Assembly (NCBI RefSeq): GCF_009930795.1 | Contig: NZ_CP017146.1 | Location: 3,100,001 to 3,164,000, forward strand | DNA: 64,000 bases | Origin: Marisediminicola antarctica | GTDB lineage: Bacteria > Actinomycetota > Actinomycetes > Actinomycetales > Microbacteriaceae | Direction of reading: 5' to 3' | Shown: positions 1 to 64,000 of the stretch, one piece after another | Position numbering within the stretch: position 1 is the stretch's first letter | How the letters are laid out: every line of letters starts with the position of its first letter | Translations under genes and position numbers: made by a program | The notes under the pieces: model-generated | What the model was told of the DNA's origin: nothing | Seen by the model: the letters and a program-made list of their open reading frames with translations, nothing else | The model's database searches: none

Positions 1-66
1 GGCCGTGCAGAACGCACAATCCATAATTCTGTCACAGTCGACCCTGCCGCCGCCACTCGTGGGAGG

Positions 67-570
67 TCAGCGCTCGGAGGGATCGATTCGGATGACGTCG
101 CCGTCGGTGGGAGTGACTCGGGTCGCGCGGTACTCGCCCTGCGGTAGTGCGACATGATCGAGGCTCGCGAAAACCGTCTCCACCCGTCGCCTCGCGGCGA
201 CCATGAGCTGCCAGAGCGCGACGCCGAACACCGCGAGCGAGGCCAGAGCGAGAAGCCCGCCGGTGAGCCCTGCGGCCAGTTCCGCCGACTGAGCGACGAA
301 GACGCCGTAGACGATCGCGATCAGATACCACGCGCCGAGCGAGATGACATCCGTCCAGGACAGGGCCTTGGTCGTCCGTACGGACTTGCGCGCCCACGTC
401 ACACCCAGCACAACGATCATCGATACGGTGAGTGCCGGCCAGGCGAGGAACACCAGCAGGTCCTGCGTGCCGAGGCCGGACGGGGAGATGCTCCTGGCGA
501 TCATGATCCAAGTGGGCAGCACAACGATCGCCGCGAGTTGGACCCAGTAGAAGGCCCGTCGTAACCACAT
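67..570 (-). CDS. hypothetical four-helix membrane protein
   Basis: A 167-residue protein that I do not recognise. It shows about four hydrophobic segments (roughly residues 7-25, 38-57, 75-93 and 98-120), followed by a charged cytosolic-looking tail rich in Arg, Asp and Thr. The short loops suggest an integral membrane protein with no catalytic motif. The ATG is preceded at six bases by a TACGCT box, so the transcript is probably leaderless. It is divergent from the methionine aminopeptidase gene and shares a 38-bp intergenic region with it. No function can be assigned. Confidence 0.7.
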   Translation of the reverse strand: MWLRRAFYWVQLAAIVVLPTWIMIARSISPSGLGTQDLLVFLAWPALTVSMIVVLGVTWARKSVRTTKALSWTDVISLGAWYLIAIVYGVFVAQSAELAAGLTGGLLALASLAVFGVALWQLMVAARRRVETVFASLDHVALPQGEYRATRVTPTDGDVIRIDPSER

Positions 571-576
571 TGTTCA

Positions 577-582
577 AGCGTA
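577..582 (-). promoter_or_regulatory. -10 box of a probable leaderless promoter for the membrane protein
   Basis: TACGCT on the minus strand, exactly six bases upstream of the ATG at 570. This spacing would place the transcription start on the A of the start codon. No convincing -35 box is visible. Confidence 0.5.
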
Positions 583-608
583 CAGATGGTTCGCGCAAGA
601 ATGGCTGA

Positions 609-1376
609 ATGATTGAGCTACGAACCCCTGCCGAGATCACCGAGATGCGCGCGGCGGGATCCTTCGTCGCTGACGTGCTCAGCGAGCTGACTGCGGCATC
701 CGCGGTCGGCGTCAACCTCCTCGATCTCGATGCGATCGCCCACCGGGCGATCCTGGCGAGGGGCGCCGAGAGCTGCTACATCGACTACCACCCGTCATTC
801 GGGGCAAGCCCGTTCGGCAAAGTGCTCTGCACTTCGGTCAACGATGCGGCGCTTCACGGTCTGCCCCACGACTACAACCTGCTCGACGGCGACCTTCTGA
901 GCCTCGACTTCGCGGTGGGTGTGGATGGCTGGGTCGCTGATTCCGCCGTGACGATAATTGTCGGCACTCCTCGGGACGAGGATCTGCGCCTCATTGAGGT
1001 GACCCAGGCAGCACTCGATGCTGGCATCGCCGCAGCAGTCCCCGGAAACCGGATCGGCGATATTTCGGCGGCGATCGGTGCGGTCGGACGCGCGGCCGGG
1101 TTCACGATCAACACTGACTTCGGTGGGCACGGCGTCGGACGCACAATGCACGGCGACCCGCACGTGCCTAATGACGGACGACCGGGTCGCGGGTTTCCCC
1201 TGCGCGCGGGTCTCGTGTTCGCGATCGAGCCGTGGCTCATGCACACGAGCGACCGTGTGTTCACGGATCCGGATGGCTGGACGTTGCGCAGCATGGATGG
1301 ATCCCGAGCCGCTCACGTCGAACATACTGTCGCAGTGACCGACGACGGACCACTCATCCTGACTGCGCGCGGCTGA
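609..1376 (+). CDS. map: type I methionine aminopeptidase
   Basis: Removes the initiator methionine from nascent proteins in the cytosol. The 255-residue length fits the catalytic domain without an N-terminal extension. All five metal ligands of the pita-bread fold are visible: D100, D111, H174 (in GGHGVGR), E207 (in FAIEP) and E238 (in HVEHT). The substrate-binding histidines H83 and H181 are also present. No strong Shine-Dalgarno sequence precedes the ATG. It stands alone rather than beside secY and adk as in many actinobacteria, so it may be a second copy; other map genes cannot be seen from this window. Confidence 0.93.
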   Translation: MIELRTPAEITEMRAAGSFVADVLSELTAASAVGVNLLDLDAIAHRAILARGAESCYIDYHPSFGASPFGKVLCTSVNDAALHGLPHDYNLLDGDLLSLDFAVGVDGWVADSAVTIIVGTPRDEDLRLIEVTQAALDAGIAAAVPGNRIGDISAAIGAVGRAAGFTINTDFGGHGVGRTMHGDPHVPNDGRPGRGFPLRAGLVFAIEPWLMHTSDRVFTDPDGWTLRSMDGSRAAHVEHTVAVTDDGPLILTARG

Positions 1377-1932
1377 GACGGTTCTCGCCAGCGGGGCCTG
1401 GGTCGGCGGGCATGGCCGGGCGAACCGCTCGCGTCGAGTTAGGGCGATGAGCTAAACACCGACGCTTTTCGCGCGGGTGATACGCCCCGCCGAGAATTGT
1501 TGACCGTCGTCAACCCGTCAGCAGGGGCCGCCCGAGATCGTGCGGTTCAGGCGGGCCCGTCCGCCTACCCGCCCATCGTCGGCGGTTGCGGCGCGCCCAA
1601 TCAGGGCCGCCCGCCCCATGTCGGCCAGCCCCACGCCTCCCGGCAAGGCCACCCATCACCGGCTGGTCCGACCTCCCGGCAAGGCCACCCATCACCGGCT
1701 GGTCCGACCTCCCGGCAAGGTCACCCATCACCGGCAAGCCCCACGCCTCCCGGCAAGGCCGCCCAGCGTCGCCAATGCGGCCCGGCGCGTTCGGTCCGGT
1801 GCAGCTTGCCCGTTGCCGCGTGTACTGCCGGGGGCGACTGTCGGGCTCGGCTGCCCACTAAGTCGTCCTCATGGTGCCACCTGCCGTTCGCCGGTCATGC
1901 CTTCACGCTCTCGGCCAGGGATAGCGCGTCGG
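1377..1932. other. non-coding interval with tandem repeats
   Basis: A 556-bp stretch between map and the broken DUF222 gene, with no supported gene. It contains a short inverted repeat at 1499-1514 (GTTGAC, four bases, GTCAAC) that could be an operator, and the 36-bp tandem repeat annotated separately. A 75-codon minus-strand reading frame at 1510-1737 exists only because 36 is a multiple of three. Confidence 0.6.
1636..1765. repeat. 36-bp direct tandem repeat, about 3.5 copies
   Basis: Two perfect 36-bp units (1636-1671 and 1672-1707) begin with CCTCCCGGCAAGGCCACCCA. A third, diverged unit starts at 1708, and a partial unit starts at 1746. The flanking string CCCCACGCCTCC occurs at both ends (1629-1640 and 1739-1750). 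There are no spacers between units, so this is not a CRISPR array. Confidence 0.85.
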
Positions 1933-3880
1933 TCAGCTGGCTTTTTTTCTGGTGATGGTGGTGATGGTGGGTGTTTTGCTGGGGAGTGGGATGAGGGTTT
2001 GGGTGGGGTCGATGGTTGTGGGTGGTTGGAGCCAGTAGTTGTTGTTGGTGTTGATGATTTCCCAGTGGTTGTCGTGGAGGAGGAGGTGGTGTCTGCGGCA
2101 GAGGAGGATTCCGTTGTCGATGTTGGTGGGTCCGTTGTCTCTGTCCCAGTGTTTGATGTGGTGGGCTTCGCACCAGGAGGGGGGTCGGTCGCAGGAGGGG
2201 AACATGCAGCCTCCGTCGCGGGTGGCGAGGGCGATGCGTTGGCGGGCGGTGAAGTGGCGTTTGGTGTGGCCGACGTTGAGGCATTGGCCGTCGTCGTCGA
2301 AGAGGACGGGGATGTGTCCGGTGTCGCAGAGGTTGCGCTGGATGGTCTCGATTGAGATCGGGTCGAGGGTTCCCTCGATCCATCCGTGGTCGGCGCTGAT
2401 CCCGGGCAGCAGCGGCAGCACCGGTGGCGGGGGTGGCTGGGGTGGGAGTGGTTGCAGGGATTGAGATGGCTGTGGCGTGGGGGCCGGCGATGCTGGGAGC
2501 GCGAGCGGGTCGACGTCTGGGGTGCGGTCGCCGGGGACGCTCGCGGTGCTGGTGCTGGTGCTGGTGCCGGCATTGGTGCCGGTTTCGGTCGCCACTCCGG
2601 TGCCGGTGCTGGTGCTGGTCGGCGTGCTGACGCGGGTGGCGGCGATGAAGCCGGTGCCGGTGCTCGCGTCGGTGCTTGTGCCAGTGGTGGGTGTGGTGTT
2701 GGTGGTGAGGTCTTTTTTGGTGATGATGAGTCGGACGGCGGGGCGGCGGGAGCCGAACATGGTGCCGGGGTCGGCGTCGGTGGCGATGCGGATCATGCCG
2801 ATCAGGGCGTCGGCGAGGATCTGCTCGTCGGTGCGGGGGTCCTCGACCAGTTTCTGGGCTTTGGCTTTCTCTTCCGGATCGATGAATCGGGGTCCGCCGC
2901 GTCGCGGGGACAGGATCGTGGACAGGGCCGAGTCGAGCAGGGCGCCGTCTTCGGGGTGCAGGTGCCAGATGCCGTGGTGCATGCCGTCGGCGGTGCGCCA
3001 TTTCCGCACTGCGCGCAGGTCGTACTGCTCCTTCTCCCGCCGGCGGATGCCCTCGCTGTCGAGCTCGTCCCGCAACCGCCGGGCGAGGCGTTGCACCTCG
3101 TCCGCACCCAGCACCCGACCGGCGCCGGCACTACCGGGGTTACCGCGGGGTTACCGCGGGGTTACCGGGGTTACCGGGGTTACCGGGGTTACCGGGGTTA
3201 CCGGGGTTACCGGGGTTACCGGGGTTACCGGGGTTACCGGGGTCGCCGGGGTTGATGGCGGTGATGAGGTGTTCCGCGGCGGCGGTGAGCTGCTCGGCGG
3301 TGACGGCGTCATCGATCCCGCCCAACCCGCGCCGGATTGCTTCGGCCCCATCGAGGGAGAGGAGCCCGGCGGCGACCGCCCGCGCGATCGGCGCCTGCCA
3401 TACCGGCATACCGACCGGGAAACGCGGATCCGCAGTGGACGCTGGGCCGGCCGGGGAGCCCGGATCGAACACCGGCGCACCAGCGGTCGGCGCACCAGCG
3501 GTGGGCGTGCCGCCGGTGGCGGTGGGATCGGCGGCGGCGAGGGCTTCGGCGGCTTCGGTCTCGGCGAGCAGGGTGCCGATCTGGACCAGTTTCGCGGCCT
3601 CGGCCCTGGTGCTGCCGGAGATCGATTGGATCAACGCCTCCGCGCTGACGAACCCGGCACTGATCGCCAGCCCGGCATGACCCAGGGCCCGGTCGGAGTG
3701 CTTCGCGATCGCCGCCGCGATCCACGCCGCATAGGTATCCACCGCACGACGCAGCGCGGTGACCGAGCGTTGCGCGGCGAACAGGGACGCATCATCCAGG
3801 GCCGTGAACTCCCCCGCGCACGCCCCAAGGCCAGCGACGGTGTCAGCCGTGTCGCGGAGGGTGTTCGGGAGCTGTTCCAT
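1933..3880 (-). pseudogene. DUF222/13E12-family HNH endonuclease gene, frame-broken
   Basis: The N-terminal part (3880 to 3140, 246 residues from an ATG with GGGAG upstream) carries the helical DUF222 domain. It ends in a Gly-Asn-Pro repeat and an in-repeat TAA. The C-terminal part, in another frame (3114 to 1933), continues with the second half of DUF222, a long Thr/Ser/Gly tract and Pro-rich linker, and an HNH nuclease domain (CEAHHIKHW, then a Cys-x2-HH). Removing the four extra bases from two 11-bp repeat units would join the two parts exactly in frame. The family is multicopy in actinobacteria and of uncertain function. A sequencing error in the repeat is the main alternative. Confidence 0.8.
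3131..3242. repeat. 9-bp tandem repeat (TTACCGGGG) with two 11-bp variants
   Basis: Nine perfect 9-bp units run from 3162 to 3242 and encode Gly-Asn-Pro on the minus strand. They are followed by two units carrying an extra CG (3140-3150 and 3151-3161) and one ordinary unit at 3131-3139. The two longer units change the reading frame and create the stop that splits the DUF222 gene. Confidence 0.95.
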
Positions 3881-4206
3881 GCCACAATTCTCCCACTTCG
3901 AACACACTTTCGAAAGAGGAAATGGCTGATGGGGATAAGAATCTTTCCACAAGGGCTGTGCAGGAGAAGACGCGGCGCAGGAGAGCACCCGGCGCAGGGG
4001 AAGACGCAGCGGAAACGCACCGAACTTGACGCGGTGGGACAGCACGCGGCGCGGGCTGGACTAGTCTCCGCGCGCCACGCACGAGAGGCGGCGCCATAAG
4101 GGACCAGCCGCAGACCCCGCCCGGCCCGGAATGCCCTCACCAGCGTGGCCCGACCACCCCCAACCCAGTGGAGGCACACTCGGTCGGCCGCGATGCGGCC
4201 CGGAGG
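3881..4206. other. intergenic interval, nothing supported
   Basis: This 326-bp stretch lies between the DUF222 start and the trmD stop. It contains imperfect direct repeats built on GGCGCAGG (about 3965-4010) but no supported gene, and no obvious terminator for trmD was found. Confidence 0.5.
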
Positions 4207-4914
4207 CTAAACGGCAGGCGGAAGCAGGTCCGGGCGCACCCGACGGGTGCGCTCGAGTTGCTGCTCGCGGCGCCACGCCGCGATCGCGCCGTGGTTACCG
4301 CTCAGCAACACCGGGGGCACCTCGAGGCCACGCCAGGCGGCTGGCTTGGTGTAGCTCGGATACTCGAGCAGCCCGTCGGAGTGGCTCTCCTCGACGAGGC
4401 TCGCGGGGTTGCCGACGACACCGGGGATGAGACGGCCGATCGCCTCGATCATCGCCATCGTTGCGATCTCGCCGCCGTTGAGCACATAGTCACCCATGCT
4501 CACCAAGCGCACCCGCGCGCGCGTGGACGCGTAGTCGACGACGCGCTGGTCGATGCCCTCATACCGCCCGCACCCGAAGATCAGCTGGCGTTCGGTCGCG
4601 AACTCCTGTGCCATAGCCTGCGTGAACAGCTCTCCCGCCGGCGATGGGAAGATGATGACGGGTTCGGTGACGCCCCGTGCCTCGCTGGCGTAGAGGATGC
4701 TGTCGACCGCGTCGCCCCAGGGCTCCGGCCGCATGACCATGCCCGCTCCCCCGCCGTACGGTGTGTCGTCGACGGTGCGGTGGCGGTCGTAGGCATAGTC
4801 GCGCAGGTCGTGCACGCCCAGCCCGATGCGTCCGGCCTGTCTGGCCTTGCCGAGCAGGGACACGTCGAGCACCGAGAAGAACTCCGGGAAGATCGTCACG
4901 ATGTCGATGCGCAT
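4207..4914 (-). CDS. trmD: tRNA (guanine-N1)-methyltransferase
   Basis: Methylates G37 of tRNAs reading CNN codons, using S-adenosylmethionine, to prevent +1 frameshifting. The 235-residue protein has the SPOUT knot signatures [12 protein letters not shown] and [11 protein letters not shown] and the N-terminal [14 protein letters not shown] chose the ATG at 4914 because AGGTGG lies five bases upstream, overlapping the end of rimM; a GTG at 4923 directly after the rimM stop is possible. It is the last gene of the rpsP-KH-rimM-trmD operon. Confidence 0.97.
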
Positions 4915-4923
4915 TGCTTCCAC

Positions 4924-5571
4924 CTAGACGGTCGCCTCGGGAGCCGGATCTTCCTCAGTCGTCGACACGTCGTCGGGGAGCTCGACGTCGGGCAACTCCT
5001 CCTCGGGCAGGTCTTCGAAGAGTCCGGGTGGCGGGGTCATCGTCACCGTTCCGGTCTTCACATCGACGGCGGGAACGAACGCCTTCACGAATGGGACGAG
5101 CACCTCAGCGCCCGACTCTGTCGTGACGAGGAGCAGATCCTGTGACGGGAAGTGGTCGACGCGGCTCACGACGCCGATCTTGACGTCATCGCGAATTACC
5201 GCGAGGCCGACGAGCTGGTGGTCGTACCAGGCATCATCCTCGGCCGGAGATTCGGCGAGGTCCTGATTGACCCACAGGATTGCCTTGATGAGTGCCTCGG
5301 CCGCCGAGCGATCGGGCACGTCCTTGAAGAATGCGACAGCGTGACTGTTGTACCACTTGAGCTCGATGAGCTCGAGGTTCTTCCCGTGCCAGGGTGACGA
5401 GGTAGGCACCTGCAGCTGGAACACGGACCCCGGAGCGAACCTTCGCTCCGGGTCATCCGTGTACAGCTCGACCTTGATCGCGCCTTTGAGTCCGTGCGCC
5501 TTAGTGAGGCGCCCGACCCGCAGCTGCGTCTGGCCCGTGGGGGACTGACTAGAAATCGGTATCCACCACAT
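4924..5571 (-). CDS. rimM: 16S rRNA processing protein RimM
   Basis: Assembly factor for the head of the 30S subunit; it binds ribosomal protein S19. The 215-residue protein has the RimM N-domain start (LRVGRLTKAHGLKGAIKVE) and the PRC-barrel C-domain (WYDHQLVGL and further), then an acidic tail ending in Pro-Glu-Ala-Thr-Val. The start is uncertain: the ATG at 5571 overlaps the upstream KH gene by 23 bases and has no clear Shine-Dalgarno sequence, and no closer ATG, GTG or TTG exists in frame. It is probably translationally coupled to that gene. Confidence 0.9.
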   Translation of the reverse strand: MWWIPISSQSPTGQTQLRVGRLTKAHGLKGAIKVELYTDDPERRFAPGSVFQLQVPTSSPWHGKNLELIELKWYNSHAVAFFKDVPDRSAAEALIKAILWVNQDLAESPAEDDAWYDHQLVGLAVIRDDVKIGVVSRVDHFPSQDLLLVTTESGAEVLVPFVKAFVPAVDVKTGTVTMTPPPGLFEDLPEEELPDVELPDDVSTTEEDPAPEATV

Positions 5572-5785
5572 CGACGCGCACTCGCTTGCCATCGGCGATC
5601 GCCGAGACGAGAGTGCGGAGCGCCTTCGCGGTGCGGCCGGCGCGCCCGATGACACGACCGAGGTCCTCGGAGTGCACTCGCACCTCGAGGACGTCGCCGC
5701 GCGGGGAGTTCTTTTCCACGACCTGCACGTCGTCAGGGTGATCGACGATCCCCTTGACTAGGTGCTCAAGCGCTCCGGCCAGCAC
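5549..5785 (-). CDS. KH-domain RNA-binding protein (KhpA/YlqC family)
   Basis: A 78-residue single KH domain with the loop VIGRAGRTAKALR that contacts RNA. Family members bind many RNAs, often with a KhpB/Jag partner, and affect cell division and ribosome assembly. It lies three bases after the rpsP stop and overlaps rimM, the standard bacterial position for this gene. Confidence 0.93.
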   Translation of the reverse strand: MLAGALEHLVKGIVDHPDDVQVVEKNSPRGDVLEVRVHSEDLGRVIGRAGRTAKALRTLVSAIADGKRVRVDVVDTDF

Positions 5786-5788
5786 TGG

Positions 5789-6250
5789 CTACGCCTTGTC
5801 GGCGTCGACCGACGCTGCAGCGTCAGCCTCGGGTGCGGCGGCCTCGTCGGAAGCCTCGGCGACGGGCGCTTCTTCTACCTTCGGGGCGGGGGCGGGGGCT
5901 TCGGCCTTGGGCTTGAGCACCGCCTTCTTCTTCTCGTCGACCTGGAAGACAGCCTTCGGCTCGGCGACCTTGACGGTGCTCACGGCATCCTTGTCGCCCT
6001 TGAAGCGGCCCCAGTCACCGGTGAGCTTCAGCAGCGCGGCGACCTGCTCGGTCGGCTGGGCGCCAACGCCGAGCCAGTACTGCACACGGTCGGACTTGAC
6101 CTCGATGACCGAGGGCTCCTGCGTGGGGTGGTAGATGCCGATCTCTTCGATGGCACGGCCGTCGCGCTTGGTGCGCGAATCGGCGACGACGATACGGTAG
6201 TAAGGAGCGCGGATCTTGCCCATGCGCTTCAAACGAATCTTTACAGCCAC
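5789..6250 (-). CDS. rpsP: 30S ribosomal protein S16
   Basis: Structural protein of the 30S body. The S16 core occupies residues 1-85 ([23 protein letters not shown]). It is followed by a roughly 65-residue Ala/Pro/Glu-rich tail, so the total of 153 is longer than the usual 80-90; such tails are common in actinobacteria. The GTG at 6250 is chosen because AGGAGA lies four bases upstream and it fits the family start. First gene of the operon with KH, rimM and trmD. Confidence 0.97.
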
Positions 6251-6426
6251 AATTCTCCTGAGGTTTCTTAAGTGGTTGAACTGATGGCGTGAGCGTGGGG
6301 GCACACTCGACACGAGCTCGAAGGGAATCCGTCGCTGCCTGATTAGAGGGTCGGGCATGCGAGGACTCGACTGACCATTCTGTCAGAGAATCGGCCCACG
6401 CGGGAACACCCCGTTCGATATACCCG

Positions 6427-7338
6427 TCAGCGCACGCGTGAGCGGCGGCGCGACAGGCCGACCCCGGCGAGGCACACTCCTCCGCCGACGATCGCGGGCA
6501 CGGTCGGCACCTCCGCGAACACGAGGAACCCGAGCACGATGACGAGCGGCGGAACAACGTAGGTCGAGATGCCGAGCTGGCCCGCCGGCATGCGCGAGAG
6601 GGCATAAGCCCAGGTGCTGAACGCGAGCGCGGTGGGCACGGCCCCGAGATAGACCGCGCCTGCGACTGCGGATGCTGGAGCGTCGCGCACGTCGGCCGCA
6701 AGCTGCCCTACGAACGGCAGGCACGCGACCGCACCGATCGTGCAGCCGAGCCAGGTGACCTGGGCTGCGGGGAGCCGCCGGAGGGCGGGCTTCTGCAATA
6801 GAACACCGATTGCGTAGGTGACCGCCGCGGCCAGGCACCAGAGCACCCCCGACCCGTCGCCGAGGCTTCCGCCGCCCGAGCCCAAGCCGATCATGAGCAC
6901 CCCGGAAAACGCGACGCCGGCGCCGATCGCGAGCCACCTGCTGATGCCCTCCCCGAGGAACAGTCCGGCTCCGAGGGCGATGAGCACCGGGCCGATGTTG
7001 ACGATCATCGCGGTCGTCCCCGCGTCGAGGGTCTGCTCGGCGATGTTGAGTGCGATGTTGTAGACCCCGAACCAGGCAACGCCGAACCCGGTGATCAGCA
7101 TCCACTCCCTGCGGGTCGGCGCGACCCAGCGGCGGCCGATGAGCAGGAGGCCGAGCAACAGCGACCCGACAAGCAGCCGCGCAAGCGCAAGCCCCCCGCC
7201 CGAGAAATGCGGGCCGACGCCGCGAATGACGATGAACGCGCTCGCCCAGGCAACGATCGTGACGAGGATGGCGAGGAGCACAAGCGGGGGAATTCCGCCG
7301 ACGGGTCGGACGGGCGGCACGGGCGCTCGGAGGGTCAC
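6427..7338 (-). CDS. EamA-family (drug/metabolite superfamily) transporter
   Basis: A 303-residue integral membrane protein with about ten helices arranged as two EamA halves. The first half begins VTIVAWASAFIVIRG and the second near residue 165. Such proteins export amino acids, nucleobases or other metabolites; the substrate cannot be deduced. It ends in an Arg-rich cytosolic tail. The GTG start at 7338 lies six bases after a TAGCGT box, suggesting a leaderless transcript. It is divergent from the YbdK-type ligase. Confidence 0.88.
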   Translation of the reverse strand: MTLRAPVPPVRPVGGIPPLVLLAILVTIVAWASAFIVIRGVGPHFSGGGLALARLLVGSLLLGLLLIGRRWVAPTRREWMLITGFGVAWFGVYNIALNIAEQTLDAGTTAMIVNIGPVLIALGAGLFLGEGISRWLAIGAGVAFSGVLMIGLGSGGGSLGDGSGVLWCLAAAVTYAIGVLLQKPALRRLPAAQVTWLGCTIGAVACLPFVGQLAADVRDAPASAVAGAVYLGAVPTALAFSTWAYALSRMPAGQLGISTYVVPPLVIVLGFLVFAEVPTVPAIVGGGVCLAGVGLSRRRSRVR

Positions 7339-7344
7339 GGAGCA

Positions 7345-7350
7345 ACGCTA
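7345..7350 (-). promoter_or_regulatory. -10 box of a probable leaderless promoter for the EamA transporter
   Basis: TAGCGT on the minus strand, six bases before the GTG at 7338. No clear -35 hexamer. Confidence 0.5.
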
Positions 7351-7461
7351 TCCGCATCCGGACCCCAACCGATGCGAAAAACGGAGCGCGTCCTGCCGCG
7401 CCGGTGCAAGATAGAACGAGGGGCGCCCGGTGAGAGGCGCACCCCTGACGGAGGTGGCACC

Positions 7462-8595
7462 GTGCGGATCGACTTCGCGAAGTCCGAGCGCTCGACGCTC
7501 GGCATCGAGTGGGAACTCGCTCTCGTCGACCACGCGAGCGGCGAGCTCGCACCGGCTGCACCCGAGATCCTCGGCGCGGTCGAGCTGCCCGACGGCCTCG
7601 ACAACCCGCACATCACCGCCGAGCTGCTCACCAACACGGTCGAGATCGTAACGGGGGTGCACCGCACCGTCGCCGACGGGGTGGCCGACCTGATGCGGAC
7701 GATCGATGCCGTGCGGGAGGTCGCCGACCCGATGGGGGTCGAGCTCATGTGCGCCGGAACCCACCCATTCAGCCAGTGGTTCATGCAGCAGGTCACCGAC
7801 AAGGAGCGCTACCAGACCCTCATCGACCGCACCCAGTGGTGGGGGCGGCAGATGATGATCTGGGGGGTCCACGTGCACGTCGGCATCGAGGACCGCGACA
7901 AGATCATGCCGATCATGAACGGCCTGCTGAGGTGGTTGCCGCACTTCCAGTCCCTGTCGGCGTCAAGCCCGTTCTTCGCCGGCGAGGCGACCGGCTACGC
8001 GTCGAGCCGGGCGATGCTCTTCCAGCAGTTGCCGACCGCCGGGCTGCCGCCTCAGTTCGGGGCCTGGGCAAACTACGAGGGCATGGTCGACGACATGCTC
8101 CACGTCGGGGTCATCGACCACTACAACGAGCTTCGCTGGGACATCCGTCCCTCCGCCCGCTGGGGAACGCTCGAGATGCGGGTCTCCGACGGCCTCGCAA
8201 CCACGCAGGAGGTGGGCGCGATCGCGGCCCTGACCCAGTGCCTGGTCGAGGAGCTCTCGACGGCGATCGACCGCGGCGAGGAGATCGCGACGATGCCCTC
8301 GTGGTTCGTGCGCGAGAACAAGTGGCGTGCCGCGCGCTACGGGCTGGATGCGATCGTGATTCAGGATGCCGCGGGCAACGAGCTTCCGGTGAGGGACGAC
8401 CTGCGTGACATGGTCGTGCGCCTCGAACCGATCGCCGCGCGGCTTGGCTGCCTCGACGAGCTTGCAGGCATCACCTCAATCCTCGAGAAGGGGGCGAGCT
8501 ACCAGCGGCAGCTGCGCGTGGCGGAGGCGACCGGTGGTTCGCTCAAGGCCGTGGTGGCGTCCCTCGTGAAGGAGTTGCGCGACGGCCTCCGCTAG
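7462..8595 (+). CDS. YbdK-type carboxylate-amine ligase (GCS2 family)
   Basis: A 377-residue protein of the glutamate-cysteine ligase type 2 family, ATP-dependent enzymes that join a carboxylate to an amine, weakly glutamate to cysteine in the E. coli homologue. Visible family features are LGIEWELALVD at the N terminus, ICGVHVHVG-like IWGVHVHVGI near residue 133, and RPSARWGTLEMR. The GTG at 7462 follows GGAGGT by five bases. A longer frame upstream has no such support. The physiological substrate is unknown; an ergothioneine-related EgtA role is less likely because no egt genes are nearby. Confidence 0.85.
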   Translation: MRIDFAKSERSTLGIEWELALVDHASGELAPAAPEILGAVELPDGLDNPHITAELLTNTVEIVTGVHRTVADGVADLMRTIDAVREVADPMGVELMCAGTHPFSQWFMQQVTDKERYQTLIDRTQWWGRQMMIWGVHVHVGIEDRDKIMPIMNGLLRWLPHFQSLSASSPFFAGEATGYASSRAMLFQQLPTAGLPPQFGAWANYEGMVDDMLHVGVIDHYNELRWDIRPSARWGTLEMRVSDGLATTQEVGAIAALTQCLVEELSTAIDRGEEIATMPSWFVRENKWRAARYGLDAIVIQDAAGNELPVRDDLRDMVVRLEPIAARLGCLDELAGITSILEKGASYQRQLRVAEATGGSLKAVVASLVKELRDGLR

Positions 8596-8613
8596 CCCCG
8601 CCCGGCCTCCCAG

Positions 8614-10188
8614 CTAACGCACCCCCGCGGCGACACGGTGGTCGGCCGCAACGAGATCCGCGCACCGCTCGCCGATCATCATCGTCGTGATGTTGGGGTT
8701 CACTGTGGTGAGCTGCGGCATCACCGAGGCGTCGGCGACGCGCAGCCCCGTCACACCCTTGACTCGCAGCTGCGGGTCGAGTGGAGACATCGCGTCGTCG
8801 GCCGCTCCCATCCGCACGGTCCCAGCGGGGTGGTAGACGGTGTTGTGGGTCGCCGTGATGTACGCGGCGATCTGCTCGTCGGTCTGCACCTCGACGCCGG
8901 GGTAGAGCTCCTGCCCCGCCCATTCGGACATCGCGCTCTGTCCGACGATCTCGCGCGCCTTGCGGATGCCGGCGATCATCACCCGCATGTCGTGCGGGTC
9001 GGTGAAGTAGCGCGGGTCGACCTTGGGCTTGTCGCGGTAGTCCCTGCTGCGCAGCGTGACCGTTCCGCGCGAGCGGGCGTGAGTGACGTTCGGGGTCAGG
9101 CAGAAGCCGTTCTCGGTCGTCGGATAGCCCTGGCGAGCCGTGTGCATGTCGAACGGCACGCTGCCGTAGTGGAACATGAGGTCCGGGCGATCGAGGCCGT
9201 CCTCGGTGGTTGTGAAGATCCCGATCTCCCACCACTGGGTTGAGGTCGTCGGCATCGGCTGCTTGGCCTCCCACTGGATGACACCCTCCGGGTGGTCCTG
9301 CAGGTTCTCGCCGACTCCGGGGGCGTCCACGCGGACCGGGATGCCGTGCTGGCGCAGCTGCTCCGCCGGCCCGATGCCCGAGAGCATCAGTAGCTTGGGC
9401 GAGTCGATCGCGCCGGCAGAGAGAATGACCTCGATGCGCGCCGTGATGGTGGTGGTCTTGCCGAACCCCGAGTCGACGACGTCGACGCCGACGCACCGGT
9501 TGTTCTCGTCGAATCGCAACTCCCGCGCGCGCGTCTCGGTGAGCAGGGTGAAATTCGCCCGGTCCGCGATCGGGTGGATGTACGAGACCGATGATGAGGC
9601 GCGCGTGCCGTCGGCCTGTCGGTTGATCTGGAAGAAGCTCGCGCCGTTGACCACGGTGTGCCCCGAGTTGAACCGGGTGCGCGGGATGCCCGCCTGCTCG
9701 CATGCGTCGAGCAGGGCGATGCCGGACGGATCCTTCGCGGGGATGTTCATTAAGTGCACCGGTCCGTCGTGGCCGTGGTGCTCATCCTGGTCTTCGTTGG
9801 TCTCGAGTCGCTGGTACAACGGGAAGCAGCTTGCCGCGTCCCACCCGACGGCCCCGTGCTTCGTGGCCCAATCGTCGAGGTCCTCCGCCGGCGCCCAGAA
9901 TGCGATGCAGGAGTTGTGACTCGAGCATCCGCCCATCACCCGTGCGCGGGCGTGGCGCATGAACGAGTTGCCGTGAGCCTGCGGCTCGATCGGGTAGTCC
10001 CAGTCGTAGCCGGATTCGAGCAGTTCCATCCACCGGTCGAGGCGCAGGATGGCGTCGAGGCCGCGATCGTCGGGACCCGCCTCGATGAGGGCAACCTGCA
10101 CGGCAGGGTCCTCGCTGAGCCGCGCGGCGACAGCGGCGCCCGCTGAACCGCCGCCGATCACGACGTAGTCGAACTCGGTCGAAGTCAC
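8614..10188 (-). CDS. betA: GMC-family choline dehydrogenase
   Basis: FAD-dependent oxidation of choline to betaine aldehyde, with further oxidation possible. The 524-residue protein starts with the dinucleotide-binding motif GGGSAGAAVAARLSE, carries GMC signatures in the middle, and ends with the catalytic HPAGTVRMG and NPNITTMMIGE region. The GTG at 10188 overlaps the stop of the upstream aldehyde dehydrogenase gene as GTGA, indicating translational coupling. The neighbours (BCCT carrier and betaine aldehyde dehydrogenase) strongly favour choline over other alcohols. Confidence 0.9.
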   Translation of the reverse strand: MTSTEFDYVVIGGGSAGAAVAARLSEDPAVQVALIEAGPDDRGLDAILRLDRWMELLESGYDWDYPIEPQAHGNSFMRHARARVMGGCSSHNSCIAFWAPAEDLDDWATKHGAVGWDAASCFPLYQRLETNEDQDEHHGHDGPVHLMNIPAKDPSGIALLDACEQAGIPRTRFNSGHTVVNGASFFQINRQADGTRASSSVSYIHPIADRANFTLLTETRARELRFDENNRCVGVDVVDSGFGKTTTITARIEVILSAGAIDSPKLLMLSGIGPAEQLRQHGIPVRVDAPGVGENLQDHPEGVIQWEAKQPMPTTSTQWWEIGIFTTTEDGLDRPDLMFHYGSVPFDMHTARQGYPTTENGFCLTPNVTHARSRGTVTLRSRDYRDKPKVDPRYFTDPHDMRVMIAGIRKAREIVGQSAMSEWAGQELYPGVEVQTDEQIAAYITATHNTVYHPAGTVRMGAADDAMSPLDPQLRVKGVTGLRVADASVMPQLTTVNPNITTMMIGERCADLVAADHRVAAGVR

Positions 10189-11702
10189 TGCTGAGGAATC
10201 GATGGGGTGCCCTTCGTTGCGGTGTCGGTGCCGGAGAACCAGCCCGTGACCTGGGGGTTGATATTCTGGTAGACGTGCTTGGCCTCGTGGTATTCGGCCA
10301 GGCCCATCGGGCCGAGTTCGCGACCGACTCCGGACTGGCCGAAGCCGCCCCACTCGGCCTGGGGCAGGTAGGGGTGGTAGTCGTTGATCCAGATCGTGCC
10401 GTGGCGGAGACGATTCGCGATGCGCTGGGCGCGGCCGGCGTCCTGCGTCCAGACGGCGCCAGCGAGGCCGTACACCGTGTCGTTCGCGATCAGCACGGCC
10501 TCGTCCTCGGTCTCGAAGGTTTCGACCGTGACCACCGGCCCGAAGGCCTCGTCGATGACGACCGACATCCCGCGCTGCACCTCATCGAGAACGGTCGGAG
10601 TGAAGTAGAAGCCCTTGGCGAGGTCCCCCTCGCCCCAGGTGCCACCGCATCGGAGGCGAGCCCCCTCGGCGATACCCTTCGCGACGTAGGCGGTCACCTT
10701 GTCGCGGTGGGCAGCCGAGATGAGGGGTCCGGTCTCGGCATCCGGGTCGAACGGCCCGCCGAGTCGAATGAGCTGGGCGCGTCGCACCAGTTCATCGACG
10801 AATTTTTCGGCGATGGATGCCTCGACGACCAGTCGTGCACCGGCCGAGCACACCTGGCCGGAGTGCACGAATGCGGCGTTGAGCGCGTTGTCAATGGCGG
10901 CATCGAAGTCGGCGTCGGCGAAGATCACGTTGGGGTTCTTGCCTCCGAGCTCGAGGGCGACCTTTTTGACGGTCGCTGCCGCGGAGGCCGCGATGACCTT
11001 TCCGGTCTCGAGCCCGCCCGTGAACGACACCATGTCAACGTCGGGGTGGCTCGACAGTGGAGCGCCGGCGACGGCGCCCGCTCCGAGCACGAGGTTCGCG
11101 ACGCCGCGCGGGAGCCCCAGGTCGTGCAGCAGCTGCATCATGAGAATCGCCGTGTGGGGGGTCAATTCGCTCGGCTTGAGGATGATGGAATTCCCGGCGG
11201 CCAGCGCCGGAGCGATCTTCCATGCCGCCTGGAGAAGAGGGTAGTTCCACGGGGAGATGAGCCCGCAGACGCCGACCGGTTCGTACTGGATGCGGCTCAC
11301 GACGTCACTTGTGCCCGCGTCGACGATCCGACCGGCATCCTGCCCCGCAAGCTTGCCGAAGTAGGCGAAGCAGGCGGTGATGTCGTCGATGTCGATTTCG
11401 CTCTCGATGATGCGCTTGCCTGTGTCGAGGGTCTCGGCACGCGCGAACTGGTCCTTCCGATCGCGTAGCCCAGCCGCCACTCTCAGCAGAAAGTCGCCGC
11501 GCTCCGGGGCGGGCACGGCCGACCAGTCGCCGCGGTCGAATGCGGCGCGCGCAGCCGCGATCGCGGCCTCGACGTCGGCCGTTGTCGCCTCGGATACGGT
11601 TCCGACGAGCTCACCGTCCGCGGGGCAGTGGATGTCACGCGTGCCGCCGTCGGCCGAGGCGACCCATTCTCCGTCGATGAAGAGGGTGGATGTGGTGCTC
11701 AT
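10185..11702 (-). CDS. betB: betaine aldehyde dehydrogenase
   Basis: NAD(P)-dependent oxidation of betaine aldehyde to glycine betaine, an osmoprotectant. At 505 residues it fits the aldehyde dehydrogenase superfamily. The general base is in LELGGKNP, the nucleophile cysteine in GQVCSAG, and the cofactor-binding loop in SFTGGLETG. The ATG is preceded by GGAGGC. It sits between the choline carrier gene and choline dehydrogenase, in the order transporter, betB, betA. No betI repressor gene accompanies them. Confidence 0.9.
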   Translation of the reverse strand: MSTTSTLFIDGEWVASADGGTRDIHCPADGELVGTVSEATTADVEAAIAAARAAFDRGDWSAVPAPERGDFLLRVAAGLRDRKDQFARAETLDTGKRIIESEIDIDDITACFAYFGKLAGQDAGRIVDAGTSDVVSRIQYEPVGVCGLISPWNYPLLQAAWKIAPALAAGNSIILKPSELTPHTAILMMQLLHDLGLPRGVANLVLGAGAVAGAPLSSHPDVDMVSFTGGLETGKVIAASAAATVKKVALELGGKNPNVIFADADFDAAIDNALNAAFVHSGQVCSAGARLVVEASIAEKFVDELVRRAQLIRLGGPFDPDAETGPLISAAHRDKVTAYVAKGIAEGARLRCGGTWGEGDLAKGFYFTPTVLDEVQRGMSVVIDEAFGPVVTVETFETEDEAVLIANDTVYGLAGAVWTQDAGRAQRIANRLRHGTIWINDYHPYLPQAEWGGFGQSGVGRELGPMGLAEYHEAKHVYQNINPQVTGWFSGTDTATKGTPSIPQQ

Positions 11703-11745
11703 TGATGCCTCCGTTGGATGCGTGAATTGTGGACGTGTTCGGCGC

Positions 11746-13833
11746 TCAGCCGGACGTCACTGCCGTGTTACCCGGTTCCTCGCGGTTGAGGTGGAGGAAT
11801 TCGAGGTGCGTCTCGTAGTGGTCGAGCACGTCGGCGATGACCTGTTCCTTGGTGTAGCCGAGGAGGTCGTAGCCGCGGCTGCCTTCGAGGGAGAAGACCT
11901 CCATGCGGTAGTACCTGTCTTCGGCCGATGCGGCGCGCACGGCGAAGGAGGGGGTGTCGTACCTCACGGGGCGGATCTCGTACTGGAAGCCGCGTTCCTC
12001 TCCCATCGACACGAGGAGCTCGATGTGCGGAATCTTGTACTCGTTGATTGTCCCCTGGGTGAGTGTGACGTCGGCGCCCTTTTCTACAAGCTCCTCGTGC
12101 ACCTCGCGCAGGGCCGGGCCGGCGATGTTTTCGACGAAGCGCTCAGCCTGGCGGGCGGTGGGGTAGCTCATCGCCTTTGCCAGTCGCTGGCGCCAGTTTC
12201 GTCCGCGGGCGGAGTCCCCCGCGCGACCCGAGAGCAGCCCGGGCAGGCTCGACTGGTAGCTCTCGGTGAGAGATTTCTCGACCTTGAGCGCCCGGTAGAG
12301 GCCGAGCATGATGAAGATGATCACCACCGAGAATGGCAGCCCCATGATGATCGTCGCGTTCTGCAGCGTCGGAATTCCGCCGACGGCGAGCATCGCCAGG
12401 GTGAGCGCACCGGTCGTGATCGCCCAGAACAGGCGCAGCCACTTGGGCCCGTCGGTCTCTGTGCCCTTGAGTCGGGAGGTGAAGTTCGACATGACGAGCG
12501 CGCCGGAGTCGGCCGAGGTCACATAGAACAGCAGCCCGGTGAACGTCGCGATCGCGGCGGTGATCGGGGTTCCAGGGTATTCGGCGAGCAGCGAGTAGAA
12601 CCCCCGCTCCGGGGTATTCATCGCCACCTCACCGAATTCGGAGTTGCCGCCCATCACGATCTCCAGGGCGCTGTTCCCGAAGATCGAGATCCAGACGAGG
12701 ATGAACACGAAGGGCACGATGAGCGTGCCGAGCACGAACTCCCGAATGGTGCGCCCGCGGGAGATCCGTGCCAGGAACAGCCCGACGAACGGAGACCAGG
12801 CGATCCACCAGGCCCAGAAGAACAGGGTCCAGCCGCTCAGCCACGCGTCGGGGCGATCGTAGGCGAACGTCTCGAGGGTCAGCGCCGGGAATCGGCTCAG
12901 CATGTCGCCCGTGTTGAGCACGATCGCGTCGAGCAGGAAGCTCGTCCCTCCGGCCACGAGCACGAAGAGCATGAGGCCGATGGCGAGGAGCACGTTGAGC
13001 TCGGCAAGCCGGCGAATGCCCTTTTCGACACCCGACACAACGGAGATCGCCGCCATGACGATCGCGAGTCCGATGAGGGCGGCCTGGAAGGCGAGGTTCT
13101 CGGGCAGCCCGAACATGAAGTTGAGCCCGAAGTTCAGCTGCGCCACTCCGATGCCGAGCGTCGTCGCGATGCCGAAGATCGTGCCGAGCATGGCGGCGAT
13201 GTCGACGGTATCGCCGATGGGCCCATGGATCTTCTTGCCGAAGATCGGGTACAGGGCGGAGCGGATGCTCAACGGCATGTTGTGACGGTAGGCGAAGTAC
13301 GCGAACGCCAGGCCCATCAGTGCGTAGAGAGCCCACCCGGTGATGCCGTAGTGGAACAGCGTCCACACGATCGCCTGCCGCGCTGCCTCGACGGTCTCGC
13401 CGGGACCGGTCGGCGGCGCCAGGTACTGGGTAACCGGTTCGGCGACGGAGAAGAACATGAGGTCGATGCCGATACCGGCGGCGAAGAGCATCGCCGTCCA
13501 GGTGAACATACTGAACTGGGGGCGGGAGTGGTCGGGACCGAGCCGCGTGCGACCCACCCGCGAGAAAGCGGCGACGACAACGAAGACGACAACAATCGTA
13601 ACCAGGAGGATGTAGTACCAGCCGAGGTTGGTGGATACCCATCCCACGAGCGTGCCGATGACGTCGGTCGCGCTGTCGGGCGCCGCGATGACCCACGCGA
13701 CAATGCCGAGGATACCGATGGACGATCCGAAGAAGACCGGCTTGTTCAGCCGGGTCTTCGTGTCTGCTGGCGGTCTTTCAGGTGATTCTGGCGAGCCGTT
13801 CGTGCCGTTATCGTCGCGTGTTGCGTGACTCAT
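11746..13833 (-). CDS. betT: BCCT-family choline/betaine transporter
   Basis: A 695-residue secondary carrier with about twelve helices. The family signature WTLFFWAWWIAWSPFVGLFL is complete and is followed by ARISRGRTIREF. The substrate-box region is visible, and a roughly 150-residue hydrophilic C-terminal domain follows, typical of the BetT branch and implicated there in osmosensing. The ATG has AAGGGGC upstream. First gene of the bet operon; a 43-bp gap separates it from betB. Choline is the inferred substrate from context. Confidence 0.9.
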   Translation of the reverse strand: MSHATRDDNGTNGSPESPERPPADTKTRLNKPVFFGSSIGILGIVAWVIAAPDSATDVIGTLVGWVSTNLGWYYILLVTIVVVFVVVAAFSRVGRTRLGPDHSRPQFSMFTWTAMLFAAGIGIDLMFFSVAEPVTQYLAPPTGPGETVEAARQAIVWTLFHYGITGWALYALMGLAFAYFAYRHNMPLSIRSALYPIFGKKIHGPIGDTVDIAAMLGTIFGIATTLGIGVAQLNFGLNFMFGLPENLAFQAALIGLAIVMAAISVVSGVEKGIRRLAELNVLLAIGLMLFVLVAGGTSFLLDAIVLNTGDMLSRFPALTLETFAYDRPDAWLSGWTLFFWAWWIAWSPFVGLFLARISRGRTIREFVLGTLIVPFVFILVWISIFGNSALEIVMGGNSEFGEVAMNTPERGFYSLLAEYPGTPITAAIATFTGLLFYVTSADSGALVMSNFTSRLKGTETDGPKWLRLFWAITTGALTLAMLAVGGIPTLQNATIIMGLPFSVVIIFIMLGLYRALKVEKSLTESYQSSLPGLLSGRAGDSARGRNWRQRLAKAMSYPTARQAERFVENIAGPALREVHEELVEKGADVTLTQGTINEYKIPHIELLVSMGEERGFQYEIRPVRYDTPSFAVRAASAEDRYYRMEVFSLEGSRGYDLLGYTKEQVIADVLDHYETHLEFLHLNREEPGNTAVTSG

Positions 13834-13932
13834 TTCGCCCCTTGGCTGGTTGAAGTGAGATGTCGTCCGACATCGCCTCGAGTGGGGCCCCAGGGGCTAG
13901 GAGGCGGCGGACTCACGACCATCCTAGCAACA

Positions 13933-13965
13933 GCCCCCATTTAGGGGGCAACTAAATTGGGGGGC
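13933..13965. promoter_or_regulatory. stem-loop and possible betT promoter
   Basis: An inverted repeat pairs GCCCCCATTTAG (13933-13944) with CTAAATTGGGGGGC (13952-13965) across a seven-base loop. On the minus strand it lies between the LLM stop and betT. A TAGGAT box at 13921-13926 and a TTGCCC box 19 bases upstream of it could form a betT promoter overlapping the hairpin. It has no U-tract, so an operator is about as likely as a terminator. Confidence 0.4.
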
Positions 13966-13991
13966 ACGTGCGCTCTCGGCGCGGCCGCGGA

Positions 13992-14810
13992 TCAGGCGGC
14001 GGCGGCGTTCTTCTCGTCGCGCCAGGCGAGCCAGTCGTGCACAACTGCCAGATCGTAGTTCGGGCCGCTGATGCCGAGCGTGAAGAGCGTCGTTCCGAGC
14101 GCGAGCAGCTCGTCAGCCGTTTCGACTGTGCGGTTGCGGAGCTCATTCGACACCTCGATGGCGGCGAAGTCGCGACCGATCTCGCCGCACCAGCCCTCGA
14201 GCACCCCGAGCTTGTGCTCGAGTGTCGGCACGTCGGCGAAGCTGTGCCAGATGTCGGCGTGCGTCGCGACGATCTTGAGCGTCTTCTTCTCGCCGCCGCC
14301 GCCAATCAGCACCGGGATGTCGCGGGTCGGGGGCGGGTTGAGCTTGCCCCAGCGGTCCTCGATGAGCGGGAGGTCGCGGGCGAGGGCGTTGAGCCGGGAG
14401 CCCGCGGTGCCGAACTCGAAGCCGTACTCGTCATAATCACGCTCGAACCAGCCCGATCCGGTGCCGAAGATAAAGCGGCCGGTGCCGCCCTTGGCGCTGA
14501 TGTGGTCGATCGTGCGGGCCATGTCGGCCTGCAGGTTGGCGTTGCGGTAGCTGTTGCAGTTGACGAGCGCGCCCAGCTCGACGCGGCTGGTCTGCTCGGC
14601 GAGTGCCGCAAGCATCGTCCAGGACTCGAAGTGCAGCCCGTTCGGGTCGCCCGACAACGGGAAGAAATGGTCCCAGTTGAACAGGATGTCGACGCCGGCG
14701 TCCTCAAGGGCCGCCGCGGTGTCGCGGATCACCTCGTAGGGCGCGTGCTGGGGTGCGACCTGCACCCCGATGCGGACGGGACGGGCCTGGGCAGCGGGGG
14801 ATGCGGTCAT
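13992..14810 (-). CDS. LLM-class F420-dependent oxidoreductase
   Basis: A 272-residue TIM-barrel protein of the luciferase-like family; the F420-type subfamily is inferred from VRIGVQVAPQHAPYE, the DHFFPL motif and FGTGSGWFERDYDEYGFEF. The substrate is unknown. The ATG lies six bases after a TAGGCT box, so it is probably leaderless. It is oriented like betT but separated from it by 158 bp that include a hairpin, so cotranscription is doubtful. Confidence 0.85.
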   Translation of the reverse strand: MTASPAAQARPVRIGVQVAPQHAPYEVIRDTAAALEDAGVDILFNWDHFFPLSGDPNGLHFESWTMLAALAEQTSRVELGALVNCNSYRNANLQADMARTIDHISAKGGTGRFIFGTGSGWFERDYDEYGFEFGTAGSRLNALARDLPLIEDRWGKLNPPPTRDIPVLIGGGGEKKTLKIVATHADIWHSFADVPTLEHKLGVLEGWCGEIGRDFAAIEVSNELRNRTVETADELLALGTTLFTLGISGPNYDLAVVHDWLAWRDEKNAAAA

Positions 14811-14816
14811 CTCCCC

Positions 14817-14822
14817 AGCCTA
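14817..14822 (-). promoter_or_regulatory. -10 box of a probable leaderless promoter for the LLM gene at 13992
   Basis: TAGGCT on the minus strand, six bases before the ATG at 14810. The six-base gap GGGGAG resembles a Shine-Dalgarno sequence but would be too close to the start to act as one. Confidence 0.45.
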
Positions 14823-14910
14823 GATCGACGTGGCACGCCGCGTCGCGTCCCTCGGCCAGCACGGGCGCCCCGAGCAGCCAAGGGCCACGGCGAGGCGCGA
14901 GGCGCCCCGG

Positions 14911-16518
14911 CTACTTGCCGAGGAACTTCTGCAGCGAAGCGAGCTCCTCGGGCGACGGACCGCCCTCTTTCGCACCGCCGAGACCGAACCCGGAGCCGGA
15001 TCCGGGTGTCACCGGCTTCGCACCGGCGGCGAGCGCGGCGTTCTCCGCCGCACGCTTGGCAGGGTTGCCCGACTTCGAGCCCTTCTTCTTGGGCTGCTGC
15101 TTGCCGCGACCGCCGCCGAAGCCGGCTCCCGGCATGGGACCGACGCCCGGCATCTGCGGCATCTGGCCCTTGGCGACGGTCTTCATCATCTTCGCCGCCT
15201 GCTCGAAGCGGTTGACGAGAGCATTGACCTCGGTCACGGTCGTGCCCGAGCCTCGGGCAATACGCACGCGGCGCGAGCCGTTGAGCACCTTGGGGACCCT
15301 CCGCTCCTGCAGCGTCATCGACTGGATGATCGCCTCGGTGCGCGTGATCTCGCTCTCGTCGAAGTTGTCGAGCTGCTCGCGCATGCCCTTCGCGCCGGGC
15401 AGCATCCCCAGCATGCTCTTGATCGAGCCCATGTTCTTGAGCTGCTGCATCTGGCCGAGGAAGTCCTCGAGGGTGAAGGTGTCGGTCGCGAACTTCTCCG
15501 CGATCTTGAGCGACTCCTCCTCGTCGAAGTTCTTCTGCGCCTGCTCGATGAGGGTGAGGATGTCACCGAGGTCGAGGATGCGGCTGGCCATGCGGTCGGG
15601 ATAGAACGGCTCGAAGTCGCCGAGCCCCTCGCCCGTTGACGCGAAGATGATCGGACGACCGGTGACGGACGCGACCGAGAGGGCCGCACCACCGCGCGCG
15701 TCGCCGTCGAGCTTCGTGAGCACGACGGCAGTGAAGTCGACGCCCTCCTGGAACGCCTTCGCCGTGGCGACGGCGTCCTGGCCGATCATGGCGTCGATGA
15801 CGAAGAAGACTTCGTCGGGGTCGATGGCCCGGCGGATGTCGGATGCCTGCTTCATGAGCTCGGCGTCGACGCCGAGGCGGCCGGCGGTGTCGACGATGAC
15901 GATGTCGTACTGCTTGTCGCGCGCGAACTTCACGGCATCCTTGGCGACCTTCACCGGGTCGCCGCCCTTGGGTCCTCCGAAGAACCCCCGGCTCGGCGCG
16001 GCATCCTCGCCGCTCGTGTTGCCGGGCTCCGGCGCGTAGACGGCCACGCCCGCCTGCTCTGCGACGACCTGCAGCTGGGTCACCGCGTTCGGGCGCTGCA
16101 GGTCGGCCGCGACGAGCAGCGGCGTGTGATTGTCGGCCGCGAGCCACTTGGCGAGCTTGCCGGCGAGAGTGGTCTTTCCTGCGCCCTGCAGGCCGGCGAG
16201 CATGATGATGGTCGGGGCGGTCTTAGCGAACTGGATGCGCCGCGCCTCGCCGCCGAGAATCGCGATGAGCTCGTCGTTGACGATCTGCACGACCTGCTGG
16301 GCGGGGTTGAGGGCCTTCGAGACCTCGTCGCCCAGAGCGCGCTCGCGCACCTTGCCGGTGAACTCCTTCACGACCTCGAGGGCAACGTCGGCGTCGAGCA
16401 GGGCGCGGCGGATCTCGCGCACCGTGCCGTCGACATCCGCGGGAGTGAGCTTGCCCTTGCCGCGAAGACTCTTGAAAGTTTCCGCGAGGCGGTCAGTGAG
16501 GTTTCCGAAGGTGGCCAT
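14911..16518 (-). CDS. ffh: signal recognition particle GTPase Ffh
   Basis: Binds signal sequences and 4.5S RNA and delivers ribosomes to FtsY for co-translational membrane targeting. The 535-residue protein has the N domain, the G domain (GLQGAGKTT at 109-117, DTAGRLG, TKLDGDARGG) and the Met-rich M domain with the SGSG-type RNA-binding loop ARGSGTTVTEVN. A roughly 20-residue Gly/Pro insertion (NTSGEDAAPSRGFFGG) lies inside the G domain, and the C terminus is Gly/Lys/Pro-rich. A TAAACT box ends nine bases before the ATG, leaving a leader of only a few bases. Confidence 0.97.
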   Translation of the reverse strand: MATFGNLTDRLAETFKSLRGKGKLTPADVDGTVREIRRALLDADVALEVVKEFTGKVRERALGDEVSKALNPAQQVVQIVNDELIAILGGEARRIQFAKTAPTIIMLAGLQGAGKTTLAGKLAKWLAADNHTPLLVAADLQRPNAVTQLQVVAEQAGVAVYAPEPGNTSGEDAAPSRGFFGGPKGGDPVKVAKDAVKFARDKQYDIVIVDTAGRLGVDAELMKQASDIRRAIDPDEVFFVIDAMIGQDAVATAKAFQEGVDFTAVVLTKLDGDARGGAALSVASVTGRPIIFASTGEGLGDFEPFYPDRMASRILDLGDILTLIEQAQKNFDEEESLKIAEKFATDTFTLEDFLGQMQQLKNMGSIKSMLGMLPGAKGMREQLDNFDESEITRTEAIIQSMTLQERRVPKVLNGSRRVRIARGSGTTVTEVNALVNRFEQAAKMMKTVAKGQMPQMPGVGPMPGAGFGGGRGKQQPKKKGSKSGNPAKRAAENAALAAGAKPVTPGSGSGFGLGGAKEGGPSPEELASLQKFLGK

Positions 16519-16527
16519 GGTGCGACC

Positions 16528-16533
16528 AGTTTA
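16528..16533 (-). promoter_or_regulatory. -10 box of the probable ffh promoter, near-leaderless
   Basis: TAAACT on the minus strand, ending nine bases before the ffh ATG. The start of transcription would fall two or three bases upstream of the ATG. Confidence 0.4.
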
Positions 16534-16575
16534 ACCCGCACGGGCGGGGTTCGAACGCGAGTTGCGCCGCGCGCG

Positions 16576-16581
16576 TAGGCT
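16576..16581 (+). promoter_or_regulatory. -10 box of a probable leaderless promoter for the LLM gene at 16588
   Basis: TAGGCT followed by six bases and the GTG at 16588. It is back to back with the ffh -10 box, with 42 bp between them. Confidence 0.5.
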
Positions 16582-16587
16582 CGGCCC

Positions 16588-17499
16588 GTGCGCTTCGGAA
16601 TTGTGATCCTCCCGCAGGAACCGTGGGCCGCGGCCCAGGATGCGTGGAAGGGCGCGGAGGCCTTCGGGTTCGACCATGCCTGGACCTACGACCACCTGTC
16701 CTGGCGCTCGCTCGCGAACGAGCCCTGGTATGCGACCGTGCCGACCCTCACCGCCGCGGCCGTGGTGACCGAGCGGATCAGACTCGGCACCTTCGTGTCG
16801 TCACCGAATTACCGGCATCCCGTGCCGTTCGCGAAGGAGATCGCGACGCTGGACGACATCTCCGGCGGCCGATTCATCCTCGGGGTCGGATCGGGTGGAA
16901 CGGGATTCGACGCCTCGGTGCTCGGCCAGGGCGAGCTCAGCCCGCGCGATCGCCACGAACGGTTCGCCGAGTTCGTGACCCAGCTCGACCGGCTGCTGCG
17001 GCACGAGGCCGAGGGGGAATCGGGCTTCGACCTCGACGGCACCTGGTTCACGGCATCCGGTGCACGCATGGTGGGCGCGCCGGCGCAGCAGCCACGCGTG
17101 CCGTTCGTGCTCGCCGCAAATGGGCCGAAGGGTCTGGAACTCGTCTGCCGGCACGCCGCCGGCTGGGTGACGACCGGCGCTGACGGCAAGGTCGGCGAGC
17201 CATGGTGGGGGTCGATCGCCGCACTTTCGGCACGGCTCGACGACGCCGCAGACTCCTCCGGGCGCGACCCGGCGAGCATCGACCGGTACCTTTCACTCGA
17301 TTCGGGCGGCTCGTTCTCGCTCACGAGCATCGGCGCGTTCGAGGATGCCGTCGGCCGGGCCGCCGAGCTCGGGTTCACCGACGTCGTGGCGCACTGGCCC
17401 AGGCGTGAGGGCGTCTATGCCGGCTCGACGGGCGTTCTCGACGATGTCGCCGCCCTGATCGCCGGGCGCCGGGCCCTGCCCCCTACTCTGGAACGATGA
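16588..17499 (+). CDS. LLM-class flavin or F420-dependent oxidoreductase
   Basis: A 303-residue luciferase-like TIM-barrel protein. Typical features are FDHAWTYDHLSWR near the N terminus, GTFVSSPNYRHPVPFAKEI, and the phosphate-binding FILGVGSGGTGFD. Whether it uses F420 or FMN cannot be decided by eye. Its stop codon overlaps the ATG of the gamma-carbonic anhydrase gene by four bases (ATGA), so the two are translated as a pair. The substrate is unknown. Confidence 0.85.
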   Translation: MRFGIVILPQEPWAAAQDAWKGAEAFGFDHAWTYDHLSWRSLANEPWYATVPTLTAAAVVTERIRLGTFVSSPNYRHPVPFAKEIATLDDISGGRFILGVGSGGTGFDASVLGQGELSPRDRHERFAEFVTQLDRLLRHEAEGESGFDLDGTWFTASGARMVGAPAQQPRVPFVLAANGPKGLELVCRHAAGWVTTGADGKVGEPWWGSIAALSARLDDAADSSGRDPASIDRYLSLDSGGSFSLTSIGAFEDAVGRAAELGFTDVVAHWPRREGVYAGSTGVLDDVAALIAGRRALPPTLER

Positions 17500-18014
17500 C
17501 GACGATTCTCAGCTTCAATGGCGCTACCCCCTCCGTCCCGGAATCGGCGTGGGTCGCGCCGAACGGCACCCTCATCGGCAGCGTCACCCTTGGCGAGGAG
17601 GCGAGCGTGTTCTACGGAGCGGTGCTGCGCGGCGACGTCGACTCGATCACGATCGGTGCGAGGAGCAACATCCAGGACAACGTGTCGATCCACTGCGACT
17701 CTGGCACCCCGACGACCGTCGGCTCGGGGGTCAGCGTCGGGCACTCCGCGGTTCTGCACGGCTGCACGGTCGAGGACGACTGCCTCATCGGCATGTCGGC
17801 GACGGTGCTCAACGAGGCCGTCATCGGAACGGGCTCGCTCGTCGCCGCCGGTGCCGTCGTGCTCGAGGGCACCATCATCCCTCCGGGGTCGCTCGTCGCC
17901 GGGGTCCCCGCGAAGGTCAGGCGCGAACTAACGCCGGACGAGATCGCCAAGGTGAGGCACAACGCGACGCACTACGTCGAGCTCAGCCGGGCGCACCAAG
18001 GTCTCACCTCCTGA
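17496..18014 (+). CDS. gamma-class carbonic anhydrase family protein
   Basis: A 172-residue left-handed beta-helix protein of hexapeptide repeats. The zinc-binding histidines appear in VSIHCD and in GHSAVLHGC, spaced as in the YrdA/CaiE/Cam family. Members are trimeric; some hydrate CO2 and others have no proven activity. The ATG overlaps the stop of the upstream LLM gene, which suggests a coupled but undefined role. Confidence 0.88.
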   Translation: MTTILSFNGATPSVPESAWVAPNGTLIGSVTLGEEASVFYGAVLRGDVDSITIGARSNIQDNVSIHCDSGTPTTVGSGVSVGHSAVLHGCTVEDDCLIGMSATVLNEAVIGTGSLVAAGAVVLEGTIIPPGSLVAGVPAKVRRELTPDEIAKVRHNATHYVELSRAHQGLTS

Positions 18015-18029
18015 GCCGGCGCGCGCGGC

Positions 18030-18341
18030 TCAGACTGCCGGGGCGAGCAGGCTCAGGAGGTTGATCGCCGCGAGAAACACGCACGGCACCATCACGACCA
18101 TGGTTGTGACGCCGGTCGCGCGGGTGCGCGGCATCGCAATCGCCCAGATCGAGGCGACGAGCCCCAGCGCCGTCGCGGTGATCGCGAAGGGCGCGAACGT
18201 GCGCCCGGCCTCGACGACACCGATGCTGCCGAGCCCGAGGATCACGAGAAACACGAGCGGCGCGACGATCGCGAAGAACACGGCCGCGAAGGCGACGGTA
18301 CGCGAGACCGGTGTCGGTGGGTCCGGATCGCGCTTGACCAT
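18030..18341 (-). CDS. small hypothetical membrane protein downstream of ftsY
   Basis: A 103-residue protein with a short charged N terminus (KRDPDPPTPVSR) and three hydrophobic segments at about 17-38, 49-67 and 78-100. The ATG overlaps the ftsY stop by one base (TGATG), which indicates translational coupling to ftsY. I do not recognise a family. The association may be incidental or may reflect a membrane partner. Confidence 0.75.
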   Translation of the reverse strand: MVKRDPDPPTPVSRTVAFAAVFFAIVAPLVFLVILGLGSIGVVEAGRTFAPFAITATALGLVASIWAIAMPRTRATGVTTMVVMVPCVFLAAINLLSLLAPAV

Positions 18342-19219
18342 CAACCGACCAGCTTCTGCACGAACACGTGCGGGGTGAAACCGGTGAGATCGCCGATGCC
18401 CTCGCCCTGCCCGACGAGCTTGATCGGGATGCCGGTCTTCTCCTGCACCGCGATTACGAATCCGCCCTTGGCCGACCCGTCGAGCTTCGTGATCACGAGG
18501 CCCGTCACTCCGGCGTGCTGGATGAAGGCCTCCGCCTGGGCGACCCCGTTCTGCCCCGTCGTCGCGTCGAGCACAAGAAGCACCTCGGCGATGTCGGTCT
18601 GCTTCTCGACGACCCGGCGGATCTTGCTCAGCTCGTCCATGAGCCCGCTCTTGGTCTGCAGCCGCCCCGCGGTGTCGATGAGCACGATGTCAATGCCCTC
18701 GCGCTGGGCCCGCTCGACGGTCTGGAAGGCGACCGAAGCGGGGTCCTGTCCGTGCTGCTGCGGGCGCTGGATGGCCGCTCCCCCGCGCTCGGCCCACGTG
18801 GCAAGCTGCTCGACGGCGGCGGCCCGAAAGGTGTCGGCGGCGCCGACGATGACGGTGCGGCCGTGGCCGGTGAGAAACTTGGCGAACTTGCCGATCGTCG
18901 TCGTCTTGCCGACGCCGTTGACACCGACGACAAGCACCACCGCGGGCCGCGCGCTCAGGGTCAGGGTGGGGTTGAGTCGGGCGAGCCTCTCCTCGAGCGT
19001 CTCCCGCAGCATCCTCTTGAGGTCGACGGGGTCGGTCGTGCTGAACCGCCGCACCTGGGCGCGCAAGTGCTCGATGACCTCGTCGGTGATGGTCGAACCG
19101 AAGTCGGCCCTGATGAGTGCATCCTCGAGGTCCTCCCACGTCTCGTCGTCGATCGTCGCCTTGGCGAACATACCGCGCAGGGCACCGCCGAGGGACCACG
19201 GGGTTGAACGGTCAGCCAT
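18341..19219 (-). CDS. ftsY: signal recognition particle receptor FtsY
   Basis: Receptor GTPase for the Ffh-ribosome complex at the membrane. The 292-residue protein is an NG domain only: GVNGVGKTT at 99-107, DTAGRLQ and TKLDGSAKGG are intact, but the long acidic A domain of proteobacterial FtsY is absent, so membrane binding must use the N-terminal amphipathic helix. The ATG is six bases after a TAGGCT box. It is divergent from the histidine phosphatase gene. Confidence 0.97.
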   Translation of the reverse strand: MADRSTPWSLGGALRGMFAKATIDDETWEDLEDALIRADFGSTITDEVIEHLRAQVRRFSTTDPVDLKRMLRETLEERLARLNPTLTLSARPAVVLVVGVNGVGKTTTIGKFAKFLTGHGRTVIVGAADTFRAAAVEQLATWAERGGAAIQRPQQHGQDPASVAFQTVERAQREGIDIVLIDTAGRLQTKSGLMDELSKIRRVVEKQTDIAEVLLVLDATTGQNGVAQAEAFIQHAGVTGLVITKLDGSAKGGFVIAVQEKTGIPIKLVGQGEGIGDLTGFTPHVFVQKLVG

Positions 19220-19225
19220 ATCGCA

Positions 19226-19231
19226 AGCCTA
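19226..19231 (-). promoter_or_regulatory. -10 box of a probable leaderless ftsY promoter
   Basis: TAGGCT on the minus strand, six bases before the ftsY ATG at 19219. Confidence 0.5.
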
Positions 19232-19262
19232 ACGGCGCGAGCAGCCCCGGCCGGCGGGTGCG

Positions 19263-19268
19263 TAGGCT
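19263..19268 (+). promoter_or_regulatory. -10 box of a probable leaderless promoter for the histidine phosphatase
   Basis: TAGGCT followed by GTCGGC and the GTG at 19275. It faces away from the ftsY -10 box, with 31 bp between the two hexamers, so the two promoters must share -35 DNA. Confidence 0.5.
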
Positions 19269-19274
19269 GTCGGC

Positions 19275-19880
19275 GTGACTGAGAACTCTGAAACGACCGT
19301 GACGATCGCCCTGACCCGCCATGGGGAGACCGACTGGAACGCGGCGGGACGGATGCAGGGCACCTCAGACATCCCGCTCAACGACACCGGCCGGGAGCAG
19401 GCGCGCGCCTCGTCGGAGCGCTTCGTCGGCGGCGGCTGGCATCACGTGGTCACCTCGCCGCTGTCGCGGGCGTCGGAGACCGGCCGCATCATCGCCGACG
19501 GACTCGGCATCGCCATGTCCGGTGTGTACTCCGATCTGCAGGAGCGTCACTACGGAGAGGCGGAGGGCCTCACCGACGCCGAGGCGGCCGCGCTGTGGTC
19601 TGACGGCGAGTTCCCGGGGCTCGAATCCCGCGACGACGTCGCCGATCGGGGCCTCGACAGCCTCGTCGACATCGCGCGCGACCTGCACGGCTCGGCCGTC
19701 ATCGTCGTCGCGCACGGCACCCTCATCCGCGAGGTGCTGCGCCGACTCACGAGTGTGCCGATTCCCTCCATCCTCAACGGGGCGACGAGCATCGTCGAGC
19801 GCTCCGGGGGCAGCTGGCGGGTCATCACCGTGAACGACGAGCCCCTCGACGACGAGCCGCTCAGCGACCAGGGAGCCTGA
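19275..19880 (+). CDS. histidine phosphatase family protein (phosphoglycerate mutase-like)
   Basis: A 201-residue protein with the catalytic LTRHGETDWN motif near residue 14, an Arg in SPLSRASETGRI, the acid in LQERHYGEAEG, and the second histidine in VVAHGTLIRE. This makes it a phosphomonoesterase of the branch that includes CobC and GpmB; the substrate is open. It carries an acidic C-terminal tail (Asp/Glu-Pro-Leu). Transcription from its own leaderless promoter is likely. Confidence 0.88.
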   Translation: MTENSETTVTIALTRHGETDWNAAGRMQGTSDIPLNDTGREQARASSERFVGGGWHHVVTSPLSRASETGRIIADGLGIAMSGVYSDLQERHYGEAEGLTDAEAAALWSDGEFPGLESRDDVADRGLDSLVDIARDLHGSAVIVVAHGTLIREVLRRLTSVPIPSILNGATSIVERSGGSWRVITVNDEPLDDEPLSDQGA

Positions 19881-19942
19881 CCCCTGTTCGGGGGGACAAG
19901 CGCGAGGGAATTGCGTAGCCTCAACTCAGGAGGTACGCGAAG

Positions 19943-20911
19943 ATGACGAAGTTTGGTTTCCACGCATCTCACGAACAGGTGCACCCGAGCGCGCTGATTG
20001 CCGCGGTGCAGCGGGCCGAGCAGGCCGGCTTCGATGCGGCCATGTGCTCCGACCACCTCGTGCCCTGGAGCGAGCGGCAGGGCCATTCGGCATTCGCGTG
20101 GGCGTGGCTCGGCGCCGCACTGCAGGCGACGGCCCTCTCTTTCGGCGTCGTCAACGCGCCCGGGCAGAGGTACCACCCGGTGATCATCGCGCAGGCGATC
20201 GGCACCCTCGAGGCCATGTACCCCGGCCGGTTCTGGGTCGCGCTCGGCAGCGGCGAGGCGGCCAACGAGCACGTCACGGGCCAGGGGTGGCCGCGCAAGG
20301 AGCTGCGCAACGCCCGACTGCGGGAGTGCGTCGACATCATCCGCGCGCTGCTCGACGGCGAGGAGGTCAGCCACGACGGCCTCGTGACCGTCGATCGCGC
20401 GCGCCTCTGGACCAGACCGGAGACCCCACCCCCGCTCGTGGCCGCGGCCGTGAGCGTGGAGACGGCGACGTGGGCGGCCGAATGGGCCGACGGGCTCGCC
20501 ACGATCGCCCAGCCGGTCGAGAAGCTCCGCGACATGATCGCCGGATACCGGGACGCCGGGGGCAGGGGTGAGCTCGCGCTGCAGGTGCACGTGAGCTATG
20601 CGGAGACCGATGCCGAGGCGCTCGCCATCGCCCACGACCAGTGGCGCAGCAACGTCTTCGCACCTCCGCTGTGCTGGGACATCGACTCGGTCGAGGCCTT
20701 CGACGAGGCCTCGAAGCATGTGAGCCCGGAGCACATGCGCTCGTCGGTTCTCGTCTCATCGGACCCGGCCGAGTACGTGCACCAGCTTCGAGAGTGGTCC
20801 GAGCTCGGGTTCGACCGCATCTACATCCACCACGTCGGCCAGGAGCAGTCGCGGTTCATCGACGTCTTCGGCGAGCACGTGCTGCCCCAACTGAGCGGAG
20901 TGAACGCATGA
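19943..20911 (+). CDS. LLM-class oxidoreductase, paired with a GH13 enzyme
   Basis: A 322-residue luciferase-like protein starting TKFGFHASHEQVHPSALI, with CSDHLVPWSERQGHS, GVVNAPGQRYHPVIIAQAI and VALGSGEAANEHVTG, close to the F420-dependent glucose-6-phosphate dehydrogenase branch. It resembles the group described as having possibly reverted from F420 to flavin (TIGR03885), but that is from memory. AGGAGG lies nine bases upstream of the ATG. The stop overlaps the next start as ATGA, so it is coupled to the GH13 gene. Confidence 0.85.
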   Translation: MTKFGFHASHEQVHPSALIAAVQRAEQAGFDAAMCSDHLVPWSERQGHSAFAWAWLGAALQATALSFGVVNAPGQRYHPVIIAQAIGTLEAMYPGRFWVALGSGEAANEHVTGQGWPRKELRNARLRECVDIIRALLDGEEVSHDGLVTVDRARLWTRPETPPPLVAAAVSVETATWAAEWADGLATIAQPVEKLRDMIAGYRDAGGRGELALQVHVSYAETDAEALAIAHDQWRSNVFAPPLCWDIDSVEAFDEASKHVSPEHMRSSVLVSSDPAEYVHQLREWSELGFDRIYIHHVGQEQSRFIDVFGEHVLPQLSGVNA

Positions 20912-22578
20912 GGATCACCGATACAAGCGACCTGTGGTGGAAGACTGCGGTCGTCTACTGCCTCGACGTCGAGACCTTTCTCGACTGGAACGACGACGGG
21001 ATCGGCGACTTCGCCGGCCTCGCCCAGCGTCTGGACTACCTCTCCGAGCTCGGCGTAACCTGCCTGTGGCTTATGCCGTTCTACCCGACCCCGAACCGCG
21101 ATGACGGCTACGACATCACCGACTTCTACGCCGTCGACCCCCGGCTCGGGCATCTCGGCGACCTCGTCGAGGTCATCCGCACGGCGCAGGACCGCGGCAT
21201 GCGCGTGATCGCCGACCTCGTGACCAACCACACCTCGGACAAGCATCCGTGGTTCGTGAAGTCCCGCTCGAGCCGCACCTCGCCCTACCGCGACTTCTAC
21301 GTGTGGCGCGACGAGCCACCCGCGGACCAGGCGGCCCCGGTGTTCCCCGACCAGGAGGACAGCAACTGGGAGTATGACGCGAAGACCGAGCAGTACTACC
21401 AGCACATCTTCTACAAGCACCAGCCCGACCTCAACATCACCAATCCCGCCGTGCGCGACGAGATCGCGAAGATGATGGGGTTCTGGCTCGAGCTCGGGCT
21501 CTCAGGGTTCCGCGTCGACGCAGTGCCCTTCATGCTCGAAACCGAGGCGGTGATCGGCGGCGACAAGGCGCTTCCGGACCCCCACGAGTACCTGAGGTCG
21601 CTGCGGTCGTTCCTGGGACGCCGCTCCGGCGAGGGGGTGCTTCTCGGCGAGGTCAACCTGCCGCGGGAGGACCAGCAACGCTTCTTCGGCGGGGACGATG
21701 GCGACGAACTCACAATGCAGTTCGACTTCATCTCGATGCAGAAGATGTACCTCTCGCTTGCGCGGCAGGACGCAGGTCCGCTGGTCGAGGCGTTGCTTTC
21801 CCGGCCCGCCGGCTCGTCGGACTCCCAGTGGGCAAACTTCGTGCGCAATCATGACGAGCTGACTCTGGACAAGCTCTCCGATGAGGAGCGGGACGAGGTG
21901 TTCGCGGCGTTCGGCCCCGAGAAGCGGATGCAGGTGTACGGACGTGGGCTGGTGCGGCGGCTACCGCCGATGCTTGAGGGTGACCCGAGGCGCGTGCGGA
22001 TGGTCTACAGCCTGCTGTTCTCGCTGCCGGGCACCCCCGTGCTCTTCTACGGCGAGGAGATCGGCATGGGCGAGAACCTCGAGCAGAAGGGCCGCCTCGC
22101 GGTGCGCACCCCGATGCAATGGAACAGCGGCAAGAACGGCGGATTCTCGGATGTCGCGCCGTCGCGCCTAGCGAGCGCCGTCGTCGAGGGCGGTTTCGGC
22201 CCCGCGCACGTGAACGTCGAGGACCAGCGCCGCGACCCGGATTCGCTTCTGGTCTTCATCCAGACCCTCGTGCGGCATTACCGCAATGCGCCCGAGTTCG
22301 GCTGGGGCACCTTCGCGGTGCTCGAGCAACCTCACAGCGCGATCTTCGCCCATTCGCTGACCTGGGAGGACCGCCGCATCGTGGCGGTGCACAACTTCTC
22401 CGCCGAGACGACCGAGGTGCCACTCACCCTCGAGATCGAGGGTGAGTCGTTGCTGCTCGACCTCATCAGCGGCGACCAGGTCGACCTCCCCTCGACCGGG
22501 AAGACGAACATCACGCTCGACGGCTACGGTTACCGCTGGCTCCGTGTCGTGCGAGCCGGCGACACTCACCGGTACTGA
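20908..22578 (+). CDS. GH13 trehalose synthase-like alpha-amylase family enzyme
   Basis: A 556-residue glycoside hydrolase family 13 protein. The barrel motifs are visible: DLVTNHTSDKHPW, the nucleophile aspartate in GFRVDAVPF, the acid in LLGEVNLP and FVRNHDELTL. This set is closest to trehalose synthase (maltose to trehalose isomerase), but the family can also hydrolyse or transfer glucosyl units. A beta-sandwich C domain follows; no maltokinase domain is fused. The ATG at 20908 is fixed by the ATGA overlap with the upstream LLM gene. Confidence 0.88.
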   Translation: MRITDTSDLWWKTAVVYCLDVETFLDWNDDGIGDFAGLAQRLDYLSELGVTCLWLMPFYPTPNRDDGYDITDFYAVDPRLGHLGDLVEVIRTAQDRGMRVIADLVTNHTSDKHPWFVKSRSSRTSPYRDFYVWRDEPPADQAAPVFPDQEDSNWEYDAKTEQYYQHIFYKHQPDLNITNPAVRDEIAKMMGFWLELGLSGFRVDAVPFMLETEAVIGGDKALPDPHEYLRSLRSFLGRRSGEGVLLGEVNLPREDQQRFFGGDDGDELTMQFDFISMQKMYLSLARQDAGPLVEALLSRPAGSSDSQWANFVRNHDELTLDKLSDEERDEVFAAFGPEKRMQVYGRGLVRRLPPMLEGDPRRVRMVYSLLFSLPGTPVLFYGEEIGMGENLEQKGRLAVRTPMQWNSGKNGGFSDVAPSRLASAVVEGGFGPAHVNVEDQRRDPDSLLVFIQTLVRHYRNAPEFGWGTFAVLEQPHSAIFAHSLTWEDRRIVAVHNFSAETTEVPLTLEIEGESLLLDLISGDQVDLPSTGKTNITLDGYGYRWLRVVRAGDTHRY

Positions 22579-22973
22579 CAGGAGGCCGCGGCGGCCCCCT
22601 GCCCCCCGGCATCCGCGTCTCCGACGATTGTGACGTCGACGAGCGAGCCGGCAGTGCACACGCGCAGCCGGCCAAGGGTCGCTCCCTCCATCGTCAGCTC
22701 CGACCACCACGCCCGGGTGCCGAGGTCGACCTCAACAGCGCGCGGGTCGGCTGGCGCGAGGCAGCCGAACTCCCCGGAGTCGAAGTCAGATGCGTAGGCG
22801 ATCTGCAGCGACGCGTCGAGCGCATCGGCACTCCACCGGCAGTGCCGCGAGTCCGCCTCGATCGCGACGTCATCGATTCGGCTGATGCCGTTGCGGCCCG
22901 CTCGCACCTCCGTGCCGAAGATGGTCTCGAGATCGGATGCGGAGAAGAGCGCGCACGGCTCAGCCACGAGCAC
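22566..22973 (-). CDS. hypothetical protein, DUF3558-like core without signal peptide
   Basis: A 135-residue protein beginning near CALFSASDLETIFG and containing SRHCRWSAD, a pattern like that of secreted DUF3558 lipoproteins. A TAG stop lies immediately before the GTG start, and smc ends 37 bp upstream, so there is no room for the signal peptide and lipobox such proteins have. It may be a cytosolic derivative or a truncated remnant. Its 3' end overlaps the GH13 gene tail by 13 bp, convergently. Confidence 0.55.
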   Translation of the reverse strand: MLVAEPCALFSASDLETIFGTEVRAGRNGISRIDDVAIEADSRHCRWSADALDASLQIAYASDFDSGEFGCLAPADPRAVEVDLGTRAWWSELTMEGATLGRLRVCTAGSLVDVTIVGDADAGGQGAAAASCQYR

Positions 22974-23010
22974 CTAGGGCTGGCACCGGGGCTATATCTG
23001 TGCGACAGAT

Positions 23011-26000
23011 TCAGCTTGCCGCGCGCTCCTCGTCGTCCGGTTCCCGCTGTACACGCTGCCCGACGACGGCGCTGATTCCATCGGCGCGCATGGAGACGCC
23101 ATAGAGCGCATCCGCGATCTCCATCGTGCGCTTCTGGTGGGTGATGATGATGAGCTGCGAGGTCTCCCGCAAGTCCTCGAAGATTGTGAGGAGGCGTCCG
23201 AGGTTGGCGTCGTCGAGGGCTGCTTCCACCTCGTCCATGATGTAGAACGGGCTGGGGCGCGCCTTGAAGATCGCGATCAGCAGCGCGACAGCCGCAAGCG
23301 ACCGCTCCCCGCCGCTGAGCAGCGAGAGGCGCTCGATCTTCTTGCCGGCTGGCTTCACACTCACCTCGATGCCTGTCGTGAGCAGGTTGTCGGGATCGGT
23401 CAGGTGGATACTTCCTGTGCCGCCGGGGAAAAGGATCGGGAAGACCTCGTTGAACGCGTCGCGTGTGTCGTCGAAGGCCGACGCGAAGATGTGCTGCATC
23501 TTGTCGTCGATCTCGTCGATGATCGTGAGTAGGTCCTTGCGCGTGTTGGTGAGGTCGGTGAGCTGCTCGGTGAGGAACCGGTGGCGCTGTTCGAGCGCCT
23601 CGAATTCCTCGAGGGCGAGCGGGTTGACGCGTCCGAGCTGGGCGAGCTTGCGCTCGGCGCGGACGAGGCGCTGCTCCTGCTCGCCGCGCACGAACGGAAC
23701 TGCCTCCGGCGTCTCCCGATCGTGCGCCACGTCGACCGGAACCGTGTGCTGCGGTCCGTACTCGTCGACGAGCACCTCCTCGACGAGGCCGAGCTCGTTG
23801 CCGGACCGTTCGAGCAGCGTCGACAGGTGCAGTTTGCTTTCGTAGAGCTGCATCTCCAGGCCGTGGACGTCCTCGCTGATGGCGTGGAGCCGCTCTCGGA
23901 GCCCCGACTCGTCACGGCGCAACGCGGAGAGCTCCTCGTTCTGCTCCGACCTCTCCGCCTCCCGCGCGGCGAGTTCGACTCGGGCCTGGGAGACCGAGCG
24001 ATCGACGGCGTCGAGCACCGCGGGCAGCGCCGCCAGTACGGCCTCGGCGGACGCCACCTGGCGCCGTCGGATGACGGCGCGTCGCGCGGCCTCCTCGGCC
24101 TGTGTGCGTTCCGCTTCGAGCTGACGTTGCAGAGCCTCGGCCCGCAGCTCCTCGGCACGCACCCGCTCGCGTGCTGTCTCGACCTGCAGCCTCGCCTCCA
24201 CCTCACTCTCCCTTGCCAACTCGAGTTCGTCGAAGAGTGCGTCCCGCGCGGCGACGTCGAGAATCGGGCGGGGGCGCGAGGATGCCTCGTCGTGGGAGTG
24301 CTTCGCGGCCGCGAGTGCGGCCTCCGCATCCGCCACCGCGGTGATGGACGGCGCGAGGCCCTTGTCGAGGCGCTCCGCCTCCGCCTGCGCGGCCTCGACC
24401 TGCACTCGGGCCCGGTTGATCTTCTGCGTGCGTGCCGCGAGCCGCGAGTCGAACTCGCGCAGCGCGGACAGGGCTGCGGCGGACTGCTGCTTGGCCACGG
24501 TGACGGTGCCGCGCTGCTCGGCGAGCGCGAAGCGGGCGCGCTCGATGAGCGAGGTGACCTCGTCGAGGCGGGCGGCGGCGGCGTCCCTCTCAGCGACGAG
24601 CTCAATGCGCGACCGCTTGGATCCCGACCCGCCGCGCATGACGTACTGGCTCAACACGTCGCCCGACTTCGTGATCACGGTGTACTGGTCCTTGCTGGCC
24701 CCGTCGAAGCCCGACCAGACGGCGCGGGCGACACCCAGGTCGTCGGCGACGATGAAGTGCGACAGGATTCCGAGCACGCCCGGGGGAGCCGTCACCGCGC
24801 TCGCGGCGGTGACGGCTCCCCGGGGGAGCATCGGATCGGCGGTGCCGCCGAAGGTCCCGGCATCCGCGAGGAGGATCTCGACTCGTCCCATCTCGCGCGC
24901 CCGGGCCCGGTAGAGGGCGTTCTCCGCGGCCTCCCTGTTGTCGGCGAGCACTGCATCGGCGAGCGAACCGAGTGCTGCCGTAATGGCCTCCTCGTAGCCC
25001 GGCGCCACCTGCACGTGCTCGGCAACGAGGCCGCGGATTCCGGCAAGCTTCGCCGCGACGAGGTCGCTGGAGCCGTCCTTCTGGCCGAGCGCGCTCGACA
25101 ACGCTCCCGCCTTGGCCGCGAGAGCGTCGCGTTCGCGCTCAAGTGTGTGCAGCTCGTCGCGCAGGCGGTCGATCTCGGCCTCCGCCTGGCCGACCTCGGC
25201 GAGCGCGGTCTCGTACTCGGTGTCGAGGTTCGTCTCGCCGGAATCGACGGCGGCGGCGTCCGCCTCGAGCGACGCGAACTCCGCGCTCGCGGACTGGATC
25301 CGGGTGCGTGCGGCGTCGAGCCCGTTCTGCAGTCGCAGCACCTCTCCACGCACGGCGGCGAGCCGCGAGCCGGCGGCCTCGACCTGCCCGGCGAGCCCTG
25401 AGACCTCGAGGTCGTGCCGGGAGACGAGGGCGCTTTGCGCCGCGATGTGCTCGTCAAGTCCATCGAGGTTGGCCCGCGCCGCCGCCGTCACCCCCGTGGC
25501 GTCGCGCCAGGCAGCCTCGGATGCCTGGATCTGCTCCCGCAGGCGCTCGGCCTCGTCCCTGGCGTCGGCGATCGCCTGCGGCGACACCCCCATCGTCGAT
25601 TCCGGCGACTGGGCCTGCTGCCCGAGAAGGGCGAGGCGCTGGTTGGCGAGCGTGTAGAGACTGCGTAGCCTGGCCTGCTCCGACTCGAGGCCGAACGCGA
25701 CGCGACGGGCGCCGTCGACGGCGTCGCCGACCTGGGCCTGCTCGATCCGCTGCTGGCGCAGGCGCGCCTGGTCGAGCTGCTCCTGCAGCACGATGCGCTC
25801 GGTCTTGCGTTCGCTCTCCCCGCGGCTCTGCAGGGTGATGGATGCGCGGAGGGTCACGACGTCGTCGGCGAGGATTCGCGCTCGCGCATCGCGCACGATG
25901 CTCGCGATGGATTGCGCCTCGCGGGCGATCTCGGCCTGGTGTCCGAGCGGCTTGAGCTGGCGGCGGATCTCCCCCGCGAGGTCGCTCAGCCGGGTGAGGT

Positions 26001-26559
26001 TGACCTGCATTGCGTCGAGCTTGCGGATCGTCTTCTCTTTGCGACGGCGGTGCTTGAGGATTCCGGCGGCCTCCTCGATGAATCCACGCCGGTCTTCCGG
26101 GCTCGCCCGCAGCACGGAGTCGAGCTGCCCCTGCCCGACAATCACGTGCATCTCGCGGCCGAGGCCGGAGTCGCTCAGCAGCTCCTGCACGTCGAGCAGC
26201 CGGCAGGACTGGCCGTTGATGGCGTACTCGCTCCCGCCGCTGCGGAAGAGGGTGCGGCTGATGGTTACCTCGGAGTACTCGATCGGCAGAGCGCCGTCGG
26301 CATTGTCGATGGTGAGGATGACCTCGGCTCGGCCGAGTGGGCCCTTCGTTGCGGTACCGGCGAAGATGACGTCGTCCATCTTGCCGCCGCGGAGGGTCTT
26401 GGCACCCTGCTCCCCCATAACCCAGGCCAAGGCGTCGACGACGTTGGACTTGCCCGACCCGTTGGGCCCGACGACGCACGTGACGCCGGTCTCGAAGGCG
26501 AAGGTCGTGGGTTGCGCAAAGGACTTGAACCCCTTGAGCGTGAGGCTTTTCAGGTGCAC
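23011..26559 (-). CDS. smc: chromosome segregation ATPase SMC
   Basis: Condensin subunit that compacts and separates sister chromosomes with ScpA and ScpB. The 1182-residue protein has Walker A GPNGSGKS at 31-38, two long coiled coils flanking a hinge (about residues 500-680, with PRGAVTAASAV and SQYVMRGG), the ABC signature LSGGERSL and Walker B FYIMDEVEAALDD. It starts with GTG and has AAGGAGA upstream. It lies between mutM and ftsY as in many actinobacteria, but a GNAT gene is inserted on the other strand. Confidence 0.97.
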   Translation of the reverse strand: MHLKSLTLKGFKSFAQPTTFAFETGVTCVVGPNGSGKSNVVDALAWVMGEQGAKTLRGGKMDDVIFAGTATKGPLGRAEVILTIDNADGALPIEYSEVTISRTLFRSGGSEYAINGQSCRLLDVQELLSDSGLGREMHVIVGQGQLDSVLRASPEDRRGFIEEAAGILKHRRRKEKTIRKLDAMQVNLTRLSDLAGEIRRQLKPLGHQAEIAREAQSIASIVRDARARILADDVVTLRASITLQSRGESERKTERIVLQEQLDQARLRQQRIEQAQVGDAVDGARRVAFGLESEQARLRSLYTLANQRLALLGQQAQSPESTMGVSPQAIADARDEAERLREQIQASEAAWRDATGVTAAARANLDGLDEHIAAQSALVSRHDLEVSGLAGQVEAAGSRLAAVRGEVLRLQNGLDAARTRIQSASAEFASLEADAAAVDSGETNLDTEYETALAEVGQAEAEIDRLRDELHTLERERDALAAKAGALSSALGQKDGSSDLVAAKLAGIRGLVAEHVQVAPGYEEAITAALGSLADAVLADNREAAENALYRARAREMGRVEILLADAGTFGGTADPMLPRGAVTAASAVTAPPGVLGILSHFIVADDLGVARAVWSGFDGASKDQYTVITKSGDVLSQYVMRGGSGSKRSRIELVAERDAAAARLDEVTSLIERARFALAEQRGTVTVAKQQSAAALSALREFDSRLAARTQKINRARVQVEAAQAEAERLDKGLAPSITAVADAEAALAAAKHSHDEASSRPRPILDVAARDALFDELELARESEVEARLQVETARERVRAEELRAEALQRQLEAERTQAEEAARRAVIRRRQVASAEAVLAALPAVLDAVDRSVSQARVELAAREAERSEQNEELSALRRDESGLRERLHAISEDVHGLEMQLYESKLHLSTLLERSGNELGLVEEVLVDEYGPQHTVPVDVAHDRETPEAVPFVRGEQEQRLVRAERKLAQLGRVNPLALEEFEALEQRHRFLTEQLTDLTNTRKDLLTIIDEIDDKMQHIFASAFDDTRDAFNEVFPILFPGGTGSIHLTDPDNLLTTGIEVSVKPAGKKIERLSLLSGGERSLAAVALLIAIFKARPSPFYIMDEVEAALDDANLGRLLTIFEDLRETSQLIIITHQKRTMEIADALYGVSMRADGISAVVGQRVQREPDDEERAAS

Positions 26560-26675
26560 GCGGCGTTCTCCTTTGCGCCCGGTGGGCCGTCAGGCACTAC
26601 GGTACCCGAGACCTCCCCCGCCGACGGGCAGGTCGCTAGGCTATTTGCCAGACCTCGTCCTCAGGAGGGTGCGAC

Positions 26676-27722
26676 ATGAGCAGGCTCACGATCGAGGAAC
26701 TGACGATCCCGGCATCCGTCGACGACGCGGACGCCGGTGATTTCGTGGAGATGACCCGTGTGCGCAACGAGATCGAGGCCGACACCGCTGGCAGCTTCGA
26801 CCTCGCCTGCACACCGCGGGAGTTGCTGCCCGCCTGGCAGGACACCGACGAGCCGAAGCGGCTATTCGTAGCGAGGGTCGACGACCGCATCGTTGGCCGG
26901 GCCGTGCACGAGGCGCAGACCGGTGACGAGGTCAGGTCCGCGTGGCTCGAGGTCGAGGTGGCTCCCTCGCACCGGCGACGTGGCATCGGGGCTGCGCTCT
27001 ACGACACGGTCGCCGCGATCGCCATCGGCGAGGGTCGAACGATTCTGCAGGCGTTCACCCTGCACCGGGCCGACGTGACTGGTCCGCGACTTGACTCCCC
27101 GACCGGGTACGGCTCGGTGCCACGCGAGGACGCCGGTGCCCGCTTCCTGCTTTCGCGCGGCTACCGCCTCGCGCAGGTCGAACGGATGAGCCGCCTGACG
27201 CTGCCGGCCGCCGCGGCCGGCCTCCCCCTGCCCTCGGGCTACTCGCTCGAGTCCTGGGCCGGTGCGACGCCCGAGCATCGCCTCGCTGATCTCGCCGTGC
27301 TGAACGCCGCCATGAGCACCGACCCACCCCTGGGCGAGACAGACTGGCAGCCGGAGCTGTGGGACGAGGAGAGGGTGCGCCGCAAGGACGCACTCAATGA
27401 GACGGAGGGGCGCCTCTGGCTCACGACCGCCGTCCGCCACGACAGATCCGACCGGCTAGCGGGGTTCACCAACCTCGCGGTGCCGGCCGAGCCACACCGC
27501 CCCGTGTTCCAGAACGACACGATCGTGCTGAAGTCTCATCGGGGACACCGCCTCGGGCTCGTCGTCAAACTTGCGAACCACGCGCGGTTGCAGGAGCTGG
27601 CGCCTGGGCATCCGTGCATCTACACCTGGAACGCGGAGGAGAACCGGCACATGCTCGAGGTGAACGAGAGGATCGGCTTCCTGGCGGTCGGCTACCCCGG
27701 CACGTGGCGGCTCGACCTCTGA
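26676..27722 (+). CDS. GNAT-family N-acetyltransferase with two GNAT halves
   Basis: A 348-residue protein. The N-terminal GNAT domain carries the acetyl-CoA loop in HRRRGIGAALYD (about residue 92). The C-terminal half has a second, degenerate loop in SHRGHRLGLVVK (about 290) and ends with NERIGFLAVGYPGTWRLDL. This double arrangement recalls mycothiol synthase and antibiotic acetyltransferase relatives, but the substrate is not evident. The ATG follows AGGAGGG by seven bases; a TAGGCT box at about 26637 may be its -10. Confidence 0.85.
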   Translation: MSRLTIEELTIPASVDDADAGDFVEMTRVRNEIEADTAGSFDLACTPRELLPAWQDTDEPKRLFVARVDDRIVGRAVHEAQTGDEVRSAWLEVEVAPSHRRRGIGAALYDTVAAIAIGEGRTILQAFTLHRADVTGPRLDSPTGYGSVPREDAGARFLLSRGYRLAQVERMSRLTLPAAAAGLPLPSGYSLESWAGATPEHRLADLAVLNAAMSTDPPLGETDWQPELWDEERVRRKDALNETEGRLWLTTAVRHDRSDRLAGFTNLAVPAEPHRPVFQNDTIVLKSHRGHRLGLVVKLANHARLQELAPGHPCIYTWNAEENRHMLEVNERIGFLAVGYPGTWRLDL

Positions 27723-27742
27723 GGAACCGGGGCTGTGCTGCG

Positions 27743-28693
27743 TCAGCGCACGCGCTGGCAGAAGGCGCAGAAGTGGGAGTTTCGGTTCATGAAGGCTTCG
27801 CGGGTGATCGGCCGTCCGCAGCGCGGGCAGTCGCGCCCGTGCCGGCCATAGGCGTTGAGCGAGTGGGAGAAATAGCCGGATGCGCCGTTGACGTTGACGT
27901 ACTGCGCGTCGAAGCTTGTGCCTCCCTCGGCCAGCGCCCGCCCGAGCACGAGCCGCACCTCGGCAAGTAGCAGCTTCGCCTTCGGCCGCGTCAGGCGGCT
28001 GGTCGGCTGATCGAAGTGGATGCGCGCCGCCCAGAGAGACTCGTCGGCGTAGATGTTGCCGATCCCGCTGACCAGCGACTGGTCGAGCAGGGCGCGCTTG
28101 ATCCCGGTGTTCCGGCGCGCGAGCGCGGCGAGGAATCGCGCGTCGTCGAAGGCGGGGTCCAGCGGGTCCCGGGCGATGTGCGCGACCTTGCTCGGCAGGA
28201 GCGGCGCCGGCCACGGCGGCGAGCCGTCGACCTCCGCTCCCGAGTAGCCGCCGGGCCGCGAATCCGACGTGGGAACGAGCTCGTCGATCGCCATCGAGCC
28301 GAAGATGCGCTGGTCGACGAAGTTGAGCCGCAGCGGCCCGTGCACGGGGTGGTCGAGCTCGAGGCGGATGCGGGTGAGCGGGTCGTCCGTGTCGCGATCG
28401 CGCAGGAGCACCTGCCCGGACATCCCGAGGTGGGCGACAAGAGCCTCCCCGGCAGATGCTGCGGCGGGCTCTGTCGCCTCCGGACGGGCGTCAAGGGGCA
28501 GCCAGAGGAACTTGCCGCGCCGCACCGCCCCGAGGATTGTGCGCCCGGTCATCCGCCACACGAAATCCTCGGCGGGGCCGGCGTGGCGCCGCAGGGAACG
28601 GTCGTCGAACACCGTGATGGCGCTGACCGTGGCGCCGGTGACCGCGGGTTCGAGCCCGGCGCGCACCACCTCGACCTCGGGGAGCTCGGGCAC
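27743..28693 (-). CDS. mutM: formamidopyrimidine-DNA glycosylase
   Basis: Excises 8-oxoguanine and other oxidised purines and nicks the abasic site. The catalytic N terminus PELPEVEVVRAGLEP is intact (Pro2 and Glu3 after Met removal). The helix-two-turn-helix and the C-terminal zinc finger (CPRCGRPITR, then CAFCQR) are present. At 316 residues it is slightly longer than usual because of an insertion near residues 145-170. GTG start two bases after the rnc stop, so it is cotranscribed with rnc. Confidence 0.96.
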   Translation of the reverse strand: MPELPEVEVVRAGLEPAVTGATVSAITVFDDRSLRRHAGPAEDFVWRMTGRTILGAVRRGKFLWLPLDARPEATEPAAASAGEALVAHLGMSGQVLLRDRDTDDPLTRIRLELDHPVHGPLRLNFVDQRIFGSMAIDELVPTSDSRPGGYSGAEVDGSPPWPAPLLPSKVAHIARDPLDPAFDDARFLAALARRNTGIKRALLDQSLVSGIGNIYADESLWAARIHFDQPTSRLTRPKAKLLLAEVRLVLGRALAEGGTSFDAQYVNVNGASGYFSHSLNAYGRHGRDCPRCGRPITREAFMNRNSHFCAFCQRVR

Positions 28694-28695
28694 AG

Positions 28696-29385
28696 TCAGA
28701 GGCTCGAAAGCGTGGCCCAGGCGTCGCGCGCCGCGGCCATCTCGGCGTACTTCTTGCTCGTGCCTTCGCCCGTTGCGATGGGGGCCTCGTCGCCGAGCGC
28801 CACCGCCGCGAGGAATCGCTTCGAGTGGTCGGGTCCGCTGTTGGTCACCGTATAGCGCGGGATGCCGCGCCCCAGCCGCGCGGAGAGCTCCTGCAGGCTC
28901 GTCTTGGGGTCCATCGACACCCCGAACCTGTCGGGGTCGAGCATGAGGGGCGCGATGAGGCGCATGACAAGCGCGGTCGCCTCCTCCGGTCCGGCCGAGA
29001 GGTACGTTGCGCCGATGACCGCCTCGACCGTGTCGGCGAGGATCGACGACTTGTCGCGGCCCCCGGTGAGCTCCTCGCCGCGGCCGAGACGGATGTAGCG
29101 GCCGAGCCCGATCGCGCGCGCCACCTCAGCGAGCGCGACGCTCGACACGAGGCTGGCCCGTCTCTTGGCCAGCTCGCCCTCGTCGAGGGTCGGGTTCTCG
29201 CGGTACAGCATGACGGTCACTGCCTGGCCCAGGATCGAGTCGCCGAGGAACTCGAGGCGCTCGTTGTGGCCCGCACCACCGTTTTCGTACGCAAAAGAGC
29301 GGTGTGTCAGCGCGAGCTCGAGGAGCTCGGCGTTGACATCCACCGCTAGTTGCGACGCGAGATCGCTCGCGCGATCACGTGACAC
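28696..29385 (-). CDS. rnc: ribonuclease III
   Basis: Cleaves double-stranded RNA in rRNA and mRNA maturation. With the GTG at 29385 the protein has 229 residues, the usual size. The signature NERLEFLGDS is at residues 41-50, and the C-terminal dsRBD (SLQELSARLGRGIPRYTV) is complete. That start has GGGAG five bases upstream. Longer frames reach back into rpmF and lack a Shine-Dalgarno sequence. It follows rpmF by 49 bp and is followed by mutM. Confidence 0.95.
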   Translation of the reverse strand: MSRDRASDLASQLAVDVNAELLELALTHRSFAYENGGAGHNERLEFLGDSILGQAVTVMLYRENPTLDEGELAKRRASLVSSVALAEVARAIGLGRYIRLGRGEELTGGRDKSSILADTVEAVIGATYLSAGPEEATALVMRLIAPLMLDPDRFGVSMDPKTSLQELSARLGRGIPRYTVTNSGPDHSKRFLAAVALGDEAPIATGEGTSKKYAEMAAARDAWATLSSL

Positions 29386-29434
29386 ACTCTCTCCCACAGG
29401 CTTATCCACCCCGCGAGACTCGTGTCTCGCCGGG

Positions 29435-29638
29435 TCAGACGTCGGCGACCTTGCGGCCCTTGTATTCCATGTACAGCGGCGTGCCGGTCGAGTCCTCGAC
29501 CACGCGAGCGCGGTGGGGGAGGCTGTAGACAACCTTGCCGCTCTCGATCGTCTTCACGAGGGTGGGAGGCGTGGCCTTCCACTGGGCGCGGCGCGCGCGG
29601 GTGCTGGCGCGTGACATTTTGCGCTTCGGTACGGCCAT
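29435..29638 (-). CDS. rpmF: 50S ribosomal protein L32, cysteine-free form
   Basis: A 67-residue protein with the L32 start [20 protein letters not shown]. The four zinc-binding cysteines of the C+ form are absent, so it does not need zinc. In species with two L32 paralogues the cysteine-free copy is often zinc-regulated; here it occupies the ordinary housekeeping position after yceD, with only two bases between them. Confidence 0.96.
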
Positions 29639-29640
29639 GA

Positions 29641-30222
29641 CTATCTCTTTTCCTCTGTGGCGCCGTTATTCTCGGCACCATCAACATCTTCGGCGGATTC
29701 CCCGGTCTCACCCGCGAGTCCGGCCAAAGCCGCCCATCGAGGATCGACGGGTGCTTCGTGCTCGTGACCCGGGTTATCAAGAAGCCGCACCCCACACTGG
29801 GGGCACAGGCCGAGGCAATCTTCTTGGCAGACCGGTTGAAACGGTAGTGAAAGCACTACCGCGTCCCTGACTACTGGTTCAAGATCTATCGTGTCGTCTT
29901 GAACCTCGTACTCAAAAGCTTCGTCTTGAGAATACGCGAAAAGCTCCTGCAATTCGACCTCGAGCGGAATGCGCATCTCGATGAGGCATCTGACGCACTC
30001 TCCGACGGCCTCGCCGTCGACCTCGGCGCTCACCAGAATACCGTCGTGCAGCGACTCCATCCGCAGGTCGATGTGCAGCTGTGCCCCCGTCGGCACGCCG
30101 ATGACGGCATTGCCGAACCCCTCGGGAACGGTGATGTCGAGCTCTCGCTCCCGCATCTCCCCCGGGCGGTGCAGAAGGTCGAACACCTGGACGGCGTAGG
30201 GCGATTTCACGTTGTTTGACAC
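29641..30222 (-). CDS. yceD: DUF177 (YceD) family protein
   Basis: A 193-residue protein of the family involved in 23S rRNA and large-subunit metabolism. The Cys motifs ECVRCLIEM and [13 protein letters not shown], probably zinc-binding, are present, with an acidic C terminus. The GTG at 30222 is chosen because the family N terminus ([11 protein letters not shown]) follows at once and a TACAAT box lies seven bases upstream, implying a leaderless mRNA. No Shine-Dalgarno sequence is visible. It is in operon with rpmF. Confidence 0.92.
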
Positions 30223-30229
30223 TTGCGGA

Positions 30230-30235
30230 ATTGTA
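30230..30235 (-). promoter_or_regulatory. -10 box of a probable leaderless yceD promoter
   Basis: TACAAT on the minus strand, seven bases before the GTG at 30222. It lies within a 29-bp sequence (30227-30255) that is repeated at 30389-30417, where the corresponding hexamer is TGCGAT. Confidence 0.45.
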
Positions 30236-30697
30236 CTCGACCCGCGGGAGCGCCGTGCTGCGACGGAATCTGTGCGCGAGTCGCCCAGATCTGCCGCCTC
30301 CAACCCCACGTACGCGACATAAGCGGGCGAACCGCGGATGCTGTCGCCGCCAATTCCGACTGTCGCGACAGCGCGACCCTGGGATTTCGGAATCGCACTC
30401 GACCCGCGGGAGCGCCGGTCCGTGCGCGTCGCTCCACCCAGTGGTGCACAACTCGGGAGAAAGTGCGCTCGCCAGCATCCGGCATCCGGCATCCGGCATC
30501 CGGCATCCACAAATACGGGCACCTGACGGCGGCATCCGCACATTCACCAGAGTCACGCACACGCTTGTCACCAACTTCGGAATCTGCGCGCGACTCGCCC
30601 GGATATGTCGCCTTCAACCCCGATTACCCGGCATATTCGGGCGACTCGCGGATGCTGGCGCAGCCGGTTCCGACCGTGGCGACGGTGCCCCCGCGGG
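30236..30697. repeat. repeat-rich intergenic region upstream of yceD
   Basis: A 462-bp interval without a supported gene. Two 106-bp copies (30264-30369 and 30578-30683) align without gaps at about 80 per cent identity. The second contains an inverted repeat, CGCGACTCGCCCGGATATG against CATATTCGGGCGACTCGCG, able to form a 19-bp stem with two mismatches. A 7-bp tandem array (GGCATCC, about five copies) occupies 30475-30508, and a 29-bp promoter-containing repeat occurs at 30227-30255 and 30389-30417. Confidence 0.8.
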
Positions 30698-32020
30698 TCA
30701 GACTGCCTCGACGGCGGTGAAGGCCTCGTCGTAGATGGCGAGGGCGCGCGCGACCTCGTCGGGCGTGATGACACAGGGCGGCACCACGTGAATACGGTTG
30801 TCGGCGGCGAACGGCAGCAGGCCGCGCTTCATGAGCTCGCCCTTCAGCTCGCCGATGACCGCTGCCGAGACCGGTGCGCGGGTGGCGGGGTCCGAGACGA
30901 GGTCGAGCGCCCAGAACACGCCCATCCCCCGCACCTCGCCGATGAGCGGGTGTGCGGCGGCGAGCTCGGCGAGTCCGGGACCGAGGTGGTCCGTTCCGAT
31001 CATCCGCGCGTTGTCGATGATGCCCTCGTCGGCCATCGCGTCCATCGATGCGACGATTGACGCTGCGGCAAGCGGATGGCCGGAGTAGGTGAGCCCGCCG
31101 GGGAACACCTGGGTGTCGAACTCGTGCGCGATCGTCTCGGAGATGACGACGCCGCCGATTGGCACATAGCCGGAGTTGACGCCCTTGGCGAAGGTGATGA
31201 GGTCGGGGACGACGTCGAAGCCCTGGAAGGCGAACCACTCTCCCGTGCGGCCGAAGCCGCACATCACCTCGTCGAAGATGAGCAGGATGCCGTATTTGTC
31301 GCACAGCTCGCGCACGCCGGCGAGGTACCCGGGCGGTGGTACGAGCACGCCGGCGGTGCCGGGAACGCTCTCGAGCAGGATCGCCGCGATCGACGACGAG
31401 CCTTCGGCCTGGATGACGCGCTCGAGGTGGTGCAGCGCGCGGGCACACTCCTCCTCGGGTGTCTGCGCCCAGAACTCCGAGCGGTAGAGGAACGGCCCGA
31501 AGAAGTGCACGTGCCCGCGCGCATACTCATTGGGCACGCGGCGCCAGTCGCCGGTCGCGACGACCGCCGCGCCGGTATTGCCGTGGTACGAGCGATAAGT
31601 CGACAGCACCTTGTCGCGGCCCGTCGTGAGCCTCGCCATGCGGATCGCGTTCTCGTTCGCATCCGCCCCGCCGTTGGTAAAGAAGACGCTCCCGAAGCTC
31701 GATCCCGCCCGCGCGAGGATGCGCTGGGCAGCCTCGCCGCGGGCAAGGTTCGCGTGCGGAGGCGCGACCATCGTGATGATGTCGGCCTGGTCTTTGATGG
31801 CCTGGATGACCTTCGGATGCTGGTGTCCGATGTTCATGTTGACGAGCTGGCTCGAGAAGTCGAGGTACTCCTTGCCGTCGTAGTCCCACAGCGTCGAGCC
31901 GAGCGCCCCGGCGATCACGAAGGGCTTGAGCGCCGCCTGCGCCGACCAGGAGTGGAACACGTGGGCACGGTCCAGGTCGTATGCGAGCGTGCCGTCTGCC
32001 GGGTCGATCGTCGTGCTCAT
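30698..32020 (-). CDS. class III aminotransferase (beta-alanine/omega-amino acid type)
   Basis: A PLP enzyme of 440 residues. The lysine that binds PLP is K279 (in TFAKGVNSGY), and the ring aspartate is D250 (in LIFDEVMCGFGRTGEW). In this cluster the likely substrate is beta-alanine or beta-aminoisobutyrate, the end products of dihydropyrimidine hydrolysis, with pyruvate or 2-oxoglutarate as acceptor. Other omega-amino acids cannot be excluded. An AAGGAAC element precedes the ATG. Last gene of the minus-strand cluster, 75 bp after the binding-protein gene. Confidence 0.85.
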   Translation of the reverse strand: MSTTIDPADGTLAYDLDRAHVFHSWSAQAALKPFVIAGALGSTLWDYDGKEYLDFSSQLVNMNIGHQHPKVIQAIKDQADIITMVAPPHANLARGEAAQRILARAGSSFGSVFFTNGGADANENAIRMARLTTGRDKVLSTYRSYHGNTGAAVVATGDWRRVPNEYARGHVHFFGPFLYRSEFWAQTPEEECARALHHLERVIQAEGSSSIAAILLESVPGTAGVLVPPPGYLAGVRELCDKYGILLIFDEVMCGFGRTGEWFAFQGFDVVPDLITFAKGVNSGYVPIGGVVISETIAHEFDTQVFPGGLTYSGHPLAAASIVASMDAMADEGIIDNARMIGTDHLGPGLAELAAAHPLIGEVRGMGVFWALDLVSDPATRAPVSAAVIGELKGELMKRGLLPFAADNRIHVVPPCVITPDEVARALAIYDEAFTAVEAV

Positions 32021-32095
32021 GGTCGTTCCTTCGGTGAGATCCAGGGGTGAGCGGGGCCCCGAGGAAGGGGCCTCCGCTCACCCTAATTGGTGGAG

Positions 32096-33250
32096 CTACT
32101 TGCCGCCTTCATTGAGGGTGACCTCGATCGGTTCGAAGCTCTCGCCCGTCACGTCGATGCCCTCCTCTGTGAGCTCTGCGAGCGCGAGCTCGATGTACTC
32201 ATTCGTGTAGGCGTTCTCCGGCGGGTCGGTCGTGATGACCGTGGAGCCCTCGAGGTTCTTCGCGGTCTTGGCGACCGAGACGGTCTGCTCCCAGGCATCC
32301 TCGTTGATCACGCCGATGCCGTCGGGCGAGGGCCAGACGAGCTTGTTGACCTCGTTGGTCTGCCACAGCTGGTGGCTCGAGCCGAGCTGCGAGCCGGCGC
32401 CGACGACGATCTCGGCGGTCTCCTCCGGGAAGTCGCGCGCGTAGACGAAGCCCTTGATGACGGCCTTGAGGAAGGCGACCGCGGTCTCCTGGTACTCCTC
32501 GTCGGATTCGAGGCGTTCGGCGTTGGCCCAGATCGCATCCTGCAGCATCGCGGTGCCCTCGTCGTTCCAGTCGATGACGGTGAAGTCCTCCGGCTGGTAG
32601 AGCTCGCCCGTGTCTGGGTTGATCGTCTCGAGAACCTGCGCGTACTCGTTGTAGGTCATCGCTTGGGCTGCGTCGATGTCGCCGGCGAGCAACGCGGCCA
32701 TGTCGAACTGCTGCTGCACGAGCGTGACGTCGGTCGTCGGGTCGAGGCCGGCCTCGGTGATGCCGGCGAACAGCTCGAACTCGTTGCCGAAGCCCCAGTT
32801 GCCGACGTTCTTGCCCTCGAGGTCGGCGGCGGTGTCGATGCCGGCATCCGCGAAGGAGACCTGCAGGGTACCGGAGCGCTGGAAGATCTGGCCGATGTCG
32901 GTGATGCCGGCACCCTGCTCGATCGAGGCGAGCGCCTTGGGCACCCAGGCGATCGCGAAGTCGGCCTGCTGGTCGGCGAGCACGGTCTGCGGAACGATGT
33001 CGACGCCGCCCTCGACGATCTCGACGTCGAGGCCCTCATCTTCGAAGTAGCCCTGGTCGAGGGCCGCGTAATAGCCGGAGAACTGCGCCTGCGCGAACCA
33101 CTGCAGCTGCAGGGTCACGGGAGTGAGCCCGCCGTCGCCGCCGCCCGCCTCCGGCGTCTCGTCCGTGGTGGCGCTGCATCCGCTGAGAAATAGTGCCGAG
33201 GTGGCGACCATCGCGGCCGCTCCCATCCACACGCGCGTGCTGTGCTTCAT
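32096..33250 (-). CDS. NMT1/THI5-type ABC substrate-binding lipoprotein
   Basis: A 384-residue extracellular binding protein with a lipoprotein signal peptide (cleavage before Cys in LFLSGCSA, about residue 25) and an acidic mature N terminus. The core LQWFAQAQFSGYYAALDQGY is typical of the NMT1/THI5 family, which binds pyrimidines, sulfonates or nitrate-like ligands. The neighbours point to a pyrimidine, hydantoin or ureido ligand. AAGGAGA lies six bases before the ATG. Confidence 0.87.
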   Translation of the reverse strand: MKHSTRVWMGAAAMVATSALFLSGCSATTDETPEAGGGDGGLTPVTLQLQWFAQAQFSGYYAALDQGYFEDEGLDVEIVEGGVDIVPQTVLADQQADFAIAWVPKALASIEQGAGITDIGQIFQRSGTLQVSFADAGIDTAADLEGKNVGNWGFGNEFELFAGITEAGLDPTTDVTLVQQQFDMAALLAGDIDAAQAMTYNEYAQVLETINPDTGELYQPEDFTVIDWNDEGTAMLQDAIWANAERLESDEEYQETAVAFLKAVIKGFVYARDFPEETAEIVVGAGSQLGSSHQLWQTNEVNKLVWPSPDGIGVINEDAWEQTVSVAKTAKNLEGSTVITTDPPENAYTNEYIELALAELTEEGIDVTGESFEPIEVTLNEGGK

Positions 33251-33336
33251 GTTCTTCTCCTTCGTGCTGGTCGGATTTGCTGGTGACTGCTTCTTTCAGG
33301 CCACCCCGGCACCGTCGACAGGGGGACGTCGGGGGT

Positions 33337-34095
33337 TCACGCGGCGCGGCGCGAGACGGCTTTCTCGATCGCGAGAGTCGCGGCATAGAACACGACGCCG
33401 AGAATAATGGCGCCGAACACGTACGCCCAGGCTCGCGGGTAAGCACTGTTGGCCGCCGCCGAGGTGATGCGGGAGCCGAGTCCGTTCTGCAGCCCGCCGA
33501 AGTACTCCGCGACGATCGCCGAGATCACGGCGAGCGACGACGCGATGTTGAGTCCGGTGAATACGTAGGGCAGTGCGCCGGGGATCGTGACGGTGCGGCT
33601 GATCTGCCAGTTGGATGCCGCGTAGGCGCGCATGAGGTCGCGGTGCACCGGCAGCACCTGGCGGAGCCCGCGCAGGGTATTGATGAACACGGGGACGAAG
33701 ACGACGATCGCGACGATGACCCGGCGCGGCGTTTCACTCGTCGCCCCGTACATCGTGGTGAGCACGGGGGCGAGGGCCACGATCGGCACGACGGCGATCG
33801 CAGCGACGACGGGCGTCAGCAGCTCGTCGATGAAGCTGAGGCGGGAGGCGAGCAGGGCCATGCTGATGGCCAGCAGCGCCCCCGCGATCAGTCCGATGAG
33901 CGCGTTGGCGCCGGTTGCGAGGAACGACGTCCAGAGCACCGGCAGCACGAGACCCAGCTGCGTGAGGATCGCCGTCGGAGCGGGCAGGAGGTAGGGCTGG
34001 ATGTCGCCCAGAATGACAAGCAGCTCCCAGGCGACAAGGGCGACCAGCCCGAGTGCCACGGGCGGCAGCACGAAACGCAGGGTCGCGGATCTCAT
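33337..34095 (-). CDS. ABC transporter permease (second copy in the importer)
   Basis: A 252-residue inner-membrane protein with about six helices. The permease-ATPase coupling loop is seen at MRAYAASNWQISRTVTIPGALPYVF-like positions (about residues 150-175, key residues EAA-like A-Y-A, then IPGALP). Its start overlaps the ATPase stop by four bases. It works with the permease at 34910 as a heterodimer of the SsuC/TauC/ThiX type. Confidence 0.88.
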   Translation of the reverse strand: MRSATLRFVLPPVALGLVALVAWELLVILGDIQPYLLPAPTAILTQLGLVLPVLWTSFLATGANALIGLIAGALLAISMALLASRLSFIDELLTPVVAAIAVVPIVALAPVLTTMYGATSETPRRVIVAIVVFVPVFINTLRGLRQVLPVHRDLMRAYAASNWQISRTVTIPGALPYVFTGLNIASSLAVISAIVAEYFGGLQNGLGSRITSAAANSAYPRAWAYVFGAIILGVVFYAATLAIEKAVSRRAA

Positions 34096-34913
34096 CGCAG
34101 GTCCACTCCCCGCACAGCGTTATCCGGCCGCGTCTCGGTCGGTGCCCCGTGCAGCGCCTCGCGCACCCGCGTGACGCCCTCGAAGAAGCTGTCCTCCTCG
34201 CGCAGCGTCTCGCCGCGCTTCTCGCCGAGGGCGACGTCGACGATCTCGCGGATGCGGCCCGGCCGCGGCGACATGACCACTACACGGTCGGAGAGGAACA
34301 CCGCCTCGGGGATCGAGTGGGTGACGAACACGACGGCGGCGCCCGTCTCGGCGCAAATGCGCACGAGCTCGGTCTGCATGCGCTCGCGCGTCATCTCATC
34401 GAGCGCGCCGAACGGCTCGTCCATGAGCAGCAGCTCGGGGCTCTCCGCGAGCGACCGCGCGATCGCGACTCGCTGCTGCATGCCTCCGGAAAGCTGGTCG
34501 GGGAAGTTGGCGGCGAAGTCGGACAGCCCGACAAGAGCCATCAGCTCCGCGACGCGCGCGCGCCGCGTCGCCGCAGGCACCCGGTGCAGCTGCAGCGGCA
34601 GTTCGATGTTCGCCTCGACGGTGCGCCACGGCAGGAGCCCCGCGCTCTGGAACGCGATGCCGTAGTCCTGGTCGAGCCGGGCCTGGTGGGCGGGCTTGCC
34701 GAAAACGGTTACGGCTCCGGACGTCGGCTGGTCGAGGTCGGCGATGAGGCGCAGGAGCGTCGACTTGCCGCATCCGGACGGCCCGATCAGCGAGACGAAC
34801 TCGCCCGCCTTCACCGTGAGGCTCACCTCGTCGAGCGCGGTGACCCCGTCGCCCTTCTTGACGGGGAAGGTCTTCGTGACGTCGCTCACCTGAACGGCGA
34901 TGGCGTGGCTCAT
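34092..34913 (-). CDS. ABC transporter ATP-binding protein
   Basis: A 273-residue ATPase of the nitrate/sulfonate/taurine type. Walker A GPSGCGKST (about 47-55), signature LSGGMQQRVAIARSL and Walker B LLLMDEPFGALDE are intact, and the H-loop is in VTHSIPEAV. The ATG at 34913 overlaps the upstream permease stop as ATGA, and its own stop overlaps the next permease start. A longer in-frame extension upstream is not supported. Confidence 0.92.
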   Translation of the reverse strand: MSHAIAVQVSDVTKTFPVKKGDGVTALDEVSLTVKAGEFVSLIGPSGCGKSTLLRLIADLDQPTSGAVTVFGKPAHQARLDQDYGIAFQSAGLLPWRTVEANIELPLQLHRVPAATRRARVAELMALVGLSDFAANFPDQLSGGMQQRVAIARSLAESPELLLMDEPFGALDEMTRERMQTELVRICAETGAAVVFVTHSIPEAVFLSDRVVVMSPRPGRIREIVDVALGEKRGETLREEDSFFEGVTRVREALHGAPTETRPDNAVRGVDLR

Positions 34914-35791
34914 GCGGTCACCTCGTTTCTGCGATAGCGCTTCAGGGTCGCTCCGGCGAGCGCGACGATTGCCGCCGCGGCGAGGCCCATGATCACGGCG
35001 ACGGCGATGGGCGAGTAGGCCTTCGCCGGGTCGCTCGATCCCGACTGGGCGTATTCGATGATGAGGCGGCCGATGCCGCCCTTGGCACCCGTGGACACCT
35101 CGGCGACGACGGTGCCGATGATGGCGGATGCCGCGCCGAGGCGCAGCGCCGGCAGTAGGTACGGCACGCTCGCGGGAAGCCGCAGGTGGATCAGGGTCGC
35201 CCACCACCCGGTCGCGTAGGCGTGGAACAGCTCCACGTTGATCTCGTCGGGCGACTGGAGGCCGCGCAGCGCACCGACTGCCACGGGGAAGAACGCGAGG
35301 TAGGCCGCGATCACGGCCACCGACATCCACCGCTCCCACTCGAAGGTTCCGATCTGCACCCGGCCACCCCAGCTGACGATGAGCGGGGCGAGGGCGATGA
35401 GCGGCACCGTCTGGCTGAGCACGAGCCACGGCAGCACCGCCGACTCGGCGACGCGGAACCGCTGCATGAGCAGCGCCAGCCCGAAGCCGACGATCGAGCC
35501 GATGAGCAGGCCAACGGATGCCGTGCCGAGGCTTGAGAGGCCGGCGAGCAGCACCGAGGTCCACACGGGCGGCGACCCCTCCGACGAGTTCACGGGCTCC
35601 AGTGCGCGGGCGATCATGTCCCAGATGTGGGGCATTGCGAGGTCGGTGGTGCGCGGCAGCAGCTGCAGCCCGGCCACATCGACCCCCTCGGCGGGACCGA
35701 CGGCCTTGTAGAGCTCCCAGATCACCCCGAGCAGCACGATCGCGAGCGCGCCGAGCCCGATGCGCCTGGCCAGACCGGTCATCCCGCGCAC
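34910..35791 (-). CDS. ABC transporter permease (first copy in the importer)
   Basis: A 293-residue permease with about six helices and the coupling-loop segment ELFHAYATGWWATLIHLRLP followed by ASVPYLLPALR. It is paired with the second permease at 33337. The start is ambiguous: GTG at 35791 or ATG at 35782, neither with a strong Shine-Dalgarno sequence. It lies seven bases after the LLM stop and is probably translated by coupling. Confidence 0.88.
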   Translation of the reverse strand: MRGMTGLARRIGLGALAIVLLGVIWELYKAVGPAEGVDVAGLQLLPRTTDLAMPHIWDMIARALEPVNSSEGSPPVWTSVLLAGLSSLGTASVGLLIGSIVGFGLALLMQRFRVAESAVLPWLVLSQTVPLIALAPLIVSWGGRVQIGTFEWERWMSVAVIAAYLAFFPVAVGALRGLQSPDEINVELFHAYATGWWATLIHLRLPASVPYLLPALRLGAASAIIGTVVAEVSTGAKGGIGRLIIEYAQSGSSDPAKAYSPIAVAVIMGLAAAAIVALAGATLKRYRRNEVTA

Positions 35792-35798
35792 GGCCCCG

Positions 35799-36815
35799 TC
35801 ATGCCTTGGCCACGATCTTCTCCTTGAGTGCGGGGATGACGCTCTCCCCGTACACGCGCAGGGTCTCCTCCTTGTTGTCGTGCTGCAGGTAGCCGGCGAA
35901 CTGGTCGACGCCGAGCTCCCTCAGGGCTTTCAGCTTCTCGATGTGCTGCTCGGCGCTGCCCAGCAGGCAGAAGCGGTCCACGATCTCGTCCGGCACGAAG
36001 TCGGCGTGGGTGTTGCCGGCGAGTCCGTGCTGGTTGTAGTCATACCCTTCACGCGCCTCGATGTAGTCGGTGAGCGCCTTCGGTACGGAGCCATTGGCGC
36101 CGTACTTGGCGACGATGTCGGCCACGTGATTTCCGACCATCCCGCCGAACCAGCGCGTCTGGTTGCGCATGTGATCGATGTCGTCACCGATGTACATGGG
36201 CGCGGCGACGCAGAACTTGACGTCCATTGGGTCGCGGCCGGCCTTCTCCGCGGCCTCCCGCACCGTCGTGATCATCCACGCGGCGATGTCGAGGTCGGCG
36301 AGCTGCAGGATGAAGCCGTCGCCGACCTCGCCCGCGAGCTTGAGGGCGAGCGGCCCGTAGGCGGCGACCCACACCTCGAGCGACGACCCGACGCTCCACG
36401 GAAATTGCACGGTCGCGCCGTTGTACTCGACCGCGCGACTGTTGGCGAGCTCGCGGATGACGTGGATCGACTCGCGCAGCGTCCTGAGCGTGGTCGGGGC
36501 GCCTCCCGTGACGCGCACGGCCGAGTCGCCCCTGCCGATGCCGCAGATGGTGCGGTTGCCGTACATCTCGTTGAGGGTGGCGTAGGTGGATGCTGTGACG
36601 GTCCAGTCGCGGGTCGCCGGGTTGGTGACCATCGGGCCGACGATGACACGGTTCGTCTCGGCCAGGATGCGGCTGTAGATCACATAGGGCTCCTGCCAGA
36701 GCAGGTGCGAGTCGAAGGTCCACACGTGGCTGAACCCGTACTGCTCCGCGAGCTTTGCGAGGTGCACGGTGCGCGAGGCGGGCGGGGTGGTCTGAATTAC
36801 TGCTCCGAAATCCAC
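35799..36815 (-). CDS. LLM-class F420-dependent oxidoreductase in the pyrimidine cluster
   Basis: A 338-residue protein that starts DFGAVIQTTPPASRTVHLA and contains VWTFDSHLLWQEPYVI and ICGIGRGDSAVR, close to methylene-tetrahydromethanopterin reductase-like F420 enzymes (TIGR03842 type, from memory). It is embedded between dihydropyrimidinase and the importer, so a redox step on a pyrimidine, hydantoin or ring-opened product is inferred. No dihydropyrimidine dehydrogenase (PydA) gene is present in the window. GTG start, eight bases after the dihydropyrimidinase stop. Confidence 0.87.
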   Translation of the reverse strand: MDFGAVIQTTPPASRTVHLAKLAEQYGFSHVWTFDSHLLWQEPYVIYSRILAETNRVIVGPMVTNPATRDWTVTASTYATLNEMYGNRTICGIGRGDSAVRVTGGAPTTLRTLRESIHVIRELANSRAVEYNGATVQFPWSVGSSLEVWVAAYGPLALKLAGEVGDGFILQLADLDIAAWMITTVREAAEKAGRDPMDVKFCVAAPMYIGDDIDHMRNQTRWFGGMVGNHVADIVAKYGANGSVPKALTDYIEAREGYDYNQHGLAGNTHADFVPDEIVDRFCLLGSAEQHIEKLKALRELGVDQFAGYLQHDNKEETLRVYGESVIPALKEKIVAKA

Positions 36816-36823
36816 TGTGTTCC

Positions 36824-38245
<1,422 letters not shown>

Positions 38246-38268
38246 TACTGCTCCCTTGCAGCTGGCGG

Positions 38269-39117
38269 TTACGGGGCGACGGTGGCGGTGTAGGAGTCCG
38301 GGCGGCGGTCCCGGTAGAACTGCCAGTTGTTGCGCACCTCGCGGATGACGTCGAGGTCGAGGTCGCGGATGACGGTCTCGGTCTGGTCCTCGCTCGCGAT
38401 ATCGCCGACGAAGTTGCCGCGCGGATCGACGAAGTAGCTCGACCCGTAGAAGGTCACGGCCTTGTCGCCGAACTCCTCGGTCTCGGTGCCGACCCGGTTG
38501 TTCGCTCCGATGTAGTACTGGTTGGCGGCGGCCGCAGCGGGCTGCTCCAGCTCCCACAGGCGGTTCGACAGCCCCGGTTTTGTGGCCGAGGGGTTGAAGA
38601 CGATCTCGGCGCCGTTCAGCCCGAGCTCACGCCATCCCTCGGGGAAGTGGCGGTCGTAGCAGATGTAGACGCCGACCTTGCCGACCCTGGTGTTGAAGAC
38701 GGGGTAGCCGAGGTTGCCGGGGCGGAAGTAGAACTTCTCCCAGAAGCGGTCGAGGTTGGGGATGTGGTGCTTGCGGTAGCTGCCGAGGTTCTCTCCGTCG
38801 GCGTCGATCACGACGGCCGTGTTGTAGTACACGCCCGGCATGGCCTCTTCATAGATGGGCAGCACGATGACGATGCCGAGTTCCTTCGCGAGCGCCTGAA
38901 AACGTGTCGTGGTGGGACCGGGGATCGACTCTGCGTAGTCGTAGTACTTGGCATCCTCGATGATGCCGAAGTAGGGCCCATAGAACAGCTCTTGGAAGCA
39001 GATGATCTGCGCGCCCTGGGCGGCCGCGTCGCGCGCGAACTTCTCGTGCTTGGCGATCATCGATTCCTTGTCACCGGTCCAGGTGGTCTGGGTCAGTGCT
39101 GCACGTACAACGGTCAA
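38269..39117 (-). CDS. pydC: nitrilase-superfamily N-carbamoyl-beta-alanine amidohydrolase
   Basis: Hydrolyses N-carbamoyl-beta-amino acids to the amino acid, CO2 and ammonia, the step after dihydropyrimidinase. From the TTG at 39117 the protein has 282 residues with the triad E43 (FQELFYGP), K116 (YRKHHIP) and C153 (VYICYDRHFPEGWREL). The TTG is preferred because AGGAGG lies six bases upstream; ATG codons at 39150 and 39186 lack such a site. First gene of the cluster. An N-carbamoyl-D-amino-acid hydrolase is the alternative. Confidence 0.88.
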   Translation of the reverse strand: MTVVRAALTQTTWTGDKESMIAKHEKFARDAAAQGAQIICFQELFYGPYFGIIEDAKYYDYAESIPGPTTTRFQALAKELGIVIVLPIYEEAMPGVYYNTAVVIDADGENLGSYRKHHIPNLDRFWEKFYFRPGNLGYPVFNTRVGKVGVYICYDRHFPEGWRELGLNGAEIVFNPSATKPGLSNRLWELEQPAAAAANQYYIGANNRVGTETEEFGDKAVTFYGSSYFVDPRGNFVGDIASEDQTETVIRDLDLDVIREVRNNWQFYRDRRPDSYTATVAP

Positions 39118-39389
39118 GGTGGGCCTCCTGGTCTGAGCGCGTGATGTCATTGTCAGACGCTCACATTTCGGAATCGTTTCCAACAATGACGTTGGCGTAA
39201 AACCTACGGCTCATCTGGGCTAGTGCATAGAGCCGCGCCGTGGCCCGGCCGAGACCCGGCGTGCACGCCGCTGTCGCAACTGCCGATCTCCATCGCCTGA
39301 GAGGACGCCTCCCACTCGGCTGACAGCGACCAATGACGTGGGATGATGCTCGAAGCACGAGCGGCAACGACGACGGATGGGGGACGCTC
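39118..39389. promoter_or_regulatory. divergent control region of the pyrimidine cluster and the GNAT-AAA gene
   Basis: A 272-bp interval between divergent genes. A perfect 8-bp inverted repeat, GTCATTGT (39146-39153) and ACAATGAC (39183-39190), flanks 29 bp just upstream of the amidohydrolase start. It could be an operator of a GntR-like repressor, but no regulator gene is nearby. The remainder shows no clear feature. Confidence 0.3.
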
Positions 39390-40694
39390 ATGGCGAGCTG
39401 GCGCATCAGGGACTTCCACACGGCCGACCTCGACGGCATCCTGCACCTGTGGGAGATCATCAAGGCGACCGGCGTCGAGCCCGTGTACGCACTCTCTGAG
39501 GTGCTTGCCTCGTGCGAGAAGGATTACGCAGTCGTCGCGATGCACGGCGACGAGGTCGTCGGCGCCGCGGTGGCCCGCGCCGCCCACGATCAGGGCTGGG
39601 TCGTGTTTCTCGCTACCTCGCCGGGATGGCGAGAGCAGGGGATCGGCGCGGCACTACTCGCTGCCATCGAGAAGCGGATGGCTCCCCACGGACTCACCAA
39701 GCTCTCCGCGCTCATGCCCGAGACCGAGACCCGTGTCGAGGCGTTCCTCAACAACGGGTTCGAGCTGAAGAAGAACCTGCGGTACTTCGAGCGGCAGATC
39801 CGGGTGCATCGGCAGGAGCTGGGCCCACTGAGCGAACTCGGCGGGCGACTCATGCCGCGCGACCTGTGGGATCTCGTCGCCGGCATGAAGCGGGAGAAGG
39901 AGCTGCTCGAGCGCCGCCTCGTGCTGCCGCTCGCCCAGGCCGAGCTCGCCGAGGAGTTCGGTGTTGTGCCGCCGCGGGCAGTCGTGCTCTTCGGGCCTCC
40001 CGGTACCGGCAAGACGACATTCGCGAAGGCGATCGCGTCGCGGCTCGAGTGGCCCTTCGTCGAGGTGTTCCCGTCCCGACTCGCGGCCGACCCGAACGGG
40101 CTCGCGGGGGCGCTGCGGGAGACATTCCTCGAGATCGCGGAACTGGAGCACGCGGTGGTCTTCATCGACGAGGTCGAGGAGATCGCCTCGCAGCGCTCAG
40201 GCGGCGCCCCATCGCCTCTCCAGGGGGTCACGAACGAGCTGCTCAAGATCATCCCCGCGTTCCGGGACCAGCCCGGGCGCCTGCTCGTGTGCGCCACGAA
40301 CTTCATCCGCGCACTCGATTCCGCGTTCCTCCGGCACGGGCGCTTCGACTACGTGATCCCGATCGGGCTGCCCGACTCCGAGGCACGAGCCGCAATGTGG
40401 CGGCGATTCATTCCCGCGGCGGTCGTCGGGCAGATCGACGTCGAGCTGCTCGTTGCGCGCTCCGCAGGGTTCTCCCCTGCTGACATCGAATTCGCCGCCC
40501 GCAGTGCATCGCAGCGCGCGCTTGAAAAAGCCGTCTACGAGCAGGCCGTGAATGACGAGCCCGCTGGGGCGGACGCGCGGCGCGGCCCGGCGACCGGTGA
40601 CTACATTGGCGCCATCGCCGAGACGCGCATGACCGTGAGCGCCGAGGTGGCGCAGGAGTTCCTCGAGGACATCGACGCGATCGCACGCGTGTAG
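39390..40694 (+). CDS. GNAT acetyltransferase fused to a classical AAA+ ATPase
   Basis: A 434-residue two-domain protein. Residues 1-137 form a GNAT fold with the acetyl-CoA loop REQGIGAALL at 81-90. Residues 150-400 form an AAA+ module with Walker A GPPGTGKT at 202-209, Walker B VVFIDEVEE (D260, E261), sensor-1 N304 and arginine fingers R315 and R318 in RHGRFD. ATG at 39390 follows a G-rich stretch. It stands alone, divergent from the pyrimidine cluster. The combination suggests ATP-driven remodelling tied to acetylation of a partner, but no target is known to me. Confidence 0.85.
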   Translation: MASWRIRDFHTADLDGILHLWEIIKATGVEPVYALSEVLASCEKDYAVVAMHGDEVVGAAVARAAHDQGWVVFLATSPGWREQGIGAALLAAIEKRMAPHGLTKLSALMPETETRVEAFLNNGFELKKNLRYFERQIRVHRQELGPLSELGGRLMPRDLWDLVAGMKREKELLERRLVLPLAQAELAEEFGVVPPRAVVLFGPPGTGKTTFAKAIASRLEWPFVEVFPSRLAADPNGLAGALRETFLEIAELEHAVVFIDEVEEIASQRSGGAPSPLQGVTNELLKIIPAFRDQPGRLLVCATNFIRALDSAFLRHGRFDYVIPIGLPDSEARAAMWRRFIPAAVVGQIDVELLVARSAGFSPADIEFAARSASQRALEKAVYEQAVNDEPAGADARRGPATGDYIGAIAETRMTVSAEVAQEFLEDIDAIARV

Positions 40695-40735
40695 CGCGGC
40701 TGCACGGGGCCATCACGCCAGCAACCACACGAGAC

Positions 40736-40781
40736 GCCCACAAATGCGGCCTCACACGCCCCGAACCTGACATGTGTGGGC
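40736..40781. terminator. possible bidirectional terminator hairpin
   Basis: GCCCACAAATG (40736-40746) pairs with CATGTGTGGGC (40771-40781), with one mismatch and a 24-base loop. It lies between the convergent GNAT-AAA and HAD genes. There is no clear U-tract, so function as a terminator is inferred from position. Confidence 0.4.
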
Positions 40782-40790
40782 AACTCGCGG

Positions 40791-41786
40791 CTATTCGTAG
40801 AGGGCCGGCGGCACTTCGAGTCCGTAGATCGCGCGGCCCGAGCCCCAGATCGCGGCTGCGCCCGCACGAAGCAGGTCGATCGGTCGGGGCCCGAACGAAC
40901 GGATGCTCACGACGTTGCCGCTGACGCGCACGACCGCCTCGCCGACACTCACCGTGCGGCCGGCCGCATCCCTCTCATCGAGGATCGGCGGGTACGGCCC
41001 GTGCAGCTGGCGCAGGTCGTCGAGCAGGAACGTGGGGCGGCTCTTCGCGTCGGCCGCGAGCACCTGCTTAGCCCTGTCGATGCCCGTGAGCACGAGAGCC
41101 GACGGGATGCCCGCGCGGTTCGCCCCGAGGATGTCGGTGTCGAGCCGATCGCCGAGGAACAGCGCGGATGTTCCCCCGAATCGGCTCATCGCCTCGGTGA
41201 AGATCGGCACCTCTGGCTTGCCGGCGACCACGGGCAGCCGCCCGACCGCGGTGTGCACCGCGGAGACGAGCGTTCCGTTTCCCGGCGCGATCCCGCGGGC
41301 GACCGGGATCGTCCAGTCGGTGTTCGTGGCGATCCACGGGATGCCGGTGTGCAGCGCAAACGCCGCCTCGGCGAGCTGGGTCCAGCCGACGGAGGGATGG
41401 AAGCCCTGGATGACGGCGGCGGGCGAATCATCGGCGCTCGTCGTTGGCACGAATCCGGCGCGCACGACCTCGGAGATGAGTCCCTCACCGCCGACAACCA
41501 ACACAGTGGATCCGGCGGGGACAGTACCCGCCAACAGGCGCACCGCGGCCTGCGGCGACGTCACAACGTCGTCGGGCCGCACCGTGAGCCCGAGACCGGA
41601 GAGGTGTTCAGCTACGGAGTCCGGGGTACGCGCGGCGTTGTTGGTGATGTAGCCCACGCGTATCCGGCTCGCGGCGGTGTTTATGCTTTCGACGGCATAT
41701 GGGATCGCCAGGGGCCCCTTGTAGACGACTCCGTCGAGGTCAGCGAGCAGCAGGTCGACGCCCTCGAGCGGTGTCCCGCTGCTCAC
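40791..41786 (-). CDS. HAD-IIA family hydrolase (NagD-like phosphatase)
   Basis: A 331-residue haloacid-dehalogenase phosphatase with the nucleophile motif LLLADLDGVVYKG (D16 and D18), motif II in YITNNAARTPDSV, and the C-terminal GDRLDTDILGANRAG with the metal-binding acids. Related proteins dephosphorylate sugar phosphates, p-nitrophenyl phosphate and AMP. GTG start overlapping the TPR gene stop (GTGA), so the two are coupled. The third and fourth genes often found after it in actinobacteria (tlyA, NAD kinase) are absent here. Confidence 0.9.
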   Translation of the reverse strand: MSSGTPLEGVDLLLADLDGVVYKGPLAIPYAVESINTAASRIRVGYITNNAARTPDSVAEHLSGLGLTVRPDDVVTSPQAAVRLLAGTVPAGSTVLVVGGEGLISEVVRAGFVPTTSADDSPAAVIQGFHPSVGWTQLAEAAFALHTGIPWIATNTDWTIPVARGIAPGNGTLVSAVHTAVGRLPVVAGKPEVPIFTEAMSRFGGTSALFLGDRLDTDILGANRAGIPSALVLTGIDRAKQVLAADAKSRPTFLLDDLRQLHGPYPPILDERDAAGRTVSVGEAVVRVSGNVVSIRSFGPRPIDLLRAGAAAIWGSGRAIYGLEVPPALYE

Positions 41787-42934
41787 GCCGGCTCCTCGCC
41801 GGGGCGGACAGGGTCGGGCAACTCGACGTCGACGCCCTCGGCAGGCGCGTCGGCATGGGCGCGCTCGACGTCAGGCGCCTCGTCGGCTCGCTCGCCCTCG
41901 GCGGGTTCATCGGCGTGGGAGCGCTCGACGGCGATATCCTCGGCAGCCTCCACATCTGACTCCGCGTCGTCCTCAAACTCGAGCTCCTCCTCGACGACCT
42001 CCATCGTCTCGTCGTCGTCGCTCTGCTCATTCGCGCTTAGTGCGCCCTGCGCGCGATCGGATCGCTGGTACCACTCCTCCGCCTCGTCGGTGCGGCCCAG
42101 GTCCTCGAGCACGGCGGCGTAGGCGTCGAACAGCGCGGGACTCCACGAGAACGCAAGATCGGCGTCAAGCTGCGGGATCTCAAGTTCGGAGAGGGCAGCG
42201 TCGAGCTGGCCAAGATCGAGCCGCGCACCGGACATGGCGATCGCGAGCTCGACCTGGACATCGACCGGCAGGGTCAACCGGTCGACGGAACGACCCAGTT
42301 CGAGTGCCTTGTCCGGGCGCAGGAGCCCTCGCTCGCTGTCGACCATCATCGGGAGCTGATCGTTCTTCCCGGAAATGCGACGATAGGTGCGGAGCTCCCG
42401 CAAGGCAAGCCCGAAGTCGCCGGTGAGGTAGGCGGTGATCGCCAGCGTCTCGCGCACGACGGCGATGCGGCCGGCCCGGCGGGCAGCCGACACCGCGTGC
42501 CGGTGGGCGAGCGCGGGGTTCTCCTCGATGAGGCGCGCCGCCATCGCGAGGTGCCGCGCGACCTCCTCGGCGTTCTCTTTGCTGAGGGTCTTCAATTGCG
42601 TGCGCGCGCCGCGGTCGAGGTCCCCGGCCTTCACATCATCCGGGATCTCGGGGTCGTCATGCCGGTCGCGTACCGCCTTGATGCCATAGGGGTCGCGGTC
42701 CTCCCACTCGGTATCGCGGCCTCCGCGCTGGGTCTGGAACGGGTTACCGGCCGAGCGATCGACACGGCCGCGGTCTCCCGCGCCCGCCGGAGAGGAATCG
42801 GGACCCCGGCGGGGACTGCTATCGCGCCTCGGTCCACCGGATGACGGCTGTCCCCGGCGGGGCCCGCTCTGGTCGGAACGCGCGCCGTCTGGCTTGCCAC
42901 CTGGCCGCTTGTTGCGGTCGCCCGAATCGCTCAC
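41783..42934 (-). CDS. TPR-like protein with an Arg/Gly-rich N terminus and an acidic tail
   Basis: A 383-residue protein. Residues 1-75 are low-complexity Arg/Gly/Pro/Ser, residues 110-300 hold helical TPR-like repeats (ALAHRHAVSAARRAGRIA, LYAYAAVLEDLGRTDEAEEW), and the last 80 residues are dominated by Glu, Asp and Ala. It is coupled to the HAD gene. GTG at 42934 follows AGGAGAT by four bases. Similar proteins sit near rRNA and DNA-repair genes in related genomes but have no assigned function. The opposed charge of the two tails suggests RNA or nucleoprotein contacts. Confidence 0.75.
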   Translation of the reverse strand: MSDSGDRNKRPGGKPDGARSDQSGPRRGQPSSGGPRRDSSPRRGPDSSPAGAGDRGRVDRSAGNPFQTQRGGRDTEWEDRDPYGIKAVRDRHDDPEIPDDVKAGDLDRGARTQLKTLSKENAEEVARHLAMAARLIEENPALAHRHAVSAARRAGRIAVVRETLAITAYLTGDFGLALRELRTYRRISGKNDQLPMMVDSERGLLRPDKALELGRSVDRLTLPVDVQVELAIAMSGARLDLGQLDAALSELEIPQLDADLAFSWSPALFDAYAAVLEDLGRTDEAEEWYQRSDRAQGALSANEQSDDDETMEVVEEELEFEDDAESDVEAAEDIAVERSHADEPAEGERADEAPDVERAHADAPAEGVDVELPDPVRPGEEPA

Positions 42935-43000
42935 TGGGATCTCCTGTTTAGATATGTAGGTAATGTGCACGCCAATGCTCGCGCACCAGCTCGTTAACGC

Positions 43001-43030
43001 AAAATGACCACCCCATCGGGGTGGCCATTT
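43001..43030 (-). terminator. Rho-independent terminator of the rRNA operon
   Basis: On the minus strand AAATGGCCACCCC pairs with GGGGTGGTCATTT across a four-base ATCG-type loop (one mismatch), directly after the 5S gene. A run of T follows the stem on the minus strand. It also insulates the downstream TPR gene from rRNA transcription. Confidence 0.85.
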
Positions 43031-43049
43031 CACGTGTTGCTAGTTTAAG

Positions 43050-43166
43050 TCCGGCGGTGTCCTACTCTCCCACAAGGTCCCCCTTGCAGTACCATCGGCG
43101 CTGAGAGTCTTAGCTTCCGGGTTCGGAATGTGACCGGGCGTTTCCCTCTCGCTATGGCCGCCGTAA
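43050..43166 (-). rRNA. rrf: 5S ribosomal RNA
   Basis: About 117 bases. The minus strand begins GTTACGGCGGCCATAGCGAG and ends near GGACACCGCCGGAC; the two ends are complementary, and the conserved CCCGGTCACATTCCGAACCCGG segment is present. It is the last gene of the operon. Confidence 0.95.
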
Positions 43167-43274
43167 CACTTGTTGATTTACAAAGTGAACAGACAAACGA
43201 TAGTTCGTTTGTGCTAGTTCCCGACCGTAGATCAGGAACCACATAGTGGACGCAAGCACCAATTTTTGGTGTTA

Positions 43275-46395
<3,121 letters not shown>

Positions 46396-46502
46396 ACAAA
46401 ATTACACAAAGAACCAGCAAATAAATTTGCTAGATCTTCATATGAAGACACGCGCAATTCACCCCGGGACAAGTCCCTGGGATCATCACACGAGTCTAAG
46501 AT

Positions 46503-46530
46503 GCTCGCGTCCACTGTGTAGTTCTCAAAA
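46503..46530 (-). promoter_or_regulatory. boxA-type antitermination element in the 16S-23S spacer
   Basis: On the minus strand TTTTGAGAACTACACAGTGG is the characteristic actinobacterial spacer element. The 461-bp spacer (46396-46856) contains no tRNA gene, and nothing else is recognised in it. Confidence 0.6.
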
Positions 46531-46852
46531 TACGGGCGGTACCCCGCGGGCCAAACCAACCGGTCTGTCCCGACAAGGTCCAAAGTTCCCAGTCCCACCC
46601 GCATCCGAAGACACAAGCCGGCCCGGTCCCTCAGGACCCAACAGCGTGCAAAAGACCAGGGCTACCAACCGTCCCCGTTCCAATCCCGCCGCAAGCGACA
46701 AGACGTACTAGAAGGCAGAAAATCTACCTGGCCACAATGTCAATGTTCCACCCATGAGCGCCACCGGAGGCGTGCTGTCCAGAAAGGACAGGGTTTCTCC
46801 GAATTGGCTTGGCAGCTTGATGTCCCTGTATACAGAGGACGCTGCACATGCT

Positions 46853-48377
<1,525 letters not shown>

Positions 48378-48900
48378 TGTTTGATAGCCAGCAAGCAAGC
48401 TCACCGACACATCTAGCGCCCCAAGCCACCGGAAATAGGTGAACAAGAAGCAAGTTTGAAACTGACAGAACAAATCATTACTGACTTGCTTTGTTGTTTA
48501 AATGTATTCCAAAGGAATCTCCTGCATCCATCACCGCTAGAAACGGGACGAAATACACGAGGTTTTTGGCATTTGACATTGTGCACGCTGTTGAGTTCTC
48601 AAGGATCGGACGCTCCTGCACCACACCCTCACGGGCAGCCACAGGGCAACTTCACAATCTTACCACTTGAACTTCGTCATCCTGACCACCAGAGGCGGCG
48701 AGGAGAGTATCAATCCAAGCGGGTTACTATCCTATGCTCCGAAGCCGGGTCCTTGCTACCAAGGACTACTTCAGAACCGGATTTTGTGCCTCTTGAGGCC
48801 GTTCAGCACTGCGGCTGGGCGAACCTTTGGGGCGACAAGAGGAAACATTACGTGGCGCCGGGGGACTGAGCAAATCCCGGCCGCTGCCCGGGCGTGTCGC
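48378..48900 (-). promoter_or_regulatory. rRNA operon leader and promoter region
   Basis: No coding gene is supported here. A boxA-like element (minus strand, CCTTGAGAACTCAACAGCG, at 48581-48604) is the known actinobacterial leader motif. The promoter lies further upstream (about 48650-48800), where CATAGGATAGT and TGATACTCT could be -10 boxes, but spacing to a -35 is not good for either, so I do not fix it. Confidence 0.55.
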
Positions 48901-49037
48901 GCCCGCCGATGGTCGCTAAACTGGGCGTATCAGGCCCCTGCACCGGATGTGGTGCGGTGCGTCGGTCCCGGATTTGGGGCGGCAGGTCTCCCCGCGAGTC
49001 CCCTCGCGCTCCTATTGCCGACCGACCGAGAGACGCC

Positions 49038-50048
49038 ATGACGAACCCGACGCGTACCCGCATTCCCCTCCCCCGCCGCATCCGCCCACTGGCCGGCCTG
49101 GCCGCGGCAGGACTTCTCGCCGTCACCGGCTGTTCCGCCACGTCGACTGGCGCCGAGAACTCCGCCGCTCCGGCCGACGCGGTCATCGACAACTGCGGCA
49201 CCGAGGTCGACACGGCTGCCGCGCCCGAGCGCATCGTCACCATCAAGTCGACCTCCACCGAACTGCTCATTGCGCTCGGGCTCGCCGACCGCGTGATCGG
49301 GTCTGCCTTCCAGGACGGCCCCGTTCCCGAGGAGTGGGCCGCGGCCGCAGCCGACATCCCCGTCATCTCTGACTTCGCCCCGAGCCAGGAGGCCGTGCTC
49401 GAGCTCGAGCCCGACTTCGTCTTCGCGGGGTGGGAGTCGATGCTCACCGCCGAGGCCGCCGGTGATCGCGCCTCGCTCGCCGGGCTCGGCATCGGCACCT
49501 ACGTGGCGCCGTCCGCGTGCAAAGAGTCCGGCTACCAGCCTGAGAAACTGACCTTCGACGAGGTCTTCGCCCAGATCGCCGAAGCTGGACGGGTGTTCCA
49601 CGCCCAGGAGGCGGCCGCCGACCTGGTGGCCGAGCAGCGCTCCGCCCTCGAGGCGATCGAGTCTGATGACCGGGGCATGAGTGCGCTCTGGTATTCCTCG
49701 GGCACCGACACCCCCTATGTGGGCGCCGGCATCGGGGCACCTCAGATGATGATGGAGCGCCTCGGGCTGACCAATGTCGCTGCCGATGTCGCCGACACGT
49801 GGAGCCCGCTCGGCTGGGAGGCCATCATCGACGCCGACCCCGACGTGATCGTGCTCGTGGATGCCTCGTGGAACACCGCCGCGAGCAAGATCGAGCTCCT
49901 CGAGTCGAACCCGGCCACCGCGGCCCTCGGCGCGGTACAGTCCTCCCGCTACCTGGTGGTCCCGTTCGCAGCGGGCGAGGCCGGCGTGCGCAACGTCTCG
50001 GCCACGGCCAATCTCGCACAGCAGCTCGCAGCCGTCGATGTCGAGTAG
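49038..50048 (+). CDS. substrate-binding lipoprotein of a putative F420-precursor ABC importer
   Basis: A 336-residue BtuF/FhuD-type lipoprotein: a Tat/Sec-like Arg-rich N terminus, a lipobox LAVTGCSA (Cys32), then the TroA-like fold (ERIVTIKSTSTELLIALGL, DFAPSQEAVLELEPDFVFAG). It is followed by a permease, an ATPase and cofD. Clusters of this kind have been annotated as a putative F420-0 transporter (TIGR03868 and related), a genome-context proposal that has not been tested here. A cobalamin or siderophore ligand is the alternative. Confidence 0.85.
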   Translation: MTNPTRTRIPLPRRIRPLAGLAAAGLLAVTGCSATSTGAENSAAPADAVIDNCGTEVDTAAAPERIVTIKSTSTELLIALGLADRVIGSAFQDGPVPEEWAAAAADIPVISDFAPSQEAVLELEPDFVFAGWESMLTAEAAGDRASLAGLGIGTYVAPSACKESGYQPEKLTFDEVFAQIAEAGRVFHAQEAAADLVAEQRSALEAIESDDRGMSALWYSSGTDTPYVGAGIGAPQMMMERLGLTNVAADVADTWSPLGWEAIIDADPDVIVLVDASWNTAASKIELLESNPATAALGAVQSSRYLVVPFAAGEAGVRNVSATANLAQQLAAVDVE

Positions 50049-50054
50049 CTGAGC

Positions 50055-51074
50055 GTGCGCACGGCACGCCCTTCGCGCATCCTCTTCGCCTCGATCACAC
50101 TCGCGGCGGCGCTCGTCGCCTCGATCGCCGCCGCGGTGACTTTCGGGCCCGCCGATATCCGGTTCGACGAGGTCTGGGCCTCGATCGGCAGTCATCTGGG
50201 GCTCGGGGTCACCCCGCTGTCGCCGCTGCGCGACGGAATCGTCTGGGAACTTCGATTGCCGCGGGTGCTCACGGCAGCGGCGGTCGGTGCGGGCCTGGCG
50301 ATCTCCGGCGCGGTCATGCAGGCGGTCACCCGCAACCCGCTCGCCGACCCCTATCTGCTGGGTCTCTCCTCAGGGGCATCGCTCGGCGCCGTCGCGGTGC
50401 TCGTGCTCGGCGTCTCGGTGCTATTGCCGGCGGCCGCGTTCCTCGGCGCGCTCGTCGCCCTCGCGGCGACGCTGTTGATCGCCGGCTCCGGCTCCGCCCT
50501 CACCCCGAGCCGGATGATCCTCGCCGGGATTGCGGTCTCGAGCCTTGGTGCCGCGCTCACGAGCTTCGTCATCTTCTGGACGGCGACGGGAGACTCCTAT
50601 CGCGAAATCATCTCGTGGCTTCTCGGCTCGCTCGCCGGCGCGCGCTGGCCCGCTGTCGCCATCGCCGTCACCGCAATCGTCGTGATCGGAATCCCGCTCA
50701 TGATCGGCGGGAGGGTGCTGGATGCCTTCGCCTTCGGAGACACGTCGGCTGCCGCACTCGGCGTGAGCGTCGCCCGCACCCGATGGGTCATGCTCGTCGG
50801 CACGGCACTGCTGACCGGTGGGATGGTCTCGGTGAGCGGATCGATCGGCTTCGTGGGCCTCATCCTCCCCCACGCCGTGCGCCTGATCGTCGGAGCCCAG
50901 CACCGAGCCCTGCTGCCGCTGGCCGCGCTGTCGGGCGCCATCTTCCTGATCTGGTGCGACACCGCGGCTCGCGCCCTGTTCGATCCGCGGGAGCTCCCCG
51001 TCGGAATCGTCACGGCGGTCATCGGCGCACCTGTTTTCGTGCTGCTCCTCATGCGCTCGCGGAGGTTCGCATGA
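50055..51074 (+). CDS. FecCD/BtuC-family permease of the F420-linked importer
   Basis: A 339-residue permease with about ten helices. The signatures LPRVLTAAAVGAGLAISGAV, QAVTRNPLADPYLLGLSSGA and GSIGFVGLILPHAVR are typical of the cobalamin/siderophore permease family. It starts with GTG six bases after the binding-protein stop and overlaps the ATPase start by four bases. The homodimer presumably forms the channel. Confidence 0.92.
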   Translation: MRTARPSRILFASITLAAALVASIAAAVTFGPADIRFDEVWASIGSHLGLGVTPLSPLRDGIVWELRLPRVLTAAAVGAGLAISGAVMQAVTRNPLADPYLLGLSSGASLGAVAVLVLGVSVLLPAAAFLGALVALAATLLIAGSGSALTPSRMILAGIAVSSLGAALTSFVIFWTATGDSYREIISWLLGSLAGARWPAVAIAVTAIVVIGIPLMIGGRVLDAFAFGDTSAAALGVSVARTRWVMLVGTALLTGGMVSVSGSIGFVGLILPHAVRLIVGAQHRALLPLAALSGAIFLIWCDTAARALFDPRELPVGIVTAVIGAPVFVLLLMRSRRFA

Positions 51075-51886
51075 TTCCGGATGCTGAACGGGTCGACTCG
51101 ATGAGCGCGCAGCAGCTCTCGGTCGTCCTCGGCGGACGCGCCGTCGTCGACGCTGTCGACGCCGAACTGCGCGGGGGACGGCTGACCGCGATCCTCGGCC
51201 CGAACGGCGCGGGCAAGTCGAGCCTCATCCGGGTGCTCGCGGGCATCGACCGCCCGGCATCCGGCGCACTCAGCTGGGCGGGAGAAGACTGGTTCGCCAC
51301 GAGCAGGCGAGACCGTGCGCGGGTCGCGGCACTCGTCGAGCAGGATGTCAGCGCCGAGCTGCCCCTGACCGTGCGCATGGCGGTTGCCCTCGGCCGCACG
51401 CCTCACGCCTCCTTTCTGGCCGGGCCGTCGCGACGCGACGACGAGGTCATCGACGCCGCGATGGCGGATGCTGGCGTCACCGGATTCGCGCACCGTCAGA
51501 TCAGCACGCTGTCGGGCGGCGAACGCCAACGCGCGCACCTCGCGCGGGCCCTCGCCCAGGAGCCGAGGCTGCTGCTGCTCGACGAGCCGACCAACCATCT
51601 CGACGTGCTCGCGCAGCTCACGACCCTGGCGCTCGTTCGCGACCTGGCCACGAGGAATGGGCTCGCGGTCGTCGCTGCGCTGCACGATCTGAACCTCGCG
51701 GTCGCGTTCGCCGATCATGTCGTGGTACTCGACGCGGGCCGTGTGCGCGCATCCGGCCCACCCGCCGAGGTGCTCACCCCTGACCTCATCCTCCGCGTGT
51801 GGCATGTGGCGGCGACGGTGCTCACCCACCCTGTAAGCGGCGCGCCCGTGATCACCTTCGACCGTCCCGAGAGGACCCACCCATGA
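51071..51886 (+). CDS. ATP-binding protein of the F420-linked importer
   Basis: A 271-residue FhuC/BtuD-type ATPase: Walker A GPNGAGKSS (about 41-49), signature LSGGERQRAHLARAL, Walker B LLLLDEPTNHLD and H-loop histidine in LHDLNLAV. The ATG at 51071 overlaps the permease stop and has GGAGG upstream. The stop overlaps the cofD start (ATGA), so importer and cofD are translated as one unit. Confidence 0.93.
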   Translation: MIPDAERVDSMSAQQLSVVLGGRAVVDAVDAELRGGRLTAILGPNGAGKSSLIRVLAGIDRPASGALSWAGEDWFATSRRDRARVAALVEQDVSAELPLTVRMAVALGRTPHASFLAGPSRRDDEVIDAAMADAGVTGFAHRQISTLSGGERQRAHLARALAQEPRLLLLDEPTNHLDVLAQLTTLALVRDLATRNGLAVVAALHDLNLAVAFADHVVVLDAGRVRASGPPAEVLTPDLILRVWHVAATVLTHPVSGAPVITFDRPERTHP

Positions 51887-52875
51887 CAGCGATCACCGTG
51901 TTGGCCGGAGGCGTCGGCGGTGCCCGATTCACCCGCGGACTCCGCGAGCACCTTGCGGGGACCGACGCGGCAATCACCGTGATCGCCAACACCGGCGACG
52001 ACATGTGGCTCGCCGGACTGCGCGTGTGTCCCGACCTCGACTCGATCATGTACACGCTCGGCGGAGCGAACGACGACGTCCGCGGCTGGGGCCGCGTCGG
52101 CGAGTCGGAGCGGGTCAGCGCCGAACTCGACGCCTATGGAATCGGCTGGCCCTGGTTCACCCTCGGCGACCTCGACCTCGGAACGCACATCGCGAGATCG
52201 GCGCTGCTGCGCGACGGCCTCACCCTCACCGAGGCGACCGAGCAGCTGTGCGCCCGTTGGAATCTCGGCGTGCGCCTGCTCCCCGTCAGCGACGACGAGG
52301 TCGAGACGAACGTGGAGATCATTGACCCGGCCGACGGCACCCGTCGCGTCATCCACTTCGAGGAGTGGTGGGTGCGGCACCGCGCCGCCGTTCCCGCCCG
52401 GCGATTTGTACAGCGCGGCATCGAGGGCGCGCGTGCCACGGATGCAGCGGTGGAGGCGATCGGGTCCGCCGACGTCGTGCTCGTCGCGCCCTCCAACCCG
52501 GTGGTATCGATCGGCACTCTCGTCGCGATCCCGGGCATCGCCGGGGCGCTGGCCGTCACCGCGGCACCGGTCGTCGGCGTCTCGCCGATCATCGACGGGC
52601 GGGCTGTGCGCGGCATGGCCGAGGCCTGCCTCGCCGCGATCGGCGTCGCCGCGACCTCGGGTGCCGTCGCGCGCCACTACGGTTCCCGCCGGTCCGGGGG
52701 CCTGCTTGACGGATGGCTCGTCGACGCGGCGGATGCCGCCGCACTGCCGGGAATCGAGAGCGCGGGAATCCGCGCCGCGGCCGTGCCCCTGTGGATGAAC
52801 GACCTGCCGAGCTCCGCACACCTCGCTGCCGACGCTCTGCTCCTCGCCGATCGGATCCGCGCACGGATCACCTGA
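51883..52875 (+). CDS. cofD: 2-phospho-L-lactate transferase (F420 biosynthesis)
   Basis: Joins the phospholactyl (or phosphoenolpyruvyl) group to Fo, giving F420-0 or dehydro-F420-0. The 330-residue protein (also called FbiA) has the N-terminal GGVGGARFTRGL, NTGDDMWLAGLRVCPDLDS and the C-terminal SPIIDGRAVRGMAE and APSNPVVSIGTL. The start is fixed by the ATGA overlap with the importer ATPase. It converges on cofC, with nine bases between the two stops. Confidence 0.95.
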   Translation: MTAITVLAGGVGGARFTRGLREHLAGTDAAITVIANTGDDMWLAGLRVCPDLDSIMYTLGGANDDVRGWGRVGESERVSAELDAYGIGWPWFTLGDLDLGTHIARSALLRDGLTLTEATEQLCARWNLGVRLLPVSDDEVETNVEIIDPADGTRRVIHFEEWWVRHRAAVPARRFVQRGIEGARATDAAVEAIGSADVVLVAPSNPVVSIGTLVAIPGIAGALAVTAAPVVGVSPIIDGRAVRGMAEACLAAIGVAATSGAVARHYGSRRSGGLLDGWLVDAADAAALPGIESAGIRAAAVPLWMNDLPSSAHLAADALLLADRIRARIT

Positions 52876-52884
52876 CCGGTCCCG

Positions 52885-53502
52885 CTAAGCGGGGTGCTCT
52901 GCCCGCGTCGACACGACGCTCGCTGTGGCTTCGCCGATGCCGAGGGTCAGTGCCGTTGCGAGATCGGTGACGGTGTCGACGTCCCAGCGCAGCGCCGACC
53001 CAACCGGAATCGCGAGGACGGCGTGGCCCGCCGCCTCGTGCCGCTCCCGCGAGCAGGGCCCGAACCGTGGCTCGAGCGCGGCCCCGTTCGAGGAGGCGAT
53101 GAGGGTCGTTCCGACACCGCTGTGGTCGGCCACCATCGACAGCTCGAACAGCTCGGCGAGGATCAGGGCGCCGTCGAGGTCGGCGGTGCCGAGGGCGGGG
53201 AGGTCTCCCGTGAGCACCGCGACGCCGCAGGTGCGCGCGGCACGGATGCCCGCCGTCGCCGCCGCGTTGAGCCCTGTGCCGGGGTCCGGCACGATCCACG
53301 CTCCCAGCGCAGTAGCCCGCTCCACGACCCGCGCATCGGGGGTGACGACGATGACCTCGTCGACGAGCACGCTGTTCCGGGCGGCGACGATGGTGTCGGT
53401 CGCGAAGGCGAGCGCGAGATCGGCGACATCCGCGAGGTCCGGGCGCAGGCGGCTCTTCGCCTCGTCGAGCCGCTTGACGGGGATCACGATCGTCCAGTTC
53501 AC
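52885..53502 (-). CDS. cofC: 2-phospho-L-lactate (or PEP) guanylyltransferase
   Basis: Activates phospholactate or phosphoenolpyruvate with GTP for CofD (FbiD in mycobacteria). The 205-residue nucleotidyltransferase has the N-terminal VIPVKRLDEAKSRLRP, DPGTGLNAAATAGI, and VLTGDLPALGTADLDGAL. GTG start overlapping the tgpA stop as GTGA. It is therefore the last gene of the moxR-DUF58-tgpA operon, and it converges on cofD. Confidence 0.93.
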   Translation of the reverse strand: MNWTIVIPVKRLDEAKSRLRPDLADVADLALAFATDTIVAARNSVLVDEVIVVTPDARVVERATALGAWIVPDPGTGLNAAATAGIRAARTCGVAVLTGDLPALGTADLDGALILAELFELSMVADHSGVGTTLIASSNGAALEPRFGPCSRERHEAAGHAVLAIPVGSALRWDVDTVTDLATALTLGIGEATASVVSTRAEHPA

Positions 53503-55676
53503 GAGGGCCGCGCCCGACGCGTCGACCGTCGCCAGAGCGACGCCGGGTAGAAGCTCGCGAGGAGCCCCGCGCGGGTGCTTGCGCCGGCGCGCACGTCGGC
53601 GCGGAAACCGTCGAGCACGCTCACGAGAGAACCGGGATCGGTGATCGTCGTCTGGGCGTACCCCTCGTGTTCGACGGCCGACAGCAGGCGGGCAAGGGCG
53701 CCGCCGGAGGCTCCGATTACGGCCGCGTTCTCACGCGGGGTCGCGGTCAGGGCGACGGGCAGCCGGAAGTCGACCGCGGTTCGCAGCACCTCGTCCCAGG
53801 CGTCGATCGCCGTCGCCGCGCCCGCGACCAGACGCCGGGTCAGAAGCATCCGCTGCAGCAGGCGCACCGATGCGGGAAGCAGCGAGATCCCGGCGACGAT
53901 GAGCAGGGCGAGGAGCAGCCGCGGGAGCGCGGTCTGGGTCGCGGAGGCAGCAGCAGCCGCGTTGTCGTCGACCCCCCGATCGGCGGCGTCATCGAGCGGC
54001 GCCGACGGTGACGGAGCGTCGGATGCTGCTGGCGAGGGGACGGGAGCCGGCACTCCCTCCACGCTCACATCGGCGTAGTCGCCGAGCGAGCCGCGGCCGG
54101 GGGTCGGCTCGAACTGAGCCCAGCCGATCCCCTCGAAGTACAGCTCAGGCCAGGCGTGCAGGTCGTGGGTGGTGACGGTGAAGCCCTCGGCTCCCCCGGT
54201 GGTGGTCGGTGTTCCCGGCAGGAATCCGACGACGACGCGGGCGGGGATGTCGAGGCTACGCGCCATGACAGCCATCGAGGAGGCGAACTGCACGCAGTAG
54301 CCGGAGCGTAGTTCGAGGAAGGTCGCGACGACATCCATCCCGGTGCCGTCGAAGTCGCCCTCGACGGGCGCGTCCTCGGAGTAGGTGAACTCCCCCGATC
54401 GGAAGAACTCCTGCAGCACGATCGCCTTCTCGTAGTTGGTCGGCGCCGTCGCCGCGATGCTGGCTGCGGTCTCGGAGATGACGGTCGGCAGGTCCTCCGG
54501 CAGCGTGCGATACTTCTCGAAGTCGGCGGCGACGACCGTGCCGGCCGCGAGCAACTGCTCGGGGGTCGGCTGCACGATGAGGCTCTCGACCACGTAGTCC
54601 TGCCCGCGGGCGGTGTCGTTCGGGCTCGAGACCGAGAAGCCACCCGGCTCCCAGAACCAGTCCCTGGCGACCCCCTCAATACTCTGCGGCGGGTAGGGCA
54701 CCGGGAGCCAGCGGCTCGAAAGGTTCCCGATGTCGATACTCGTGAACTCCTCCGCGGTCGGGACCTCCGCTGACAGCCCCGGCGGAGCTGCGAAGTCAGC
54801 GATCGAGTTTCCACGGTCGATCTCTTGCTCGGTGGGCTCCCACTGGGCGCCGACGAAGTTCTCAAGGCTGACGAGCCGCAGATAGTGCGGCTCGCCCGAC
54901 GCGGTGCGGTAGGTGAGAACCTCCCGTTCGGAGGAACGCCGCAGGTCGTCGCCGAGCCCGAGCACGGGATTCACCCCGGTCGACAGGCCGGGCGATCCGG
55001 CAGCCGAGTAGACGACCGCGGGGAGCACGAGAGGCAGGGCGAGCGCTCCGACAATGGCCGCGGCGCCGATGCCGACGGCGAGGCCGGGCTGCCTCTGCTG
55101 CCCTCCCACCACCAGCAGCACGAGGAAGGCGGCGGCGCAGAGTGCGAACACGAATAGGTCGGTGACATCCCGAGCGGTGACGGCGGGGATAGCGAGCACC
55201 CCGAGTAGCGGGATTCCGGCGAGCGCCGGCCTCGCGAGGGTGATGGCGAGCACATCGCAGAGGAGGGCGAGTGCGCCGACCCCGAGGCACAGCACAAACA
55301 CGATCGGCGCATCCGCGTTCGCGGGGATGGACTGACGGTAGATGGAGGTGCCTGCCTCGGCGAATAGCGCTCCGAACGCCCTGATGGTGTCGAGGGTCGG
55401 GATGACGGCGAGCAACGCGGTGCCGGGGGCGAACAGCAGGGTCACGAGCCCGACGAGGGTCGCCACTGCTGCGGCAGGCGGAACGAACCAGCGGCGGGAG
55501 AACGCCCGCGCCGTCGCGGCCGCCCCCAGTACCGCGATCAGCACGAAGAACACCAGAAGCCACCAGGTCTGGTCGGTGAAGAGCACATGGAGGCCCCCCG
55601 TCGCGACGGCGATCGCCAGCAACAGGGCAAGGCTCACCTGCCACGCAATTGGAGACCCCCTCCGCTCAGCGGCCAT
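53499..55676 (-). CDS. TgpA-like transglutaminase-domain membrane protein
   Basis: A 725-residue protein with an N-terminal cluster of about seven helices, a periplasmic/exterior transglutaminase-like domain, and one C-terminal helix with a cytosolic tail. The nucleophile is C461 (SGYCVQFASS) and the histidine H507 (HDLHAWPELYF). Where many family members have Asp in the DPT-like motif, this one has Glu (QFEPTPG). It overlaps the DUF58 gene by 11 bases and cofC by four. Confidence 0.88.
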   Translation of the reverse strand: MAAERRGSPIAWQVSLALLLAIAVATGGLHVLFTDQTWWLLVFFVLIAVLGAAATARAFSRRWFVPPAAAVATLVGLVTLLFAPGTALLAVIPTLDTIRAFGALFAEAGTSIYRQSIPANADAPIVFVLCLGVGALALLCDVLAITLARPALAGIPLLGVLAIPAVTARDVTDLFVFALCAAAFLVLLVVGGQQRQPGLAVGIGAAAIVGALALPLVLPAVVYSAAGSPGLSTGVNPVLGLGDDLRRSSEREVLTYRTASGEPHYLRLVSLENFVGAQWEPTEQEIDRGNSIADFAAPPGLSAEVPTAEEFTSIDIGNLSSRWLPVPYPPQSIEGVARDWFWEPGGFSVSSPNDTARGQDYVVESLIVQPTPEQLLAAGTVVAADFEKYRTLPEDLPTVISETAASIAATAPTNYEKAIVLQEFFRSGEFTYSEDAPVEGDFDGTGMDVVATFLELRSGYCVQFASSMAVMARSLDIPARVVVGFLPGTPTTTGGAEGFTVTTHDLHAWPELYFEGIGWAQFEPTPGRGSLGDYADVSVEGVPAPVPSPAASDAPSPSAPLDDAADRGVDDNAAAAASATQTALPRLLLALLIVAGISLLPASVRLLQRMLLTRRLVAGAATAIDAWDEVLRTAVDFRLPVALTATPRENAAVIGASGGALARLLSAVEHEGYAQTTITDPGSLVSVLDGFRADVRAGASTRAGLLASFYPASLWRRSTRRARPS

Positions 55677-56937
55677 GGCGAGACCCCTGCAGCTCCGCGA
55701 CCTCGCGCCAGGCATCCTCGATGGAGTCGCCGAGGGCGACCGGCAGACACGTCCAACCCGCCCGGCGCAGAGTCTCGAGTGCGCGGGAGTCCCGCCATGT
55801 GACGACGAACGCGACGGCGAGGTCGAAGCCGGTTCGCTGGGCGGCGAGCCGCTCGATCGTCGCCGCGTCGGCATCCGCCACGATCGCGAAGACCGATCCG
55901 TGGGCGCGGTCGGGCCTCGTGCTGGTGAGTGGGGACCCGACCGGATACTCGCCGGTGGCACCGGCGAGTTCGAGGGTGGCGAGCGCACGGAGGAACGTGT
56001 CCGTCGGCGAAACCGGCGGGAGGTGCCGCTCGCCCGTCTCGACAAACTCAACCGCGAAACCGCCGCGCGCGAGGTGAAGCGCGATCGAGGCGGCGATGGA
56101 CACCGCCAGCTCGAATGACTCGCTCTCCGGCTCGTTGCCCTGCCTTCCACTCTGGTGGTCGGCATACCCGCTGCGGCGGGTATCGAGAATGATGCGCGCC
56201 TCGGCGTGGCTGCGCGGTTCCTCCTGACGTACCATGAGCTCTCCGTGCCTGGCCGTCGCGCGCCAGTGCACCCTCCGCATCGCATCGCCCGTGCGATATT
56301 CGCGGGTCGAAAGGTCGTCCTCTCCCCCGATCGAGCGGCGCACGAGCAGCGACGCCCCGTCGCTCGCGAGGATCGCGAGTCCCGTGTCGGGGAGCTCGCG
56401 GATAACCGGGGTCACGACCAGCCAGTCAACTGCGCCGATCGCCACCTCTCCCTTCGCGAGGCCGAACGGGTCGGCGAGGCGAGCACCGAGCGGACCGATC
56501 GGGAATTCTCCCCTGTGCGGCGGAATCAGCTCGTACCGCAGCCGGGCGGTGGCAGCGCGGGACCCGCGGGCGGCGAGCGCCGGAAGCACCCTCGACTCGT
56601 TGCCGCCGCTGCCCCACGGCCGGTAGTCACGCCACTCGACCTGCGGGGTCGGCCTCTGGGTGCCGTTCGCAATGGTGAGCTCGACGACGGTCGGGTACCC
56701 GACGCCGACGGGCTCCGGCCGGAACGCGCGGGCGACGGTGAGCCCGACGCGCCGGAATCTCGCGAAGGCAACCGCGACGGCCGGGAGCAGCAGGGTGAGG
56801 CACCCGAGGTAGAGAAGCTCCGGCCGCCCGCTCGTGTAGGCACCGATGACGCTCGCGCCTCCGACGGCGGCGAGCGCCGCGCCCCTCGGCGTGAGCCGCG
56901 CGGAACGCGAGAACCGGATCGGTCGGAGTCGCGCCAT
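55666..56937 (-). CDS. DUF58 domain-containing protein
   Basis: A 423-residue protein with two N-terminal helices (about 12-55), then the DUF58 domain with RRVHWRATARHGELMVRQEE, typical of MoxR-associated proteins. Those proteins are thought to be substrates or partners of the MoxR chaperone. ATG at 56937 lies seven bases after the moxR stop. Its stop overlaps tgpA. Function remains unknown outside the module. Confidence 0.9.
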   Translation of the reverse strand: MARLRPIRFSRSARLTPRGAALAAVGGASVIGAYTSGRPELLYLGCLTLLLPAVAVAFARFRRVGLTVARAFRPEPVGVGYPTVVELTIANGTQRPTPQVEWRDYRPWGSGGNESRVLPALAARGSRAATARLRYELIPPHRGEFPIGPLGARLADPFGLAKGEVAIGAVDWLVVTPVIRELPDTGLAILASDGASLLVRRSIGGEDDLSTREYRTGDAMRRVHWRATARHGELMVRQEEPRSHAEARIILDTRRSGYADHQSGRQGNEPESESFELAVSIAASIALHLARGGFAVEFVETGERHLPPVSPTDTFLRALATLELAGATGEYPVGSPLTSTRPDRAHGSVFAIVADADAATIERLAAQRTGFDLAVAFVVTWRDSRALETLRRAGWTCLPVALGDSIEDAWREVAELQGSRHGR

Positions 56938-56944
56938 CACGGCC

Positions 56945-57976
56945 TCAAGCGGAGCCGAGCGGCACCGGGGTGGCCGCGAGGATTCGATAGATGACGTCGG
57001 CGAGCGAGCTGGATTGCGCCGCGCTCGCTCCTCCCGACAGACGCGACGAGGGGATGAGACGGTGCGCGAAAACCGGCACGGCGAGCGCGTCGATGTCGTC
57101 GGGCAGCACGAACTCGCGGCCGTCGAGGGCCGCGCGGGCCTTCGCCGCGCGCACCAGCTGGAGCGTCGCACGGGGACTGGCGCCGAGGCGGAGGTCACGG
57201 TCGTCCCGGGTCGCCTGTGCGATTGCAACGGCGTACTGCTCGACGGCGCGCGAGACGAACACCCCCCTGACGGTGTGGATCATCGCGAGCAGCTGCTCGG
57301 TCGTGACGACCGCCTCGAGGGTGTCAAGCGGGCTGCTGGACTCCCGCTGGCGAAGCATCGCGAGCTCCGCCGCGGCATCCGGATACCCCATCGAGACTCG
57401 GATCATGAAACGGTCCCGCTGCGCCTCCGGCAGCGGGTAGGTGCCCTCCATCTCGACCGGATTCTGGGTCGCGACGACCGTGAAGGGCGCGGCGAGCACG
57501 TGGGTCACGCCGTCGACTGTGACCTGGCGCTCCTCCATGCTCTCGAGCAACGCCGACTGGGTCTTGGGGCTCGCGCGGTTGATCTCGTCGCCGATGACGA
57601 TGTTGGCGAAGACGGGCCCCGGCTTGAACTCGAACTCGCGGGAGCCCTGGTTGAAGATCGACACCCCCGTGATGTCGGAGGGGAGAAGGTCGGGGGTGAA
57701 CTGGATGCGGTTCACGGTGCAGTGGACCGAGCGCGCGAGCGCGCGAGCGAGCATCGTCTTGCCCACACCGGGGACATCCTCGATCAGCAGGTGCCCCTCG
57801 GCGAGGAGCACCGTGAGTGCGAGCTCGACGGGGGTGCGCTTGCCATCGATGACCCGCTCGACGCTGTCGATAATCGCGCCGCTGAGTGATTGGAAGGCGC
57901 CCGCCGACAGGGTCGCAGATTGCTCGATCCGTACGTCGGCGAGATCATGTTCGATCTCACGTGGAATGCTGCTCAT
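56945..57976 (-). CDS. MoxR-family AAA+ ATPase
   Basis: A 343-residue AAA+ chaperone with Walker A EDVPGVGKTMLA (about 70-80), Walker B GDEINRASPKTQSALLE and the insert of the MoxR branch. MoxR proteins are thought to help assemble or modify partner complexes. ATG at 57976 has GAGG at suitable distance. First gene of moxR-DUF58-tgpA-cofC, 106 bp after cofE. Confidence 0.92.
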   Translation of the reverse strand: MSSIPREIEHDLADVRIEQSATLSAGAFQSLSGAIIDSVERVIDGKRTPVELALTVLLAEGHLLIEDVPGVGKTMLARALARSVHCTVNRIQFTPDLLPSDITGVSIFNQGSREFEFKPGPVFANIVIGDEINRASPKTQSALLESMEERQVTVDGVTHVLAAPFTVVATQNPVEMEGTYPLPEAQRDRFMIRVSMGYPDAAAELAMLRQRESSSPLDTLEAVVTTEQLLAMIHTVRGVFVSRAVEQYAVAIAQATRDDRDLRLGASPRATLQLVRAAKARAALDGREFVLPDDIDALAVPVFAHRLIPSSRLSGGASAAQSSSLADVIYRILAATPVPLGSA

Positions 57977-58082
57977 CGATGGCCTCACCATTCCTGTTTC
58001 TGTCCTCGCGGCAAGTCTGCCAGATGGTGGCGCGAACGCTCCCAGCGTTCTATCGGGGGCGCCTTAAAAAGATGATGAAAAT

Positions 58083-58850
58083 TTACGGAGAGGGGTCGGT
58101 ACGGCCCGCGGCGAACCCCCGGGCGTAGGCCTCGTCGGAGCCGAGGCGGAACATGTCCTGGGCGGCCGGACGCACGAGGGCGCGGGCGCCCGGCTCGTCG
58201 AGCCCACTGATGAGATGGCCGAGGCCGCGCACGATCGCCACCGGGAGGCCTGCCGCCTTCCCCTTGACGAGGTCGGTCGCGCCGGCGATCTCGTCCGCGA
58301 CGGCGGGGAGGGTCACGTTGAGGGCGCGGCCTCCGGCATCCGTCGATCCGCGCAGATCGTCGATCACGCGCACGCCCGCCGCCCCGATGGCGACGTCGGT
58401 CTGCCCCTCGCGCCAGGCGCGACCGAGGGTGTCGGTGATGATAACGCCGACGCGAGCACCGAACCGGGTGCGGATCGCCGCGCAGAGTGCGCGCGCCGAG
58501 GCATCCGGGTCGAGCGGCAGCAGCAGAACGGTGCCGTCGGGGGTGTTGCTGGAATCGACGCCCGCCGCCGCGAGCACCAGACCCTGCCTGTTCTCGACGA
58601 TACGGGTGACCCCACCCGGGTACTCGCGCGTCGCGACGATACGCACCGTCTCCGCGGTGATGGCGTCCTCCCGATCCTCCGCGGCGACGCTGCGCCCCTC
58701 GGCCTTGGAGACGATCTTGCTCGTGATCGAGAGGATGTCGCCGTCGGCGAGCCCCTCGTCCGTCTGTGAAATCGCGTCGCCGATGACCGCGGCGAGGTCG
58801 ATCCCGGCCACGATCTCGGGGATGCCGGCGACGGCCCACGCCGAGAACAC
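58083..58850 (-). CDS. cofE: coenzyme F420-0:L-glutamate ligase
   Basis: Adds gamma-linked glutamates to F420-0. The 255-residue protein has the conserved [10 protein letters not shown] and [17 protein letters not shown] motifs. It is a stand-alone CofE domain: the C-terminal FMN reductase domain of mycobacterial FbiB is absent, so reduction of dehydro-F420-0, if needed, must be done elsewhere. GTG start directly after the stop of the LLM gene, with no gap. Confidence 0.93.
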
Positions 58851-59852
58851 CTAGCGCACCAGCCGCGGGAGCACATCGCGCCCGAAGACGTCGATCCACT
58901 CGCGCTGGTTGCGCCCGACGTTGTGCAGGTAGATGCGGTCGAAGCCGAGGTCGACGAATCCCTGGATGTACTGGCGGTGCACGTCGGGGTCTTCCGAGAT
59001 GACCAGACGTCCCTCGAAGTCGTCCGGGCGCACCATCTTCGCCATCTGCTCGAGCTCGAATGGGGAACGGATGTCGGCCTTGGGAAACTTCATCGCCCCG
59101 TTGGGCCACTCGACCATGGCGTTGCGGAGTGCCTCTTCGTGGGTCGGCGCCCAGCTGAGGTGCAGTTGGAGCACCTTCGGCATTGTCTCCGGGTCTTTTC
59201 CGGCCTCCCGTGCACCCTCGGCGAACTTGTTGATGAGCAGGGAGACCTTCTGCAGCGGGGCGCCGACCGTGATGAGTCCGTCGGTGTGCTTGCCAGCGCG
59301 CTTGGCGGTGACCGGGCCGCCCGAGGCCACCAGGATCTGCGGCGCGATCTCGGGCATCGTCCACAGCCTCGTCGATTCGAGCTTGTAGTACTGGCCGGAG
59401 TGCTTGGTGTCCTTGCCCGCGATCGACGCCGTAAAGAGCTTGTTGATGATCTCGATCGCCTCGAACATGCGGTTGATGCGCTCGGGTGCCTCGGGCCAGT
59501 AGCCGCCGACGACGTGCTCGTTGAGTGCCTCACCGGAGCCGAGCCCGAGCCAGTGACGACCGGGGTACATCGCCGCGAGCGTCGCGCTCGCCTGCGCGAC
59601 CATCGCGGGGTGCCAGCGGAAGGTCGGCGCGGTCACGCCGGGGCCGAAGTCGCCCGTTGTCCGCTCGCCGACGGCCGCGAGCACGTTCCAGACGAAGGCG
59701 CTCTGCCCCTGGGCGGGGACCCACGGCTGAAAGTGGTCGGCGGCCATCACGCCGGTGAACCCGCGGCTCTCGGCGTAGGCGCTCAGCGCGACAGCCTCGG
59801 TCGGGTGGAACTGCTCGAGCATGGCGGCGAAGCCGATCTGCAGCGAACTCAT
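58851..59852 (-). CDS. F420-dependent oxidoreductase, G6PDH family
   Basis: A 333-residue LLM enzyme close to F420-dependent glucose-6-phosphate dehydrogenase: MAADHFQPWVPAQGQSAFVW, VGERTTGDF, GVTAPTFRWHPAMVAQA and LGLGSGEALNEHVVG. Reduction of F420 with glucose 6-phosphate or a related sugar is the likely role, but the group includes enzymes for other substrates. It precedes cofE with no gap. A TAGGAT box lies six bases before the ATG, inside the coaD stop region. Confidence 0.88.
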   Translation of the reverse strand: MSSLQIGFAAMLEQFHPTEAVALSAYAESRGFTGVMAADHFQPWVPAQGQSAFVWNVLAAVGERTTGDFGPGVTAPTFRWHPAMVAQASATLAAMYPGRHWLGLGSGEALNEHVVGGYWPEAPERINRMFEAIEIINKLFTASIAGKDTKHSGQYYKLESTRLWTMPEIAPQILVASGGPVTAKRAGKHTDGLITVGAPLQKVSLLINKFAEGAREAGKDPETMPKVLQLHLSWAPTHEEALRNAMVEWPNGAMKFPKADIRSPFELEQMAKMVRPDDFEGRLVISEDPDVHRQYIQGFVDLGFDRIYLHNVGRNQREWIDVFGRDVLPRLVR

Positions 59853-59858
59853 GGGCCG

Positions 59859-59864
59859 ATCCTA
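59859..59864 (-). promoter_or_regulatory. -10 box of a probable leaderless promoter for the F420 oxidoreductase
   Basis: TAGGAT on the minus strand, six bases before the ATG at 59852. Its first three bases are the TAG stop codon of coaD. Confidence 0.5.
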
Positions 59865-60350
59865 ACCGCGAGGATTTTGCAGGAACTCGTAGACGGCGGC
59901 GGGCACGTACGGGCTCACATCGCCGCCGAGAGCCGCGACCTGCCGCACGAGCGAGCTGGAGACGTGGGCATGGGCGGGGTCGGGAAGCATGAAGATGGTC
60001 TCGACCCCCGCGAGGTTGCGGTTGACGATTGCCATCGGCGTCTCGTAGGCGACGTCGACCTGCGAGCGCACGCCCTTGACGAGCACCGTAGCGTCGACGT
60101 CAATGCAGTAGTCCACGAGCAGGCCAACGCTCCAGGAGGTGACGGTGATGTTGCCGCCGAACCCGGCGTCGGAGATCGACTTCTCGATAAGTGCGACCCG
60201 CTGGGCGACGGGCAGCATGGCCGCCTTGTCGGGGTTGTGCACGACGAGCACATGGAGCTTGTCGAAAATCCGCGATGCGCGTTCGATCACATCCAGGTGA
60301 CCAAGGGTCACGGGGTCGAAGGAACCAGGGACGACGGCGATCCTGCTCAT
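59862..60350 (-). CDS. coaD: phosphopantetheine adenylyltransferase
   Basis: Fourth step of coenzyme A synthesis: transfers AMP to 4'-phosphopantetheine. The 162-residue hexameric enzyme shows the HIGH-like [15 protein letters not shown] (9-22) and a C-terminal [17 protein letters not shown] six bases after TAGGGT, likely leaderless. It lies between recG and the F420 oxidoreductase gene. rsmD, the usual neighbour, is absent. Confidence 0.96.
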
Positions 60351-60356
60351 TGCTTC

Positions 60357-60362
60357 ACCCTA
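60357..60362 (-). promoter_or_regulatory. -10 box of a probable leaderless coaD promoter
   Basis: TAGGGT on the minus strand, six bases before the coaD ATG. Confidence 0.5.
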
Positions 60363-60411
60363 TCCGGCCCGCGTTCCCGACATGTGACACAGCCGGCGCC
60401 CCGGCATCCGG

Positions 60412-62583
60412 TCAATTCTTGGCGAGGAAGTCCCGGCTGGCCTCGTCGAGCCGGCGGGAGAGGGCGTCGCGCAGATGCGGATGCGCCGCGAGGGTCGGGT
60501 CGGAATCGATCAGCTCCGCCGCGATCTGCCTTGCCTCGGTGATGAGCACTCCGTCTTTCGCGACGCGCAGCAGCCGCAACGACGAGCGGCCGCCGGATTG
60601 CAGGTTGCCGAGCACGTCGCCCTCCTGCCGCAGTTCGAGGTCTTTTTGCGCGAGCTCAAAGCCGTCGAGCGTCGACGCCACGGCCTCGACCCGTTCCCGG
60701 GCGAGCGTCTCCCCCTCGGCCCCGGTGACCATGAGGCAGAGCCCCGGCACTCCTCCGCGGCCGACGCGGCCGCGCAGCTGGTGCAGCTGGGAGACCCCGA
60801 AGCGATCGGCATCCAGCACGACCATGACCGACGCGTTCGGCACGTCGACCCCGACCTCGATCACGGTGGTCGCGACGAGCACATCGATCTCACCGGCAGC
60901 GAACGCCCGCATCGTGGCGTCTTTCAGGTCGCTCGGCATGCGCCCGTGGAGCTCAGTGATGCGGGCGGAGGCCAACTGCGGGTTGGCGCGGAGCTCTGCG
61001 AGGGTGTCGGTGACATTCGCGCGGGGTGCCGCCGGGTCGGCAGCATCCGCGCTCGGCGGAGCGCCGCCCTCCTCCGCCTCGACGGCGGTGCTGTCGATCG
61101 CGGGGCAGACGACGAACGCCTGCCGCCCGAGCGCGAGCTCCTCGGCGACGCGCTGCCAGATGCGCGGCGCCCAGGCCGGCTTCTCGGCGAGGGGCACCAC
61201 GTGGGTCTCGATCGGGATGCGCCCGGAGGGCAGCTCGGCGATCGTCGAGACATCGAGGTCGCCGAACACCGTCATCGCGACCGTGCGCGGGATCGGCGTC
61301 GCGGTGAGCACGAGCACGTGCGGCGGCGTCTGGCCTTTGCGGCGCAGGGCTTCGCGCTGCTCGACGCCGAAACGGTGCTGCTCGTCCACGACGACGAGGC
61401 CGAGGTCGAAGAAGTCGAGGCTCTCGCTCAGCAACGCGTGCGTTCCGATGACGATGCGCGCCTGCCCCGTGACGACCGCGAGCATCGCCTTGCGCCTCTC
61501 GGCCACTGTGAGCTGCCCCGTGACGAGGGTCGGCCGCAGCTGGGCTGCGAGGTCGGGCCCGAGGGTCTTGACGATCGACCGCAGGTGCTGGCCCGCGAGC
61601 ACCTCGGTCGGGGCGAGCAGCGCCGACTGGCCGCCGGACTCGGCTACCGCGAGCATCCCGCGGAGGGCGACGATGGTCTTGCCGGAGCCCACCTCCCCCT
61701 GCACGAGGCGGTTCATCGGTACGGCGGCCGCGAGGTCGGAGGAGACTTCCGCGCCGACGCTCGTCTGGTCGCCGGTGAGGGTGAACGGCATTCTCGCGTC
61801 GAATCGGTCGAGCAGCCCACCCTCGCCCGGGATGCGCGGTTCTGCCAGCTGCAGGCGAAGCAGCGCGCGCTGCTCGAGGAGGGCGCACTGCAGCACGAAC
61901 GCCTCTTGGAACCGCAGCGTTTTGCGGGCGGACCCCCAGTCGGCGTCTTTCACCGGGCGGTGGACGAGCTCGACCGCGCGGGAGTAACTCATGAGCTTGC
62001 GGGCGGAGAGCACATTGTCGGGCACCGGGTCGTCGAGCGGCGGGAGTGTGTCGAGCACGACCCCGATCGATTTTTGGATCTGCCAGGAGGCAACGGATGC
62101 CGTGGCCGCGTAGATCGGGATCGGAACGTCGGCCCACGCCTTCGCATCGTCGGCGGAGCGATCCTCGTCGGGCGGGAAGAGCTCGTAGTCGGGGTGGGCG
62201 AGCTGCCTCGTGCCCTTGTAGTCGGTGACCTTGCCGGCGAAGATTCCGCGCGCTCCCGTGACCAGCTCGGCCCGGCGCCAGGGCTGGTTGAAGAAGGTGA
62301 GGGTCAGGATGCCTGTGCCGTCGCTGATCCTCACCTCGAGGATCGAGCCGCTCCTCGCCTTCATTCTGCGCTCGCTCACGCCGCGCACCTGCGCCACGAT
62401 CGTCACGTTCTCGTCGGTGGGCAGATCGGTGACGGCGCTGAGCTCGCCGCGCTTGGCGTATCGCCGCGGGTAGTGGCTGAGCAGGTCGCCGACGGTGTCG
62501 AGGCCGAGGCCCTTCTTCAGCGCCGCGGCGGTGCGCCCGCCGAGCGCGCTACTGAGCTTGGCGTCGAGCGGCGATCCGGGCAT
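60412..62583 (-). CDS. recG: ATP-dependent DNA helicase RecG
   Basis: Branch-migration helicase for stalled forks and recombination intermediates. The 723-residue protein has the N-terminal wedge domain (about 50-130), Walker A GEVGSGKT at 296-303, DEQH (VVDEQHRFG) and the C-terminal TRG-like segment. A roughly 25-residue Ala/Glu/Pro-rich insertion (EAEEGGAPPSADAADP) lies between the helicase halves. The ATG is six bases after TACCAT. Confidence 0.96.
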   Translation of the reverse strand: MPGSPLDAKLSSALGGRTAAALKKGLGLDTVGDLLSHYPRRYAKRGELSAVTDLPTDENVTIVAQVRGVSERRMKARSGSILEVRISDGTGILTLTFFNQPWRRAELVTGARGIFAGKVTDYKGTRQLAHPDYELFPPDEDRSADDAKAWADVPIPIYAATASVASWQIQKSIGVVLDTLPPLDDPVPDNVLSARKLMSYSRAVELVHRPVKDADWGSARKTLRFQEAFVLQCALLEQRALLRLQLAEPRIPGEGGLLDRFDARMPFTLTGDQTSVGAEVSSDLAAAVPMNRLVQGEVGSGKTIVALRGMLAVAESGGQSALLAPTEVLAGQHLRSIVKTLGPDLAAQLRPTLVTGQLTVAERRKAMLAVVTGQARIVIGTHALLSESLDFFDLGLVVVDEQHRFGVEQREALRRKGQTPPHVLVLTATPIPRTVAMTVFGDLDVSTIAELPSGRIPIETHVVPLAEKPAWAPRIWQRVAEELALGRQAFVVCPAIDSTAVEAEEGGAPPSADAADPAAPRANVTDTLAELRANPQLASARITELHGRMPSDLKDATMRAFAAGEIDVLVATTVIEVGVDVPNASVMVVLDADRFGVSQLHQLRGRVGRGGVPGLCLMVTGAEGETLARERVEAVASTLDGFELAQKDLELRQEGDVLGNLQSGGRSSLRLLRVAKDGVLITEARQIAAELIDSDPTLAAHPHLRDALSRRLDEASRDFLAKN

Positions 62584-62589
62584 GCCTCG

Positions 62590-62595
62590 ATGGTA
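62590..62595 (-). promoter_or_regulatory. -10 box of a probable leaderless recG promoter
   Basis: TACCAT on the minus strand, six bases before the recG ATG at 62583. Confidence 0.5.
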
Positions 62596-62626
62596 TTCGC
62601 CACCACCGTCAGTTCTCGAACGCGGA

Positions 62627-63757
62627 TCAGATCCAGTCGCGCCCCCGGAAGATGACGTAGAGCGCGCCGCTCACGGCGAGCATCAGGGCGATCGCAAACG
62701 GGTACCCGTAGTACCACTCGAGCTCCGGCATATAGCGGAAGTTCATCCCGTACAGCGACCCGATCAGGGACGGCGCGAAGAGGATCGCCGCCCACCCGGA
62801 GATCTTGCGGGTCTGGTCCGCCTGTAGGTTGCTCGCGATGCCGACCCGTTGCATCTCGTCGTTCTGGCGTTGCGCGACGAGGGTCGCGTTGACGGTGAGG
62901 ATGTCGCGCAGGAGCTGCCGGAACCGGTCGACACGCTCGCTGACCCGCGCAACATGGTCGGCAACGTCACGCAGGTACTGGCGCAGCGCCGGGTCGTCGG
63001 TGTTCTGGTCGAACGTCTCCTTGACGGTGTCGAGGAGGTCGGCGAGCGGGAGCACGGCGAGCTGGAACTCGATGACCTCGCGGGTCAGTTCGTAAATGCG
63101 CCGAGACACGTTCCGATGCCCATCGAAGACCTGCGCCTCGATCTCGGCGATGTCGTTCTCAAGTCCCTCGACAACGGGCCGGTAGCCGTCGACGACCGCG
63201 TCGAGAATGCCGTAGAGGATCGCGTCGGTGCCGCGGGCGAGCAGTTCCGGGTCGGCTTCGAGCCGGGAGCGGACGCTCCGCAGGTCGGGAGCCTCGGCGT
63301 GGCGGAGGGTGATGACGAAGTTCGGGCCGACGAACAGGTGAAGCTCGCCGAACTCAACCGTCTCGGTCTCGTCGACGTACCGTGCGGCCTTCAGCACCAG
63401 GAAAGTGATCCCGTCGTACCGCTCGACCTTGGGACGCTGGCGGGCGTTGATCGCGTCTTCGAGGGTGAGCTCGTGCAGGCCGAACTGGCGGGCGAGCTCG
63501 TGCAGCTCGGCGGCATCCGGACGGTACAGGCCGACCCACCCGAGCGAGCGGGGCTTGCGGTCGAGCTCGACGACCGTCTCGTGCACTGTGCTGGGCGAGG
63601 CGATGCGCACGCCATCGAGGTAGACGGCGTTGTCGACGACATGGGAGGCGCGGAGCTCTGGAGCGGTGGCCGCGACCTGAACGGGCTCAGGCTGGTCCTC
63701 CGTGGACTTCCGCGCGGGGCCGAATCCGCGGAAGCGCTTCAGGAAATCGGATGCCAT
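62627..63757 (-). CDS. corA: CorA-family magnesium/cobalt transporter
   Basis: A 376-residue pentameric channel. The cytosolic funnel is followed by two C-terminal helices with the selectivity motif YGMNF (about residue 338). The acidic/basic cytosolic tail is short. Divalent metal uptake, chiefly Mg2+, is the known family role; Co2+, Ni2+ or efflux roles exist. ATG six bases after TAACGT. It lies 43 bp upstream of recG. Confidence 0.94.
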   Translation of the reverse strand: MASDFLKRFRGFGPARKSTEDQPEPVQVAATAPELRASHVVDNAVYLDGVRIASPSTVHETVVELDRKPRSLGWVGLYRPDAAELHELARQFGLHELTLEDAINARQRPKVERYDGITFLVLKAARYVDETETVEFGELHLFVGPNFVITLRHAEAPDLRSVRSRLEADPELLARGTDAILYGILDAVVDGYRPVVEGLENDIAEIEAQVFDGHRNVSRRIYELTREVIEFQLAVLPLADLLDTVKETFDQNTDDPALRQYLRDVADHVARVSERVDRFRQLLRDILTVNATLVAQRQNDEMQRVGIASNLQADQTRKISGWAAILFAPSLIGSLYGMNFRYMPELEWYYGYPFAIALMLAVSGALYVIFRGRDWI

Positions 63758-63763
63758 GCGTGA

Positions 63764-63769
63764 ACGTTA
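63764..63769 (-). promoter_or_regulatory. -10 box of a probable leaderless corA promoter
   Basis: TAACGT on the minus strand, six bases before the corA ATG at 63757. Confidence 0.5.
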
Positions 63770-63810
63770 GCCCGACCGTGAGGAATTCGCGCCCGGGTTG
63801 GTCCGCGTCG

Positions 63811-64000
63811 TCAGAGATCGAAGGCGTAGCCGCCGGTCTGCCTGGTCGAGGTGCCGATCTGGGCCGTGTGGCGGTCGTCGTTGACCTCGAGCGATCGCAG
63901 CTGCCGGGCCACCTCGCGTTGGCTGCGCTTGAGGAAGTGGATCGCCACGGTCTTCTCCGCGCCGGACACCTGCAGCCCGTCGCGTTCGAACGTCGCGGAG
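63811..64000 (-). CDS. C-terminal part of an unidentified protein, cut by the window end
   Basis: An open minus-strand frame runs from the window edge to a TGA at 63811-63813 and encodes about 62 residues ending QIGTSTRQTGGYAFDL. The coding-like base composition supports it as a gene. I recognise no family. The visible part is hydrophilic and contains VAIHFLKRSQREVARQLRSL, probably helical. Confidence 0.65.
   Translation of the reverse strand, partial: SATFERDGLQVSGAEKTVAIHFLKRSQREVARQLRSLEVNDDRHTAQIGTSTRQTGGYAFDL

What the first reader, a model, noticed from the sequence alone, without database searches (positions are those of the whole stretch)
30698..39117. Pyrimidine-catabolic cluster with an F420-type enzyme where dihydropyrimidine dehydrogenase is expected
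The minus-strand order is amidohydrolase, dihydropyrimidinase, LLM enzyme, permease, ATPase, permease, binding protein and class III aminotransferase. This matches steps two to four of reductive pyrimidine catabolism plus uptake, but no PydA-type flavin/Fe-S dehydrogenase is present in the window. The LLM enzyme at 35799-36815 sits inside the operon and the same window encodes F420-maturation genes. Hypothesis: reduced F420 (or FMN) drives reduction of uracil/thymine, or a related redox step on hydantoins. The cluster members are read from motifs; the LLM role is inference.
Basis: partly seen in the sequence, partly recalled or inferred. Interest (0 to 1): 0.72.

Follow-up and report, generated by a model that had tools for sequence, protein, structure and literature searches.

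The report
F420-type uracil reductase in pyrimidine operon
An actinobacterium carries an uptake-and-breakdown operon for bases such as uracil and thymine in which the usual iron-sulphur first enzyme is missing and an enzyme of the rare-cofactor-F420 type sits in its place, an arrangement repeated in many bacteria and probably a new way to start pyrimidine breakdown.

Summary
Minus-strand genes at 30698-39186 encode a beta-ureidopropionase-like amidase, dihydropyrimidinase (DHP), a TIGR03842 luciferase-like enzyme (LLM), an NMT1-type ABC importer and a class III aminotransferase. The complete 3.35 Mb genome has one dihydroorotate-dehydrogenase-fold protein, PyrD: no PydA/PreA; no RutA among 14 of 15 LLM matches scanned. 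The arrangement recurs: 118 of 120 actinobacterial TIGR03842 loci read have a ring or carbamoyl hydrolase within 10 kb, 46 a methylmalonate-semialdehyde dehydrogenase, 18 an NCS1 permease, none PreA/PreT. DHP is in 59 of 62 TIGR03842-positive genomes, against 28 of 234 others. A Leisingera plasmid places a whole F420-biosynthesis operon ending in TIGR03842 divergently from aminotransferase, Zn-hydrolase, DHP and NCS1 permease; a Deinococcus plasmid shows a similar set with PreA instead. Fold and sequence neighbours are F420 enzymes (Mer first). The window genome lacks FO synthase but has cofC, cofD, cofE, Fgd and a family-named F420-0 importer; among 120 genomes of its family, all 55 TIGR03842-positive ones have either an FbiC match (22, many below cut-off) or this importer (33), none both. 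Best explanation: TIGR03842 is an F420H2-dependent dihydropyrimidine dehydrogenase replacing PydA. Context is shown; catalysis is inferred. I found no report of it in the papers searched.

The parts
38269..39186 (-). CN-hydrolase amidase, probable beta-ureidopropionase (PydC-like, nitrilase superfamily)
   Evidence: PF00795 226.6 bits; best NCBIfam hit N-carbamoylputrescine amidase is below its cut-off (252.8 of 410), so the substrate is inferred from context; start codon uncertain (39186, 39150 or 39117)
36824..38245 (-). dihydropyrimidinase (PydB/HydA)
   Evidence: TIGR02033 551.7 bits, cut-off 393.25
35799..36815 (-). TIGR03842 luciferase-like hydride transferase, proposed F420H2-dependent dihydropyrimidine dehydrogenase
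   Evidence: TIGR03842 587.5 bits, cut-off 295.45; AlphaFold2 model pLDDT 91.0, pTM 0.90; nearest solved folds are F420 enzymes
34910..35791 (-). ABC permease A
   Evidence: PF00528 64.7 bits
34092..34883 (-). ABC ATPase (start approximate)
   Evidence: PF00005 121.3 bits
33337..34095 (-). ABC permease B
   Evidence: PF00528 73.0 bits
32096..33250 (-). NMT1/THI5-like substrate-binding lipoprotein, proposed pyrimidine binder
   Evidence: PF09084 117.5 bits; a 31% identical relative lies in a PreA-DHP cluster of Deinococcus sp. QL22
30698..32020 (-). class III aminotransferase, proposed beta-alanine/beta-aminoisobutyrate transaminase
   Evidence: NF004718 738.8 bits, cut-off 472; PF00202 285.7 bits; substrate inferred
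48894..50045 (+). substrate-binding protein of putative F420-0 ABC importer
   Evidence: TIGR03868 463.2 bits, cut-off 392.4
50055..51071 (+). permease of putative F420-0 ABC importer
   Evidence: TIGR03869 497.7 bits, cut-off 437.35
51101..51883 (+). ATPase of the same importer (start approximate; not scanned against a family library)
   Evidence: open frame with ABC motifs between permease and cofD
51799..52872 (+). cofD/fbiA (longest open frame; the first in-frame ATG is at 51883)
   Evidence: TIGR01819 324.6 bits, cut-off 257.45
52888..53502 (-). cofC/fbiD
   Evidence: PF01983 43.1 bits, cut-off 22
58086..58850 (-). cofE (F420-0:glutamate ligase)
   Evidence: TIGR01916 229.9 bits, cut-off 180.65

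Best explanation
The cluster is a reductive pyrimidine-catabolic operon whose first enzyme has been exchanged. The ABC importer takes up uracil/thymine (or a close relative). The TIGR03842 enzyme transfers a hydride from F420H2 to the C5=C6 bond, giving dihydrouracil/dihydrothymine. Dihydropyrimidinase opens the ring, the CN-hydrolase amidase releases ammonia, CO2 and beta-alanine or beta-aminoisobutyrate, and the aminotransferase makes (methyl)malonate semialdehyde; many sister clusters, though not this one, also carry the next enzyme, CoA-acylating methylmalonate-semialdehyde dehydrogenase. F420 is re-reduced by F420-dependent glucose-6-phosphate dehydrogenase (Fgd) in this genome, and probably by NADPH:F420 reductase (NpdG), perhaps fed by transhydrogenase, in Leisingera. 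This organism probably imports F420-0 or a related deazaflavin and finishes it with CofE. Shown: gene content, genome-wide absence of PydA, recurrence, PreA in a similar cluster elsewhere, F420-type fold, and cofactor-supply co-occurrence. Inferred: substrate, reaction, its direction, and the transported molecules.
For: (1) Own genome: DHP, amidase, aminotransferase and LLM in one gene cluster; the only PF01180 protein is PyrD; no LLM reaches the RutA cut-off (best 75 of 498 bits; 14 of 15 PF00296 places scanned); Fgd present (679.6 bits, cut-off 420). (2) Recurrence: 118 of 120 actinobacterial loci have DHP, amidase or Zn-hydrolase within 10 kb, 46 have MMSDH and 18 NCS1 on the same strand; PreA and PreT give no match at 1e-20. 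(3) Genomes: DHP in 59 of 62 TIGR03842-positive versus 28 of 234 negative genomes, Fisher p 1.4e-36, uncorrected for kinship; PreA in 2 of 296, none of the 62. (4) Leisingera plasmid: cofG-cofH-cofD-cofC-cofE-npdG-TIGR03842 divergent from transhydrogenase, aminotransferase, Zn-hydrolase, DHP and NCS1 permease, with no PreA in the 33 kb; Paracoccus alcaliphilus has the same F420 operon ending in TIGR03842, next to an ABC importer. (5) Replacement: Deinococcus sp. QL22 has an NAD(P)-dependent oxidoreductase gene (PreT by position), PreA, DHP, an NMT1-type ABC importer, carbamoylase and PucR in a row. (6) Cofactor: in PDB sequence and fold searches Mer leads, and the first 22 Foldseek rows and first 15 VIA rows are all F420 enzymes. 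In 120 genomes of the own family, 55 of 55 TIGR03842-positive ones have an FbiC match or the F420-0-type importer's binding protein versus 6 of 65 negatives. (7) Chemical precedent: disruption of a putative F420/FMN oxidoreductase gene, SSGG-03002, abolishes reduction of uracil C5=C6 in mureidomycin (PMC10714638, passages).
Against: No assay, mutant or ligand-bound structure. TIGR03842 is only a 'hypothetical equivalog'. No FbiC in the own genome, so F420 supply rests on a putative importer. In the phylum sample 10 of 62 TIGR03842-positive genomes lack CofH at 1e-40; three of these belong to the window's family and have the importer, but the other seven show no strong importer orthologue, partly fragmented assemblies. 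Of the 22 family genomes counted as FbiC-positive only 6 score over the CofH cut-off, and 8 of 10 FbiC proteins aligned have lost the second radical-SAM motif, so the cofactor of those species is uncertain. L059 and the contig-end locus L074 lack a nearby hydrolase, and I saw no DHP in the 21 kb Paracoccus locus. 28 of 87 DHP-positive genomes have no TIGR03842. The authors of PMC10714638 failed to show uracil reduction in vitro. The 80 named loci are the closest of 582 and not independent. Absences in the genome search rest on a limited number of scored candidates per genome (5 for PreA, 16 for the importer protein).
Confidence: 0.82

Rival explanations
1. The LLM acts with FMNH2, not F420, either as an FMN-dependent reductase or as a RutA-like oxygenase that opens the uracil ring.
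For: The LLM fold is shared by FMN enzymes, and RutA with uracil is in the fold list (6sgl, Z 25.0, 15% identity). The own genome has no FbiC, and 10 of 55 TIGR03842-positive family members lack both CofD and CofH.
Against: Sequence and fold rank F420 enzymes first. A RutA-type product would not need dihydropyrimidinase. All ten genomes without CofD/CofH keep the importer's binding-protein orthologue, and one of them (G366) keeps cofE beside it. In the Alphaproteobacteria seen the gene ends an F420-biosynthesis operon.
Confidence: 0.08
2. The operon degrades a different cyclic ureide (hydantoins or a thiamine-type pyrimidine), and the LLM carries out a redox step on that compound.
For: The dihydropyrimidinase family model is named D-hydantoinase; NMT1-type binding proteins are known from thiamine-pyrimidine uptake (recalled); the amidase's best family is N-carbamoylputrescine amidase, below cut-off. 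The own cluster has neither MMSDH nor NCS1.
Against: MMSDH in 46 and NCS1 nucleobase permease in 18 of 120 loci, and a class III aminotransferase, point to beta-amino acids from uracil/thymine. Related NMT1 binding proteins occur with PreA and DHP.
Confidence: 0.07
3. The imported compound is already a dihydropyrimidine; the LLM is an accessory F420 reductase (for example of a toxic by-product) and not the first step.
For: Some DHP clusters show neither LLM nor PreA nearby (Thalassospira, Sinorhizobium loci).
Against: In 76 of 80 named loci DHP lies within 200 bases of the LLM gene on the same strand (9 of 40 unnamed ones); no unassigned reduction remains otherwise; PreA has a comparable place elsewhere.
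Confidence: 0.05

Closest known systems
Reductive pyrimidine (Pyd) pathway with PydA/PreTA
   Same: DHP, beta-ureidopropionase-like amidase, aminotransferase and, in sister clusters, MMSDH; PMC7332683 (passages read) lists PydB, PydC, PydD and MSDH in Pyd clusters and shows that the reductant can vary (NADPH, NADH, ferredoxin)
   Different: No dihydroorotate-dehydrogenase-fold, iron-sulphur PydA; an unrelated LLM-fold protein stands in its place and F420H2 is the proposed donor
Mer (F420-dependent methylene-H4MPT reductase) and other F420 hydride transferases (Fgd, Adf)
   Same: Same fold over the full length (Z 34-35.5 to Mer, 26-30% identity), closest by sequence
   Different: Different subfamily with its own conserved positions (for example N229-H230 and Y258-D-Y-x2-H263); substrate proposed to be a pyrimidine base
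RutA (FMN pyrimidine oxygenase)
   Same: LLM fold acting on uracil
   Different: 15-17% identity, oxidative ring opening that does not use dihydropyrimidinase (recalled); no own-genome LLM scanned reaches the RutA cut-off
Putative F420-dependent yanthine reductase of Chloroflexota (PMC12507026, passages)
   Same: An LLM F420-type enzyme proposed to replace another reductase in a ring-degradation cluster
   Different: Purine pathway; also untested; whether it belongs to TIGR03842 was not checked
NpsU / SSGG-03002 of uridyl-peptide antibiotics (PMC10714638, passages)
   Same: Putative F420/FMN oxidoreductase that genetics links to reduction of uracil C5=C6
   Different: Acts in antibiotic biosynthesis; homology to TIGR03842 was not tested here

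Membership tests
NCBIfam TIGR03842 (F420_CPS_4043) | whole-protein score over curated cut-off, full length | tested here: met
   587.5 bits vs 295.45, profile 1-329 of 329; Leisingera member 506.0 bits
F420-dependent LLM hydride transferases | closest sequence and fold relatives are F420 enzymes | tested here: met
F420-dependent LLM hydride transferases | binds F420 and transfers hydride | not testable with these tools
   needs purified protein
Reductive pyrimidine (Pyd) pathway | dihydropyrimidinase | tested here: met
   TIGR02033 551.7 bits vs 393.25
Reductive pyrimidine (Pyd) pathway | beta-ureidopropionase | tested here: inconclusive
   CN_hydrolase superfamily met, no specific family over cut-off
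Reductive pyrimidine (Pyd) pathway | PydA/PreA dihydropyrimidine dehydrogenase | tested here: not met
   only PyrD in the genome; no PreA at 1e-60 in G000
Rut pathway (RutA) | RutA LLM over cut-off | tested here: not met
   best RutA score 75.2 of 498.3 among 14 of 15 LLM places
De novo F420 biosynthesis | FbiC / CofG+CofH | tested here: not met
   no match in G000 with TIGR03551 or with a Microcella FbiC at E<=1
De novo F420 biosynthesis | CofC, CofD, CofE | tested here: met
NCBIfam TIGR03868/TIGR03869 putative F420-0 ABC importer | binding protein and permease over cut-off | tested here: met
   463.2 vs 392.4 and 497.7 vs 437.35 bits

The most novel reading that the evidence does not exclude
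F420H2-dependent dihydropyrimidine dehydrogenase is the main reductive route of uracil/thymine breakdown in Actinomycetota, a non-homologous replacement of iron-sulphur PydA. It is valuable enough that some lineages keep F420, by synthesis, by an F420-0 importer, or (Leisingera) by a plasmid-borne F420 operon, largely to run this one reaction.
Probability: 0.7. Interest if true: 0.87.

Novelty: new variant of a known kind. Interest (0 to 1): 0.8.

Why it matters
It would give a substrate and pathway to a widespread 'hypothetical' F420 enzyme family, explain how many actinobacteria with dihydropyrimidinase could degrade pyrimidines without PydA, add a protein solution unrelated to PydA for reducing the pyrimidine ring, and explain in part why some non-mycobacterial actinobacteria and a few marine bacteria with plasmid-borne genes keep F420. 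The FEMS review of 2021 has a row for other F420 LLM enzymes with function 'unknown' (PMC8498797, passages). It also gives quantitative support to a predicted F420-0 importer and makes cross-feeding of F420 precursors testable.

Tried and rejected
RutA-like ring opening: rejected because no own-genome LLM scanned reaches the RutA cut-off and because DHP is present. Hidden PydA: rejected by a whole-genome PF01180 search. Fusion of LLM and DHP, suggested by 800-aa open frames in some genomes: not supported, tblastn shows separate matches with the DHP end before the LLM start. Simple statement 'the organism makes F420': rejected, FbiC is missing; replaced by import. FO as the imported molecule was my first idea; TIGR03868/69 name F420-0, and G366, which lacks CofD but keeps cofE and the importer, favours F420-0; not proven. 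The importer does not explain the seven TIGR03842-positive, CofH-negative genomes outside the family; the same search also gave weaker matches (198-250 bits as best, against 520-571 in the family) in eight CofH-positive genomes, which I take for paralogues. Extension of the co-occurrence test to Proteobacteria could not be run. Supply of beta-alanine for pantothenate (PMC7142369, listing only) was considered, not tested. Yin et al. 2019 on the extended Pyd pathway is not held and was not read, so an earlier mention of F420 there cannot be excluded. PMC10143877 and PMC8305020, listed for the search words, hold nothing on this reaction in the passages seen. VIA list: no PydA/DPD fold among the 50 rows shown, as expected for an unrelated fold.
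Full report
Observation. The dihydropyrimidinase, LLM and aminotransferase score over curated NCBIfam cut-offs; the amidase belongs to the CN_hydrolase superfamily but passes no specific family cut-off, and the ABC genes are assigned by Pfam only. The window is bases 3100001-3164000 of one 3,352,609-base contig, so absence can be tested. The only dihydroorotate-dehydrogenase-fold gene found in it is PyrD, and no PreA match was found at 1e-60. Fifteen places match PF00296; 14 were scanned and none approaches the RutA cut-off; the piece at 493167-493496 was not scanned.

Recurrence of the cluster. I read 40 loci (7-20 kb, shorter where contigs end) from unnamed Actinomycetota genomes, chosen by me from the 65 over-cut-off places, and 80 named loci, the best 80 of 582 confirmed matches and therefore biased to close relatives, 72-87% identical. 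Together, 118 of 120 have DHP, CN-hydrolase or a Zn-dependent carbamoylase within 10 kb of the LLM gene. In 76 of the 80 named and 9 of the 40 unnamed loci DHP lies within 200 bases of the LLM gene on its strand. Same-strand MMSDH occurs in 46 (tblastn, 41-100% identical to the L144 protein) and NCS1 in 18. PreA and PreT queries give no match at 1e-20. The two exceptions are L059, which has only MMSDH nearby, and L074, which stops at a contig end. The proteins between DHP and LLM in L051 and L144 are CoA-acylating methylmalonate-semialdehyde dehydrogenases over cut-off, the enzyme expected after the beta-amino-acid transaminase; the own cluster has none. The permeases in L052 and L131 belong to the cytosine/purine/uracil/allantoin NCS1 family (the L131 score lies below the NCBIfam ncs1 cut-off).

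Genome-level co-occurrence. Among 296 Actinomycetota genomes, TIGR03842 is over cut-off in 62, DHP in 87 and PreA, at 1e-60, in 2. DHP is in 59 of the 62 and in 28 of the other 234 (Fisher p 1.4e-36; not corrected for relatedness). Neither PreA genome (G191, G208) is TIGR03842-positive. CofH at 1e-40 is in 184 of 296 and in 52 of the 62. The tool scores only the best candidates of a first look in each genome (5 for PreA and DHP, 6 or 7 for the others).

Replacement and F420 linkage outside Actinomycetota. On a Leisingera aquaemixtae plasmid the operon cofG-cofH-cofD-cofC-cofE-npdG-TIGR03842 stands divergently to transhydrogenase alpha/beta, an omega-aminotransferase, a Zn-dependent hydrolase, dihydropyrimidinase and an NCS1 nucleobase symporter, without PreA in 33 kb. 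L. caerulea and Paracoccus alcaliphilus carry the same F420 operon ending in TIGR03842; the Paracoccus one is followed by an ABC importer, and no DHP is annotated in its 21 kb. In the plasmid collection 12 records match the LLM at 1e-60: 10 Leisingera, 1 Paracoccus, 1 Streptomyces. Conversely, Deinococcus sp. QL22 has an NAD(P)-dependent oxidoreductase (PreT by position), PreA, DHP, an NMT1-type ABC importer, carbamoylase and PucR, that is, a similar transport and hydrolysis set with the classical dehydrogenase. Thalassospira and Sinorhizobium loci show DHP and the importer without either reductase nearby. The chromosomes of these plasmid hosts could not be searched.

Which cofactor. A 30-sequence alignment finds methylene-H4MPT reductase (Mer) as the best PDB sequence match, then other F420 enzymes, with FMN enzymes weaker. 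The AlphaFold2 model (pLDDT 91.0, pTM 0.90) has F420 enzymes in the first 22 Foldseek rows and the first 15 VIA rows (Mer Z 35.5, rmsd 2.6 over 314 residues; RutA with uracil Z 25.0). Positions W40, W140, W149, Y153, W222, F223, N229, H230, R255, Y258, D259, Y260 and H263 are invariant in both alignments; the last five lie in the segment 231-270, modelled with lower confidence (block means 75-76). That they contact the pyrimidine is a guess.

Cofactor supply. The own genome has Fgd, cofC, cofD and cofE but no FO synthase: none with TIGR03551 and none with a Microcella FbiC at E<=1, while two control genomes ring. I call the window's family Microbacteriaceae because the nearest named loci are and a contig of family member G365 has the same length as the named Cryobacterium contig of L078 (246,660 bases). 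Of 120 family genomes at least 95% complete, 55 have TIGR03842, 25 CofH at 1e-20 (6 of them over the cut-off) and 54 CofD. The importer beside cofD scores as TIGR03868/TIGR03869, 'putative F420-0 ABC transporter', so its prediction is not mine. Its binding-protein orthologue (at least 45% identity; G338 in two pieces; other matches are 38% or less; at most 16 candidates scored per genome) is in 36 of 120. It is in 33 of the 33 TIGR03842-positive genomes without CofH and in 0 of the 22 with it, so 55 of 55 have one or the other; of the 65 TIGR03842-negative genomes 6 have either. At the cofD locus two or more of the three importer genes are present in 22 of 29 CofH-negative and 0 of 25 CofH-positive genomes. 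On a quickly built CofD tree the exchange of FbiC and importer needs at least 13 changes; nine independent contrasts on well-supported branches give 6-7 in the opposite direction, 2-3 without difference and none in the same, p 0.016-0.031. Three CofD-positive genomes have neither (G309, G319, G342; all TIGR03842-negative). In G366, which lacks CofD and CofH, the importer, cofE and the pyrimidine cluster lie together. Outside the family, seven TIGR03842-positive genomes without CofH show no strong importer orthologue, a result against a complete account.

Prior work. Ten literature searches of a library limited to open-licence papers listed no report of an F420-dependent dihydropyrimidine dehydrogenase; I judged by titles, abstract openings and the passages named here, and three lists showed only 20 of 28, 78 and 32 papers. 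Closest are: genetics of SSGG-03002, a putative F420/FMN oxidoreductase needed for reduction of uracil C5=C6 in mureidomycin, with failed in vitro assays (PMC10714638, passages); a proposed F420-dependent yanthine reductase in Chloroflexota (PMC12507026, passages); a ferredoxin-dependent PydA (PMC7332683, passages); and the F420 review (PMC8498797, passages). A key Pyd paper (Yin et al. 2019) was not available.

Verdict. The pathway frame is close to certain; that TIGR03842 performs the first, reductive step with F420H2 is very likely but unassayed. It would work like PydA but is not a member of that family.

Noticed in passing
window 48894-51883 (+), beside cofD: ABC importer of the NCBIfam 'putative F420-0' families; in 120 genomes of the family its binding protein and an FbiC match exclude each other among TIGR03842-positive genomes (33 of 33 without CofH, 0 of 22 with it), strong genomic support for deazaflavin salvage.
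   Followed up: yes
L172-L178 and L180 (FbiC loci of the window's family): Eight of ten aligned FbiC proteins keep the first radical-SAM motif (CofG half) but have lost the CxxxCxxC motif of the CofH half. These eight genomes keep CofD, seven keep TIGR03842, and none has the importer orthologue, so how they make or get the deazaflavin is unexplained.
   Followed up: partly
G297, G331, G352, G355, G362, G366, G367, G371, G388, G404: Ten TIGR03842-positive family members lack both CofD and CofH yet all have the importer's binding-protein orthologue; one checked (G366) keeps cofE, pointing to import of F420-0 rather than FO.
   Followed up: partly
window 13995-14810 (-), 16588-17496 (+), 19943-20908 (+), 58854-59852 (-): Four further LLM enzymes lie in this 64 kb window; the one at 58854-59852 is adjacent to cofE, an arrangement seen again at several related cofD loci.
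   Followed up: no
L164 (G000:C1:492300-494600): An LLM match split over two frames (493167-493496 and 493465-493620), possibly a decayed or frameshifted gene.
   Followed up: no
G119, G160, G177, G188, G216, G227, G259: TIGR03842-positive genomes outside the window's family without CofH and without a strong importer orthologue; assembly gaps or another F420 source.
   Followed up: partly
L044, L045, L052, L053, L067, L069-L073: A second cluster type in family f18: a more distant DHP and aminotransferase, Zn-dependent carbamoylase and NCS1 permease with TIGR03842, not every locus having every gene, so the hydrolase and transporter parts are swapped while the LLM is kept.
   Followed up: partly

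Follow-up and report, generated by a model that had tools for sequence, protein, structure and literature searches.

Does a reading frame that joins an acetyltransferase fold to an AAA+ ATPase encode one genuine protein, and what could such a protein do? This question arose from an earlier note on a 64,000-nucleotide stretch of Marisediminicola antarctica DNA (the window). The note had placed a GNAT domain and an AAA+ module in one frame, and had proposed that the protein uses ATP to remodel a partner that becomes acetylated as well.

A GNAT domain and an AAA+ module in one frame

The frame at 39390–40694 (plus strand) was single and unbroken, and encoded a protein of 434 amino acids (plus stop), consisting of an N-terminal GNAT domain followed by a complete classical AAA+ module. 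An upstream ATG at 39333 also opens this frame. The start at 39390 was favored, because the M-x-x-W-R-I-R start is conserved in the relatives.

Translation and Pfam analysis bore out the joining of the two domains. Acetyltransf_1 matched residues 39–108 (E 8.6e-10), and AAA matched residues 198–326 (E 1.3e-24). AAA_lid_3 gave a partial match at 349–380 (E 4.9e-5), which was under its cut-off. The motifs lay where the note had put them: R81-E-Q-G-I-G86, GPPGTGKT at 202–209, VVFIDE at 256–261, N304, R315 and R318.

The gene occurs once in the host genome, a single contig of 3.35 Mb. Other AAA matches in this genome were weaker, with an identity of about 30% in the AAA part, and the best of them was an FtsH by sequence. 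A search for the GNAT-AAA architecture in actinobacteria, as the note had suggested, recovered 162 distinct full-length homologues from across Actinomycetota, both chromosomal and plasmid-borne. Clustering at 85% identity left 62 representatives. The single contig and the recurrence of the fusion in 162 homologues excluded chance or misassembly, and thus the assembly error that the note had named as a possible refutation.

Distribution of the family

The distribution of the fusion was patchy. At E <= 1e-30 it was detected in 57 of the 395 genomes of the class sample, a rate of about one in seven for the sampled Actinomycetes. The phylum sample gave 33 of 396 genomes at the same threshold, a few of which had general AAA matches only. 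Plasmid carriers were found in Arthrobacter, Paenarthrobacter, Tsukamurella, Rhodococcus, Streptomyces, Embleya, Saccharopolyspora and Kitasatospora. In the plasmid collection, a sharp gap separated the full-length actinobacterial matches from the AAA-only matches, which were to CDC48-like proteins of other groups. No full-length homologue was found in the phage and viral-contig collections. The fusion is likely confined to Actinomycetota, with the limited coverage of chromosomes from other phyla taken into account.

Some members are called 'bifunctional GNAT family N-acetyltransferase/ATP-binding protein' in the public plasmid annotation (NCBI). The open-access literature yielded no paper or experimental study on any GNAT-AAA protein, in line with the note, which had known of no characterised example. 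The fusion is therefore catalogued in databases, yet apparently unstudied.

The two modules stayed joined throughout the family. An AAA-only form was considered and rejected, since its lone candidate (L173, 9115–10487 in genome G237) was a second GNAT-AAA copy, in which a frameshift separates the GNAT half from the AAA half. A pseudogene or an error in sequencing could account for it.

The ATPase half is conserved throughout

The entry linker (residues 151–190, 39840–39959) corresponds to the 'W-D-x-x-G' segment of CDC48. In the family alignment G151 was invariant, and W160, G165 and M166 were conserved. The AAA+ core follows at residues 191–333 (39960–40388), and contains Walker A (39993–40016), Walker B (40155–40172), sensor 1 (40299–40301) and the arginine fingers (40332–40343). 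Walker A, as GPPGTGK[T/S], N304 and R315 were invariant in all 162 homologues, and D260-E261 of Walker B was kept in all 62 representatives. R318 was found in 161 of the 162, the exception being L174, which has a garbled C-terminus. With Walker A, Walker B, the sensor 1 Asn and the SRH arginine fingers, the module belongs to the classical, SRH-containing AAA clade. A hexameric ring of GNAT-AAA subunits would be expected, because the arginine fingers are present and from what is known of the AAA family.

The best solved matches of this half were VCP/CDC48 domains (E about 1e-57), and the residue-level alignment with CDC48 D2 spanned the W-D-x-x-G linker to the lid. The pore-loop-1 position (residues 229–240, 40074–40109) was different. 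A threading unfoldase has an aromatic-hydrophobic-Gly motif here, K-W-V-G in CDC48 D2, which in the window protein is replaced by SRLAADPNGLAG. The family pattern was S-R-L-A-x-x-x-x-G-L-A, and 59 of the 62 representatives were without an aromatic, the exceptions reading AAEYG. The missing aromatic gives 'remodelling' a narrower meaning. By itself it is compatible with threading, since VCP D1 also has none (KLAG).

The lid and C-terminal helix (40389–40691) were recognized by the partial AAA_lid_3 match. They end in a penultimate Arg, R433 (40686–40688), which was invariant in all 162 homologues and possibly makes an inter-subunit contact.

None of the 162 homologues had an HbYX C-terminus. 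By Pfam model, the 20S proteasome was found in 311 of the 395 class genomes, and was missing from the host genome and from four other fusion-bearing Microbacteriaceae genomes. A proteasome link was therefore rejected for the host. As far as can be read from the sequences, the pore loop, the tail and the missing 20S argue against a processive unfoldase feeding a protease, and would be compatible with limited pulling.

The acetyl-CoA loop is lost in part of the family

The GNAT-fold domain spans residues 1–142 (39390–39815), and was matched by Pfam Acetyltransf_1, 7 and 10. The AlphaFold2 model of residues 1–152 (pLDDT 74) showed the canonical order of GNAT elements. The full-length model was poor (pLDDT 53.5) and was built on a shallow alignment. 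The nearest solved structures to the GNAT model included N-acetylglutamate synthase, YpeA, NAA50, Ard1, RimI and NatC. NAA50, Ard1, RimI and NatC are protein N-alpha acetyltransferases, and the modelled fold would be compatible with a peptide-like acceptor. The fold together with motif A, R/Q-x-x-G-x-G/A, placed the domain in the GNAT superfamily. In the window protein the pyrophosphate loop for acetyl-CoA (39630–39647) was intact, which makes acetyl transfer by this protein plausible.

The loop was kept in 47 of the 62 representatives and missing in 15, as called by a pattern test; the loss may be compensated structurally. In the milder cases, the third Gly was changed to Pro or Val. The severe cases included a deletion in L015, T-D-P-A-V-A in L108 and S-E-N-D-L-T in L195. 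Several of the eroded sequences came from draft genomes, and the same change recurred in independent relatives. On a tree built from the AAA part only, at least 5–6 changes were required to explain the losses. Nearly all eroded proteins retained the fold-specific residues R7, D13, A50, W70, E94 and G151.

The two halves differed in constraint. The median all-pairs identity was 68% for the AAA core versus 37% for the GNAT domain. Between loop-intact pairs, dN/dS was 0.055 for GNAT and 0.029 for AAA. The eroded clade with the best sampling (L195, L197, L199 and L203) gave 0.24–0.46 for GNAT and 0.05–0.07 for AAA, and in a mildly altered pair (L119 and L125) the GNAT value was 0.06. By these values, after severe loop loss the GNAT domain was relaxed but still constrained, and the ATPase was untouched.

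Acetylation cannot be the family-wide function, because about one quarter of the representatives have no CoA loop while the fold is kept. Judged from this pattern, acetyl transfer is not essential to the family, the ATPase being invariant despite the 15 losses. The note had also held that homologues lacking either catalytic motif set would count against its proposal. Such homologues were found for the GNAT half, and the catalytic residues of the AAA half were invariant. Of the proposed remodelling of an acetylated partner, the ATPase part stood, and acetylation as a function common to the family did not.

Comparison with known systems

CDC48/p97/VCP and Cpa, a Cdc48-like protein of actinobacteria (eLife 2018 e34055, PMC6017811), share with the fusion the classical AAA module of linker, Walker A and B, sensor 1, two arginine fingers and lid. 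They have two AAA domains and an N-domain, whereas GNAT-AAA has one AAA domain and a GNAT domain, no CDC48 D2 aromatic in pore loop 1, and the conserved penultimate Arg. The protein is not a CDC48/Cpa orthologue with an N-domain and tandem D1-D2; the CDC48 model scored it at 113.7 bits, with a cut-off of 802.65. Membership in PAN/Mpa was likewise rejected: HbYX and the host 20S were missing, and the PAN and pup_AAA scores were far under cut-off.

The prokaryotic GNAT lysine acetyltransferases resemble GNAT-AAA in having a GNAT domain joined to another domain. In classes I–III the fusion partners are acyl-CoA synthetase or regulatory domains (mBio 2019, PMC6456759), and AAPatA is an ACT-GNAT lysine acetyltransferase (PMC6434083). 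The word 'ATPase' was absent from the main text of both papers.

IetA showed a distant likeness to the AAA half. Membership was rejected from its score of 94.6 bits against the NCBIfam cut-off of 510. No partner gene was shared family-wide. No subtilase that could represent the subtilisin-type IetS gene was present among the annotated neighbours in the window or on the plasmids.

Possible mode of action

The core function probably lies in the motor, because the ATPase parts were never lost and the CoA loop was often lost. The protein may well be a stand-alone, single-ring remodelling ATPase of the CDC48/classical-AAA type, with the GNAT fold in the position of the CDC48 N-domain; we prefer this reading, with our judgement on it evenly balanced. 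The CDC48 N-domain is not homologous to GNAT, and the likeness is positional.

In this mechanism, GNAT-AAA subunits would assemble into an ATP-dependent ring. The GNAT domain would capture the target, probably a protein N-terminus or a lysine side chain. In most lineages, that of the window protein included, it would also bind acetyl-CoA and might acetylate the target. Powered by ATP hydrolysis, the AAA ring would then move against the target that GNAT has captured, so that a complex is pulled apart or reset. The ring would tug locally on its target, and would not thread it processively into a protease. The protein nature of the substrate, its acetylation and its remodelling are all inferred here.

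More tentatively, the GNAT fold could be an acetyl-CoA-sensing substrate receptor in a phylum-wide actinobacterial class of AAA+ proteins. Remodelling would then follow the acetyl-CoA level or the target's acetylation state. The domain would have become, in some lineages, a pure binding domain (a pseudo-acetyltransferase). If GNAT is the receptor of a CDC48-like ring, this would be a further solution to substrate choice by AAA+ proteins. The loop-less lineages would be a natural experiment in which binding can be told apart from acetyl transfer.

The main rival is an ATP-dependent acetyltransferase, in which a protein (or RNA) substrate is acetylated by GNAT once the AAA ring, as a helper, has opened or presented it. 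We regard it as somewhat unlikely. The loop kept in most representatives, the low GNAT dN/dS of loop-intact pairs and the resemblance to NAA50, RimI, Ard1 and NatC all speak for it, and acetylation may be central in the loop-keeping lineages. On the other hand, the ATPase is invariant in the 15 representatives that have no loop. A precedent exists in TmcA/NAT10, an RNA cytidine acetyltransferase that carries a nucleotide-driven motor and GNAT in one chain, its helicase module serving RNA acetylation. However, that motor is a helicase and not AAA+, the domain order is unlike that of GNAT-AAA, and none of the TmcA or helicase Pfam families was matched. It is improbable that the protein unfolds substrates, chosen or marked by GNAT, for delivery to the proteasome or the Clp protease. 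CDC48/PAN-type ATPases are the nearest relatives of the AAA half, but the tail, the pore loop and the proteasome survey described above stand against it.

An anti-phage or conflict ATPase on mobile DNA, related to IetA, is hardly probable. The patchy distribution and the carriage on plasmids would fit, as would the weak match between the AAA half and IetA. That match, however, scored lower than those to CDC48/PAN, no partner gene was shared across the family, the gene contexts were metabolic or chromosomal housekeeping, and the phage and viral collections contained no homologue. We consider it very doubtful that the protein is an activase for the hydantoin/pyrimidine-type catabolic cluster that is divergently adjacent in the window, with dihydropyrimidinase and amidase genes directly upstream on the opposite strand. 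A similar cluster lies near the gene in a related genome (L022), but there two other predicted genes intervene, and the other families and orders compared did not share it.

Gene neighbourhood

In the window, the GNAT-AAA gene stands alone between this divergent dihydropyrimidinase/amidase/F420-oxidoreductase cluster (30698–39186, minus strand) and a convergent HAD-IIA hydrolase gene. The cluster dihydropyrimidinase (TIGR02033) and F420-dependent oxidoreductase (TIGR03842) were both above cut-off. The cluster also encodes an N-carbamoyl-amidase-like nitrilase, an aminotransferase and an ABC transporter, by eye of the nitrate/taurine/pyrimidine-precursor type. L022 was the only related genome with a similar cluster near the fusion.

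Neighbourhoods were called with a simple codon-bias gene caller, curated annotation being available for the plasmid records only. No gene neighbour was shared family-wide across the loci compared; those of Arthrobacter, Streptomyces, Rhodococcus and the deeper clades differed. At only 13 of 78 loci did a gene on the same strand lie within 60 bp upstream. GNAT-AAA probably works without a fixed operon partner, because the neighbours vary by clade and same-strand upstream genes are few. As operon partners we rejected the hydantoin/pyrimidine cluster, the asparaginase-aspartase-permease stretch of Arthrobacter, HypE/HypD of Kitasatospora and the SulP/DabA-like genes of one deep clade, none of which extended beyond its own clade.

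In a clade outside the class (L217, L218, L222, L228 and L230), genes for a two-component system and a SulP-type transporter adjoin the fusion gene, together with DabA/NuoL-like genes. As annotated by reading the sequence, these neighbours are suggestive of inorganic-carbon uptake. On plasmid pDK2 of Rhodococcus sp. DK17 (L131), two Hsp20 genes precede the GNAT-AAA gene, which is followed by genes for a Dyp-type peroxidase and encapsulin, a stress-type context.
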